From Collybia mongolica (Eukaryota; Basidiomycota; Agaricomycetes; Agaricales; Clitocybaceae), in assembly GCA_013420905.1 (NCBI GenBank), contig JAAXNY010000001.1, positions 4,898,001 to 4,962,000 on the forward strand: DNA of 64,000 nt, given 5' to 3'. Position numbers and translations under genes: made by a program. Positions 1-64,000 of the stretch are shown piece by piece. Position 1 is the stretch's first letter; the number at the start of each line of letters is the position of its first letter. The notes under the pieces were generated by a model. That model was not told the origin of the DNA, made no database searches, and saw only the letters and a program-made list of their open reading frames with translations.

Positions 1-382
1 GAGGGGGAGAGGGGTATAAGCAAAATCGATTTGGAAAAACCTACCAAGGTTACAAGGATTGAAATAGATTGTCTATAAAAAGTCAGTGATCGCGCCACAG
101 TCTTAATGATCGAGAGAATTGCACCAGAATTAAACTGTACTATTTATAACTTAAGTAGCCAGTGCAAGGGCGGAAGCTTTCTTATGAAGACAATAGAACA
201 ACGGGTAAACCAATTGTATTGTTTATAGTCCAGGGGACTGTATGTAGAAACATGTGTTGGACTTCAATTAATAAAATTGAAGCCCAACGAAAGGCGGGGG
301 AATAAGTAGTATGTAAGGGCACAGGGGCCCGGGAAAACACAAGTAGATAAAAAAAAAACATAGGGGGGGGGGCGCGGCGCGG

Positions 383-2337
383 CTACTCCTCCTCGCTGTC
401 AGGCACAGACGAAGAGGAACTTGACGACGAAGAACCGTCATCAACCTCTGCTTCTTCCTCCAAGGGCGGCCAAGGGAGGTTCTGGAAATCCGCGTAGAAG
501 AGGAGAGCGCTCTCCGTGGCTGGCGTAGTCAGCAAGAGGTTTTGAAGGCCCTCCAGGCCTTCCTCCTCGTACAACTTACCGATGGTGCCAACTATGCGCG
601 CCAACAAGGAGTTGCGCATTTCAAGCGCGCGGTTAGTGGCCTGAATGACCTCCGCGGCAAGAGAGTCTGCGTCGCCTAGCTGAGCATAGGCTTCAGCAAC
701 CGCTAGTAGAATAAGTAAAATCATTAGTAAACGAAAAGACAGAAAGAAAATGGCTTACTAGAAATGCCCACACCAAGCATCGGCCCCAGATCCTCATGAA
801 GCCTAGCGCGCTTCTGGGGAGTGAGACTGAAGCTGCACTTCCCCTTCTTGGCGGTGGCGCATTCAACGCACGGTTTACCCCAACCGTTGAAGGAGCACTC
901 GATGTCGCTGCGGGTGGCGCACATTGTGCAAGGATAGCCCACCTAGTAAGGATGATCAGTAACAAGAAATAAAAGAGTAATGAACATATGGTAGAGCGCC
1001 GAGGCGCAAGGTCAGCCAGCAGGGAGGTAATAGGGGATTGTAGCGGCGTCAGCTCCCGGTTGGGAACCAGCGCGTGCTTGCGGCGTGTCGCCTGAACCCT
1101 ATCCCTAGAACGAGTGGTCTTACGTGACCGGCGAGGAGAAGGGGCCGCGGGAGGTAACAACTCCGCGAACCCCTCTTGAGCCAACTGGCGCGCGATCTCT
1201 TCATCAAAGAGCCGGAGCTTGGGGACCTCAACCTTTACCGGCGGCTGCCCAGAGGACTAAGGAGATAAAAATGAGTAAAAGTAAATGAGTTCAAAAGAGA
1301 AAAGAGACATACCGGACCTGCTTCCGAGGGACGCAGTGCGGCATCACTGCCAGCCCCCTGGGCGCGTGACATGTCGGACTAGAATTTTGAAAGCAAGTCA
1401 GGAATAATGTGAAACCCGTAAAGTAAAGGATAGTATATACCTGGGGAACCGCGCGGCCTTTGCCCTTGGACCCTTCGTTACACTTCCGCTTGAGGGGCTA
1501 TTGAAATAAGTCAACCACAGAAGAAAAGTAATAAAAAGCAGTATTAGACGAACCGCTGGTACCAAGACCGGGGAGTGCGCCGGCAAGGGCGCGGCGGACC
1601 AACTGTCCCGGTACTGATGGTAACGGCGCGGTGCGCCAACCATGCGAGGAGGGACGAGGAAAGTATCCTGAAAGATACTTTCACCATTGTCGCGCTCGAA
1701 GCGCGACCCCACCTGGTCCAGGACTTGCTCCACAGTGGGAGCCTGGCCCTAAAGTAAAAGGTAGTCAGCTTGACAAGGGCAGGCAGAGTAAAAAAGTAAA
1801 CAAGTCACTTACCAGAAGAATGGAATTGTGGCCCAGGTCAGTCAATATGACCGTGCGCCAGGAAGACCACGAAGCCTCGCACGCGTCGACTGGGATGCGC
1901 ATCACTTGAAGGTGAAGCGCGCGCAGGAGGAGAATAGCCGGATATGGCAGCGAAAAACGCGCGCCACGGACCACGCCAGTGATGGCATCCTGAGACCAGT
2001 AAATAAGTAAAAGGTTTTAATAAGTAAAAGATGGGCGTACGATGAGCATGGAGCAGTGATTGACGAAGTCAATCAACTCGTCAAGGTCAAGGGGGCCCTG
2101 ATGGTCCATACGGGGCGCGAGCTCCTCGGCCATAATAATCCACCCTTGCTCCATGGCGACGAAGACATCGCCCTCAGCATCTTCAAGGAGGTCGGAAAAT
2201 GAGGGGACCGGCTGGTCCACATAGACCATAGTGGGGGAACGGCCCTCAGTCGGTAAAATCGCGGCGGAGAGCAAGAGGGACAGCGCGGAAGGCGAGCACA
2301 GGGCACGAGCCATGGCGGAAGTGGAAGTAGAAGACAT
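383..2337 (-). CDS. Antisense accessory gene 1 of the retrotransposon (Zn2Cys6-like protein), copy A
   Basis: Spliced gene of about 520 aa that runs opposite to the element's gag-pol. The exons match those at 36140-38085 one for one: a first exon starting MSSTSTSAMARAL, middle exons with DQVGSRFERDNG and PPRMVGAPRR, a cysteine cluster in the penultimate exon (C-x2-C-x7-C-x8-C-x2-C-x7-C, around 780-940) and an acidic serine-rich tail ending PDSEEE. Splice sites are kept at the positions compared and I see no stop inside the exons. In the first exon only about five of 99 residues differ from copy B, so the protein looks constrained. The cluster resembles the fungal binuclear zinc cluster (usually C-x2-C-x6-C), which suggests DNA binding; the function is not shown. 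Exon joins are by hand. Confidence 0.8.
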
Positions 2338-2785
2338 TTGGGTTAGAGAAGTTGGAGTGTTTGAGTGATGCGAATAGCAAAGAAATTTAGAAATGGGCTA
2401 TAAAGTCCAAATTGTCTAAAACTTAGCAAGGGCGCGAGCTTTTAAAACGCACAACCCTGCATTGCGAAGTTCTAAAAGACAAGCAGGAGTACCGATCTCT
2501 TGCTGAAGTGTCAGAAACATAACGAGAGAAAGGTTCAGATGACTGAAATATCTGTAAAGCGATGTCCGAATGTCAAGTATTCTCTCAGGAGACGTATATA
2601 ACTGTCACGATCCTGATGGGAAGTAAACCTCTGGGCTCGATCCCAACCTCGCGCGCCTACCTGTCTAAAAGCGGAACCGTTGTAACCTTGTACTGAAAGA
2701 TTAGACGCGTGCAGACCCGAAGTATTGGACCAACATGCCGGCAAAGAGAGACTGAGGACAGTCTACATTTGTGGTATGGGGGAGA

Positions 2786-3988
2786 TGATAGGGCCCGAAA
2801 TTGTTTGCACTTGTAAAGTCGACAAGTAAGGCTATTAGTATCATTTCTAATAACCAAGTAAACGGTAATAAAGGATTAGAGTCGAGCTCCAAGACGGCTA
2901 ATCAGAGTGAACTAGTCTAATGGATAATACACTATCAGTACAGAGGACTATGAGTACGGTCTATTATTAGTCCTATTCACCATGCCTGGTTACAACCTCG
3001 GTGTCTTAGTTCATAAGTAACCGTTGTAGTATGATATCATTAGTCCGGGGATCATCATTAATAGGAGAAGTAATTATAAATTTGGGACTTGCACAACCCG
3101 ATCCTAGTCAGGGGTACTTGGTGTTAACTACCGGAAGCGGCGGGACCCCGTGAATAGCAACCGGGACAATCAGGAGGAGTAAATGACAGTGCCGCGCTGT
3201 TTTAAATAACGGAGCGCGCGGTCGTGACTTGATAAGAGTTTAGCCAGCTCTTTCAATATTTGATAAGTAACCAGTAAACGGCATAATTGGCACGCATGGC
3301 GCGCGCGCCAAGTTGTAGAGGACGCATCAGCATTGAATACAGATCCTTGGCGCGCGGGAGCGCGGTTCCATGTAAAATTTACAATTCCGTATGATATTTA
3401 GTTTGTACACTATAAATAGACTGTAGATAAGTAGCGCTAAGGCAAGGAATCTTGCCCCCACTTCGCGCGACTATAGAGTATACAAATCACATTTGTTAAA
3501 ACACTATTGCGTGTCCGAATTAAGGATCAGATTGCTTCAACGTGTCTTGATTGGAATTGATTGGAGAACCACAGAATTAAAGAAACTTAGTTCACTTGGA
3601 ACTTAGTACCATATTGTCCGTTGGAATTACTAGGCACTTGGCACTGTATTGTTTGATAAGTCACTTGGACTTATAGATCCGCTTGGGATCGCTAATAATT
3701 GAACGTACACTTGGTACTCAGTCTATTGGATCGAGAGATTTTATAAATATACCTAGCAGGTTTTTGAACCTGTGTTGAAGCTTTTGTCTAAATTGAACCC
3801 GTTGAGAGATCATTGGAAAGGGCTTTGGCTAGTACTATTCAAAGCTTAGTGCTTCTAAGCACTTGAACCCGAACTCAAAACAGGCGATTCCTACTGTTCG
3901 TGTGTTGATTGTTAGGTTTGGTGTGTGTGTGTGTGAAGGATTACATTACATAGCATCAGCGCACTTATAGCCCAGGAGCCCCCTTTCA
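2786..3988. repeat. LTR of retrotransposon copy A
   Basis: About 1203 bp, starting TGATAGGGCC and ending CCCTTTCA. It is the reverse complement of the LTRs at 34473-35688 and 46851-48066, with scattered differences. A TATAAATA box in element orientation lies at 3411-3418. The five bases after the outer end are GCGTG, the same as those outside the 3' LTR of copy B when read in element orientation. The partner LTR lies outside the window. Confidence 0.92.
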
Positions 3989-4616
3989 GCGTGGTTCAGA
4001 TCTTCTATTCAAGTATAGTAAAAAAAAAGAGGGCTTGATCTGCTTGACTGGGTAGATAAAACAGAGTTCCGATGAGCTAGGAGTTCCTCGAGAACCGACG
4101 TTTGTGCTCTCATATTGACAAGGATAAGGTTCCCTGAACATCTAATCAGGCCCTATAAAACCTTCTCTTGCAGTTTTATCCTCAGCCTTTCTTCAGTCCA
4201 ATGACCTCCGTTATGGTAGGCCTCGAGGTATCTAAATTTATCAATGATCGTACTGTTGCTTGGGTACGTGATATCAACATTACAAGTCCTTATGTTTACA
4301 TAAGTAACTCGTTCATCATCCTGGGTTTGCGGGGAAAATTCAGCGTACCCAACAAGATCCAGTGTTGTTTTTCCCACGGTCAGTAAGTTTGAAGTGTTCC
4401 GAGATTTCATTAGAACATGATCAGTAAACATTTTGAAGTACATCAGTAACACTTTGTAGTCATGGAAATTTCTCTGACTGAATCAATATTAGCCGACGCG
4501 CGGATTTCAAGCAAAAAAGGCAACTGCTAACATAAGCTGCATTCAATACCATAATTTCGAGTTAATTGGTCTTATGTTGGGATATCTCAAGAATTAATTA
4601 ATAACTGTCTACTGCA
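3989..4616. other. Flank of the LTR, no supported gene
   Basis: Unique-looking sequence between the retrotransposon and the AT-rich repeats. It contains a minus-strand open frame of 99 codons (4153-4452) with no recognised motif and no convincing start. I see nothing else here. Confidence 0.4.
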
Positions 4617-4686
4617 TAATCATGCTTACGTTTGTCAACTATGCTGTTAGCTCTAACAGCGTAGTTGACAAACGTAAGCACGATTA
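4617..4686. repeat. Near-perfect inverted repeat (hairpin), 34-bp arms
   Basis: The left arm 4617-4650 and right arm 4653-4686 are reverse complements with about two mismatches, separated by only two bases. The arms contain GCTTACGTTTGTCAACTA and its complement. On either strand the sequence would fold into a long stem with almost no loop. It sits at the left edge of the tandem-repeat block. It could be a foldback or MITE remnant; no target duplication was identified. Confidence 0.85.
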
Positions 4687-4727
4687 CAAGAGGCTTCTTC
4701 CGCTTTGGGCCAAACTTTTCCCCTTTT

Positions 4728-5690
4728 CCCACACTACAAAACATTGAATATCTCAACAATGACAAGACCTATGGATGCAATTTAAATTGCTATCACTAGA
4801 TATGGTGAAGGGCTACCCAATTGGTATATTTGTATGTATTTGTATCTGTTTGTTCACCTTCAAACATCATGATCAAAAGCAGCTCTCTCACTACAAGCAT
4901 GTTACAAATGAATATCAACTTTGTATATGACTTTGCCACAGCTAGCCAACAAACAATACCATTGAAGTTCCCACAATATAAATCATTGCATATCTTAACA
5001 ACAACAAGGCCTATGGATATAATTTAAATTGCTAGTGTTAGATATGGTGGAGTAGTACCTCATGTATATGTTTGTAAGTGTTTGTATTTGTTTTTATTTT
5101 TCTAAACCTCATCAACAACAATTTTCTTGCTACATATTACAAATGAATACTGTCTGTATATCACTTCATCACATCTGGCCAAACAAACAATAATATTAAA
5201 GAAATTCCCACAATATAGATGATACTTATCTCAGCAAATACAAAGCTGATGGACATGCTACTACTGGACATTGTAAAGGAATACATGATGTGTTTATTTA
5301 TATGTGTTTGTAGTTGTTTGTACCCTTCCAAATCTCATTATCAACAACAACCTTTTTACTACATATTACAAATGAATATCATCTGTATATTACTTTGCCA
5401 ACATCTGGCCAAACAAACAATATTAATGAAATTCCCACAATATAGATGATGCATATTTCAGCAAAAACAAGGCTAACAGAAACAATTGAAATTGCTACTA
5501 CCCCTAGACCTATGGAGGGGGTACACCAGGAAATGTATATTTATATTTGTTTGCCTTTCCAAATTTGATTATAATCTCTTGTTATATCTATTTTAATATC
5601 ACATTTATATATTACTTGGCCATAAGCATAGCCAAACAAGTCAATGTGGATGCTCCTGGAATCTATAATGCTCAATATCTTGACAATGGC
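4728..5690. repeat. Tandem array of ~235-bp AT-rich units
   Basis: A unit beginning with an anchor like CCCACAATATA recurs at 4728, 4970, 5207 and 5434, with a weaker start near 5655, giving periods of about 242, 237, 227 and 221 bp. Each unit then carries a motif like CAAGGCCTATGGA, a TTTGTATTTGTTTG stretch, CTACATATTACAAATGAATA, and CATCTGGCCAAACAAACAATA. Copies differ by many substitutions and small indels. Short open frames that recur in the units are by-products. Confidence 0.8.
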
Positions 5691-5917
5691 TAGCTATATA
5701 AGTATGGTTAAATATAGTATGTGATAATACAACAAAAAACACTTAACAGGCATATGTACATTTGTTTGAAGTTTGTCTTTGATGATGATATTTCTATTTT
5801 TAGCATATCTGATAAGTTTTTGATTAACCCAGGATGCAAGGCTAGAAATAAAATGTTAAATGATGAATGATTGATATACATTTCAATAGTATGAGAAATT
5901 GTTTCTATTTTTACGAG

Positions 5918-5947
5918 TTCTTTATCAACCCAGGTTTCAGGCAAAAA

Positions 5948-5978
<31 letters not shown>

Positions 5979-6516
5979 CATATTTCAACACTGCAGGAAA
6001 ATATTTCCATAATGGGATTTTTCTTCTCTTGTGGCTTTTTACAGCATTTTTCCACAAACACAAAGTATTGTGACATAATTTACATGTATATGGGATGCTT
6101 ACATAATGCTTTTGATGATGCCATCAAAATTATGCATATCTAATATTTCAAAGTGTCATGTTTGAAAATTTATTTTGTGTTTTTCTCCATAACAAGTAAA
6201 GCTATTAACTTTATTTAGATATATTTGGAATGTACAAACATGGCTCTACAATTTACTTGTTGGGCATATTTTTCCCACAGTCTATTTTGAGCAAAATATT
6301 AGAAGTGTCCAGATTCAGCTAGTTTTGAAGGTCTGTGTGTTATGTCAGGGGTGAACAAACATCTTATAACAACAATGACCCTTACCAAACATGACCCTTG
6401 TGGGAAATTACACTAAACATTGGAATAATCAACAACTACTACTATTTTTACCTGAAATACAAATTAGATTGATTTCTCTATTTATTGGCACATGTCACAT
6501 GATCTATTCCACCATA
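5918..6516. repeat. Dispersed AT-rich repeat, left copy, with a TTGA microsatellite
   Basis: From TTCTTTATCAACCCAGG onward this sequence matches 63406-64000 in the same orientation, with scattered substitutions and short indels, for at least 590 bp; the right copy runs off the window. Near its start is a run of TTGA/ATTG units (5947-5980) that is much shorter in the right copy. It is probably part of a non-autonomous or decayed mobile element. No protein was recognised. Confidence 0.85.
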
Positions 6517-9208
6517 TAAGTATACCAAATACATGACAACAATCTGAATGCTTATTAGTGTCCATGATCCTGGGAAAAGTTAGTTCTGATGGTTTTTGTG
6601 TTTTCTCCATAGCCAGGCAAGCTATGGCATTGGGTTTTGTGCACAGGTATTGCTTGTTTACTTGGTAACATTTTCTCATGGTCACATGACCTCTATAAAC
6701 TATCATCTACATTGTTTCTACTCATTTACAACTTCCTGAATGTGGAATGGAGCCACACAGTGTGTTGGCCCACTCCACCCAAGTAGGCATTTGGATCAAT
6801 ATTACTTCAAGTTGGTGATTTAACTATTTGGTATATTCTTTGTTTATTAATTGTCTTGAAATTTAAACAATTAGTTTAAGTTTCACAATTGGGTAGTCCA
6901 ATCTATAAATAGGTACATTGGATAAATACTGTGGGTGTACTGGAAGTCTATATCAGCCTACTAGAGCTGTGCAAATAGTACAGGGGTAAAGTATTAGTAA
7001 GGAATAAGAACATATCACAAGGTAGATAGAATTACACCAAGGTAGTCTCAAGGTATACAGCAGCATATAGGTGCATATACAATAGAACAAGGTATATCTG
7101 AGCAACTAGATGTGAGTCACATATGCACTCACCTTACACACATCTGGTTTGGGCACAGGGGTGATTGGCACTACTTGGTCTAGACAGCACATCCAGGGGT
7201 GCACACCCAGCCACCAGGTGATGGTTCTACCATATGGAATACACCACTGCACCACCCATGTCCACCATGCTAGCTGCTCACTAGCAGAAGTGGGCAGGCA
7301 GTCACTGGTAATGTGACAGGTGCCTCTGTAGTTCTTGCTGCAGCTCTTATTGTTGTGATTTTGCAGTTGTTATTTTCACTGAGAGGGGTGGGTATGAGAG
7401 CTGCCAAACAGGGTCTGAGCTCAGACTGCAGACACCTGCATTTGTCTGTGTGGTCTGTGTGGCCCATATAGCTCAGTGTAAAACCCCCAGAGAAGCTACT
7501 GAGTTGGTTGTATATTTGGAATATACAAATATGGATCTACATTTCCAAGTTTGTTAAGTTTTTCACATAGTCCATCTCTGAGAGTCTCAGTCCCTACTTT
7601 ACCAGCTGACTGGTTTTCAAGGGAAGTGCCAAGATATATATGGTTACCTTTTGTTGTTGGATATTTGTATAGGATCTATAAACACCAACTTCTATTGGCA
7701 ATTCATATGCAGTTGCTTATATCATACACCATGGATATGGGTGAAGTTGTAAGGGGATCACTTGTTTGTCCACATCTAGCCATCAGAATCACTATTGCTG
7801 TTTGCATAGACTCACTGTTATACCTATTATTCTGACACACACTGCTTTAACCCCTTGACAGATAGTAGTTTACTCTGGACTAACATATCACAGATATATT
7901 GTTGCATCATTAGAGTTACTGATATCAGATTCTGTTGTTATTTGAGACATAGGTACAATGTACTGTATATAAGGTGCCCCTTCCTCTCCATGGAAGGGCA
8001 CCTTTGCAATAGACTTGGATTGGGTTTTCTGCTCATGATCAAGCCCCTAGTGCTCTATGCTCATCCCTTCCCTGCATGGTTGTTCATACTGTGTATACTA
8101 CTCCCTGCCTGAGCCTCTTGGCAACACAACCCCTTACAGAAGTGCAACAAATATTTGGCAAGCTCAAATGTGTTGTCATATTACATCTTCATGTTGTGTA
8201 TCCATCAGGCCTTCCATGATGTCAAGCTACTCCCTGTACCCTACAATCTAATTCTAGGACAATGCCTGACAAGTGTTCCAGAACCAAACTTATCAACAAC
8301 AAAAAGTAATATAAAGTTGAAGAGATTCTGGATAGCTAGTTCTATTGCAACAACCTGGTTCTAAAAATATAAAGAAAAGTTAATCAAAAAAAAAAACATA
8401 AGGACTTGTATCTGCCAGTAATGGCCCTCTACCTCAAGTTACTTATAGTGAACGCTTGATAACCTTTTTTCTTTTTGCAGTATGCCATTTGTATGTCATG
8501 TTTTCCATTGTTATAATCGCATGAGTTCTAATCATCTTCACAGTGGCATCTGCCTCTCTTTTGGTCTGGGATAAACTATTGACAATGGACCAACAAGTAC
8601 ATTGATGTACTTAACATTCCTATGTTCTCACTTATGACCCATTATAGATATTGAGAGTTTGGTTCGCAAAGCCAACGGTTGGAAGGACTCTTTTTATCAT
8701 TGTAAGTAGTTCATGTCTTGTGTATAATAAGATGTCAAAATTTTACTAGAATCGGTATCTACCAATTGCCTTGATCACATATCAAGTCATATGTGAGTCT
8801 CTGCACACACAGTGCGCTTGCTAATATTTACCTTATCATTAACCAGATCAATTTTACACCTCACCCTCAACTGAAGTATGTTCACAGTATTGTTGTTGTT
8901 CCTACTGGAACACCATTTTAAAAACCTATTCATCAGTTGTAGGTCTTCACTTTATTCCTCAAGTGAAAACTCATTCCCCACAAGTTGGCATAAGGGTTTC
9001 CTTATATCCAGGCTAGGCAGGGTTGTGAATTTTTGGACCATCCAGTGTAATGAGATCCATATCATTCACCATATCTACCCAATCACTTATGTTTAGATTT
9101 CACTAGCCGTGCTTATAGCTTGAATATATGTACTGCATCAGAAAAAATACATGGTGGTTATATTGCTGTATCTATCCTTTGTAGGCACGCTTTATTCTCG
9201 AGTCTACA
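6517..9208. other. AT-rich stretch without a supported gene
   Basis: Low-GC sequence with many short open frames on both strands (for example 7551-7835 and 8155-8364), none with a recognised motif or plausible splicing into a longer protein. Probably decayed repeat DNA continuing from the left. A short A-run lies near 8388-8398. Nothing else was found. Confidence 0.4.
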
Positions 9209-9380
9209 TACATCAGCAAAACACAAAAAAAAATTCTGGGTTTTCGCCGGTTTTCACTAGTTTCCCAGTTTCTGGAAACCAAAAACCCAGAGACTGGGAA
9301 ACCACCTGGTAGCCTACTTTCTAAATATGAAGATTTTTGCACTAATTACTAGGAACGTCAAGACTACTTATTTAATGTTA

Positions 9381-12300
9381 CTAGTGGGTCGTAATGAACT
9401 CATGTGCATGATGGTTGACAAAATGATTGACAAAGAAAGATCTATACCGGTCCAATGCTTCGTGATAGCTGAAATCATCAGGAACCCTTGAGGAGCCATA
9501 TATAGGTAGAAGATGAGCTGCGCAAGTGATTGTGTTGGTGGTAATGACTTGCACCATAGGAAGACCATTCCGATCACATTCCAACTCAACCATCCACATC
9601 CCAGTGTTGTCATCCAGCCGATCGGTGTGGACAAACCAGTTGATCAATGCACAGGAATAGTCCTTTTGACGGTAGTGAAACGAGAAGAACAGGAGGACCT
9701 GTCCAATTTCCATCCCCTCCATTCCGGGCTGAGAATCATTCAAGACAACAAAAACAGTATCGCAGCAAGGATAACCATGGAAGGATGGAGTAGACCGGAT
9801 ATGTTCACTCTTCATCCCACCAGCACCACAAAGGTCACTTGGGGCATAGAATAGTGCAACCGCAGAATGATGAACATTGATCTTGCCTTTGAATGGAGGG
9901 CATGCATCAGTGGCTGATGGTGGATCAAGATCAGGGTGTTCAAGCGAGTAAAGGAATTGGCGAAAGGCAAGTGGAAAGGAAGGCTGTTTGATGTGCGCAG
10001 CGAGCGTTTGCAAATCTCATGGATAGCCAGGTTCTACAGGGTGAACATCAGCATAAATTGGTACCCAGAAGAAATCAAATCACACATACGAACAAGGGTG
10101 GCAAGCTTTACATCGGATAAAGCACCCCATGTCGGATTACCTGCCTCTGGACCCCCATCCTCATCCTCTTCTTCCTTAGTATTCTCTCCGCCAGTCTCTG
10201 CACTATTGCTCTCAGCCCTGATGATGCCTGCCATATAGGATGACGTTGTACTGCGCATCATTCCCTGTTTCGAAAAAAGCTGGTATAAGGCAGCCATCTT
10301 GACCATATGCACAATGATTCGTAGCATCTGGATAAGTGCCTTGAATCGACTTGATCGACGCCACGGCTCTTTTACTGCTTTGATATGCTTTGATTCTGTA
10401 ATTGACAAGCATAAACCATTGGGTGAGCCAAAAAACTGCATCGCGTAGTAGAACTGATCAAGTGCGTGTTGATGCGGTAACGAGATGGTCATCCAGACAT
10501 CCGTTGCAATGAAGATGTTGCGGAGTTCCTGAAAGGTATCGACACAATGACGGAAATGTTCAAGTGAAGGTGACATGATGGCATTTCGACGGGCAATGTA
10601 GCATGCATCCATGAAATTGGCGATGCAACGCACCATAGCAGAGGGAACGTAACCTGCAATGGCTGCAAGAAAAACCTACAAAGCCTCGTAAGTCTCATTA
10701 GAATTCAGAAAACGGCTCCATTATACCTTCATCAGAGCCTTCGAGTCATTGCCAGTCCATTGGTTGTAGTCTCAACCATCTGGAAATCGTCAAAGGCCGG
10801 GAAAAGGTGGTACGGCCGAAATGCTATAATGCCATGAGTTCCTATGAACATTTGATGATGAACATGCATACTGGTGGTCAATATCCTCAATAATCTCCAA
10901 AGCCGTCTTTTCTCCATGAGTTTTATGTAAATATTCGATTACCCATTCCACAAGGTGGTCTTTGAATGTCCCCTTAATGAGCTGATGCAAGAGATCTGGT
11001 GTGAGGAGTTCATGAATGTCAGCCCAGGGAAAACTATATGTAAACGGCTAAGTGTTACAGTCAGTGCGGAACATCACATGAAAGGCGCAAAATATAAATA
11101 TACCACAACATCGCTTCTGATGCCAAACTGATCCCATAGGATACCAGGATCCCACTGTTTGATGAGGAAGTCTGTCTTTGCATGTGAGCAGCGATGACTT
11201 CCGGGGCTGTCCAGATTTTCAGGCAGTGCATCACATCTGGATAGTAGGAAATGAATCAGCCAATGCAGGATGAACCGCAGCATGATGCTCACTTTGGACA
11301 CCAGTGGTAGACAATGCATGCTAGCCAAACTTGTTCTGGATAATCAGCAATATATGGCCCAAGGCTGAAAATGGCACAGTGGAAGTGGCCATCAGGACAT
11401 TGAATGACTTTTGGCTTCATCATATATGGCCTTAAAGGCTCGAAAACTGCCTCCAAGCATAGGTGATACAATTGACGGCAGAACTTCTGGAATTCAGGCT
11501 TCTTCCGCTGACGTTTGCTTGCTGAATGATCATCATTAGCCACAGTACTGACATACAAATTTGACAACTGACATACTCTTTGGGATAGGCAGAAATGCAA
11601 CCAGCATAACTGCATTGCCATGCCCTCGGCAAGCCGTGTTTGATATATTGCCAGCTGATGCATACACAGGATGATACTCTTGGTGTCCGGTAGCAACCGA
11701 CACAGTAGTTTTGTCACTTCCGGAGAAGACGGGTACAAGCATGGCACCATGCGTTTCAGGATCTTCAGCAATCGTATCCTACAATAATTGATGAACGCGT
11801 GGGAGGCGAGACGAACCAAAGAACATACCGCTTCACAATTGGCCCAAAAGGCAGACATCAGGTGAGAGTACACATGATCACCTTTGAAATCAAACTCCTG
11901 GAACGGAGCATATTCAAACTGCCCCGCAAACTCAGTTGAAGCAAGCTGCTGCTCTAGCAATCCCAGCACATCCCGCAAGTTAAGGTCATATGTCTGCTCC
12001 ATCCAGTGCGGCAGTGTTGATGGTTTTGGGCCGGTATAGGAGAATTTTAGTGTCTTCCAGCCAATTTCTCCAGCATAAATAGAATCAATTGTTGCATAAA
12101 GTTGTTCGGCGTTATCCCATGGAACTCCCTCAAGTGAGTCATGGTCAGATGCGTGTTTGATGACTGCTGCACGCCAGAGATCCAAGCCCACTTGTATGTC
12201 ATCTGCAGATGACTGAAGCCGCACATAATGATACCGCGCCCAATCGAAAGCTAGCCTATCCTGGAATGGCGCCCACAGGTTGTCAGACACAGCATCCAAA

Positions 12301-12589
12301 GGTGTAGCAGGAGTTGGCTCAGGAATAGGCTGCATGAGAAAAGTGCCATCAGCAGTGCATGGTCAAGCTATGAAACACAGTAAGCATACATGTAGCACTG
12401 CTCAAAACACAAGACTATACCATTGAGATGTTCATGATAGATTCGTGTATAGTGCTTCAATTCTTCGGGAACTGGGACAGTGAGGTGTTGCGCTCTTTTG
12501 TGGCGAGTACGGCCACTCAGTGACTTGCACTTCAGACCACATATTTCACATTCATAAACCCTCGAATATGTAGGATTAGTGGCAGGCAT
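9381..12589 (-). CDS. Plavaka-family transposase
   Basis: Predicted to cut and paste the surrounding element. The first exon (start 12589) encodes a C2H2 finger, C-x2-C-x12-H-x4-H, in CEICGLKC...HKRAQH. Then follow, in the usual family order: [14 protein letters not shown] and [15 protein letters not shown] (12000-12300), [20 protein letters not shown] (about 11680-11740), [14 protein letters not shown] (about 11500), [12 protein letters not shown] (about 11330), [18 protein letters not shown] (about 10970), [19 protein letters not shown] (about 10400), and [21 protein letters not shown] to [10 protein letters not shown] at the stop. One clear 50-bp intron is 11779-11828; several others are needed to join the frames. 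I see no disabling change. Family assignment is by recognised sequence; the junction after the zinc-finger exon (about 12336-12415) is unresolved. Confidence 0.88.
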
Positions 12590-12851
12590 CTGGACACGGA
12601 AGCAACAGTGTCGGGAGGAAAGGCAGAAAAGCCCAACTGAAGGGGGAGCTCAACAAGGGAGGCGAGCGAAGAAGCTGGTGCGTGATGCTTGGCAAGTTGA
12701 ACATGGAATGCTTTGGAAAATTCCACATGAACGAAGAACATGTGAAGGAAAAATCGCCTCACTTTAAGTTTCCAAACCAATAAGCCACGACATGTCACCA
12801 TCCGCCAACTGTTCAACATCCCATCTTCCCTCTAAATTACCACAACTCATC
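12590..12851. promoter_or_regulatory. Shared divergent promoter region of the Plavaka element
   Basis: About 260 bp separate the starts of the two divergent genes, so it should hold both promoters. No clear TATA box or repeated operator-like motif was found. An in-frame ATG for the companion gene also exists at 12792, which would shorten this gap to about 200 bp. Confidence 0.4.
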
Positions 12852-15315
12852 ATGCCTGCAACACGCACCACCAAAACAAAAGCTATCGCTACTCCATCGG
12901 ATGCGAAAACAACTGAACCTGTCAAAAAACCTCATCAGCATAGAGCTGGGAATGCCGTCAACAGTAGCGTACCTGCAGATACGCCGGAGCCTGCCATCAA
13001 TACAGCTCCTACAGGGGGGCAAAAGAGTCGCAAGAAGGCTACTGCCCCCACCAGCGACACTGATGTTGCCATGGAAGAATTGCAACCTGAAGCGGGCAAG
13101 CAAAAGCGCCAGCTCACAAGTGACACACAGGAGGAAGCAGATAACCTACCTCCAAAACGACCCAAGGGAACCCCCGCTAATGCTGATGGAGTAAAACGCG
13201 GGCGCGGACGCCCACGCAAAGAGGTCCAGCTACCTCCAGCTTGATCTCCACTCCCTGATCGTGTAGGTCGAAACACCCACCCCGCCACTCCCAAAGGCAC
13301 TCGCAGATCCTCAGAGCAAGTTGCTGCTGATAATGCGGCAAAGAAGGCAGCGGAAAAGAAGCTGCTTGAGGAGCAGATTTGCTTGGGTGAGATGGCAAAG
13401 TTGCAATTTGCTCAGATGCAAGTTGACGATGAGCACACTGACGTCGAAATGCGGAGGAGGAACCCAACACGACTGTCAGCAGTGAAGCATACAAATCAAC
13501 CTGTCAGTATGCAGGTTGAGAGTACTGATGGGGAGGAGTTCGACTTTGCTAAGGTGGGGGACATGTCGTCGTCAGAATCCGAGGTCGTTGTCCAACCTGT
13601 GCACAAGAGAAAGGTCAGTTTCAACCGAGGCACATAATTTGAAGACTAACCGAAGCTTAACATTCGTCTGGACAGGCAGCTGAGAAGGCAGCAAAGGCAG
13701 CGACCCGGAAGGATATTGAAAAGATGACAGACCAGATACACCGTGGAGACGGAAATGTGAACAAGTCAACGGTAACCACGACTGGAGTCACTGGACAGTG
13801 AGTTTGTGATCACATGGTATCGCTTAGCTTATTCTGTCCTTACCGGATTCCCTATCAAGCGCGTTTACTCATTTCGACTCGGCGCCGAGAAAGTATGCAA
13901 ACGCTGGTCTACGAGAGCCCATGAAAGTTAAGAAAACAGTCAAAGTGCCCGAAGACGTCGATCTGTTCGAGAATGGCGGCCTCAATGATGAGGATGCTGA
14001 TGCCGCCCGTCCTGCCTTTGAGCCCCAACCATTCACTCAGTTTACCCCCAAGGACCGTGAGCGTGTTGGCGAACACCATGAACGGGATCCTCGATGCCGG
14101 AATAATGTATGTGGTAATGCCATCTGTTCTATCTTCACACTCAACTCACTGGTTGCTGCAGTTGGCAAGGATTGTTGACAACGACTCTGATGTCGAGGTA
14201 CAGGTAGGGAATGGTGCTTCATTGATACATGGATTCTAACCTTCATCCTGATAGGCTCCAAGAAAGATCAAGAAAGAGAAAAAGGTGTCAAAGACATCAG
14301 AGGCGTTGAAGAAACAAGGGCGTACAGAGACCGATAGTGCACCTGGTGCTCTGTTTGTCAAAGATAATCGTTGGGCAAGAACGTTCATCCCAATGATCTC
14401 TCATGCATTCTACATGACTTGTGAGCCCTTCCTTGATTGGTCTCCCGAGTCAGCGGTCTTCCTTGCAACAGTCCAACATGTTTTCAATATGTCATTCCCA
14501 AACGTCGTCTATACAGTCTCTGCACGCGATCAAGTTGTTATGACCGTATGTACTTATTGCTTCCTTGGCTAATACTGCTTACGAAGCTATATCCAGGCCT
14601 ATGATCGAATTAAGACCCGGAAATCGAAGATTGCAAGCAGCGTTCTCGCAGAAATTCAGAAATTCTTCGACAAGACAGCATTTCGCGGCAAGCCTGAGAA
14701 AATTCGTGAGTACGTGCGCTGGGCATTGAGGCCCGATGGTCCCGCATACTATGAGACGCCTACTCCTCAAGAATGCAGGGCTGATCGGATGCATTCAGAC
14801 TATATCGTAAGTTTTATGTTGCTACATAGTGGTGCAGTATTTGACATGTTATCACCAGCAGCCGCCCGACGGCTTCCTACTGTCCGAGTTTGTAGCTCCT
14901 ACCGCAGCAAAATTTCTCAGATATGCAAAGAACTCCGTGCTGCATTCACCACTCGACGCCAAACACCCGCCGAAAGGACTCTATATCCTCATTATGACTG
15001 CGGTATGTTTTTTTAAGATGTCTGGAGTCAATTTTCATTCCGAGTCATTTCATGGCTATCTAGGTTGAACGAGCGTTCAAGGCTCACATGAACGGTAGAT
15101 TCGATCCGCCCCGGAAATTCACCCATGAAGAACACTGGCAAACGATCCAAGTTTTCTACGGTCACATCGACCGTCTCAGCGAGCGACGCTGGAAGCTTGC
15201 ACTGCAATGTGTAGAGAACGACAGTGACGATGAAGCCCTTCATCGGGCTGATGCATCAATGATATCCGCATTCCGTGCTGATCTGTATATACCTGAGAGC
15301 CCCCACAAGGTTTAG
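12852..15315 (+). pseudogene. Plavaka companion gene, interrupted by one stop codon
   Basis: Conserved protein commonly seen beside Plavaka transposases; its role is unknown. The N-terminus is basic and low-complexity with an AT-hook core, RGRGRPRKE (near 13195), so it may bind DNA. Later exons encode a globular region: VKDNRWARTFIPMISHAFY (14360-14420), FLATVQHVFNMSFPNVVYTV, KIREYVRWALRPDGPAYYE (14700-14760), GFLLSEFVAPTAAKFLRYA and RFDPPRKFTHEEHW to the stop at 15315. At 13242-13244 the reading frame has TGA (PPA-stop-SPLPDR) and then continues in the same frame for well over 100 codons. A 43-bp candidate intron over this site would put the following exon in the wrong frame, so this looks like a real nonsense mutation. 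The start could be 12792 instead. Confidence 0.7.
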
Positions 15316-15623
15316 ATCCATACCAGCTCGAATCGACTCCCGATTACAAGTAGAAACGGCATATACCCTATCTCTCACCATTTTCAGTGTTTTTTTACTT
15401 AATTTTTATCACTGGTCAGCACGACACTATATAGTTCTACGAGTTTCCATACTTTCGACAGGTTTCTGTTAGTTTCTTAGGTTTCCACAAAATGTGCTCG
15501 CGGGTTGTTTCCGGGAAACAGGACATGGGTTTCCCAGTCTCCCAATTTCCCAGTTTCTGCTGGTTTTTTCGGTTTCCTGGGGTGAGAAACCGACGGAAAC
15601 TAAAATCCTTGTTTACTGATGTA

Positions 15624-16866
15624 TTTCCTCACAGCTCAATCTCATAGGGCTCAGCAGCGTCAATGGCGACAATATTAGTGTACCTATTTATTAGGTTCAT
15701 GACCTGTATGGAGTATTCCACTCAAGTTTACTCATTATTCACATTACTAACCCAAAGCAGTCCTACCGCCAGGCTCTCTTCCCATCCCTGGATGTACCCC
15801 AGTGTGTATAGACGCCCAGTGCATCATTCCCATAAAAGTATTTTCGCTCCCTTTTTTCGTTCTCGAAACAGGTATGAGTTTGCTTTGTCGACGAACTGGC
15901 ATGGTCTAAGCCCGCATACCCAGCTATTTTCTTGCTCACAATCTATAAAACGCTTGAGACACGTAAGCAAAGATAATTTCCCCCCGACCCATATCTAATC
16001 TCGTATATTGCGCCAGTCAAAAAGACTGGGTGGAGACACCTTTCGCATCTCTCCCAGATTGTATACCGCGATGGTGGGTGCATTTAAAATTCAATTTCGG
16101 AATTGAACTGACGTTCACCGCCAGGACTTGTATATTATTTCGGTAGACCTTCATCCTTACTGCCTCCTACGCATAGCTGACGATGTTAATTCACATAGTC
16201 ATCGTCCGTGAGTGGTGCTTGTTCACATCTTGCCCGGTTATTAAGACTACCGTGGATCTAGTGATGGCGACGGTTAACGTTATTATGTGGGTGAAGGTTC
16301 CAGCCAGTCTTGGGGACTTTGGCCAATAGCAAGTTATATCCTCATTCATTCATAATACTGTCCCTTACATGACTTCCTCCGTAGCCTCTTACTGAGCTTA
16401 CAATCAACAATATGCTCCAGGTCAGACCCAACGTTCCGATGATAACCACTGATTAATATCGCATCGGCAGGCTTTTCCTAAATATCAGAGAAGCCGTGGC
16501 GCCAAGGCCCAGCTCGGTTTATGTTTTCAGCAGTGGTTTTGAGTCCCTTCAACAACGGCATAGGTCTCTTGGTGGAGAGTACAATGGATTGGAAGTTGAT
16601 GTCCAAGAACTGGAATTGATGCCTCATATATAGGTTGATCTTTTGTATCTGGCGGCTTCGTTCTCCTTTGTCCGTTGTTCTACTATGATGGGCTGTAGAC
16701 ATTAATCTCGTCAGCCTTATTCGAATAGATGACATTAGGTGCCGAGTTATTTATAGCCCACCCCAACTTATTTACGCCTAGTCTCCGTACCCAGCCCGTT
16801 GAGTTTTTCTTGACTTGACAGTGGCATTCTTTTTCATAATCTCTTGATTGCACCTTATCTTATGCC
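15624..16866. other. Intergenic, no supported gene
   Basis: Sequence between the Plavaka element and the next gene. It holds a plus-strand frame at 15663-15998 and a minus-strand frame at 16478-16735, neither with motifs, compositional bias or splicing that support a gene. Confidence 0.4.
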
Positions 16867-17890
16867 ATGGCAGGATCCTGGTCGACAATACTACACACTA
16901 TGCTCCGGCCGGCCTGGGATTCACCACACGATGATGTTCAAAACCCGAAAACTCACCGACACGCACCTGGAGTGATCTGGAAGAAACTCTTGGGCATGTC
17001 CGTCTTTTTCGACTTGGCGGGCGACTCTTTTGAGCGGAAGAGGCGATTCGTGAGACTCGAGACTTTGGGCCTGAGCGGGATTATCTTCTATGAGATCTCT
17101 TCAGGATACGTTAAGGACGGATCGGATAGCCCAGTTGAAGCGCCAGACGAAACGAGGTCGATAACATGCTTGACACGGAAGACAGTATTTGGCGACCCTC
17201 ATATTCCGTCGGACTTGGGGATGGGCATTGACAAATTGATCGATGCAGTTGGAGCGAAGGTGTTGTACTTTCCTGCGTACGCCTGTACTTCGTTCGGTGT
17301 GAGTCATTATCATGGAGAGCGATGTCAGCCACCATCTAAATACGAACGCGACACAGTCTGGCCAAGCTATGAGTGCGTTCCTACATGGTCGGCCGAGTTT
17401 ATTACCCCTCCCTGAGTCGGAAGGCTTCTCAGTGAATGCAGAAGCGCTCCCTCCCTCCTGTATCTGGCCTACAGAAAAACTTGTCGACACCCCACGTCTA
17501 CCTACCTTGGGTGGACAACCTCTGCCAACCTCAACTCTGTCCCAAACACCCTCTTGTCACACGCCCAACAATACCTCTCTGTCTTCTAATCTCACCGACT
17601 CCGATTCAGACGATGAAAACGATATTTCGATGTTAACAGTTAGTTCCAACGGCCCTTGCACACCCCCTCGGATACTTTCTGGAAGCCAATCAGCACAGGT
17701 CATAAACTCACCTTTTGCATTCGGTTACGATGAGGTAACAGAGCTAGGGTATGTTCTATGCGATGCCATCGACTTCTTCGATCGTCCCGCTTCGCCCGAT
17801 AATATATCACTACAACCTGTGAAAACTGGATTGCTCAAGGCCATGAACATCGATGAGAAAGAGAACATTGTTCCTAAGACGACGTCATGA
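16867..17890 (+). CDS. Unrecognised 321-aa protein, two exons
   Basis: I do not recognise this gene. The start is ATG in a good context (CCATGG). A 58-bp GT-AG intron (17299-17356, GTGAGT...ACACAG) joins two frames exactly in phase 0, giving 432 + 534 coding bases. The first ~145 residues look folded, with WKKLLGMSVFFDLAGDSF, ETLGLSGIIFYEISSGY and KVLYFPAYACTSFG. The second exon is proline/serine/threonine-rich and largely disordered, with an acidic patch DSDSDDEND and an ordered-looking stretch FGYDEVTELGYVLCDAIDFF near the C-terminus. There is no sign of repeats, so it may be a host gene. It converges with the gene on its right. Confidence 0.65.
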
Positions 17891-18120
17891 TTTCTCAGGG
17901 TGTTGTTAAGTATCTTCAGCATCATCTACAGGATTTATTGTAATTTTATCTTGTACATGAGTGACTGACATAATGTGCAGCAAAATAAGAACAATATAAT
18001 TCGTGCGGTAGGGAATGGATAGGGACGCCCGGATCCCTGGATTATGCAGTCAAATTCATGAATGAGGCGTAGTATATGGCCAAAGGATGCCAACGTCGGA
18101 ATTGCTTAGGGTTTGGGTTT

Positions 18121-19530
18121 CTACAGTGCTTTCTTCCTTTTCGCGATTTTTACGGGGTCACAAGCGGCTCGTATTTGTTTGAGGGTCTGTGTCGCTAGCC
18201 AGCGATTGAGAGTACCGAATATATCCTATATAAAAAGAATCGTCATTTTTCGATAGGAGCCGCGATATCGAAACATCCTTACCATTAGCAACTCGAAGCT
18301 TAAATTGTCATACGCCCAGATATATCTACCCGTCTGAGGCGATGTGGCAGAAATGAATGTCCAAAAGCGATTCGTTCCTGGAAGGAGAATTCGCCTGCAG
18401 AGCTTCTTGCCACAATGGATGACGAGCGCGTGAATTGCGCAGAGTGGATGAAAGTCTACAACATTCGCAGCGACATGGTTCAAGCACAAGTGAACGTCAT
18501 CTCCGGAGAGAATATCGACACGAAATAGTGACCCCAGGAGTCCGGCAAGATTGACACCTTTCAGGGTGAGATATGGCGACCCCGGATTGCGCGCTTTGTC
18601 GATCCTCCATTCTCCTGCCTAATTTACCCGAGCGTGGTAAGTTTTTAGGGATAAATTAGATACACGTCGACGACGCACCAGCATCCAATAATCCCTGAAG
18701 AGACGAACCGCTTCAAAGCGTAAGAAATTCTTCAAATCACGAGCCTGTTGTTCGTTGTGAAGATGAAGGCGTTTGAGAATCAGGCGGGCAACCTGAGCCG
18801 CAGGCGATGCAGACGGGTAAGCACTTGTACCAAAGTTGATAAGCACCTGGATCAAAACATGGAGTCCCTGTTGATAGAAAATATTCACGCCATCTCGAAC
18901 TTGTCGGTGTGTAGTGCTGTCCAATACGATTTCTTCCTCATCCTCTGAATCTGTATCATCATCACATTCCGGTACTATAGTGCTGTCGGCCGTGACAGAG
19001 GAAACTATAGAGGAAGACCCGCTTGCTGGCGACCACAACTCTTCGAAGCTAGTATCAGACTCCGATCCCGAATCAGGAGGGGTGACATGCTGCGTAGTTG
19101 GGCCCATAGCTTGAACACAACCATTGTTGACGTGTGGCATGTTTTGTGATCTGTAGGGTCGAAAGGTGGACGGCCCGGAATTTTGGCGATATCCAACGAT
19201 CGGAGGAGGTATGTTTTGGAATGTCCCGAAGGCTTGTGCTCTGGGATAACCATTGTGGCTCGTGTTATAAGGCTGACGCCTCGGGGGCACGTAGGACACC
19301 CTCTGACCAGGACGAGGCGTAGTGCCACCGTTCGTTGGAGGCACCATGGTGGCCCGGTATGTTCCCTGAGTGGGGGTGGGAGTATTCCGCACCATTGGAG
19401 AATATTTGCTTGTTTGGGACGATACACAGCGATCGTAGGTCCGGGTGCGTGGGGTCGGGTGTGGAGAACAGTAGTTCAAACTGTCGTTTATATGATATCC
19501 GAAATCCTTGAGGCCAAAGCGGTTTCTCAT
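18121..19530 (-). CDS. Unrecognised 433-aa protein, three exons
   Basis: I do not recognise this gene. Exons 18666-19530, 18283-18614 and 18121-18225 join with introns of 51 and 57 bp and total exactly 434 codons, which supports the model. The N-terminal half is low-complexity (Pro, Tyr, Arg, Ser). An acidic stretch DDDTDSEDEEE follows, then a probably helical region RDGVNIFYQQGLHVLIQVL and LILKRLHLHNEQQARDLKNF. The later exons give SPYLTLKGVNLAGLLGSLF, CLNHVAANVVDFHPLCAIHA and a basic C-terminus KIAKRKKAL. The first in-frame ATG (19530) was chosen, but the frame is open upstream to at least 19587, so an additional 5' exon is possible. No transmembrane segment or signal peptide is evident. 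Confidence 0.68.
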
Positions 19531-20355
19531 GTGATCTTGGCCATCGTCCACTACCACTATGGCCACAGATGCTGCCACCCGTATCAAAGACCCGACCGGG
19601 GTGGCCTCGAATCCATCTAATCCATAATGCGTCTTCCGAAAATCTTAAAAAGAAATAGATCCAGGGACCGGCGCGGGGGGAGGGGGGGTTGCGATTGCAA
19701 ATGGCAAGAAAAACGTCTCCATGGAAACGAGGAGCGAGCAACTATCGAAAGGCCAGTCTTGTGGTAGGACAAAGTGAACAAAAGGTGCCCGTTACGAGAT
19801 CGAAAAATGTTCTTGCGAGCAGAGTTGAATTTGACGCCAAGGCACAAAAAAATAGCCTCGGAAAACGCCGGACCTTGACTGGACCGAACCACCGCTCATT
19901 AAAGACCTGTTGATTCCAAGCCTAGGTATACACCTCTTTATCGAGCGACCACGGACATTTCTGAGGCTTCAACCTCAAGGTGAGAATTGTAGGTCAAAGG
20001 CATGTTTCCTGTCATGGTATGGAGCTAGATGTATTTGGATATGGTTCAACATCGAAATCGTAGGGATCGTTGTGTCCTCATCTTTGGTTAAAACCGCTGT
20101 TTTATTACAATGTAATGACATGGTTCATGTAAGTACTAAGACCCAGTGAAAGTCGGTCATGCGCTGGACTGGGCTGATCTGCACAGCCCAGATAGAATCT
20201 GGGATGGTGTGGGAACTTCTGAGCTTTTATTGCTCCGCTCAGAAACGAAGCTCAGTAGCTGCGTGGACGCACGTCGCGCGCCACCAATGTCAAGTCACTT
20301 GTAGTTTTGTACTGCTTTTTATCTAAAACCTAACGCGAGCCTGCGTGATTCAACT
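19531..20355. other. Intergenic, no supported gene
   Basis: Between the unknown minus-strand gene and the Tnp2 transposase. Short frames on both strands are antisense to or upstream of the neighbouring gene. One end of the Tnp2 element should lie here or further left, but no CACTA-like terminal repeat could be identified with confidence. Confidence 0.4.
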
Positions 20356-23300
20356 ATGAGTGAGAAAGCTCCCAAGCCAAAGCAACCATGTTACCGTCCC
20401 AAATGCCAAGGTGCCGTTGTTAACAGAAGGACATTTCTCAACCACGCAAAACTCTACACACAGCGGCCTGCCGCTGAAGGAATAACGGGCTACAGAGAAT
20501 GGGCTACCTCCGGGGCTGGAGGTTCTGCAGGTGGACAAGGGGATTTTGAGATGTCTAATGAGGATGAAGAACAAGATGAAGAAGCCAGCGATGGTGATAC
20601 GGATACCGGAACGAATGCAAGACCCTCCAAGCGAATTTGCAATCGAGATCAAGAACCTAACATAGTTCCTGTGCGTTATAGCCTAATAGAATGTATTATT
20701 TCTTTGGTACCCATACTAAAATTTACCACAAATAACTCCAGGACGATCTCAATCAGCCTGAGTTACCACCCGAACAGGATTTTGAGCACGAAGTAGACTT
20801 TGATGATATTTACATTGTAAGACCACTTTTTTTTTTCTTCTTTCAAGTCGGTGTATCAACTCTTATTTAAATAAAAAAACAGCCTGAGCCTGCACAAGTC
20901 AACTACGAGGCGGCGTTGCAGCACAATCCTGAACCCGCAAATCAGGAAGATGAACTCGATGCACAAAACAATGATTTAGCTGCCGAGGGTCCTATTATTG
21001 ATGTGGATGAGCTACGAGAATTGCAGAATGATATTGAACAGGAACAGGCTGCCCAACTCCACGCTCTTCTGAATCCAGTGCCTGTAGCCGATGACGAACA
21101 ACCCCAAGAACCAGCCATAGATCTGCCTCCAATTCATTCACGGATAGAGCACCTCAGGATCGCCCAACAATTTATCCAAGAAATAAAGGAAGCGACCCTT
21201 GACAACGGAAAACTAGGTGAAGAAGCGCTCAAACATCTTCGAACTCCAGACCAAGGTCCTGTGGATATTTCTGATCCGGATACTCGGCTAGCCCTCGATA
21301 TGTTCATGGCCTGCAACAATACATCAGAGCAAACATACACTGATTTCCGTAGTTCGTTCCTCCGTCGGTTCCCGGAACTTGCGGATACAGTGTTAACTTA
21401 CAACGGGGTGAAAATGCTGGTCGCAAAAATTACTGGTGTCATTTCAATTCCTGACGATATGTGTATCAATTCCTGCCATGCATTTACTGGACCATTTGCA
21501 GACCGTGACACCTGCTTCTACTGCTCGGAGCCTCGATACGACCCTATTGAATTGGCGAAATCAGGAAAACAAGTCCCTCGAAAGGAAGCATGTACAATTC
21601 CAATTGGCCCGCAGGTTCAGGCTCTTCGATGCTCAGACGATGGATCGGAATCTTCAAAATATAGAGAGCTAAAGACGCGGGAAATCCTTAAAATTCAGAA
21701 GGCAATCAATGAAGGTAATGATGCTGAATTTGTCTACGATGATATCCTCTGCGGAAACGACTTTCTGGACTTGGACGACGAGTTGAAGCTCTCTGGCGAT
21801 GACACAACTGTGATATTCTCTTTCGATGGTGCCCGACTCTATCAAAACAAGAAATCTGACACCTGGATTGCTGTTTGGATTATTTGTGAGTATAATCCGA
21901 AGACTCGTTATAAAAAGCGACATGTTCTCCCAGCTTGTATAATTCCTGGGCCCAACAAGCCTAAAAATTCTGACTCCTTCACCTTCCGATCTTTCCATCA
22001 TTTGTCTGCAATCCAGCGCGAGAACAATAACGCCGGGGTCTACGTATGGGACAGCACACAAAACAAGCTAATTTTGTCGCGTGTAGTTCACCTTCTTACC
22101 ACCGCAGATGCGGTGGGACTTGTTGAGGTGGATGGGCGTGTTGGTCACCATGGCACTAAAGGGTGCCGTATCGGATGCCCTATGATAGGACGACACAAGG
22201 CATCTAGTGGTCACTATTATGCAGTTCATTTGCGACCATTTGGGGAAATTTCCGCTGACTGCAATCACCCTGACTTTGACTTTCAACAAGCCAGAGAAAT
22301 TGAACGCGAATCTGCCAAGGTCTATCAAGAAAATGTCAAAATAATTATGAATTCACGGGATCAGAACGACTACGAACGGAACCGGAAGCTAACAGGGCTG
22401 TCAAAGCCATCCATAATTAGTGGACTACTCTACACTATTCCACCTCCAATGTGCTTTTCCCTCGATCTCATGCATCTCTCTATAAACCTCGGCGAGCTTC
22501 TAATTCCACTTTGGCGTGGTATGCTAAAGTGCGAATCAACTGACAATAAGGTAACTTGGGACTGGGCGACCTTAACTGGAGATGTCTGGCAGGTGCATGG
22601 GAAACTTGTCGCAGAAGCGACTCTTTACTTTCCTTCATCCTTTCACCGTCCTCCTAGAAATCCTGCCGAAAAAATCTCCAGTGGATACAAGGCGACCGAA
22701 TACTTTCATTATCTCTTTGGACTTGGACCTGGATTCTTTCGCGCTGTCCTTCCTGCAAAGTATTGGAGAAACTTTTGCAAACTTGTTCGTGGTTTTCGAA
22801 CAATGACTCAGCGACGCATTACCGGGCCTCAGATACGTGAAGCACATTCCTATCTCATTCAATTTGTGCAAGAGTATGAGAACCTTTATTATCAACGTCG
22901 TATGGATCGCATACACCTTTGCCGACCATGTCTACACACACTCATTCACGTCGGTCCGGAAGTTAGCCGTATTGGGCCTGGAACATACATCAGCCAGTAT
23001 ACAATGGAACGAGCAATTGGAGATCTGGGACAACAGATCAGACAGCCGTCAAATCCTTTTGCAAATCTCTGCCAAATTGCGCTACGACGTTCCCAAATCA
23101 ATGCACTGAAATCCATGTGTCCAGAGCTTGACAAAGACACTAATAATTCATTGCCTGCGTACTCCCATGACAATGGCAATGGCTACATATTTCTTGTTCC
23201 AAGACAGAAAAGACCAACAGTGTTGCAAGGTGCTGAGCGACAGATAGTCGAGGCAGAGTTTCAGAGGTCTCTTCTCAGAAAGTGGGGTCGACTACGTCTG

Positions 23301-23767
23301 CCAAATGGTCAAATTGCAAGGAGTATATTCTCTGAAGGCAGGCGAATGTCTCCAAATACGCGTGTTACACGCAATCTCAAGGTGGTTTACCTTGTTTTAA
23401 TTATTGGGCTGATATTAACCACGCCCTCCAGCTTTCTCTTGACAGAAAAATTGAATTTGGCGAGGCTCAGTTCTATTTTCAGCTTGTGGATACAGAAGAC
23501 GACAATAAATTCACTCCCTACGCACTGGTTTCTATCTACGGTCCTCCAGACGCAGATATGCTGGAACAGTCATCCAGAACCCTTTGGGCATGTCCGCATC
23601 GTGGATCAGATGGCTTTCGTGTCATACCAATTTCTTCAATTATTTCGGTAGTTTCCATGCAGCCGCTGCCCCGGTGCCCCGGGGATCCAGAAAACCTATG
23701 GTTTGTTGTAGAAAAATCTGGGTTAGATGATACAGAGCTCACTGGATATGTAGATCCACTGCTATAA
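20356..23767 (+). CDS. Tnp2-family (CACTA-like) transposase
   Basis: DNA transposase of the Tnp2/Transposase_21 family. Four exons (20356-20670, 20742-20816, 20883-23381, 23432-23767) join in phase 0 to exactly 1075 codons, so the gene is uninterrupted. The N-terminus has a cysteine/histidine motif (CYRPKCQ...HAK) followed by acidic sequence. The central part has the family's signature blocks: FSFDGARLYQNKKSDTWIAV (21820-21880), KKRHVLPACIIPGPNKPKN (21915-21970), DGRVGHHGTKGCRIGCPMIGR (22130-22195), LDLMHLSINLGELLIPLWRG (22460-22520) and YTMERAIGDLGQQIRQPSNPF (23000-23060). The C-terminus contains YALVSIYGPPDADMLEQS and VISIISVVSMQ-like sequence with FVVEKSGLD, as usual for the family. Introns are 50-71 bp. 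The element's ends and any companion gene were not located. Family assignment rests on recognised motifs. Confidence 0.9.
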
Positions 23768-24373
23768 TGTAAGACAATGCTCGTTTCATTAAGCTCTCTG
23801 CTGATTACCAGACAAGTTTTTGAAATCCGGTCAAGTCTTCTACATCAGTTATCTTGATTGAGCTGTTGATTGAATTTAGGTGGAATACATTATACAATGG
23901 TATAATATCTATAGGACAATACACAAGTAGCAAAACATAAATAACCTCTCTCAATTGCTTAGAACAGTGTCGACGCAACCATCATATTGCCCTATGAGTG
24001 AAGAAGGTCGTGCCAAACACACACAAATCGGGACTTCTGAAAGGAGCATGAACACGTCGACGCGTTTTCTTCCTTGCTACTTCAATATTATTATGGCTTA
24101 TAATTCCAACTATTCCTCCACTGACTATGATAAAACATTCACAGAACAGCTGAATTCACCCTTAACTAACTTTGTTCATCACTGTCGGAAATTTATTTTG
24201 ACCCTTGTAAGGCGTGCAAATTATAATCGGATCATGATTGCCTTACAAGCACGGGATGTCGGTTGCAAGCACATCATTTCGCTTGTTGTCTGATCGTGAG
24301 AACACAGATATCACTGCCTTGATGGGGGGATTAATACCACAAGAACTGCTCAACAACTTCATCCCACTTTGCC
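23768..24373. other. Gap between two transposase genes
   Basis: About 600 bp with AT-rich sequence and no convincing gene; a 112-codon frame at 23955-24293 has no motif. At least one element boundary must fall here if the two transposases belong to separate elements, but no terminal repeat was recognised. Confidence 0.4.
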
Positions 24374-27300
24374 ATGTCACGCTCCACTGGACCACAAGAA
24401 TTCTGTCAATACTGTGGTGCTTCATATTCACGAAGGGGACTTGGGAACCATGAAAAGGCCTGCAAAAAGCGAAGGGAATTAGAGGCTGAGGTGCAGGGAG
24501 ATCAAGATGCTCAGACAGATCTGCAGGCAGTGGAGGAGAATGAGATTTGTATGTGGCCTTAGTGGTCAATTTGACTAATATTGATAATATATAAACCCCT
24601 CATAATCTCCAGTACATACTCAAGATGAAAACAATAATCTGTTGGTACAACTTGAAAATCAAATGTGTATGTAACAATTTGTGTGCTTTTATGTATTTGG
24701 AACCTGATGGAGTCATGAACTAGCACATGTGGGGGAAGATTTCTATATCATGGGTCATAACCTCAATATTGTAGATCCTGATCCTGATCAACCAGGTGAT
24801 TACATTCTAATTTCAGGCAAAATTCCAAATTTACTACAGCCTTGCCAGAGTTATCCAATGAAACTCCTCAAGAAGATGATATACAAGTCAAATATCACCC
24901 CCACAGTGGCCAGGCCCCACAGGTGTACCACTTTGATGAATATGGTAAAGATAATATTGCCTTTAGCAATCTGGCACCATTCGACCAGGAACCATGGAGG
25001 CCATTTCATTCCCGTCTTGAATTTGAGATTGCCGAACTAGCTTTAGAGGCAGCCTTGAATAAGGAACAAACCAATAAACTTATTTCTTTAGTTCACCGAG
25101 CTTCAGGTGGCAAAGAGACATTTACTTTGTCTAGTCACTCAGAACTTAGGAATACTTGGGAGGCTGCAGCATTATCTTTGACAAATGTGAGTATTATTTT
25201 ACCTGTTATGCAGGTATTGTTTGAAACACAGTTTTTAGTTTGAAAAATTAGATGTTACAGTGCCATTCAAGGATGAAGACCATACATTTGAAGTTTGGCA
25301 TCGTTCAATATTTCAGTGGACACTTGACCATCTTCGGGACCCTCGTCTTGTACAACATTTTGTCTGGAATGCTCAAAAGTTATACAAGTACAAGAAATCC
25401 AGTGAGAAATGGGAGCGATTTATTCATGAACCATATACAGCAAATAGGTGGTGGAAAATTCAGGTATGGCCCCAATATTCTGATTTTGGACTTGATCTTG
25501 ATTAATATATTGATAGTCAAAACTTCCCCAGGATGCAATGCCTGTCTTTTATATTTTGTATGCAGATAAAACCAAGCTTTCCTCATTTGGAACACAAAAA
25601 GCATATCCAGTAATTGCTCGTATTGCAAATCTTCCCATAAATATTCGGAATGGAACTGGAATTGGTGGTGGTAGAGTAGTAGGGTGGTTACCAATTGTGG
25701 GTGTATTATTTAATGGTCTATAACTCATAGTAAATGATTCTAACTATATTTAGGTTGCAGAAGATGCTGGTGAGAAAAGCAAGAAGAAGTATGTGGACTT
25801 CAAAAAAGTTGTTTGGCACAAGGCATTCCAGTTGTTGCTGGAAACTATTGCAGAGCATGCATCACATGGCTATCATTTTAAATGTGCTGATGGTATAATA
25901 CGTCGGCTATTTTTTATGATTCTCATTCTATCAGCTGATTATGAAGAACAGTAAGTTTCTTTTACAATATTATTCTTTTAAACAATAATTATAACCTATT
26001 TACAGATGTATCATGGCTCTCACTCGTGGTACAAAGAGTGATTATCCCTGCCCTATTTGCTTGGTTGAACAAAAGGACCTTTCAAAACCCTATATTTGCT
26101 ATGATGTCCGAACTCAGGAGCTGATGAAAACAGCTTATGAAAATGCAGTTAGTGCATCTACTCAAGCTGAGGGTGAGAGAATTGTGAAAGCAGTTGGGTT
26201 ACGTAAAGTCTATGTTAGTAAATTTATATGCTTCTCAAACTTGGTATATTGACTTGATATATAGAATGCATTTTGGGATGTTCCCCACTCAGATCCATAT
26301 GCAACCCTTTCATGGGATCGTTTACATGCATACCATTTGGGGCTATTTTCTGTTCATCTCTGGGGTGAAGTTTTGGATTTACTTAAAATCATGGGAAAAA
26401 GTGCATCAAAACAAGTTGATACACAGTATGCTGAATTTTTTTCTGGATTTTTACTTGGTACTGACAGCTTATTTTAAAGGTTTGATTTACTACCACACTG
26501 GCGTAACCTCAATCACTTTTCAGCAGTTACAACAATTTCATTTTCAGATGGCTCAAAGTATGAGGACATTTCAAAGGTTTTTAATTTAATACTTTGTTGT
26601 ATATATAAATGCTTATATAAATACTGTAGATGGCTCTTTTTGCTCTACACAATGTACTTACCAACCCACAAGGATATCTTCTACTCCAATGTTTACAAAG
26701 TTATCTGGAACTGGATATGTATACCTCACTTGAGGTTCATACAGAGCAAACCATCAAAGATGGAAGAGAGGAATTGAAACATTTTTCAGAACTCATTAAT
26801 GTGTGTATTATTCTATCTAATTCTCCTTATTAGCTTATATAGCTATATATTTAGGAATATGGAACCAAATACTCTGAGAAATCCTGGAACTTTCCAAAGA
26901 ACCACACACATGGCCATGTTTTCAATGATATTGAAGAAAAGGGGGCTACTCGAAACTTCAATACCAAGTTCAATGAAAAAATGCATGGGCCATTCAAAAC
27001 ATCCTACAAGCTCAGAACAAACTTTAAGAAAGTTGAGGGACAGGTCTGAATATACTGTCTTCTCTGTTTTGGCTTATCTTGCTGATATTACATGGTAGAT
27101 TCTCTGGGCAGAACACTGTCTCTTGGTTGCTGCCTATATTCGTTCTCAGCTGGATGATCTTGATTCCTACAATAATGAGGATGAAACCTCCCCAACCAAT
27201 GACTCCTCAGAAACATCTATCATACATGTGACTCTTGGTGCTTCAAAGAAATTATGCTCATTTGAGCATCTGGAAGCTCAATTTTCTCATGATTCAGCCT

Positions 27301-27894
27301 TTACCGATTTTCGAAAGCGCCTTGCATCTTATTTTACTTGGTTTTTGAAAAAGACAATCAAGATAAATCCAAGTGATACTGTGAGTACTCTAGTTTCTGC
27401 TTTCCAATCTATAAGCTAAAACTCTATTCAAGATCATTGAATGCCAATTTCTCAAGGTTCTATATGAGTCAAAGGTAACATGGAAAACAACAACGGACTA
27501 TCTGCGGTGTAATCCAAAGTTTCACAATCATCCAAGATATGACCATGTCATCATACAAACCCTTCACAGAGATGGCAGGCCTGATTACTTCTTTGCCCAA
27601 TTATGTTTTGTTTTCAAATGCACAATTGAGGAAGAGGAATATTCTATGGCACTCATTCATCCATATGATGCACTCACTGGCACCATCAATCAACGGCGGG
27701 ACAGGGACCTTGGCTTCTGGAAAGTGCAGGAAAAACCACGGCTATCATCAGAATTCATATCTGTGAACTCTATCATCCGTGGTCTTCCTGTAGCACCAGA
27801 TTTTGGAAATGAAGGCCAACATCTCCTAATGGATTATGTTGACTCAGATATCTGGCTAAGGCTCAAGGAAATGAAGAAGATGAGGAGAGAATAA
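24374..27894 (+). CDS. Plavaka-family transposase, second lineage
   Basis: A many-exon transposase, different from the one at 9381-12589. It begins at ATG 24374 with a C2HC finger (C-x2-C-x11-H-x3-C, in CQYCGASY...HEKAC). Recognisable blocks follow in order: PQVYHFDEYG (24915), WRPFHSRLEFEIAELAL (25000), FEVWHRSIFQWTLDHLRDP (25290), MPVFYILYADKTKLSSFGTQ (25540), GGRVVGWLPIV (25665), FKCADGIIRRLFFMILILSADYEEQ (25880), MALTRGTKSDYPCPICLV (26013), WDRLHAYHLGLFSVHLWGE (26310), and HPYDALTG...FISVNSIIRGLPVAPDFG near the end. Introns are short and AT-rich; the joins I checked (near 26210 and 26425-26480) keep the frame. I saw no stop within conserved blocks, so it may encode an active enzyme. Some exon limits, especially 24560-24840, are tentative. 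Confidence 0.82.
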
Positions 27895-27999
27895 TATACA
27901 TTCAATATGTATGGACTCAGAATTAACATTGATATTGCATTGCCAGTACTAAAAGTGTTGGGTGTGTGTACACATACATATCCATCAGGGAAACTACAG

Positions 28000-29480
28000 G
28001 GGGCCCGAGAACAAAGGGCCTCGAACCTCACGTTCGCAGCAAATGAGAGGAGCAGCCCCTGAATGCGATGTTCGGGGAGCTTGATTTGAGGTAGGGGTGT
28101 CCAATGAGGGGAGAGCACCCCAAACGCGATGTTCGGGGCCATAGTGTATGGCAGAGGCGGCGGGTGAGAGGAGAGTACCTAAATGCCATGGCCCTGAAGT
28201 TCAGGGCCTTAGTTCATGGCGGGGGCGGCAGAGGAGAGGTGAGGGCCCCAAATGCGATGTTCGGGGCCTTCGTTTGCGGCGGGTCCGATGAGGCCAGAGA
28301 ACCAAAGAAGTGATGTTTGGGGCCGTGAGTTGTGGCGAGGGCGGCGGGCGAGAGGAGAGGCCCCGAATGCAAAGTCCGGGGCCTTGGTTTGTGGCGGGGG
28401 CGTCCGGTATGAGCAGGGAGCCCCGAACGTCCAGTTCGGGGCCTTCGTTTGTGGTGAGGACGTCCAATGAGGCCAGAGAACCCCGGGGCACGATGTTCGG
28501 GGCCGTGGGTTGTGGCGAGGGCGGCGGGCGAGAGGAGAGGCCCCGAACGCAAAGTCCGGGGCCTTGGTTTGTGGCGGGGGCGTCCGGTATGAGCAGGGAG
28601 CCCCAAACGTCCAGTTCGGGGCCTTCGTTTGTGGTGAGGACGTCCGATGAGGCCAGAGAACCCCGGGAGCAATGTTCGGGGCCGTGGGTTGTGGCGAGGG
28701 TGGCGGGCGAGAGGAGAGGCCCCGAATGCAAAGTCCGGGGCCTTGGTTTGTAGCGGGGGCGTCTGGTATGAGCAGGGAGCCCCGAACGTCGAGTTCATGG
28801 CCTTGGTTTGTGGCAAAGTCGTCCGATGAGGCCAGAGAACCCCGGGAGTGATGTTCGGGGCCGTGAGTTGTGGCAAGGGCGGCGGGCGAGAGGAGAGGCC
28901 CCGAATGCAAAGACCGGGGCCTTCGTTTGTGGCGAGGGCGTCCGATGAAGCCAGAGAACTCCAGGAGCGATGTTTGGGGCCATGGGTTGTGACGAGGGCG
29001 GCGGGCGAGAGGAGAGGCCCCGAACGCAAAGTCCGGGGTTTTGGTTTGTAGCGGGGGCGTCCGGTATGAACAGGGAGCCCCGAACGTCGAGTTCGGGGCC
29101 TTCGTTTGTGGCGAGGGCATCCGATGAGGCCAGAGAACTCCGGGAGCGATGTTCGGGGCCGTGGATTGTGGCGAAGGCTGCGGGCGAGAGGAGAGGCCCC
29201 GAACAAGAAGTTCGAGGCTTGGTTTGTGGCGGGGGCGTCCGATGAGGCCAGAGGGTCCCGGAAGTGATGTGGGGGCCGTGGTTTGTGGCGAAGGCGGGGG
29301 TGGGGGCGAGAGGAGGGGGCCCCGAATCGTTCATGGTTGGAGCAGCAGGAGGTAAGAAAGGGCCCTAAACGCGAGGTTTGTGGCCTTGGTTTGTGGCGGG
29401 GGGGGTCCGGTGTGAGCAGAGGGTGCCGAACACGATGTTTGGGGCCATGGCTCGTGGTGACGGCAGGTGAGAAGAGAGTC
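28000..29480. repeat. GC-rich ~60-bp minisatellite with a three-monomer higher-order repeat
   Basis: About 24 head-to-tail monomers of 59-61 bp, each starting with a core like GGGGCCTTGGTTTGTGGCGG. From about 28319 to 29220 three monomer types alternate: C (GTGGGTTGTGGCGAGGGCGG... AGAGGAGAGGCCCCGAA), A (GCGTCCGGTATGAGCAGGGAG) and B (GTCCGATGAGGCCAGAGAAC), giving a ~180-bp super-unit repeated about five times. At about 28917 a B monomer follows C directly, so one A unit is missing. The two flanks of the array are more divergent. Long open frames on both strands arise because the super-unit length is close to a multiple of three. Confidence 0.9.
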
Positions 29481-29853
29481 TAAGGGTCAACATCCGACGT
29501 CGATCGACTCAATCATCAACTGATCGGAGTGGCATCATTCCGTCGGTAAACGATTAATGTCTGATATTTCGTGCAATGTGTATCATGACGCGGATTGGCA
29601 ATATAATCAACATGGGCTTGTAAATTTTGACTACACTGACTCTTATTTACGTGTGAACCTTCAAATCTCAACATTTCCGCTCACCAACACTCTCGGCTGC
29701 TCGACACATGCATAACTTGTGTTGTTCTATGATTGTAGGAATAATTTTCATGCCCGACAACCGATTCACTAAAAAGCCTGTGCTCCCAACAGTGCAATCC
29801 GTCACTCAGTCCACTTTCGAGCGGTTTTAGACCTCACCATCAGATTTCCCGTG
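29481..29853. other. Upstream region of the next gene, nothing recognised
   Basis: Sequence of ordinary composition between the minisatellite and the gene starting at 29854. No repeat, RNA gene or clear promoter motif was found. Confidence 0.4.
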
Positions 29854-31534
29854 ATGTCTGACTTCGATTCTGATACTTCTTCAAGCAGCTCATGCCCAGG
29901 GTCCCCTGCTGATGTCGAAGCGATCCGTCAATCGCTCAAAGAGGTACGTCGGATTCTTTTGTTCACCCTAACATTAACCTGAATAATGCATTTGGTAATT
30001 AGGCCCTCAAAGTTTCCCAACTTCGTGAGGCTGACACGGCCCTTGCACTTGCCAAGGCCCAGCGTGAGATTGCCGAGCGATCACTATCAACAAAAACTGC
30101 ATCTGCATCGCGTCGAAAATCCCAAACTCTCAGCAACAGTGGCCCTGCATCGGGGATCATTTCCAAACCTTCGTCAAATTCAGCAAGTACATCCCCCCCA
30201 AATACCAGACCTGACGAAAAGGAGATTGAGAAGGAGATCAGAAAGACTGGGAAGCTTTACAGTCTTTTCTGCAATATGTTTTTTGATGACCGGTCATTGT
30301 TCTTGGAGCCGCGCCCGACCCAGTCAATCAATATTGAGAGTGATAAGTCCCTGGCTGCTATTAGGCTGGCCCTTGTTGCGGAAATTCACGATGCTATCCC
30401 TGTGCATGTATTCCAGGAATTAAAGCAGAATAGAAAGCTAGCTACAGTGGTAAGTTCTAAATTATATAGTTCTAATTCATATCATATTAACAATCCACTC
30501 CTTTTAATAGTTTATCCAAAGCATCAATAGTGGCCACTCAAATTCAATGAACAGGCTTCGTACTTCATCATCAATATTCTTTCCTGACATCCCAAATGCT
30601 GCCACTCTCCTTCAAGCATCATATGATCGCACTAAAGTCCCCGAGTTTCAAGGGCTCTTGAAGTTCTCAGAATCAGATCATTATTCAAAGCTCCCGCCCC
30701 TCATCTACCCTGATGGAAAAAAGAACCCGAAGAAAGCCTTTCAGAACAAGATTTTACCTTTTGTGAGTTCTAGAATAGCCCTTATCATTGTTTGTCGATC
30801 ATTTATTGTAATCAGATGCTGCATATCATCATCCATGGTCCAACATCGGTTCAATGCGACATCAATGGCCAACCTGCTGCCAAACAACTCACCCAGAAGT
30901 CATCAAGCCCATTTTACGGCCTCACGCGCGTCACTGCAGGGTCAATGTCCTTCACCGTTATTATGGTAAGTTCTTTGTTCTAATATCCCCTTTCAAATGT
31001 GATTGACATCATTGGTTTTAGGCCAGATGTATGATCTCGCCTGATCATGAACTTTCCATTCGGGGTGCCAAGTCTGGCATCGAGTATGCAAAGGACTTTG
31101 CTGCCTGCAAGAGGCTACTTCAGACACAGATGGACCACCCCATAATGCAAGGAACATTCGCTCTATGGGATCAAATTGTATTTGGCATTGATTCTAAAAT
31201 TACAATGCATGCCATTGCTCCTCTCGCACAAGGCTCTACTGATGAGGAAGATGAACTCATTCAGGGACTCAATGATGTCAAAGAATCAGATGCCGAGGAG
31301 GACAACTGCCAACTCTCGGATGCGGCAGCCCTTAGTCCTGTCGTCATTGACATCCCTGCCCCTGTAGACTTAGTAACAGCTGACCCTGACATTGCGTCCG
31401 AGGTTCCAAAGCGCTGTGGAAAGTCAAAACCCCCCAATGCAGCCCTGCCTGCCACTGCCAAGATGACCCCTGACGAGTCGATCCCTGGAACTCGAGCGTC
31501 TCGGCGTTCAAAAAGGGCAGCCGTGCCTACCTAG
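29854..31534 (+). CDS. Dispersed basidiomycete protein of unknown function (resembles DUF6698 type)
   Basis: Five exons with four short introns that all join in phase 0 at clean GT-AG sites (first intron from 29944 to 30002, others near 30450-30511, 30762-30815 and 30966-31021). The N-terminus is acidic and serine-rich, then a probable coiled coil (residues about 30-70, ALKVSQLREADTALALAKAQ). The core has KLYSLFCNMFFDDRSLFLEPRP, KILPFMLHIIIHGPTSVQ and MISPDHELSIRGAKSGIEYAKDF, in the layout of a protein family that is abundant in mushroom genomes and often found near transposons; the tail is low-complexity and basic. Its function is unknown. It could be cargo of a neighbouring transposon. The family name is from memory and should be checked. 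Confidence 0.6.
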
Positions 31535-32336
31535 GTGGGATATTACAGGCAAGATTAGTTCCCCCCCCCCGATTTGTATATACCAAGCACAATCAATATT
31601 TTTTTTCCATTGTTACTCTTTCTGTGATTGAGGAACCTAAGTGCACATCTGAGCGGTGACCTGACTTAAAAGAGTGCTACCTGTTGGAAAAATAGGTATA
31701 TATAGTGGTCTACATGTAATAAACAAATTGACTATAGTGTAACGGTAATGAAGGTAATAGATAATGGGTAAGTCTCGGCAGAATTTCAATGGCTCTTACA
31801 ACGTCGCGGGTTCGAATCCAGGTAATAGCAACAAATTAAACAGCGAACAGCTAACTATAAACAATGGGAAATAAGATTACTAATCCAACATAAGTCGGAT
31901 CATTCCTTTTGATGGTCAAGTCAACTTATAATAACCCTTACTGAAATTACAATTTATCTCTGACATTTCAAGCAATTATAATTACTCTTATAAGATAGGA
32001 TTGCAACGTCCCTTACAAAGAATCGTCTCGCTTATAACCACTTGTAAGCTACCAATCTGCTTACATACTTATAAGGCTTTGTAAGCCCTTGTGACTCAAT
32101 CCAGAAATTTCCGACAACAGTAACACAAATCAGCCAAGAAATGACGCATATCAGTACCGGCCTGAAAATCATCCTGTGAGCCACCCTCAATCAGGATTTT
32201 GTCTCTTGAATTTTACTTACGGTAGCCATAGCTATGTTGTTCGTCGTCTCGTGGCCGCCAAAATACCTCTGTCCCGCCCTTCGTTCCCCAACACGATCTG
32301 CAGGACATTATCCGCAATGCAACTCATTTCACACTC
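31535..32336. other. Intergenic with a tRNA-derived (Pol III-like) sequence
   Basis: No protein gene is supported. A box-A-like motif TAGTGTAACGG at 31735-31745 and a perfect box-B GGTTCGAATCC at 31809-31819 lie in the right order, about 65 bases apart. The flanking arms do not form a good acceptor stem, so this is more likely a tRNA relic or SINE head than a working tRNA gene. A C-run lies at 31561-31570. Confidence 0.45.
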
Positions 32337-34283
32337 ATGGCAGCAGGGAACGAAGCCCATACAGGCATATTCAATGATTATATGCGTATAAAGTACCTAT
32401 TCGAGGCACAAAAGTTGGTCGCAGTTTATTTATCAGTTTACCAGCGCATATATGCCAATAAATCAAACATTATCCCTATCAGGGAACTCTTTTCTGAGCT
32501 CAAAGAACAGCTCAAAGAATCTCAACGCTTGACCCAGAATTCATCCCTGTTACGAGCGCTCAACGAGGACACTAACAATCAGTCATCGAGCAGAACATCC
32601 ACCGAACGGCCCACTATTAAGATTCCGCCGGCTCTGCATACTGAAGACGAAGAAGATCACCCTGAAGTCCGGTTTTGGAATAAGAAGGAGTGGTCCGATT
32701 TCGAAACACGCGCGACAATGCGCAACGACATGGTCGACAAGTTCGGGTTTCTCTGTGACGAGTCTGGCAAGCGCGTTTCCCGGGACAGACTTGAGGAAAT
32801 GACAGACCTCGCCAAGGTTACATGGAACGAACTGTATCACTGGCGTCTCGACCCGACAACCTGGACGAAGAGAAACGAGCAAGCATCACAATACTTTAGC
32901 GCGACCATGGGCAAAAAATTCCCCGAGTTCCGCTGGTGTCAGGGAGACTGGAAGCTCAACGAGTTTGCGAAGTTCCGGTATCCCGACTGGAAGCGTTATT
33001 ACCGCCAGCCGGGTGTTTTGAGCCGTAAGTGGTGTCCTTCATTTCGTTCTCTTATCCACTCTTACCATATAGATGTAGGTGACAGGCCATCGAAAGGCAA
33101 ACGCAAAGCAGATGAAGATGCTCTCAGCACTACGAATCAACCAAAGAGAAAACAACGGAACAACACAATACCGCCGAGTGGCCCCGTCATTGACCTTTGT
33201 AGCGACGGTGATGCTGCTCCCGCTCCTTCTAACTGCAATAACGCTTCTGCTAGCTCCTCAATCGCCCCATCCTCCCACACAGCTCAACAGGCCGCTACTC
33301 CAACGGCAACACCGCTTATGTCTTTGGACGTGCCTCCCCCTGGTCGCTCGACTTCCAACTCAAGCCCAGCAGCAACTGACATGTCCCATTCCTCCTCAAC
33401 GACTTCGAGCCTGCTTCCTGTAAGGAGTGCAGAAACTGCACCCGAAAATGCGACTTCTACCCCACTGACTCCGCCAACGGGAGGAGTACCAAGTACGACA
33501 TCAGCCACTGCTGTGTCTATCACTGTTGGGAGCGGTGGCGTAGCTGAGGAAACCACATTGGTCTGTATTCTTCCATCGTCCACCACTTTGAGACTTATTC
33601 CAGTATCATAGGAACCTCCGCCCATTTTTTCGCCTGCCGGCACTACTCAAGTACCTGACGTTCCATCAATGGCTAGTTCGCTAGACGGGGAAGCAGCCCA
33701 AGTTGCTTGTCCACCTCGTCGGGTTCGGGTAATGTCGCAGTCACTTGTCTGTTCTTCCCTATATCTGTTCTGACTTACCCTATACCGAAGATGAACCCGC
33801 TGTATGTTTCACTTGATTTATTGCTATCCCATGTTTGCTTCGTGCTAACTGGTTTCTTCAGCGCCGGCCTCTCGATCCCGAGACCTGCATCTGAGGTCTC
33901 CCAGCCTGAATCTGCAATCCAGTCCTTTTCGACAGCTGCCCCGCCGAAGCCCAAGAGGGGCGGCAAGTTGATGAAGGCATCGGAGACTTTATTGACTGCC
34001 CAGTAAGCGCAATGCCCAATTCACTGACATTTGACTAACGCGTTATTCAGAAATCTTTATGCAATCAATTATTTGAAGGAGCATGCTGAAGAACCCATTA
34101 CGGTCGCCCAATTTAGGGACATTTACAAGCAGCTTGATTCGGCAACTATAAAGGCGAGCTCACTCTCTTTCCATACACTACGCTCACTCACCATCTCGAT
34201 GACAGCGTTACGAAGAACTGAGCAAAGAAAAGAAAGCCGCCACTGCAGCGAAGATAATGTCTCCGAGCGAGGGTAGTTCATAA
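32337..34283 (+). CDS. Dispersed basidiomycete hypothetical protein, multi-exon
   Basis: Function unknown. The first exon encodes a conserved-looking core: EVRFWNKKEWSDFETRATMR, DKFGFLCDESGKRVSRDRL, LAKVTWNELYHWRLDPTTW and FPEFRWCQGDWKLNEFAKF, a layout I associate with a protein repeated in many mushroom genomes. A basic patch (PSKGKRKADED) and a long serine/threonine/proline-rich linker follow. The frame meets TAG at 33609-33611, but a 51-bp candidate intron 33561-33611 (GTCTGT...CATAG) removes it in phase. Further exons give KPKRGGKLMKASETLLTAQ, NLYAINYLKEHAEEPITVAQF and RYEELSKEKKAATAAKIM, ending at TAA 34281-34283; the last intron (34156-34209) appears to be GC-AG. The start could lie in an upstream exon. 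The next element begins 190 bp downstream. Confidence 0.55.
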
Positions 34284-34468
34284 ACAGTGTGTAACTGTCA
34301 TAATTACCAATTACCCAATGTACTTCATGTCGGTTTCTAGCAATACGACACTTACAGGTGACTGGGACAATCAGGAGGACAAGGAAACAGCTGCCTAGAA
34401 TGTAGACCACTAGAGGCTCGGAAGGACGCGGAAAGGCACGGTTTGGCTCAGATAAACCGCTCATTAGC

Positions 34469-34472
34469 ACGC
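34469..34472. other. Target-site duplication of copy B, left side (ACGC)
   Basis: ACGC immediately before the LTR at 34473 and ACGC at 48067-48070 immediately after the other LTR. A 4-bp duplication is within the usual 4-6 bp for gypsy-class integrases. It marks 34473-48066 as one insertion event. Confidence 0.75.
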
Positions 34473-35688
34473 TGAAAGGGGGCTCCTGGGCTATAAGTGC
34501 GCTGATGCTATGAAATGTAATCCCTTACACACACACACCAAACTTAACAATCAACACACGAACAGTAGGAATCGCCTGTTTTGAGTTCGGGTTCAAGTGC
34601 TTAGAAGCACTAAGCTTTGAATAGTACTAGCCAAAGCCCTTTTCAATGATCTCCCAACGGGTTTGATTCAGACAAAAGCTTCAACACAGGTTTATAAACC
34701 TGCTAGGTATATTTATAATATTTCTCGATCCAATAGACTGGGTACCAAGTGTACGTTCAATTATTAATGATCCCAAGCGGATCTATAAGTCCAAGCGACT
34801 TATCAAACAATACAGTGCCAAGTGCACTAAGGCCAAGTGCCTAGTAATTCCAACGGACAATACGGTGCTAAGTTCCAAGTGAACTAAGTTTCTTTAATTC
34901 TGTGGTTCTCCAATCAATTCCAATCAAGACACGTTGAAGCAATCTGATCCTTAATTCGGGCACGCAATAGTGTTTTAACAAATGTGATTTGTATACTCTA
35001 TAGTCGCGCGAAGTGGGGGCAAGATTCCTTGCCTTAGCGCTACTCATCTACAGTCTATTTATAATGTACAAACTAAATATCATATGGAATTGTAAATTTT
35101 ACACGGAACCGCGCTCCCGCGCGCCAAGAATCTGTATTCAATACTGACGCGTCTACTACAACTTGGCGCGCGCGTCATGCGTGCCAATTATGCCGTTTAC
35201 TGGTTACTTATCAAATATTGAAAGAGCTGGCTAAACTCTTATCAAGTCGCGACCGCGCGCTCCGTTATTTAAAACAGCGCGGCACTGTCATTTACTCCTC
35301 CTGATTGTCCCGGTCGCTATTCACGGGGTCCCGTCGCTTCCAGTAGTTAACACCAAGTACCCCTGACAAGGATCGGGTTGTGCAAGTCCCGAATTTACAA
35401 TTACTTCTCCTATTAATGATGATCCCCGGACTAATGATATCATACTACAACGGTTACTTATGAACTAAGACACCGAGGTTGTAACCGGGCATGGTGAATA
35501 GGACTAATAATAGACCGTACTCATAGTCCTCTGTACTGATAGTGTATTATCCATTAGACCAGTTCACTCTGATTAGCCGTCTCGGAGCTCGACTCTAATC
35601 CTTTATTACCGCTTACTTGGTTATTAGAAATGACACTAATAGCCTTACTTGTTGACTTTATAAGTGCAAACAATTTCGGGCCCTATCA
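34473..35688 (-). repeat. 3' LTR of copy B (in element orientation)
   Basis: 1216 bp with TG...CA ends on the plus strand (TGAAAGGGGG to GGCCCTATCA). It matches 46851-48066 except for three substitutions noted by eye: G/A at about 34867, C/T at about 35173 and A/G at about 35350. A TATA box in element orientation is at 35056-35063. Confidence 0.96.
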
Positions 35689-35700
35689 TCTCCCCCATAC
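35689..35700 (-). promoter_or_regulatory. Polypurine tract of copy B
   Basis: On the minus strand GTATGGGGGAGA directly abuts the 3' LTR. This is the expected place and composition for the primer of plus-strand DNA synthesis. The same tract precedes the LTR in copy A (2774-2785). Confidence 0.75.
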
Positions 35701-36139
35701 CACAAATGTAGACTGTCCTCAGTCTCTCTTTGCCGGCAGGTTGGTCCAATACTTCGGGTCTGCACGCGTCTAATCTTTCAGTACAATGTTACAACGGTTC
35801 CGCTTTTAGACAGGTAGGCGCGCGATGTTGGGATCGAGCCCAGAGGTTTACTTCCCATCAGGATCGTGACAGCTATATACGTCTCCTGAGAGAGTACTTG
35901 ACATTCGGACATCGCTTTACAGATATTTCAGTCATCTGGACATTTTTCTCGTTATGTTTCTGACACTTCAGCAAGAGATCGGTACTCCTGTTTGTTCTTT
36001 AGAGCTTCGCAATGCAGGGTTGTGCGTTTTAAAAAGCTCGCGTCCTTGCTAAGTTTTAGACAATTTGGACTTTATAGCCCATTTCTAAATCTCTTTGCTA
36101 TCTGCATCGCTCAAACGCCCCGACTCTTTTCAAACAGAA

Positions 36140-38085
36140 ATGTCTTCCACTTCCACTTCCGCCATGGCTCGTGCTCTGCGCTCGCCTTCCGCGCTGTCCC
36201 TCTCGCTTTCTGCCGCGATTCTGCCGACTGAGGGCCGTTCCCCCACCATGGTCTATGTGGACCAGCCGATCCCTTCCTTCTCGGACCTCCTCGAAGATGC
36301 CGAGGGCGACGTCTTCGTCGCTATGGAGCAAGGGTGGATTATCATGGCCGAGGAGCTCGCGCCCCGTATGGACCACCAAGGTCCCCTTGACCTTGATGAC
36401 TTGATCGACTTTGTCGATCACTGCTCCATGCTCATCGTACGCCCATCTTTTACTTGTTAACTCCTTTTACTTATTTACTGGTCTCAGGATGCCATCACTG
36501 GCGTGGTCCGTGGCGCGCGTTTCTCGCTGCCATATCCGGCTATCCTCCTCCTGCGCGCGCTTCACCTTCAAGTGATGCGCATCCCAGTTGACGTGCGCGA
36601 TGCTTCGTGGTCGTCCTGGCGTACGGTCATATCGACTGACCTGGGCGCCAACTCCATTCTTCTGGTAAATAACTTGTTTACTTCTTTACTCTGCCTCCCT
36701 TTGTCAAGCTGACTACCTTTTTCTTTTAGGGCCAGGCTCCCACAGTGGAGCAAGTCCTTGACCAGGTGGGGTCGCGCTTCGAGCGCGACAATGGTGATAG
36801 TATCTTTCGGGATACTTTCCTCGTCCCGCCTCGCATGGTTGGCGCGCCGCGCCGTTACCATCAGTACCAGGACAATTGGTCCGCCGCGCCCTTGCCGGCG
36901 CGCTCCCCGGTCTTGGTACCCGCGGTTCGTTTATTACTGCCTTTTTATTACTTTTCTTCGGTAGTTGACTTATTTTAATAGCCCCTCAAGCGGAAGCGTA
37001 ATGCTGGGTCCAAGGGAAAAGGCCGTGCGGTTCCCCAGGTATATCCTTTACTTTACGAGTTTCACATTATTGCTGACTTGATTTCACAATTCTAGTCCGA
37101 CATGTCGCGCGCCCAGGGGACTGGCAGTGCTTCCGCGCTGCGTCCCTCGGAAGCAGGCCCGGTATGTCTCTTTCTGAAGTCATTTACGTTCACTCATCTT
37201 TATCTCCTTAGTCCTCTGGGCAGCCGCCGGTGAAGGTTGAAGTCCCTGAGCTTCAGCTCTTCGATGATGAGGTCGCATGCCAGTTGGCTCAAGAGGGGTT
37301 CGCGGAGTTGTTGCCTCCCGCGGCCCCTTCTCCTCGTCAGTCGCGTAAGACCACCCGCTCTAGGGATAGGGCTCAGGCGACACACCGTAAGCACGCGCTG
37401 GTTCCCAACCGGGAGCTGACGCCGCTCCAGTCCCCTATTACCTCCCTGCTGGCTGACCTTGCGCCGCGGCGCTCTTCCGTATGTTTATTACTACTTTATT
37501 TCTTGTTACTGATCATTTTTACTAGGTGGGCTATCCTTGCACGATGTGCGCCACCCGCGGCGACATTGAGTGCACCTTCAACGGTTGGGGTAAACCGTGC
37601 ATGGAATGCGCCACCGCCAAGAAGGGGAAGTGCAGCTTCAGCCTCACTCCCCAGAAGCGCGCTAGGCTCCGTGAGGATCTGGGGCCCATGCTTGGTGCGG
37701 GCATTTCTAGTAAGCCATCTTCTTTCCGTCTTTTTGTTTACTACTGATTTTACTTATTCTACTAGCGGTTGCTGAAGCCTATGCTCAGCTCGGCGACGCG
37801 GACACCCTTGCCGCGGAGGTCATTCAGGCCGCTAACCGCGCGCTTGAAATGCGCGACTCCTTGTTGGCGCGCATTGTTGGCACCATTGGTAGGTTGTACG
37901 AGGAGGAAGGCCTGGAGGGCCTTCAAAACCTCTTGCTGACTACGCCAGCCACGGAGAGCGCCCTCCTCTTCTACGCGGACTTCCAGAATCTCCCTTGGCC
38001 GCCCTTGGAAGAAGAAGTAGAGGTTGATGACAGTTCTTCGTCGTCAAGATCTTCTGCGTCCGTGCCTGACAGCGAGGAGGAGTAG
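36140..38085 (+). CDS. Antisense accessory gene 1: Zn2Cys6-like protein, 520 aa, 8 exons
   Basis: Lies inside the retrotransposon but on the strand opposite gag-pol. Exons 36140-36436, 36488-36664, 36730-36924, 36982-37038, 37096-37161, 37212-37478, 37526-37709 and 37766-38085 sum to exactly 521 codons, with GT-AG introns of 47-65 bp. Visible features: acidic/hydrophobic N-terminus (residues 35-100), basic PLKRKRNAGSKGKGR at about 224-238 (nuclear-targeting-like), SRKTTRSRDRAQATHRKH near 300, then C358, C361, C369, C378, C381 and C389 in the pattern C-x2-C-x7-C-x8-C-x2-C-x7-C, close to the fungal binuclear zinc cluster. The tail is Ser/Glu-rich. The same gene is intact in copy A. It may be a DNA-binding regulator of the element; that is inference. 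It converges on pol. Confidence 0.82.
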
Positions 38086-38672
38086 CCGCGCCGCGCCCCC
38101 CCCCCACCTACGTTTTCTTTCTATATGTGTTTTCCCGGGCCCTAGTGCCCTTACATATCACTTATTCCCCCGCCTTTCGTTGGGCTTCAATTCTTTAATT
38201 GAAGTCCAACACATGTCTTATATACAGTCCCTCGGACTATAAACAATGCTATTGATTTGGCTGTGGTTCTATTGTCTTCATAAGAAAGCTTCCGCCCTTG
38301 CCCCGGCTACTTAAGTTATAAATAGTACGGTTTAATTCTGGTGCAATTCTCTCGATCATTAAAAACCGTGGCGCGATCACTGACTTTTTATAGACAATCT
38401 ATTTCAATCCTTGTAACCTTGGTAGGTTTTTCCAATTCGATTTTGCTTATACCCATCTCCCCCTCAACACTGATAACAACTGTCCCAGTTGTCATGCGGA
38501 CACTGCCGCGCTCCACATGAATTTTTACGGAGCTCCTTTTTTTTTTAATTGGGCCCAGCATTTCAATTAGGCACGCGTCTCGGACCTGTTCAGTTGAAAT
38601 GTATAGATTTTTCTGGGGATAGAACGCGCGCAACGAATGAGAGACTGGGTAGCACTTCTCTAGTCGTAGAGG

Positions 38673-38680
38673 TATAAAAA
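38673..38680 (+). promoter_or_regulatory. TATA box of antisense accessory gene 2
   Basis: TATAAAAA about 100 bp before the ATG at 38779, with a pyrimidine-rich leader between. It suggests that gene 2 has its own promoter within the element and is not merely the 3' part of a gene 1 transcript. Confidence 0.5.
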
Positions 38681-38778
38681 GGGCACTGGCTGTGCTTTTT
38701 GTCCCAAGACATCGCCCGACTCTATTATACTCTCTTTACAACGTTCTGGTTCGAAGAATCAATTTCCTCTGCATCATT

Positions 38779-40156
38779 ATGACTAGCCCCCCCAACTATC
38801 AAGACATCGAGAACTTCAAGATGGTCCAAGCTCAGTGGCACACCTTTCAAGCTCGTTTATCGATGGACACCCTTGTTGAACAAAGGGTCAGCGTCCGGAA
38901 GTTAGGCGAAACCGCGGTACACTTTTTACCAATTAACTTATATACGCCGTTATCGTAACAACTTTTACAATTTACAGCTACTCCTGACTGAGTCCAAAAT
39001 GGTTTTGACGGAGCGGTCCTGGCAGAATGTTATCTTTGGCGTCCGTAAAGCATTCCAGGGACTACAACATGTATACCCCGAGTTACTTCAAGAGCCCGTC
39101 TACCGCAACATTGTGACTCTTACTGCCGCTATTCACCGTCACCGTGAAAAGGTCCGCACCGAGCACCTGTCTCAAACCGCGGTGCGTGCTTTTTACCTTA
39201 TCTTGCACTGTACTGTTCTTAAACCATGGTTTTCTGGTACTAGGTCCCTGCTACTGGTGGTGATGCGGATAGTCCCGCTATTCCAGGCGAGGTCATTGCT
39301 GGCAGTGAATATGACGGTGACATTGAAATGTCTGGTACTGACTCGGTATGTTTCTTTTTAGCTACCGCGCTGTCAGTGCGCGACATACTCAATGGCGTCT
39401 CTTCTTTACTCAAGAATATGGTCATTGATTCCGGCGCTACGGCTAGCGCTACTGTCTCTGGACCAGTGACTAGTCGTCTCCTTAGTGAAGGACCAATCAC
39501 CCGTAGTCGCAAGGAGAAGGAGAACATTAAGGTTCCCCGTGTCAAAAGGACTAAGGCTGAAAAGGCTGCCATCAAGGTACCCATTCTTGTTTTTGCTCTG
39601 TCTATTACTTTGTTTCTCATTCCTACAGGACGGTAAGCGTTCCGAGCTCAACCGCGGCAGTACTCTTCGTCCCAAAAAGCGTACGAGGCAGGACACCCCG
39701 GATGAAGATCCAAAGGCATCTGCTGAGGGTACGTTTTCTAATAATAGATGGTTCTAATTTTATACTGACTGTGTATCAGATACTCGTGTCTTTATTGACT
39801 TCCGTCCCTCCAAGGAGCACGATGTAGTCTTAGCGCGGGCGCGCTTGATTGCTGACGCGGGCGATCCCTTGTCACACACCAAGCAAGCCCTCGGTAGGAT
39901 GCTTTTAAACTACCGCGCTGAGTTGGAGGAGATCAGTCATACAGTGTCCTTCTTATTGAAGCGTCGTGACGCCACTATGGACGAGGTTACTCGCCTCAAC
40001 GGTCTAATGAACGAGGCCGCTCTGGAGGGAGGCTCTGACGAGGCTGCCACTGCGAGCGCTACCGAAGTCCATGACCAGGATGACAATGATAAAGAGGAGG
40101 TAGCTCCGGCTGACGTGCCCTTGCCCGAGGTTGAAGACGACTTCATATCTGCTTGA
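38779..40156 (+). CDS. Antisense accessory gene 2: unknown 360-aa protein, 6 exons
   Basis: Second gene antisense to gag-pol. Exons 38779-38916, 38978-39181, 39244-39345, 39415-39576, 39629-39728 and 39780-40156 sum to exactly 361 codons. I recognise no domain. The N-terminal part (NYQDIENFKMVQAQWHTFQA, MVLTERSWQNVIFGVRKAFQ) looks helical. The middle is low-complexity with basic blocks TRSRKEKENIKVPRVKRTKAE (about residues 190-210) and LRPKKRTRQD that could target the nucleus. The C-terminal third has a likely coiled coil (LGRMLLNYRAELEEISHTVS) and an acidic end. Intron 39346-39414 is 69 bp, a multiple of three, so it could be retained without breaking the frame. The stop lies 146 bp from the pol stop, facing it. 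The homologous region of copy A is outside the window. Confidence 0.75.
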
Positions 40157-40302
40157 GGGTAGTCCAATTAACTTCCTCCTTAGTTATGGTGTCCCTCCCC
40201 ACGCTCCTTTGTATTACTGTCTTTACTCGGTTTAACACTGTCCTTACTACTTAGCTTCGTTGCTTACACTGTCTTTACTGCTTCTGTTTTCATACTGATT
40301 TA

Positions 40303-43300
40303 TCACTTATGCAACTTCCGGTGTGACATAGTAGTTTGTGGTAGCGCCGGCGCTATCCCCTCTTCAGTGTTTTCACTAGAGCTTGACTCTGAATCGGACT
40401 GATCCAATTGGACTCTGTCAAAGGTATAGTCACGCTCCTTATAAACTTGTCTATTAGCGGGATCTTTCGATTCCACTAAAGCATTTAATGTTTCGCTAGA
40501 GATGTCTATTAGATCTTGCAGATTATCCGGCAGTTCAATTGTACTCCTAGCAAAATAGGGAATAACCCTAAACGCCCCCACTTTATGTTGCCACACCGAT
40601 CCATCCATTTCACAAACAATATAGGCTCCCCCGCGGTTTCGTCTCAGGACTATCATTGGTCCCAGGTACCGTGGCTTCAGCTTTTTATCGAGCGAACTTT
40701 CGACCTCGGTATTTCTAACTAGTACTAAACTTCCTGGTTTGAAATCATAGTCTCTGATGGTCGCGCTGTGATCCTTCTCATACTGTAATAGTCTCCTTCG
40801 TTTTTCTATATTGATACGTTTCCTCATATCGGCCACATGCTGGACGTGCTTAGCTAGAGCCTGCGCTCTAAACCCAATGAGTTCCTCTGTAGTCAATATT
40901 TTTCCTGGTAACTTTACTAACCAAGTGGCTTCAATGATATCTAACGGTAAGGTTGGGTGCGCGCCCGTAATCATAAAATAGGGGGAGCAACCCGTCCCTC
41001 TCCGTATAGTAATCCTGTCAGCCCACATTACATGGTGGAAGAAGTAGTACCACTTCTTTACATCACCACCTGTAGCTTTGAAGACAGCTTGACGCACATC
41101 CCAATGTGCGCGCTCGGCGATCCCATTTCCTTTGGAATTGTATGGTGATATACTTATTCCTGTAATACCATACTTGGATTCCAGCCACGCTTTGGCTGCG
41201 ACAAAGGCAGGACCATTATCCGTTACAATTTCCGTTAGAGAACCCCATCTACAAATTACTTCTTCGAACAGCCACCTTCCCAAGGTCTTGCCATCCTCAG
41301 ATTTGAGGGGCGCGCCTTCCATCCATGAAGACAGCGCACATCTTCCTTGGACAATGTATTTATAGCCATTAGACGATGGGCTCATATACATGGTGTCCGC
41401 ATGCAATACTTGGAATATAGACGGCGTGTGGGTTATGACAGGAGGGATTCTCAACAAAGTTAAGAGCCTTGTCTGACAGATGTGACATGACTTCACATAC
41501 CATGATACATCGCGTTCCATTTCTGGCCACCAAAATCTTTTATCTATTAAAGATTTTGTTGCATAGAAACCCCTATGTCCAACAGAATCGTGAGACGCCT
41601 TCATCATATATGTTCGGTGATTTTTATCAACAACAAGCTGGTGCGCGCTATCGATATTTTTCCTATACATCCTGCCTTCTGGATCCAAAAAGAAATTAGA
41701 CGCCTGCCTTGCAAACTTTAGGTAGGCGCGATCTGTCATTCCTTTTGGTCTCTTTTGTGGTCTTTTTAACCATTCTTTTATTAAAGGTAGGTTTTTATCC
41801 TGTTCCAGTGCCGTAGGTGTTCGTTTAGACTCATCATATACTTCCCTTACATTAGGGTCATATTTAAACTTTTCATCAGGTATGACAGTAGTATTTACAA
41901 GTTGCTTTAGATAAGCTTCTCTTTGAATACCGAACCGTCCTAAACCTAAGTGCTGTTTTACTTCTCCAATAAATGCCGCTTCACCAGCCCAGGCATTGTT
42001 TACTTCCACTTCAAAATCAGAGATTTCCTTTGCAAGTTGGAATAAATATCCGCCGCGCGTGTCGATCTCCTCTTTAAAGTCTGACAGTTCCAAAGGGTCA
42101 TCCAATCCTTCCGTTGGGTTGATAAACCTTAAAGGACCTGAGGGTTCGTCGTAACCATCGTCTGGGTCCGGGTAGACAGGATCCTCTAGCCGCGCGTCGC
42201 GTCTTGACAGACCGTCTGGGCCAAAGCCTTTACCAGCTTTATGAACCAAAGTAAAGTGGAACATAAGTATCCTATCAATCCACCTATTTACCGTTGCATT
42301 AGGTCCTAAACTTGGGTTTGATAACATCCCCTTAATGTACTTTGCATCCGTTTCCACTACCAAATTTCGTACTCCAATAAACCAATAATAACATGCCATT
42401 AGAACTCTCATTAATCCGAATAGCTCTCGTTTGGGTTGTGAGAAGCGCGCTTCGCGCTCATTCAGAGTTATCGAGTCAAATCTAGCATAGTGCTTTCTTC
42501 CAGGTATATCAGGGTCTTCCTGGTAGATATAGTAGCCTACGGCTTTCCATGACGTATCTACTGACAGTACTACTGGCGTATTCCAGGTGTAATTAATTGG
42601 ACGGAGCGCGGGGCTATTTTTAAGTGCGTCTAATAATAGCTGCTGCGCTTCTTCTTGCTCAGGCCCCCATATCCAAGGTTCACTACTCCTAGTTAACTTT
42701 TGAATTGGTTGACCTATACGGGCGAAGTCTTTAATGAAATTCCTGCATACACCAATAGTTCCCATGTAAGCGCGTACTTCACTGACATCTTTGCATGGTC
42801 CCCATCTTTCAACTACACCGATTCTATCTGTAGTAGGTTTTCGTCCTTCATAGGTACATCTATGTCCTACCACTAGAATTTCACTTGCGCATAACATAGA
42901 CTTATATCCTGAAAATGTTCCTCCAGAATACTTCATTCTCTGTACGACGCGATTTACATTTTGCATATGTTCCCAGAAGAAGCGCCTAACACCTGGAGCA
43001 CCAGGTAGCTCTTCTTCTGTTCCGTCCGGTAGTTCGTAGCGCGTTGCTGGACCGCGCACGGGTACATCATCAATATAGGGTATTGTGACATGTGGTACCT
43101 CATCCTGTAGGATGTACGTGACATCGTCATGAAATATTGGAACAGAATTCGTCCATCCCATAGGGAGTGTTACTAATCTCAGCGCGCCAAATGGTGTTTG
43201 GAACGTGGTTAGATCGCGCGAGGTTTCTGCTAAAGGCCTCTCATCGTATCCTACATATAGATCCATCATTCCGCCACAAGCGCGCCCTGCGAAGTGTTCT

Positions 43301-44877
43301 GCTAGTTCTTCGGTAGCGGGTGGTAGACCCGAGTGCGCTATTGTGACTGCATTCAGTGGTTCTAGACTATGTACAATTCTAAGCTTCTTTCCTGGGCCTT
43401 TCTTTAATACGGTAAACCATCTAGACCTGTATGATGAATTGGATCTCTCATAGACTCCTGCATCAATTTTTGTCTTGATGATTTTACAAACATCTTCATA
43501 GATTCCTGGTGGGATTCTAATGTTCCTCTCTGTCCACGGCGTATGTGGGACTACTGGTATTTCGACGGGAGGAAAATATTCCTTCTTAAAACTACCGCGC
43601 TCACTATCATTCCAAGCAAAACCATCATTATGTTTGCACATAAAGTCGTGGATTATATCCATCTCTTTAGGTTTTAAGAAGCTTTCTTCTTCGTGTACTC
43701 TTTGGAATTCCGCGCGCCTTTCCTCAGTGTACCTCCCAGTTGGTTTAAACGGAGGTGGGTTAGGCGTTAGAACTGGTAGGGCCGCTAAAGGGTCGCCCTT
43801 TATATCTCTGATAATTCTAAATTTATCAGGCAGGTCCGCCAGTGTTGGTTTTGTTTTCAAATGTACTGGTTTATACTTCTTTCCTACTAGCTGATCCATG
43901 GTCTCAATATTACACTTTTCACTTGTTGCCGTTCCAAGACCGCGCTCATTTGTGCCAATTTGCCACTGCTTTAATTTACTTAAAGCTTTATTGATCATGG
44001 GCTGTTCTTGAGCGTATGTCAGCGGTCTAGTGGGTGTGCTTGCTGGGTCCCTACTGTTCTGCTCGTAGTTTATTACTGGTCCATCGCGCTCATCTACGGA
44101 AGCCAAGTACGTGGCTAGTAATTCGCGTTCAGGTACTGTACTATTCATGTTTACATCACTTCTAGACAAAAAGACATCTCTAAGTTCTTTGTGACCAAAG
44201 TCCCCGCATATTATAGATCCCTTAGGTATTCCGCCGCGGTCATACTCTGAGATGAAGAAAGACTGAAATGGGATTGACTCTACTGGTAGCGCGTCATGCC
44301 GTAAGTAGTTATCATCAAGTTCCCAGTCCCCTCCAAAGGGTAAGACGTCTTCCTCATCTATTCCGTTTATTTGCAAGTTAGCGTCCCTTTGGGTAAGGGA
44401 CTTACGTCTGGCAGTTACAATATTCTTTATTCCATCTCTAATGGTTTTTGACGAGCCCATTAACTCTCCCGTGGTCAATGTGATAGGGTTGTCTAACACT
44501 TTAGCAATTATATCGCCACCTTTTAATTTTACTTCTATCGGGGACTTAGTTTCATAAGTCGGACCGCGCTTAGTGTTAAAATTAGGTAACGGATCAACTG
44601 GTTCAGGGTTGCGTTCCGTTCTCCGGGGTATGTAGGGTACCACGGGCACATCGATGTAGGGTAATTCTTTTCGTACTGGAGACTTTACTGATGGTTCAGC
44701 AAATTTTACTTTCCTTTTACTAGGAGACGGCGCTACCAGCTCCTCTCCGCTACTATCCTGACTACTCTCTGAATCGTTACTTTCTTGACGACTATTTCTA
44801 TTTTTACTTCGGTCCTCTGGCTGTCTCTTGGAACGCGACCTAGTCGTAGGTCTAGCGTGTTCCTTAGCCTCCTTCAT
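40303..44877 (-). CDS. pol: Pol polyprotein: reverse transcriptase, RNase H, integrase (1524 aa)
   Basis: Uninterrupted polyprotein that copies and integrates the element. The N-terminal ~350 residues are Lys/Arg/Ser-rich with [19 protein letters not shown] near residue 115. The reverse transcriptase follows, with [10 protein letters not shown], a motif-A-like [24 protein letters not shown] and the catalytic YIDD at 601-604. RNase H is around 760-870 ([26 protein letters not shown]). The integrase has an HHCC zinc finger near 1080-1135 (HRTY...HDSVGH...CHIC) and catalytic D (LHADTMYM), D (TDNGPAF) and E (GIAERAHWD) with 34 residues between the last two. A GPY/F-like [12 protein letters not shown] comes later; no chromodomain. 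I could not find the D-S/T-G motif of an aspartic protease in either pol or gag. The ATG lies five bases after the gag stop, in the -1 frame. Confidence 0.95.
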
Positions 44878-44882
44878 CGGAC

Positions 44883-46394
44883 CTAATTGAAACCCGACTC
44901 TTTAACCTTGTTTTGGTTATTGAGTTCTGCTACCTGCCCTAATAAAGTACTCATTTGTGCTTGTAAGGCTACTATGTCAGGGTTCGGCGCGCTCTTTGCC
45001 ATAGGATTATAGTTATTATTTATATATTCCTGTTTCTGCATCTGAGGCGCTACTGGCAGCGCGGTTTGCGCGCTCTGTTGTCCTAACATTTGTTGCGCTT
45101 GAAATTGTGCCATTTGTGCCATTATGGCTTTCAAGGTTCCAATGTCGTTACTATTGTCTACTGCACTATGTGACTGCATAACGGACAATACTCCTGGGGC
45201 GGGTCCTTCCGTGACATCTCCGTAATAAAGGGCCGCTACCTTCTTTGAATGGAAGTGTTCCACTTTATCTTTCAAGGATACCGTTTCTGGTTCCCTTGGA
45301 ATATATGATCCGTCTGGTAAGCATACTCCTCCATTTGCATTGGTTTTTATTTTCCCTTCCTCAAAATGTTTCTGTTTCTCGGGACAGGCCATTATGAAGT
45401 GTCCGGGTGTAAAACAGTAGTGACATTTATACGCATTTGGTCTTTGCGGTTGTCCTTCTTTAGGCTTTCCGTACTGATTCTGATACTGATGCTGCTGGGG
45501 TGCGCTATTCGTGGCATGGTTCTGAACAGTTGCTTGTTGAAGCGCTTTCATTACATCCTCGAATCCACTCCTCGTATTCTTCTCATTTACTTGGAGACGG
45601 TCTAACAAATTAACTATTTGTTGTTTTATTTCATCCATCTCTACTTTGATTTTGGGCGCTGCTGTTGCTGTTACGGACGTTATAAACGATCTATTTGTGT
45701 CTGGAATATTCATGTTGGCTACACCTTCAGAAATGCTGATTGCAGTTGCTATAACTTCCTCCAGATCGTACTGATCCCCTTTTCGTCGCGCGAGCGCGGC
45801 GGCTTCGGCAATAGTATTAGGATCTGCTCGGTTGTTTGTAGCAACGGCTTGTCCTGCCTGTGTAGCATTAGACTGATTATTCCCTAGCAGGGTTAGCCTT
45901 CCTTGTACTTGGGATCTGAAGACTTCGTCTAGACATCCCAAGAACTTGGTAACTAATTCACGGTTAGAGATAATTGGTGGCCTAACTCCCAAGAGTTTAA
46001 TAGATTCTGCTTTGAATTCACGCTTCAGCTTTTTCAGCGCGGCCTCATCGGTTACTCCAATACGTGGGTTGGCGCGACACACTGCCTCTAACTTGGCTAC
46101 TGATCCTCCTACTTGATCGAGTGCTTCCGGATAACTAGAGATCAACTCTGTCTTGAAATCCGTCCAAGTGCCTGTCTTATAGTGGTCTAATGCCCTCCAC
46201 TCATTCTCTGATTGTAGGTCTGCGTATTTTCCCAACATTAACTTCTTTTCTTCATCATTTGTAATGTTACACTCCTTCCATAGGACCTCCATTCGCTCCA
46301 GAAACCGGATTAAACCCGTGGGCTCTTTTCCTTTGAATACTGGTGCATCACGGACGCCTGGTTGGGGCATATATTTACGAGGGGGTTCAGTCAT
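44883..46394 (-). CDS. gag: Gag polyprotein with CCHC zinc knuckle (503 aa from the first ATG)
   Basis: Capsid/nucleocapsid precursor that packages the element's RNA. A helical capsid-like region includes [20 protein letters not shown] and [18 protein letters not shown], and a CCHC knuckle [14 protein letters not shown] (C-x2-C-x4-H-x4-C) lies near residue 330. The C-terminus is Gln/Asn-rich. The frame is open without a stop for about 116 more codons upstream (to 46742) but has no ATG there; this extension is Pro/Arg/Ser-rich (PLARQVATKTRQTKN, PPPRRARTRGSSQP), so the true start may be a non-AUG codon or lie in an upstream exon. The start at 46394 is the first ATG. Confidence 0.9.
44889..44895 (-). 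promoter_or_regulatory. Candidate -1 ribosomal frameshift site at the gag-pol junction
   Basis: In the gag frame the codons are TCG GGT TTC AAT TAG, so G GGT TTC fits the X XXY YYZ slippery rule. After slipping back one base the frame reads GGG TTT CAA TTA GGT CCG ATG, which is the pol frame with no stop. The heptamer ends three bases before the gag TAG. No stimulatory downstream structure was worked out. Reinitiation at the pol ATG, five bases past the stop, is the alternative. Confidence 0.6.
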
Positions 46395-46833
46395 GATTAC
46401 TGAACGGTTCTGAGTAGCTAACGAGTTCGGGTTTGCTACTGGGTTTACTACGGACGATCTTCCGCGCGCTACTGGTCTACTAGTAGTCGATATGTTTCCT
46501 AAGGGCTCTGGAGTTCTAAATACTTGCCTTGGTCCTGAAGATCCAAAGGCTGGTTGTGAAGATCCTCGTGTGCGCGCTCGCCTAGGAGGTGGTAACGACT
46601 CTGTTACTCCAGCGTTTTGCGAATTTTTAGTCTGCCGCGTTTTTGTAGCTACTTGTCTTGCAAGTGGCTGATTAGTTAGTCTGTTTGACGAGCTGGCTTG
46701 TGGGCGTGGCTCTTGAGACAGATTGACTAAACTTTCTCCGCTCTACTTCAATTTGTAGACGACGTTACTCGTCTTGGTATAATATTTTTCAAAGAAAGAT
46801 GCTCTCTTTAGACTATTCAAAAACTCTGAACCC

Positions 46834-46848
46834 TCGCGGTGGGCTCCA
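46834..46848 (-). promoter_or_regulatory. Primer-binding site of copy B
   Basis: Two bases inside the 5' LTR the minus strand reads TGGAGCCCACCGCGA. It begins with TGG, as expected for pairing to a tRNA 3'-CCA end. The tRNA species was not identified. Confidence 0.65.
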
Positions 46849-46850
46849 GA

Positions 46851-48066
46851 TGAAAGGGGGCTCCTGGGCTATAAGTGCGCTGATGCTATGAAATGTAATC
46901 CCTTACACACACACACCAAACTTAACAATCAACACACGAACAGTAGGAATCGCCTGTTTTGAGTTCGGGTTCAAGTGCTTAGAAGCACTAAGCTTTGAAT
47001 AGTACTAGCCAAAGCCCTTTTCAATGATCTCCCAACGGGTTTGATTCAGACAAAAGCTTCAACACAGGTTTATAAACCTGCTAGGTATATTTATAATATT
47101 TCTCGATCCAATAGACTGGGTACCAAGTGTACGTTCAATTATTAATGATCCCAAGCGGATCTATAAGTCCAAGCGACTTATCAAACAATACAGTGCCAAG
47201 TGCACTAAGGCCAAGTGCCTAGTAATTCCAACGGACAATACGGTACTAAGTTCCAAGTGAACTAAGTTTCTTTAATTCTGTGGTTCTCCAATCAATTCCA
47301 ATCAAGACACGTTGAAGCAATCTGATCCTTAATTCGGGCACGCAATAGTGTTTTAACAAATGTGATTTGTATACTCTATAGTCGCGCGAAGTGGGGGCAA
47401 GATTCCTTGCCTTAGCGCTACTCATCTACAGTCTATTTATAATGTACAAACTAAATATCATATGGAATTGTAAATTTTACACGGAACCGCGCTCCCGCGC
47501 GCCAAGAATCTGTATTCAATACTGACGCGTCTACTACAACTTGGCGCGCGTGTCATGCGTGCCAATTATGCCGTTTACTGGTTACTTATCAAATATTGAA
47601 AGAGCTGGCTAAACTCTTATCAAGTCGCGACCGCGCGCTCCGTTATTTAAAACAGCGCGGCACTGTCATTTACTCCTCCTGATTGTCCCGGTCGCTATTC
47701 ACGGGGTCCCGTCGCTTCCGGTAGTTAACACCAAGTACCCCTGACAAGGATCGGGTTGTGCAAGTCCCGAATTTACAATTACTTCTCCTATTAATGATGA
47801 TCCCCGGACTAATGATATCATACTACAACGGTTACTTATGAACTAAGACACCGAGGTTGTAACCGGGCATGGTGAATAGGACTAATAATAGACCGTACTC
47901 ATAGTCCTCTGTACTGATAGTGTATTATCCATTAGACCAGTTCACTCTGATTAGCCGTCTCGGAGCTCGACTCTAATCCTTTATTACCGCTTACTTGGTT
48001 ATTAGAAATGACACTAATAGCCTTACTTGTTGACTTTATAAGTGCAAACAATTTCGGGCCCTATCA
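46851..48066 (-). repeat. 5' LTR of copy B (in element orientation)
   Basis: 1216 bp, TG...CA on the plus strand, nearly identical to 34473-35688. On the minus strand a TATAAATA box lies at 47434-47441 and is kept in all three LTRs of the window, so U3 probably occupies the plus-strand right part and transcription of gag-pol starts shortly after it. Confidence 0.96.
47434..47441 (-). promoter_or_regulatory. LTR TATA box for gag-pol
   Basis: TATAAATA on the minus strand, about 590 bp before the LTR ends and gag's leader begins. The identical box is present at 35056-35063 and, in the opposite orientation, at 3411-3418. Confidence 0.55.
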
Positions 48067-48687
48067 ACGCGCAGATGTATTCAGTAGAAATTCTGCAATT
48101 ACACGTAATTCTCAGATCACCCCAGATCCACTCATACGAGAGCAGGAGTTTCTGTAGTATCCGTAAAACAGAACAAACGCGTTGCGCAGATCGCCCAACA
48201 TTCGCAGAAAAAAATCTGCAGATGGTAAATTTTTGTGGTTGTCGGTGTTTACCTGGAAGCTCGACTCAGCTCAGATATTCCCAGCCCAGCTCATGACCGA
48301 CTTTCACTGGGACTAAGAGTTTGTCCTCGACTAGTTGCTGGAAACGCGTCATCTCTAGCTAAACTCGAGTGGCTGGTTTCCCACTCAGCGGCGAAGTTGT
48401 ATAGCCGGACTTCGAATTCTGTGATGTCAGGGAATTCGAACCATCCATGGTCATTGTTCGTTGTCTTTTTTGACAAATGGTGAGAACTTTCATGATTATT
48501 TTTAACCAAATTACCTAAATTAGAGCCACGATCAGCTTGCGAGTTCGGACGTTATCTCGGCCCCAAGCCATACATACAACTTCCCAAGGACAGCACAGGC
48601 CTTCCAGGTCATCACATGCACGAGTACGGAATCGAGGTTCTTCACGCGCAGTCCTGGACGTCGGCCCGATCTCTCCTGCCAAAAGAG
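48067..48687. other. Host flank upstream of the first GH31 copy
   Basis: Begins with the right-hand target duplication ACGC (48067-48070). No gene was recognised; short frames are not supported. It probably contains the promoter of the GH31 gene. Confidence 0.4.
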
Positions 48688-48695
48688 TATAAAAG
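48688..48695 (+). promoter_or_regulatory. TATA box of GH31 copy 1
   Basis: TATAAAAG 43 bp before the ATG at 48731, a normal spacing for a short fungal leader. Confidence 0.55.
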
Positions 48696-48730
48696 ATCAG
48701 CTCAGGTCGCTTCTTGTCAATGCTAAGATT

Positions 48731-51700
48731 ATGTTTAGCCCTCTTCAGATTTTGACGGTTGCAGGCAGCTTTCTTGCTTCTGCCGATGCTTCGTATTTCC
48801 AACCAAACTCGACTGGCATCAAACTACAGAATGGTTTTGAGCGTGTGTACATACAAGTAGGGCCATTTATCTCCCTGCGAGTGGTTTAGTCTCAAATCGG
48901 TATTAATAGCCCTTTGGTAACCACGGAATACGTGTTCGAGCAAGCTTGTTGAGAGATCCGACCGGAGCTGAGTTATCTGCGTTCCTTGACCCTCCTATAG
49001 AAGGTCCAGGCGGGCATCAAGGCCTTGCGCACGACATCACACTCCCGTTTCGCGGCAGTGCTTCTTTGAGGAATGGGAATATCGTGGCTAATGTCTCTAA
49101 TGGCATGCTGTCATTTTTACGTGTAGAACCAAACGGCACCACCACGCTCTTAACTTCGGAGTATTCTGACACCAAGGCCCTCCCTTCGAGGTTCTACACG
49201 CAAGATTTTCGAGCATCGACCTTCTCCGCCCAGTTTTCATTCAGCTCTACTCCTGATGAGCAGTTCTACGGAACCGGCCAGCAAGCGTGCTGTAATGACA
49301 ATTCGGTTAATAAGAAAGGCCAAGTCGTGGATCTCATTAACTATAACTCACATGTGACGCTACCTGTCTACATGTCGAACAAAGTAGTCATCAATCGACT
49401 AAATCTTGGTCCCCTTAATTTACTCTTCGACAGGGATACCTTCAGTTTTTCAACATGCCCAGTCAAGGCAGAATAGGTATGTTTGTTCGCCTTTCTATCC
49501 ATTCTCGGTCACGTTCGTCGATCGGAAACGATAGAATTCGGCCCTCTTCGTACGCGTTTTGAGACCAGTGAGGCTTCGGTCGTCGATTACTACATGTGCG
49601 CCCACCTTTCTCACTACAGGTCCTACATTCACAATCAATACACAGAACCACAGCAACGCCCGGTGATTACGATGCTTTACAGTAACAATTTACGGGAGTT
49701 ACAGGTAGGCCCGTATCGACTTCTTTGAAGTGCCCATCTAAACCTTGTTTGAAGGCCGCCAACCGACTCCGCCCGATTTTATATTGGGTTATCAGCAATC
49801 AAAATTGCGATATTTTAACCAATCCCAAGTCCTGGACGTTGCGCAACGATTTCATGACGAAAATGTCAACGTCTCACTGATAGTCGTAGGCAAGTTGCTC
49901 AAGATCTGTGTATAGCATTGATGCAAGCCGTTCGTATTTAGATTTCTTTGCTTGGAAATTCCAGGGAGACTGGTGAGTTACGAATATCAGTCTCAAACCG
50001 ACTTCGCTGACCCAGTAGACGGCTATAAGGTCGTTTGACCCAGAGTTCTTCCCAGATCCTGCAGGCATGGCTGCAGAAGTCAAACGTCTTACTGGTGCTG
50101 AAATGATGGTTTCCCTATGGCCTAGCGTCGAAGATTTATCTGTCAATTATCTCACATTGCAAGAAAACGGTTTATTAGCAACGACGAGAGATGGTCCAGG
50201 GGTACAAGATTCTTTCTCTGGAGTCTACACTCGCCTCGGTCAGATTATCAAATTTTCAAAGACTTATTTTTGATGGTCTCTCAATGCAGTGGACTCGACA
50301 AACCCCGCTGCTCGGGAATTCATCTGTGTGTCGTCTCATTCTGAGGAATACTGAGGAACTTACGATTTCGAGCTGATAGGGAAGCGCCTGAACGACAGTT
50401 ACTTTTCAAAAGGGATACACAACTTCTGGATCGATCAAGCCGATGGTCAGTGGAGAGAAAGGACACTGTTAATCTGTCGCTAATCGGCCTGTGAATATGT
50501 AGGAGGTACGCTTGGGGAACCTTTTGAGAACAGTTGGGCTATGTCTTTTCTTTCACCGGTCTCGTCACTCAAGCTCCGAAACAGACGGACAAGCAATAAC
50601 CTCTATCCCTTTTGCGCGACCGTTTACCCAATACTTCGTCGGGACCCAGGAGGCCGCTGGGAAAATGTATCCCTGGCTGCACCAGCAAGCCATCGAGGAG
50701 GGACTTCGTAATCTTACAGGGGCGTCAGGAGCCACGAGTTCATGCCAGTTCATGTCATTGACACGGAGCACCTTCGTTGGCGGACAACGCTTCTGTTCGT
50801 ATCTATGGAGCGGTGACACTGAATCGAGGTTCGATGTGCTCTTGCAACAAATTACGGCTGGCGTATCCGTCGCTGCTTCGGGTATTTCCTCATGGACATT
50901 AGATATTGGTGGGTTCGTTGGCCTTGACATCGATAGTGAACTTGTTGGTAGAGAAAACCTGTTGCAATGGGCACTTGAGCTAAATTTTCCTGGTAGGGAC
51001 GAGAATTGTTTGTGCGCTGGTTTGCCATGGGGGTATTTCTTCCATATGTGAGTTGAACGTATTCGGTGATTCTGTACTCTTAACCAAATTTCATTTAGAC
51101 GCGTGTTCACGGGTGAGTGATAATCTGGTGCTTCTATGAAGTGCAGGTGTTTATGGTCTTCTAGAACAAGGAGTTGTAACATCCCAAGCCCCACTTCCCC
51201 TGCGTTTGCCAACCCCTGTCCCAATGAGGTGAGTGACTCGTTTCATGAGGATTACGTACCCTGATCGATCCTGGGGAATCCAGCCTTGGGCGTATGGGGC
51301 CGACAACTTTGAAATCATCAAGCAGGTAATAATATTGTCTAGTTTCCCGGTTTCTTATTCACACATATCTTTGTGAAGTATATCGCCCTTCGGTATCAGC
51401 TAATTCCATATGTCAAGAAGCTTTTCCAGATGTTGCACGAAACTGGAAATACCATAATGCGGCCGTTGTATTATGATTTCTCCATTTCTGACCCTTTCGT
51501 CGCGAGTGCGACCGGAGCCAACGACCCATCGGTTGTCCATCAATACATGTTTGGTAAATAAACATTTTGCCTTTGGTGTTGCGTCGGCTGAACCGGGTTT
51601 GACTCCTTTCAGGTCCTCGTCTGCTCATTGCTCCAGTTGGAGAGTCTGGCGTCACAACAAAGAGGGTCTACCTCCCTCTACTTCCAGACTCTCTTCGCAC

Positions 51701-51904
51701 TCAGAAGTTTACATGGACTCACTGGTAAGAAACAATATCTCCAGCTTTCAGCATCGATACTGGGTTGTTTAAATTTGGACTCCTAGGTGGTCTGAGGTTG
51801 ATTTCGGTGCAGGAGGGAAATTCGTGAATGTGAGCGCGAAGCTCGACGAAATTCCAGTGTTCTACCTCGGAGACAAAGACGACATATTGAGTGGTAATAT
51901 CTGA
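48731..51904 (+). pseudogene. Secreted GH31 alpha-glycosidase-like gene, copy 1, with one stop codon
   Basis: Family 31 glycoside hydrolases cleave alpha-glucosides or alpha-xylosides. ATG 48731 starts a signal peptide (LQILTVAGSFLASADA). Exons follow the same plan as copy 2: GIKLQNGFERVYIQ, FGNHGIRVRASLLRDP, EQFYGTGQQACC, QPTPPDFILGYQQSKLRYF, AEVKRLTGAEMMVSLWPS, IHNFWIDQADG (nucleophile Asp by family analogy), CSYLWSGDTESRFD (acid/base Asp), WTLDIGGF, and IPVFYLGDKDDILSGNI at the end. In the exon ending near 49704 the frame reads GAT GCT TTA CAG TAA CAA (TAA at 49683-49685) where copy 2 has AGG; flanking residues match, so it is a nonsense codon before the catalytic residues. An intron at 49890 uses a GC donor, one near 50541 a weak GTTGGG, and the donor after DIDSE (near 50939) looks lost. 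Otherwise conserved. Confidence 0.82.
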
Positions 51905-52172
51905 GAGCGCATCATTGATATTTATGGAACAGCAAAGCCTCAAATATATGAATGATGGATGTTAACGATAATATAAGCGATTCGCAGAATGCTTCTTGAA
52001 TGATATTGGGTTTGTACATATAAATCTAAGTTGCGCTGAATACGCTCTATGCATGTTATATAGAACCATTAAAGTCTATGATGTTGTTGACGGACCTATA
52101 GAAAGCCGCTAAGGGTATGCATCTAAGGATAAAATGAGGTTTCTCACGAAGTGTTCAAGGTGTAGTTATAAT
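51905..52172. other. Downstream of GH31 copy 1, nothing recognised
   Basis: AT-richer 3' flank. It probably holds the polyadenylation region; no gene or repeat was seen. Confidence 0.35.
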
Positions 52173-52442
52173 TCAAGGATGAATCCGCCGACGACGACGT
52201 CGAGATCCAGCGCGACGAGGTAGAGAGGGGGGTGGCGCCCCTTCGGAAAAGCTTTCTCCTGTTGAAGCATCAGACGGGAGCCTGCTGGATGACTTTCGGT
52301 GAAAGGAAGGCCAGCTTCGCTTCACATTCGGGATTGGAAGTTGGTGTGCCAGGGATTCCGCCGTGGAGCCAGTCAAGGTGGCGTGAACACCTAGAGAAAG
52401 AGTACTCGCAATCGCAATATATGACCAGGTGACAATTTGCAT
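52173..52442 (-). CDS. Possible small secreted protein, 89 aa
   Basis: Single open frame with a signal-peptide-like start (MQIVTWSYIAIASTLSLGVHA) followed by a short hydrophilic chain, PNVKRSWPSFHRKSSSRLPS, and ending in an arginine run and IHP. There are no cysteines and no recognised family. It lies between the GH31 copy and the NOSIP-like gene on the opposite strand. It could be a small secreted protein or a chance frame. Confidence 0.3.
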   Translation of the reverse strand: MQIVTWSYIAIASTLSLGVHATLTGSTAESLAHQLPIPNVKRSWPSFHRKSSSRLPSDASTGESFSEGAPPPSLPRRAGSRRRRRRIHP

Positions 52443-53001
52443 CGTTGGAAAGTCGTGAGAAGTAGATCCAATATCTGTGAGGTCTATATTGAAAGACTAT
52501 GAATGACAGTTTGGCCCAGTAAAAGAAGCAATCTTACACGTCGATGTAGTTCTGGTGTGAGGCTTGTGGAGGTGTGAGGGGCCGTCGGGCTAAAAGTGGC
52601 TTCTAAGGGTGTTTATCCGTCTTAATCCAGAAAACAAAAAGGAGTCGGTTCCGTCTAAGGGCGTCTAAGATTATGAAAGTCGAGCAACTTAGGTTGTGGG
52701 TTGAGAGATGGGGGATTCTGATGATGATGCTGCAAAGATCATCCGCAGTTTATCTACCCTTGGGTTTTCGGCCTCAAGGCAAGCCTCATTCCGGGGCACA
52801 AAGCATTCGCCTAATTTTAAGGTCCTCATGGCAAAGGTTCGGATTTATCTCATAAGATGGGCGTTGGGGCGTGCGGTGTGTGGCTATGTTGAAGTTGTGT
52901 TGAAGCGTGGTTTACCAAAATTACTCTTGGCGCCAAATCCCTTTTCACACTATCACGATTCACCTTGCACTACCATTTCGTCCACAACTGAATCATAGGC
53001 C

Positions 53002-54312
53002 ATGACGAAACATAGCAAGAACAACACAGCGTCGTCCATATTCAGTTATGCAGAGTATAAGAAATTGGATTATGGAACGAAGAGGGTGCGTGTTCATCGG
53101 TCACAGTATTTTCATGTTATTAATAAGTAACTTCAGCAACGTCTAGGAAATGAATCTATGCGTAAATTTGACGCGTGTGCGCTATGTTTGAATAGTGCTC
53201 GAGAACCGCTGGCCTGCAACGAAGGCCATCTATTTTGCAAAGAGTGTGTTTACACTGACCTCTGTGAGCGCGAAGATTAAAATCATCTGACGACACTAAC
53301 CTTTGTAGTGTCCCAGAAGAAAGATATACAACGTCAGAAGTCCAAGTTGGAAGCGATGAAGCAGGAGGTCGAAGAGGAGAAGAATAGAGCAAAAGACGCT
53401 GCACGTGAAAGGGTGTTATTGGAGTTTGAGAAGGGTCAGCTTGGTCTTGCTGGTACGCCCGGTGCCTCTGGGACGAAATCTGGAGGTGATGCGGATGAGC
53501 GTAAGTCTGTCCAGCTTCAGATTGGTTCACGTTACTAAAAGGGAAGAAACAGCCCGGGGTGTAAAGCGAAAATTTGCATTTGATTCATCAACCGTTGAGA
53601 CCCTTGCACAGGAGGCTGAAGAGTCGGCATTGCGCGAAATTGAACGAGAACAGGCCGAAGCTCTTCGTAGTAAACTTCCAGATTTCTGGTTGCCTTCCCT
53701 AACACCAACGTATTCGTCCACCGGGCCGCCTCAGTCGCTATTGGATGTAAAGGTTCAGACGACGTGTCGTGGTGGTGACCCTCCTCATCCTATTGCGTAT
53801 GCATCAGATTAACTCGAGAACACTGACAACATACTAACATCGTGCTCTAGGCTCAAGCATCTGATACCTGTCAAATTTTCGTATTACAGTCATGATTCTT
53901 CGCGGTCTGCAGAATCGACTCCTGTGGAAGGTAGTGGGGGGACCCGGAAGGAAGAGCCGGAACCTATGTGTCCGTCATGTAAAAAGAGGCTCTCGAATAG
54001 CATTCTCATGTTCGGTACGCTCTTCTATATCAGACCCAGTCTTTCCTTCGCCCTAATAGTTCTCTTGCAGTGATGAAACCATGTGCACATGTAACATGCA
54101 AGACCTGTACTGATTCGCTTGTTCGGCCGGCGAAACAGTGTGTGGTATGTGATACGCAGTTAAAGGAAAAAGATATTGTAGAGCTAAAGAGAGAAGGTAA
54201 GTCTCGATTTCTGATCCCACCCATTCTTTGCTAACACATTATCGTAGGAACGGGTTTCGCGGGTGGTGGGTTAGCAGAAACTTCCAAGGCTGGTATCGCA
54301 TTCCAAGGTTAA
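53002..54312 (+). CDS. NOSIP-like RING/U-box protein
   Basis: Resembles eukaryotic nitric oxide synthase-interacting protein, a nuclear E3-ligase-type protein linked to splicing complexes. In order: MTKHSKNNTASSIFSYAEYKKL (the NOSIP start), a first finger DACALCLNSAREPLACNEGHLFCKEC, the helical linker SQKKDIQRQKSKLEAMKQEV, LPDFWLPSLTPTYS (matches the conserved FWIPSLTP), LKHLIPVKFSYY, then a second finger CPSCKKRLSN...KPCAHVTCKTC...CVVC and the characteristic ending IVELKREGTGFAGGG. Exons join through short introns, for example 53270-53308 region (GTGAGC...TTTGTAG) and those near 53500, 53810-53850, 54015-54070 and 54198-54247. No defects were seen. It is probably a single-copy host gene, lying between the two GH31 copies. 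Confidence 0.85.
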
Positions 54313-54582
54313 CGTTGTGCAATATTTACCAGCGGTGAAGGACCATGTATGCAGTAGGAAAACATCTTTGTTCGAATTTTGGATCGTGATACCGCCAGCT
54401 TCTTTCTTACGCGAGGTAATTAGCTTCGGATAAATCCTCTTCTTTCCTGCGTCACAAGGGGTTTGACTCGTGGTGGATCGCCAGAACACATACGAAAGGT
54501 TACGACGGGGCCAGCGGTCCGCCACCCCGTCAAAATGATACATAACCGCGTTCTGCGTTTATTGTCGTTGTGTGTGGGTACC

Positions 54583-57500
54583 ATGTTGGGTAACACCCTC
54601 CATTTTCTTACTGCTGCGGGCACCCTGCTCGCCACTAGTAACAGCTCATACTTCTAGCCAAATTCGACCGGAATCAAGCTACAGAATGGGTTTGAGCGTG
54701 TGTACATCCAGGCAAGGAAGACATATCTTCCTGACAAGACACACTGTTCAACCACTTTGCTTCGCAGTTTTTTGGGAATCACGGAATTCGTGTGCGCGCA
54801 AGTCTTCTGAGAGATCCTACTGGTAACGAACCCTCAGCATTTCTGGATCCGCCGATCGAAGGTCCTGGTGGAAAACAAGGCTTGACACATGATATCACAT
54901 TGCCGTTCCAGGGTACTGCTTCGATCCGGAACGGTAACATGATTGCGCACGTCGTCCGTGGTGCTTTGTCATTCCTGCGTGTCGAACCGAATGGGACTAC
55001 CACATTATTGACGACGGAGTATTCGGACGCAAAATCGTTGCCTGCAAGGTACTATACCCAAGATTTCAGAGCGTCGACGTTTGCGGCACAGTTCGCGTTC
55101 ACCTCGACGCCTGATGAACAGTTCTACGGAGCAGGCCAGCAAGCCTGCTGCCATGACCACTCTGTAAACAAGAAAGGACAAGTTGTGGATCTTATCAACT
55201 TTAACTCGCACGTTACGATCCCAGTCTATATGTCGAATAAGGTATGTCTTCGTCGAGTAATACGTCATAATAGCTATCTATACCATAACATTGTCCCAGG
55301 GATATCTGCAATATTTTAACATGCCTAGCCAAGGGCGATTGGGTAAGACATCAATTGTTAAATGTACAAGTTGATGACTTTTGTTGAGTAGAATTCAGCC
55401 CTCTGAGAACACGCTTTGAAACAAGTGAAGCATCTGTCGTGGACTACTACATGTACGTACTTTTTTTTTTTTGCCTGAGTTGAAATGAAAAGCTAACGGA
55501 GCTCAGAACGACCGCACCGCCGGGTGATTATGATGCTTTACAAAGGCAATATACTGCCGTCACTGGTCAGGACCCTGCTTACGAGCTACTGCAACCCAGT
55601 TGACTCTCTTGTAGGACGTCAGCCGACACCACCGGAATTTATGCTAGGTTATCAACAATCAAAGCTTCGATATTATAATCAAACACAAGTGTTGAATCTT
55701 GCCCAAAGGTTTCATGATGAGAACGTCAAGGTCTCATTGATTGTCGTCGGTATGCGACGTTTCCACGCACGAGAAATATGATCTACTGAGCTAATACACT
55801 TGATGAAAGATTTCTTCAACTGGAAGTACCAAGGAGATTGGTGCGTACCGGATGCCCCTTGGGTGCCTGTATTTAAAACTCACCAGCTTTTCAGGTCTTT
55901 CGATCCAAAGTATTACCCTGATCCTGCACACATGGCATCAGAGGTCAAGCGACTGACGGGTGCGGAAATGATGGTGTGACTTTGGCCAAGCGTAGAAGAC
56001 CTCTCGGAGAATTATCTGACGTTGCAGCAGAATGGGTTCTTGGCGACCACGAGGGACGGCCCGGGAGTGCAGGATTCATTCGAAGGCGTTTACACCCGTC
56101 TCGGTACAAAAGTGACCATTGCTCTGCATCCGCATGATAATTCTGATGAGTTGAATTCTAGTTGATTCAACAAATCCCGCTACTCGGGAATTTATATGTT
56201 TGTCTATTTTCTAAGTTAGCTTGTAATAGTTGACAAGTCATCCCCCACTCACAGGGAAGCGCCTTAATGAGAGTTATTTCTCCAAAGGGATCCACAATTT
56301 CTGGATCGATCAGGCTGATGGTACGGGTTTATACATAGGACACATTTGATGTCTTAGAACTCACGTCCAAATAGGCGGTACACTTGGAGAACCTTTCGAA
56401 AATAGTAAGTTATCGTGACGTACGTGCGATAAGTCCTTATGAGCAAACTTGATCCAGACGGACAGGCCATATCATCTGTCCCGTACGCCCGGTCTTTCGC
56501 ACAATATTTTATAGGAACTCAAGAGGCCACGGGAAAAATGTATCCGTGGCTTCACCAACAAGCTATCGATGAAGGTTTCCGTAATCTCACAGGCACTACC
56601 GAAGACGCCACGTCGTGCCAGTACATGTCATTAACCAGGAGTACCTTTGCTGGTGGACAGCGATTCTGCTCATATCTTTGGAGTGGTGATACCGATTCGA
56701 GGTTCGACGTCTTGTTGCAGCAAATTACATCAGGTGTTTCCGTCGCAGCTTCGGGTATATCTGCATGGACTCTTGATATTGGCGGGTTTGCAGGTCTTAA
56801 CATTGATACCGCCGAAGTAAGTGCCGATATGCCATTATATTTCGCTATTTAACTTATTGCCATAAAGGGGAAAGAGCTGTTTGTTCGTTGGTTTGGCATG
56901 GGAGTTTTCCTTCCATTCGTATGTCCCTTCTTTCACGAAATATTGATTCTGTACTTATAAATTAGTTGATTATCCAGACCCGAGTGCATGGGTTGGTCAC
57001 ATCAACTCAGGTTAATTACTGAGAATTGTACTGAATCTTATATCCAGGACACGAAGTTGCGACATAGCGAGGGAGCCAGCGCCTCCGCACGCTAACCCTT
57101 GCGGTAACGAGGTTAGTTATTCTACTGTTAAAATGCTACCAGAGATAAGGTGACCGTCCGATAGCCCTGGTCATATGGCGAAGACAATTTCGTCATTATC
57201 AAAAAAGTAAGAGTCCACCCCCATTTGTGATCGTTATCGTTGATAATGGGTACTATAGTACATCTCTCTTCGCTATCAACTAGTGCCATACGTGAAGAGA
57301 CTTTTCGACATGCTCCAGAACAGCGGAAAAACCATCATGCGCCCTCTATACTACGACTTCTCCCTTTCTGATCCTTTTGTCGCAAAGGCAACGCAAGAAA
57401 ACGACCCAGCTATCGTTCATCAATATATGTTTGGTGCGAACATAGTTCCACCCGCTTTTAATCACCCAGACAATAATGAAGCACAACGTACCCCTCCAGG

Positions 57501-57783
57501 TCCCAGATTACTCGTAGTACCTGTTGGGGAACCCAATGTTACGATAAAAGAAGTTTATTTACCACGTCTCACGGAAACCCTTTTGGCGCAAGACTTCACT
57601 TGGACCCATTGGTAAGTCGGCCAAATCAAACGCCTTTGACAATCACCCAACCTGATTGCATTTAGGTGGTCTGACAAGAGCTTCGGTCAAGGGAGAAGGT
57701 TTGTGAATGTCAGTGCGGGGCTTGATGAGATCCCCGTATTCTACCTTGGATCGAAAGACAGTATCCTGAGTGGCGAGGTATAG
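54583..57783 (+). pseudogene. Secreted GH31 alpha-glycosidase-like gene, copy 2, with two stop codons
   Basis: Paralogue of 48731-51904 with the same exon plan. ATG 54583 begins a signal peptide (HFLTAAGTLLATSNSS). At 54655-54657 the frame has TAG (SSYF-stop-PNSTGIKL) where copy 1 has CAA. At 55977-55979 it has TGA (EMMV-stop-LWPS) where copy 1 encodes Ser. Both sites lie inside sequence that stays conserved on either side, so introns cannot explain them. The first intron (from 54712) uses a GC donor. The rest is well kept: EQFYGAGQQACC, QPTPPEFMLGY, NFWIDQADGG, CSYLWSGDTDSRFD, WTLDIGGFAGLNID, YISLRYQLVPYVKRLF, IMRPLYYDFSLSDPF and IPVFYLGSKDSILSGEV. It appears recently inactivated unless the stops are sequence errors. 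Confidence 0.82.
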
Positions 57784-58470
57784 GCCCGTATCATTGATAA
57801 ATTCTAGTACATCGACGGGTCGGGTTTCAGCTTCTTTCCATTGCGACTGTTGTCGGGATATGATGATCATGTATTAATTTCGTACGCAGGCCTTTCAGTA
57901 TATATATGATGGCGACGGATAAACCAACTCAGAGCCTGTCTATTATGCCAAGTCACTAGTCACTGATAGTTTGCCACTGATCGTGGTTTCACAATGCAGC
58001 GCGAAACATCAAGAATTGGTTTAGGGCCGGCCCAAGCGCGTTTTGAGCGGCGTCCTCGGCTGGTCTGAAGGAGAGTCCTGGAAAGATAGCTGTTCGTTCT
58101 TGCGAGTTAGAGCTCAGGTATGCTCATTACTGGGGCTCCTGCTATCAGTCCTTTTGGCATATCATGGATCCAAGATGAATCGGTTGACCTTTCCCTTCCT
58201 GCTGTTCATTAATCCTATGGTGATATCAAGATAAGTGGATCGTTAACTCAAGTCGTGGTCTGTTTGTCCAGGCCTTGCTCTAACACCATCTACTTCTTGG
58301 ATACTGTGCCCGTGATGAAAATAACTGGTCTTGCAGGGGTGCATGAGATCATATCAATACAAGTTACGAGTAATTGTATTTTTGAGGAGGAAAATTTTCA
58401 GTAAAAGTATATCTAAAAGTATACCACGATATTGTGTATTCGTCGACATTGCAATGTAGACATTCAGCCA
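57784..58470. other. Intergenic between convergent genes
   Basis: The 3' flanks of GH31 copy 2 and of the dehydrogenase face each other here. A 63-codon frame at 58043-58234 has no support. Nothing else was recognised. Confidence 0.4.
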
Positions 58471-60136
58471 TCATGGGTGAATAAGGATCTTCACTACGAA
58501 ATGATATTAGCGCGAATTAAAATTACCGTAGCTAAACACCTACCTTGGGTATCTTTTTCGTTCAATAAGGTGAGGAACCCTTTCTCGACCACATCCTCAA
58601 TAGCCACTCTGCGTGTGATCAGTTGCTCGACGCCCGTGATCTTCCCTGTCGCCAGGGCTTCCAGTAATTCGGGATGCACTCTGTCATACGCTGCTATTCC
58701 TGTTTAGACAGAATATGAATCCAAGTTAGTTGGTCGTTCGTAAGTACAAAGGACGGGATGGCGAGGCAACACCTGTTAAGAAAATCTCTTTCATTACGAG
58801 CCGGTTGATGTCGAGGACAGCGGGCTTTTCCCAGATGGCGACGTTGACCACGGTTCCCCTGGTCCTTACGCTTTCAATAGCAGCTTCCATTGTTACCTGG
58901 ACTCCTGCTGCATCAAATGCGACATCAACTCCGATGCCGCCCGTAAGCTCCATAACGCTTTCGGGGACGTTCGAGCGCGTGGGGTCTATTACATGGGTTG
59001 CTCCTTGTTTGGTGGCTGACTGGCGTCGGAGGACAGTTGGCTCGGATACAATGATCAGAGCCTTTGGATCAAACGACCTTGAATTGAGTTCAAGACTTGT
59101 AATAACATAGGTTATAGAAAGTTTCTTACTGAAGAACTTTCAAAAGAAAGAGGCCAATCTGACGAGAGGCGTCAAATCAATAAGTTAACAGCATGTTCAT
59201 TAGCAACCCACAGGACCCGCTCCGAGTACGAGCGCGGACTGCCCTTTGGTAAACCCGGATCGTTTGACGGAGTGCCAGGCGACAGCAAGGGGTTCAACGC
59301 AAGCTCCAACGTCCACTCAAAATACAAATTTAAGTCATGGTTTCAAGGTGTTGTTGGAAAAGCTTACAGGGAACATTGCTGGGGAGGAGGTGGACGTACT
59401 GTACATCAACCGCGATGTATTCTGCCAGGCCGCCGCCCCAGCCGCCGATCCCCTTTATAGGCGTCAGAAGTATACCTCTAAGTGGTGGGCGAACGTACAA
59501 TGAAATTGCCTATGGGACACAGGTTCCTACTGCCAGACGCGCACGAGGGGCACGATGGTTTCATGCATGAGATGATCGGCTCCCTGAGACGAATGCTCAT
59601 CCAATATGCAAGGCTGGAAACGGACGAAAATACTCACACAACGATATTCTGGCCTGCAGTCCACTTTTGTTCGTCCACACCCGGCCCCACGCTGACAATG
59701 GTTCCAGAGAATCTGGGTTTGTGTCGATAAGCGAGCGCTCACTGATGAGGGACTTGTAACTGACTCATGCCCAAGCGTGACTGGAAGACTTTCGCCCGAC
59801 AATTGGTCAGGTGTTGTTCCCTGAGGGTATTTGGGCACTGTGGTGAGAAATGCATGGACGTCGCTGCCACAAACTAGCAGAGGTTGATGATGATCAGAGG
59901 CGTTCGAGGGTAGTAACACGTACTTCCATTCCTAGACTGGCCAGTCAGAAGATGGTTGTGTGGAGGAAAGTTATTACTCACCATGCGATCTACGGCGGTT
60001 ATTTAGTGCAAAGTATAAAGCAAGGAGATTCACGACGAAATAGCACCTTGACTTTCACTTGCCCTTTGCCTGCAACTGGTTCCTCGATCTGCTCAACTCG
60101 AATATCTCCTGGGCCGTAGAATCGCGCTGCTTTCAT
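58471..60136 (-). CDS. Zinc-dependent alcohol dehydrogenase, butanediol dehydrogenase-like
   Basis: Medium-chain dehydrogenase/reductase that would interconvert an alcohol such as 2,3-butanediol or a polyol and its ketone with NAD(H), in the cytosol. The start is ATG 60136 (MKAARFYGPGDIRVEQIEEP). Small exons join to give WNGICGSDVHAF, where the Cys is the expected catalytic zinc ligand, then LPVTLGHEFSGTIVSVGPGV, the structural-zinc cysteines around CMKPSCPSCASGSRNLC, GGWGGGLAEYIAV, the cofactor loop LVLGAGPIGLFLLKVL, VIDPTRSNVPESV, FDAAGVQVTMEAAI and a C-terminus ending VKILIHP at TGA 58471-58473. Many introns are about 50 bp. No disabling change was found. Substrate preference is inferred from overall resemblance and remains open. 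Confidence 0.82.
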
Positions 60137-61134
60137 GGTGTGGGGTGGTTTGGAACGTAGATGGTTCCCAAGTTACTCATCTTTATGTCAGGTGCTGAGC
60201 GGATTATTCAATTTGGGTAATCCCTTGGGAGGTAGACAGGTGACCAATTCCTCTAGGAATTTTCTCATACAGAGTGAATGGCAGAGCCAGATACCACACC
60301 CACGTTCTGCCGTATTTGTTTCAGTTGCCTTGAGCAAACAAAGACTGAAAAGCCGAGGTCTTTATACTAAGCCACATAACCAAGGGGGCACCAAGATTCG
60401 AAAAACAACACGGGGTCGATTTTTTTCTCTAAGGTCTTGCCAACCCCCCCCCCCCCCCAGTGCTGCCTAAAACGGTTATGTCTGGCCCAAAAAGGCTATT
60501 CTAAGAAAAACATAGGTAATATTTTATATCTGCCGTCCAAGCAAGCGTGCCTACATTGTGCAGCATGTCTGTTACACAGCTCAAATACATCCTATACCAC
60601 TCATGCGCGTTTTTGCGGACGGCTCGCGTGGTTCTCACAACGCCAGCCTCTAGGTGCACATTCAAAGTTTAAACATTCTAAATGGAACTTGAATTCGGAG
60701 ACCAAAGAGCAGATGAGTATCGACAGAACAAATATTAATGTTAACAACATACCCATGAAGTTTCACAGCCCTCAAACGCGCGACGGACAGCAGTTTCCGA
60801 GCCCATAACCCTTTCATCCAGATCAACAGCGTTCCCACAAATATGAGTTTCTCCTTTGCCTTTGTCTGCCTTGGTGAGTGAACTCGTTTAAACCAATCCA
60901 TTGAATCCAAGACTCATACCTTTCCTTTCACCATTCGACGGGTTTTCCTTCGTAATTGGTAGGAAATGTGAACGAAATACTTTTTTTCTCTACTATCTAG
61001 TGCTTCGAACGAAGCTCGTTGTCTGTCCCGACTCTGAGATGTGTCCCGACGTTGTTGCTATGCATTAAAAATAGATTTCGAAGTATTTTTAGAAAATATT
61101 TTTAAGCTGAGTTTGACCCACCCCCCCCCCTACC
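60137..61134. other. Upstream of the dehydrogenase; no supported gene
   Basis: About 1 kb that should include the dehydrogenase promoter. A run of about 16 C lies near 60447-60462 and another C-rich run at 61122-61131. Short frames lack support. Confidence 0.4.
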
Positions 61135-61165
61135 CCGGGTTCCGGGTTCGAATCCCGGTGCCCCC
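61135..61165 (+). other. tRNA 3'-half-like sequence
   Basis: CCGGGTTCGAATCCCGG at 61142-61158 forms a perfect T-arm with the box-B consensus and is followed by TGCCCCC, like a tRNA acceptor strand. No matching 5' half was found upstream. It is probably a tRNA fragment or SINE head at the edge of the AT-rich repeat block. Confidence 0.45.
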
Positions 61166-61390
61166 TTGCACATAACCTGTGCGGACTCCGTGCAGATGCC
61201 AGGGTGATGGGAAGGGTGAGGGTGAAGGTACTGATGGTAGGCTATACCTACTTATTCCATACTGTACATTTTTTACCCCTACTTTACTAGCTATGGGACC
61301 CAATACAGATATAGGTAACCTTTTGTATTTAGAATTGAAAATAAAAATAATAATTGACTTTTATCAATCTAAACAGGGGGAGATGTCCCT

Positions 61391-62579
61391 ATGTCCAGCC
61401 CTTCAACTAGTCCACCCAAGCTTTATGGTGCTTCTTGCACAACTGGGGGGATTATTAGAAGGAGGGCACAGGGAAATGCCTTGAACCATGCAGATCTGCA
61501 GGAGCTTGGCTCTATGGTCCCAGTTATTTCTCAACAATCAGGTTTATACCAACAGAGAAAAACAAGGTCTACCAACCTTCTTTAAACATGAATTAACCTC
61601 AACTCTTGGACCAGTTCTAGAATCTTTATCTGATCTCCTATCACCAGTTTGTAGTAAGTATATTCAATTTTAATAACCTAATTTCTTTTTGACCACATAG
61701 TAACAGAACAAAACCAACATATTTTTGTATTTGAAGAGACTGGCTGGGCTGTAAAGGGAAGGTATGAAATGGCACTCAGAAAAAATGATGAAGCTGTCTG
61801 GGTGGCTGAAGACTATTGTAAGTTTTTGATGCACTTGTTATGTCATTTCCTAACAAACTAAACTTCATTTGTAATACTCCATTCAGGAGTCTGATAATCC
61901 ATCCACAAGTCCCCACTCATCTGTTCCATACTCTATTGCTTTTGATCCTCCAGCTTCTGATACTGTTACATGTGCTCCAAGTCCTGATCCATCCTCTAGT
62001 ACTGTTGACTCTGGCTCTGGCTCTGGTTCTGGTTTTGCTTCTGGCTCTCACTCAGTAGATCCACTTAAGGCAGCTATCTTAATGAAGCTAGAGGTGCCTA
62101 CACATCTTGCTAGTTGTCAGGACTGGGGTCTTCATAGTTCTTCTGCTAAGTGGAAATGCTACATAGATGCCTGCTCTGCTTATAAGGGGCTTGGGGAGAC
62201 CAAGAAATGGACTGGGCCAGTACTGACTGGAAGAGCTCTAATTGAGCTTTTTGTCTCTAGGTCCCACTTCCATGATCACTTTACTATGTTTGGGGATGTC
62301 ATTTAATTCCCTGAAATGGTTGAGTGGCTGGAGAAGTCTGGAAGTGATTCTATATATAACAAGGAGGTCTGGGGCTATCACAAGGTCAACTACAACTTTA
62401 AAGATTTGTCTAAATGGTTGGACCTGGAAAAGAAGAGGCATTTGGAGGAGGAGAATTCTAAGAAGAAGTCTGAGAAAAAGAAGAAAGGCAAGGAGCAAGG
62501 CAAAGGGGAGGAAAAGGATTCAAAGGATAAGGGCTCAGGTGGAAAAAAGGGGGGAAAGAAATCTAAGCAAGTCAAGTAA
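61391..62579 (+). pseudogene. Decayed repeat-associated coding region
   Basis: Short exon-like frames can be followed: MSSPSTSPPKLYGASCTT..., HIFVFEETGWAVKGRYEMAL (61700-61780), then LMKLEVPTHLASCQDWGLHS and CYIDACSAYKGLGETKKW (62080-62210), continuing through a TAA at 62304-62306 into FPEMVEWLEKSGSD and a lysine/glutamate-rich tail (DLEKKRHLEEENSKKKSEKK). The stop within otherwise continuous sequence suggests decay, although an intron over it was not excluded. The protein is not recognised. Its AT-rich composition matches the surrounding repeats and not the host genes, so it is probably from a mobile element. Confidence 0.4.
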
Positions 62580-62700
62580 ATAAATGTGTATTAGAGTATT
62601 ATTCTGACCATTCTGATTTCTTGTTGATTCTTTTTACAGTCTACAGCTGCTATCTGGAGTGTTCTTAAGAATGTTCTTATTTGTCAGGGACTTGGATCTG

Positions 62701-63243
62701 ATTATCTGGAATTTCTCTGGGGTATTCTCAGGCTCCTACACCAGCACTCTTGTATTGCTCAAGTGGGTCTTTATACAAAGGTGACATATCAATGTTTTGT
62801 CCTATTGATTTGATGCCAAGGTGAAATAAGCAACCAACCAAGGAAATCCCAACTTGCAATAGAGAGGCTGGCAAAACATGTTGTCTGGCCTATTCAGTGA
62901 TCTTGCTAGTGGTGCATATATCCTACTCTAGGGTTTACAAACTCACTTGCCACTCCATTTATTTCCCTTCACTTATGGGTTCATTTTGATCTGATCATTC
63001 CATTATAACATATTATGACAGATATTACAGTCTCCTTTAGGCCAGATGATATGTTTTGCCAGCTCTCTATCACAAGTTGGGATTTCCTTGGTTGGTCACT
63101 TATTTCACCTTGGCATCAAATCAATAGGACAAAACATTGACATGTCACCCTTGTATAAAGACCCACTTAAGCAATATGAGAGTGCTGGTTTAGGAGCCTG
63201 GGACATTTTTATTTTTCTGGAATTTGGCTCCTATTATCTGGAA
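62701..63243. repeat. Large imperfect inverted repeat (~190-200-bp arms)
   Basis: The arm 62701-62893 is the reverse complement of about 63037-63243, with scattered mismatches and small gaps; for example GACCCACTTGAGCAATA and GACCCACTTAAGCAATA in the aligned strands. The spacer is about 145 bp. A transcript through it would fold into a long double-stranded hairpin. The open frame at 63046-63309 lies in one arm and is not supported as a gene. Confidence 0.85.
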
Positions 63244-63405
63244 TCTTCCAATCTTACTCTGGCTAATTATGGGACTGGATCATTTGTCATTGGCATCAGC
63301 TACATCTGAAAAAGCTCCATTTCCAGATGTCTCTTTTAAAGTGTTCAGTGATTTTATCCTGAACAACTTCAATCCAACAATATTACTGTCATCTGTTCTA
63401 CTGGT

Positions 63406-64000
63406 TATGGGTTCTTTATCAACCCAGGTTTCAGGCAAAAAAGTTGATTCATTGATTCATATTTCAACACTGCAGGAAAATATTTCCATAATGGGATTTT
63501 TCTTCTTTTATGGCTTTTTACAGCATTTCTCCATAAATGCAAAGTATTGTGACATAATTTGCATGTATTTGGGATGCTTACATAATGCTTTTGATGCTGC
63601 CATCAAAATTAAGCATATCTGATATTTCAAAGTGTCATGTTTAAAATCTTATTTTGTGTTTTTCTCTATAACCAGTAAAGCTATTAGCTTTGTTTCTATA
63701 TGCTTGGAATGTACAAACATAGCTGTATAATTTCCTCATTGAGCATATTTTTCCCATGGTCCATTTTGAGCAAAATATTAGAAATGTCCAGATTCAGCTA
63801 GTTTTGAAGGTCTGTGTGTTATGTCAGGGGTGAACAAACATCTTACTGTATAACAACAATGACTCTTACCAAACATGACCCTTGTGGGAATTACACTAAA
63901 CATTGGAATAATCAACAACTACTACTATATTTACCTGAAATACAAAGAGGATTGATTTCTCTATTTATTGACACATGTCACATGATCTATTCCACCACAT
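63406..64000. repeat. Dispersed AT-rich repeat, right copy (runs off the window)
   Basis: Direct-orientation match to 5918-6516, including CTGCAGGAAAATATTTCCATAAT-type blocks and the stretch ending near ACATGATCTATTCCACCA. The TTGA run is only two to three units here. It continues beyond 64000. Confidence 0.85.

Follow-up and report, generated by a model that had tools for sequence, protein, structure and literature searches.

A Gypsy-Type Retrotransposon of Collybia mongolica With Two Multi-Exon Antisense Genes That May Encode Nuclear Regulators of the Element

Introduction

How can a mobile element possess genes that are rich in introns? Retroelements normally shed introns when they are copied via RNA, yet twelve have been kept, in genes under selection and across dozens of copies, by a gypsy-type LTR retrotransposon of Collybia mongolica, which thus shows how this can come about. 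The element lies on the minus strand at 34473-48066 of the window (the whole stretch of 64,000 nt that was analysed). A preliminary description had read it as a gypsy-type element with two spliced genes antisense to gag-pol, and this reading is borne out here by re-derivation of the LTRs, gag, pol and both gene models.

Results

Element Anatomy and Antisense Gene Models

The features of the element are as follows.

34473..48066, minus strand: whole gypsy-type LTR retrotransposon, 13594 bp, with the 4-bp repeat ACGC on both flanks
46851..48066, minus strand: 5' LTR, 1216 bp; identical over 300 nt, 3 mismatches across 1216 nt
46831..46848, minus strand: candidate primer-binding site, predicted from sequence; starts TGG, 2 nt inward of the 5' LTR
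44883..46394, minus strand: gag-like ORF, 503 aa; CCHC knuckle (E 6.5e-6), slightly below the Pfam cut-off
40303..44877, minus strand: pol ORF, 1524 aa; RNase H and H2C2 above the Pfam cut-off
35689..35699, minus strand: candidate polypurine tract, likewise predicted, adjoining the 3' LTR
34473..35688, minus strand: 3' LTR, 1216 bp, paired with the 5' LTR
36027..36035, plus strand: TTTTAAAAA, weaker candidate promoter of gene 1, about 105 nt upstream of its ATG
36140..38085, plus strand: antisense gene 1, 8 exons, 1563 nt = 521 codons including stop, 520 aa
36140-36436, 36488-36664, 36730-36924, 36982-37038, 37096-37161, 37212-37478, 37526-37709, 37766-38085, plus strand: gene 1 exons
37538..37633, plus strand: six-cysteine cluster CX2CX7CX8CX2CX7C in gene 1 exon 7
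38673..38681, plus strand: TATAAAAAG, TATA-like candidate promoter of gene 2, about 100 nt upstream of its ATG
38779..40156, plus strand: antisense gene 2, 6 exons, 1083 nt = 361 codons including stop, 360 aa
38779-38916, 38978-39181, 39244-39345, 39415-39576, 39629-39728, 39780-40156, plus strand: gene 2 exons
39782..40153, plus strand: gene 2 last exon, predicted long helix (exon residues 29-82) followed by an acidic tail

Assignment to Ty3/gypsy follows from the paired LTRs with TG...CA ends and a target-site repeat, together with a CCHC knuckle in gag and the pol order RT - RNase H - integrase, where the gag/pol part rests partly on Pfam matches below the cut-off (CCHC, RT and integrase core). 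Genes 1 and 2 occupy the plus strand, opposite gag-pol, in the stretch that separates pol from the 3' LTR; coding sequence of gene 1 begins 451 nt beyond that LTR. Hand-splicing had given 521 and 361 codons with seven and five GT-AG introns and the frame kept throughout; when the splicing was re-run by script, exactly these figures were obtained. The introns are 47-65 nt long in gene 1 (introns 1-6 phase 0, intron 7 phase 1) and 51-69 nt in gene 2 (introns 1-4 phase 0, intron 5 phase 1). Introns this short, like the Plavaka transposase in the window, agree with a basidiomycete host.

Conservation of the Gene Models Among Copies

We compared 30 copies of the family (L009-L038, the window copy among them). 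Gene 1 retains 7/7 GT-AG introns in all 30, and in 27 its exons sum to 1563 nt with the sole stop at the end, even as four of its introns differ by 1, 2 or 6 nt among the 30 copies. For comparisons between copy groups, which took in 25 of these 30 copies, gene 1 has a dN/dS of 0.15-0.24, and exons 1-4 of gene 2 have one of 0.26-0.41. Two copies that are 11-16% diverged, L039 and L042, hold GT-AG at 12/12 introns, with intron lengths altered at 8/12 and 7/12, respectively; their dN/dS is 0.22-0.26 and the differences are in excess at third positions. Outside CpG, second codon positions differ at a rate of 0.034-0.043, whereas introns stand at 0.107-0.159 and fourfold sites at 0.140-0.207. The gap narrows at CpG sites (0.32-0.38, 0.43-0.58 and 0.45-0.53, respectively), for which a site was scored CpG when either sequence had CpG there, a rule that inflates these rates. 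The faster change of synonymous sites than of introns is mostly explained by CpG content.

The drift of introns with exon length kept, the retained splice sites and the low dN/dS confirm, from the sequence comparison, that the two antisense models are real coding genes beyond chance. The preliminary description had itself named the conservation of frames and splice sites across copies as a test of its models, and they pass it in the 30 copies as well as in L039 and L042. That the models reflect fortuitous frames of a decaying element has a negligible probability: we found no point in its favour, and splice sites, frame and codon-position pattern are all conserved. One further argument, that genes 1 and 2 are shielded from stops better than pol, was dropped because the pol piece has more routes to a stop; the stop counts are 0/114 rows for gene 1 exon 1, 3/105 for the gene 2 last exon and 22/106 for pol, and the single transitions that give a stop number 5, 2 and 19 (two of the 19 at CpG), respectively.

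Upstream of the genes, TATAAAAAG is unchanged in L039 and lacks one base in L042, and TTTTAAAAA is retained in L042 with one change in L039. The 680-nt gap ahead of gene 2 changes less than introns outside CpG (0.110 vs 0.159 in L039, 0.075 vs 0.107 in L042). A sigma-70 promoter and terminator scan was set aside as uninformative for a eukaryote.

Genome-Wide Placement

A search with gene 2 gave 112 matches in the genome and no relatives outside its own family. Co-occurrence was scored on 105 last-exon matches of gene 2 (7 short ones being left out), with 35/141 pol rows and 3/117 gene 1 rows likewise removed. An opposite-strand pol match lies within 2.2 kb at 94/105 gene 2 matches, and a same-strand pol within 3 kb at 0/105; gene 1, gene 2 and antisense pol stand in order at 75 loci. 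Conversely, 94 of the 106 family pol matches have a gene 2 match in range, so that the genes are present in most copies, with the low dN/dS given above. The position between pol and the 3' LTR was seen in the window copy, L039 and L042.

Pol is absent from range at 11/105 gene 2 matches; nine of these have gene 1, and two (C1:5911925 and C13:625725) have neither. At 3/105 gene 2 matches, gene 1 is nearby but on the opposite strand, and at one rearranged locus (L041) gene 1 and a gag piece share a strand, with no pol or gene 2 found there.

Intron Survival Through Replication

On the genomic (minus) strand the 12 introns read CT...AC, and none of the 30 copies read has an intron-less gene 1. 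In the genome-wide protein search, gene 1 exons 7 and 8 appear only as separate matches among the matches listed. The preliminary description had argued that introns on the antisense strand would go unrecognised in genomic RNA; the CT...AC reading and the lack of an intron-less copy among the 30 fit this claim, and splicing of the antisense mRNA is its predicted part. The introns would survive reverse transcription because the genomic RNA, being complementary to the antisense mRNA, carries them as CT...AC and would therefore stay unspliced.

Antisense Genes in Other Gypsy Families

Three further gypsy families of this genome also bear an antisense gene beside pol. Those of families 2 and 3 have intact three-exon models (506 aa with introns of 102 and 51 nt, and 677 aa with introns of 57 and 53 nt, respectively), a six-cysteine cluster and two phase-0 introns in matching places; a phase-0 intron directly precedes the cluster in both, and likewise in gene 1. 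The family 4 gene was found by sequence (E 1.7e-9, 34%). Pol was paired with 14 gene copies from families 2-4, each of which is antisense to it. Searches with the family-2 and family-3 genes gave 8 matches each, 14 of them antisense beside pol; of the other two, one is a further short match at a family-2 copy and one is C4:2252699 (E 2.8e-4). Pooled dN/dS is 0.45 for family 2 and 0.42 for family 3, a weaker constraint from few copies and changes. The ratio was computed for L043 and L052-L054, and a value of 0.31 was obtained for L044.

The proteins of families 2 and 3 match each other (hhalign E 2.4e-8). The profile comparison of gene 1 with these families is not significant (E 0.15), and its apparent kinship to them rests on motif, place and intron. 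We give an even chance to the reading that fungal gypsy elements inherited an ancient antisense regulatory gene, coding for a spliced six-cysteine DNA-binding protein and predating the split between families whose pol identity is now 47%, that the window's family added a second spliced antisense gene to it, and that the reverse orientation let the retroelement keep intron-rich genes of the normal eukaryotic kind although it was reverse-transcribed countless times.

Predicted Protein Features

Neither protein has a Pfam domain up to E 0.1, and the cysteine-bearing parts of the family 1, family 2 and family 3 proteins match nothing in Pfam, Zn_clus included, up to E 5. A PDB sequence search with the gene 1 protein returned nothing up to E 1; profile matches to the zinc-cluster factors PUT3 and AlcR are insignificant (E 3-7), the profile being badly aligned with the cysteines out of register. 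Zn2Cys6 clusters usually have a second spacing of 6. The gene 1 cluster resembles them in its six cysteines, which form two CX2C pairs with a lone cysteine after each, and differs in a second spacing of 7 and in the lack of a match to Pfam Zn_clus. The gene 1 cysteine exon gave a poor structural model (mean pLDDT 58.5). In the single-sequence model of the gene 2 last exon (mean pLDDT 72.9) the predicted helix is probably a coiled coil. Basic clusters occur in both proteins. Among viral contigs, no relatives were found.

Both genes close with a phase-1 last intron followed by an exon with an acidic tail. Duplication of one from the other is not claimed, the profile comparison giving no significant match (E 0.14).

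Discussion

Comparison With Known Antisense Genes

The preliminary description had pointed to plant gypsy elements as carriers of antisense extra genes, which holds, and fungi reportedly have one as well, brtn in Boty of Botrytis cinerea. Boty-like elements are thus alike as fungal elements with an antisense extra gene and differ in that one such gene is named there, against two here.

In plants, the available text of two papers describes antisense extra genes in Grande (gene 23), RIRE2 and Retand, the latter with a TRP28 domain (PMC7264820, PMC11963269). As in our element, these lie between pol and the 3' LTR and are kept in most copies, and their product has been proposed to be DNA-binding or nuclear. 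The present element differs in having two genes with 12 introns in total, and a six-cysteine cluster in place of TRP28 or any other Pfam domain; the word "intron" is absent from the main text of the Retand paper (PMC11963269). Maize Grande GENE23 offers a precedent for a nuclear antisense product, and its transcription from its own promoter has been shown, according to the text available (PMC7264820); the counterpart here is a conserved TATA-like box, a candidate.

HTLV-1 HBZ and the APH proteins are antisense and spliced, as our genes are predicted to be, and are reported in the accessible part of the source as nuclear proteins that repress sense transcription; HBZ belongs to the bZIP class, and its transcripts begin in the 3' LTR (PMC3185765). 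In contrast, the coding models of genes 1 and 2 lie wholly within the internal region with candidate promoters of their own, and neither has a bZIP match (Pfam, up to E 0.1).

Among the listed titles and first lines of abstracts in the literature searched, largely papers outside subscription, there was no fungal element with two spliced antisense genes, and we met no description of two antisense genes with many introns in one fungal element or of an antisense gene common to several fungal families; the available text of a screen of fungal TE co-option does not contain the word "antisense" (PMC10799480).

Proposed Function and Alternatives

Starting from the anatomy, the 12 retained GT-AG introns, selection on the proteins, the antisense order at 75 loci and the three further families, we consider it an evenly balanced proposition that the two multi-exon antisense genes of this gypsy element, likely transcribed from their own promoters, yield products that act as nuclear regulators of the element. 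Each gene would be transcribed from its own upstream promoter, as the retained TATA-like box suggests, and the antisense mRNA would be spliced at the predicted junctions. The cysteine cluster of gene 1 may bind zinc and thereby DNA, gene 2 may supply a coiled-coil partner, and both products would control LTR transcription or another nuclear step. The nuclear role is argued by analogy with maize Grande GENE23 and HTLV HBZ.

The proteins might instead assist gag-pol elsewhere, for example in bringing the integration complex into the nucleus or in the choice of insertion site. Such a role has been suggested for plant antisense genes in the text available (PMC7264820), and the basic clusters of both proteins would suit it; we hold it unlikely but worth keeping in view, as nothing separates it from transcriptional control and a DNA-binding-like cluster fits either. 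Capture of two host genes in reverse, or a nested insertion, now serving the host, seems to us improbable. Many introns and upstream TATA-like boxes do resemble ordinary host genes, and two of the 105 gene 2 matches lack pol and gene 1; nevertheless, 94 of the 105 stand beside antisense pol and nine of the remaining 11 beside gene 1, most matches to the family-2 and family-3 genes (14 of 16) are antisense beside pol, and the same-place gene in other families points to age rather than to a capture in recent times; an origin from the host in the distant past is compatible with these data. Still somewhat less probable is that the antisense transcript itself does the work by pairing with genomic RNA and tuning silencing. 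The position would permit this, and the available text of one source records such a proposal for antisense transcripts of other elements (PMC7264820), but an RNA role would need neither dN/dS of 0.15-0.41 within the family, nor 0.22-0.26 with a third-position excess farther out, nor a frame kept while introns drift; RNA and protein roles could coexist.

If the products do regulate the element as proposed, fungi would have a counterpart of the HTLV and plant antisense regulators.

As a separate observation, the window also contains a Plavaka transposase, a type typical of basidiomycetes.

Structure of the element and its antisense genes

We re-spliced the two genes that lie between pol and the 3' LTR of the gypsy-type element, antisense to gag-pol. 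The preliminary description had given them 521 and 361 codons with seven and five GT-AG introns, and these figures are exact: all 12 introns are GT-AG, with lengths of 47-69 nt.

34473-48066, minus strand: gypsy-type LTR retrotransposon with paired LTRs
34473-35688 and 46851-48066, minus strand: LTRs, 1216 bp each, three mismatches, TG...CA ends
36140-38085, plus strand: gene 1, eight exons (1563 nt in total), 521 codons including the stop, seven introns
38779-40156, plus strand: gene 2, six exons (1083 nt in total), 361 codons including the stop, five introns

ACGC is common to both flanks of the element. In profile searches the gag-like ORF shows a CCHC knuckle just below the Pfam cut-off, and in pol the RNase H and H2C2 integrase motif score above the cut-off and the RT and integrase core below it. 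From pol to the 3' LTR, the minus strand (the element's own) contains no frame longer than 135 codons stop to stop. Both antisense proteins contain basic clusters, and a long helix is predicted by the structure model for the last exon of gene 2. A second copy of this family occupies positions 1-2340 of the window on the minus strand and continues past its left end; the matches to gene-1 exon 1, gene-1 exon 8, and the pol piece of this copy lie at G000:C1:4900041, 4898386, and 4895257, respectively.

Retention of both genes among copies

DNA searches with gene 1 and gene 2 found at least 40 genomic places for each, at 93-100% identity. We compared 30 close copies, including that of the window (L009-L038). 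Gene 1 keeps GT-AG at all seven introns in 30/30 copies, and its exons total 1563 nt with the terminal stop only in all except L011, L023, and L028 (27/30); introns 2, 3, 5, and 6 differ among the copies by 1, 2, or 6 nt. Exons 1-4 of gene 2 are intact in length and stop-free in 26/30 copies (exceptions L011, L027, L028, and L035), and GT-AG is kept at introns 1-3 in every copy but L035 (29/30). The selection counts used three groups of 12, 4, and 9 copies (25 of the 30), with L011, L018, L023, L028, and L035 excluded. Between groups dN/dS ranges from 0.15 to 0.24 in gene 1 and from 0.26 to 0.41 in gene 2 exons 1-4; the ranges within groups are 0.24-0.38 and 0.26-0.33, respectively. The close copies look like mosaics produced by recombination: the identity of the ten copies L029-L038 to the window copy is about 96% in gene 1, but in gene 2 exons 1-4 it is 98.5-99.5% for nine of the ten (gene 2 is cut in the tenth, L035).

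Four diverged loci were also read. L039 (84% DNA identity) and L042 (89%) carry the complete order pol, gene 2, gene 1, LTR; L040 has gene 1 pieces only, and L041 is rearranged, with gene 1 and a gag piece on the same strand and neither pol nor gene 2 found. Both complete loci have GT-AG at 12/12 introns and keep all exon lengths of gene 2, together with 6/8 (L039) and 7/8 (L042) of those of gene 1. Gene 1 is damaged in both, and gene 2 has an early stop in L042. Their dN/dS is 0.22-0.26, calculated on window-anchored columns with frame-shifted exons included. Second codon positions differ least at non-CpG sites, and the contrast is weaker at CpG sites (see the table).

Table. Difference from the window copy (L039/L042)
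Second codon positions: non-CpG 0.043/0.034; CpG 0.381/0.321
Introns: non-CpG 0.159/0.107; CpG 0.577/0.433
Fourfold sites: non-CpG 0.207/0.140; CpG 0.529/0.454

Across the exons of both genes in L039 and L042, the difference amounts to 32-53% at second and fourfold positions in CpG, compared with 3-21% at other such sites; this strong CpG decay is perhaps caused by cytosine methylation.

Genome-wide placement

From the protein searches we entered 105 of 112 matches for the gene-2 last exon, 114 of 117 for gene-1 exon 1, and 106 of 141 for pol, the dropped pol rows being second pieces and distant families. An opposite-strand pol lies no more than 2.2 kb from 94 of the 105 gene-2 matches, and same-strand pol was found within 3 kb of none (0/105). 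Pol and an upstream gene 1 are both present at 75 of these matches; nine have gene 1 with no pol in range, two have neither, and at three a nearby gene 1 is on the opposite strand. Conversely, no gene-2 match lies in range for 12 of the 106 pol matches, of which one is at a contig end and one just past the distance limit. Gene-1 exons 7 and 8 are never fused among the matches listed in the genome-wide protein search, and therefore no spliced gene-1 copy was seen.

Antisense genes in related families

With a piece of pol as query, relatives at 36-47% identity were reached. Three other gypsy families of this genome have an antisense gene beside pol.

Family 2 (L043, L044, L052-L055): pol 46-47% identical to the window's pol
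Family 3 (L045, L047-L051, L056): pol 38-48% identical over long pieces, up to 60% over short ones
Family 4 (L046): pol 34-36% identical to the window's pol and 55% to family 2

Families 2 and 3 are 77-81% identical to each other. The family 2 gene encodes 506 aa in three exons. Three of its copies are intact (L043, L053, and L054), whereas L052 carries an early stop, L044 is frameshifted, and in L055 the gene is either interrupted or cut by the end of the stretch. The family 3 gene encodes 677 aa, also in three exons (L045, L047, and L056). In families 2-4, 14/14 gene copies paired with pol are antisense to it; no antisense gene was found beside family-3 pol copy L049 within the stretch read.

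The N-termini of the family 2 and family 3 antisense proteins align (hhalign E 2.4e-8), and both introns are phase-0 and at matching places, the second lying five residues ahead of the first cysteine of CX2CX7CX7-8CX2CX6C. In gene 1 the cluster reads CX2CX7CX8CX2CX7C, and a phase-0 intron lies four residues ahead of it. A six-frame scan of the window gives the tight form of the motif at two places only, gene 1 and the second gene-1 copy (835-930), and in 0/40 shuffles; a looser form has one further occurrence, at 53176-53265. The tight motif is absent from L040, L042, and L046. The family-3 exon used as a query also matched family 4 (E 1.7e-9); the copy concerned is damaged and has five of the six cysteines. 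Gene 1 is likely, though not proved, to be kin to the family 2 and 3 genes, since profile comparison places the clusters in register but at E 0.15. A weak match to the family-3 antisense protein (26%, E 2.8e-4) at G000:C4:2252699-2253007, plus strand, possibly represents a fifth family.

Proposed working and known systems

In the window copy a TATAAAAAG box stands ahead of gene 2, and L039 and L042 have it with little change. Outside CpG sites, the gap of 680 nt preceding gene 2 is better conserved than the introns. From this, together with the basic clusters of both proteins, the cysteine cluster of gene 1, and the predicted helix of gene 2, we infer each step of the following scheme, from transcription onward: the two genes would each be transcribed from their own promoter, and their protein products would be nuclear and regulate the element. 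The introns would survive because the genomic RNA holds their complement. Antisense extra genes are known from plant gypsy elements such as Retand (PMC11963269) and from the Boty element of Botrytis cinerea (mentioned in PMC8365987 and PMC4227169). According to PMC3185765, HTLV antisense transcripts are spliced, and nuclear location is reported for the HBZ and APH proteins. The word "antisense" is absent from the main text of a survey of fungal LTR retrotransposons (word search of PMC3248453), and among the titles and abstract openings covered on antisense genes in fungal or other LTR elements, none showed a fungal element with a pair of spliced antisense genes.

Other features of the window

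11289-12335, minus strand: Plavaka transposase, matched by Pfam at E 1.5e-47
20916-23651, plus strand: frame of 911 codons that matches the tnp2 transposase weakly, below the cut-off
28201-29334, minus strand: long frames that overlap and are apparently built of an imperfect repeat
48946-55319, plus strand: frames resembling Glycosyl hydrolase 31, which appear to form two adjacent genes

The first of the two apparent Glycosyl hydrolase 31-like genes lies about 0.9 kb from the 5' LTR of the element.
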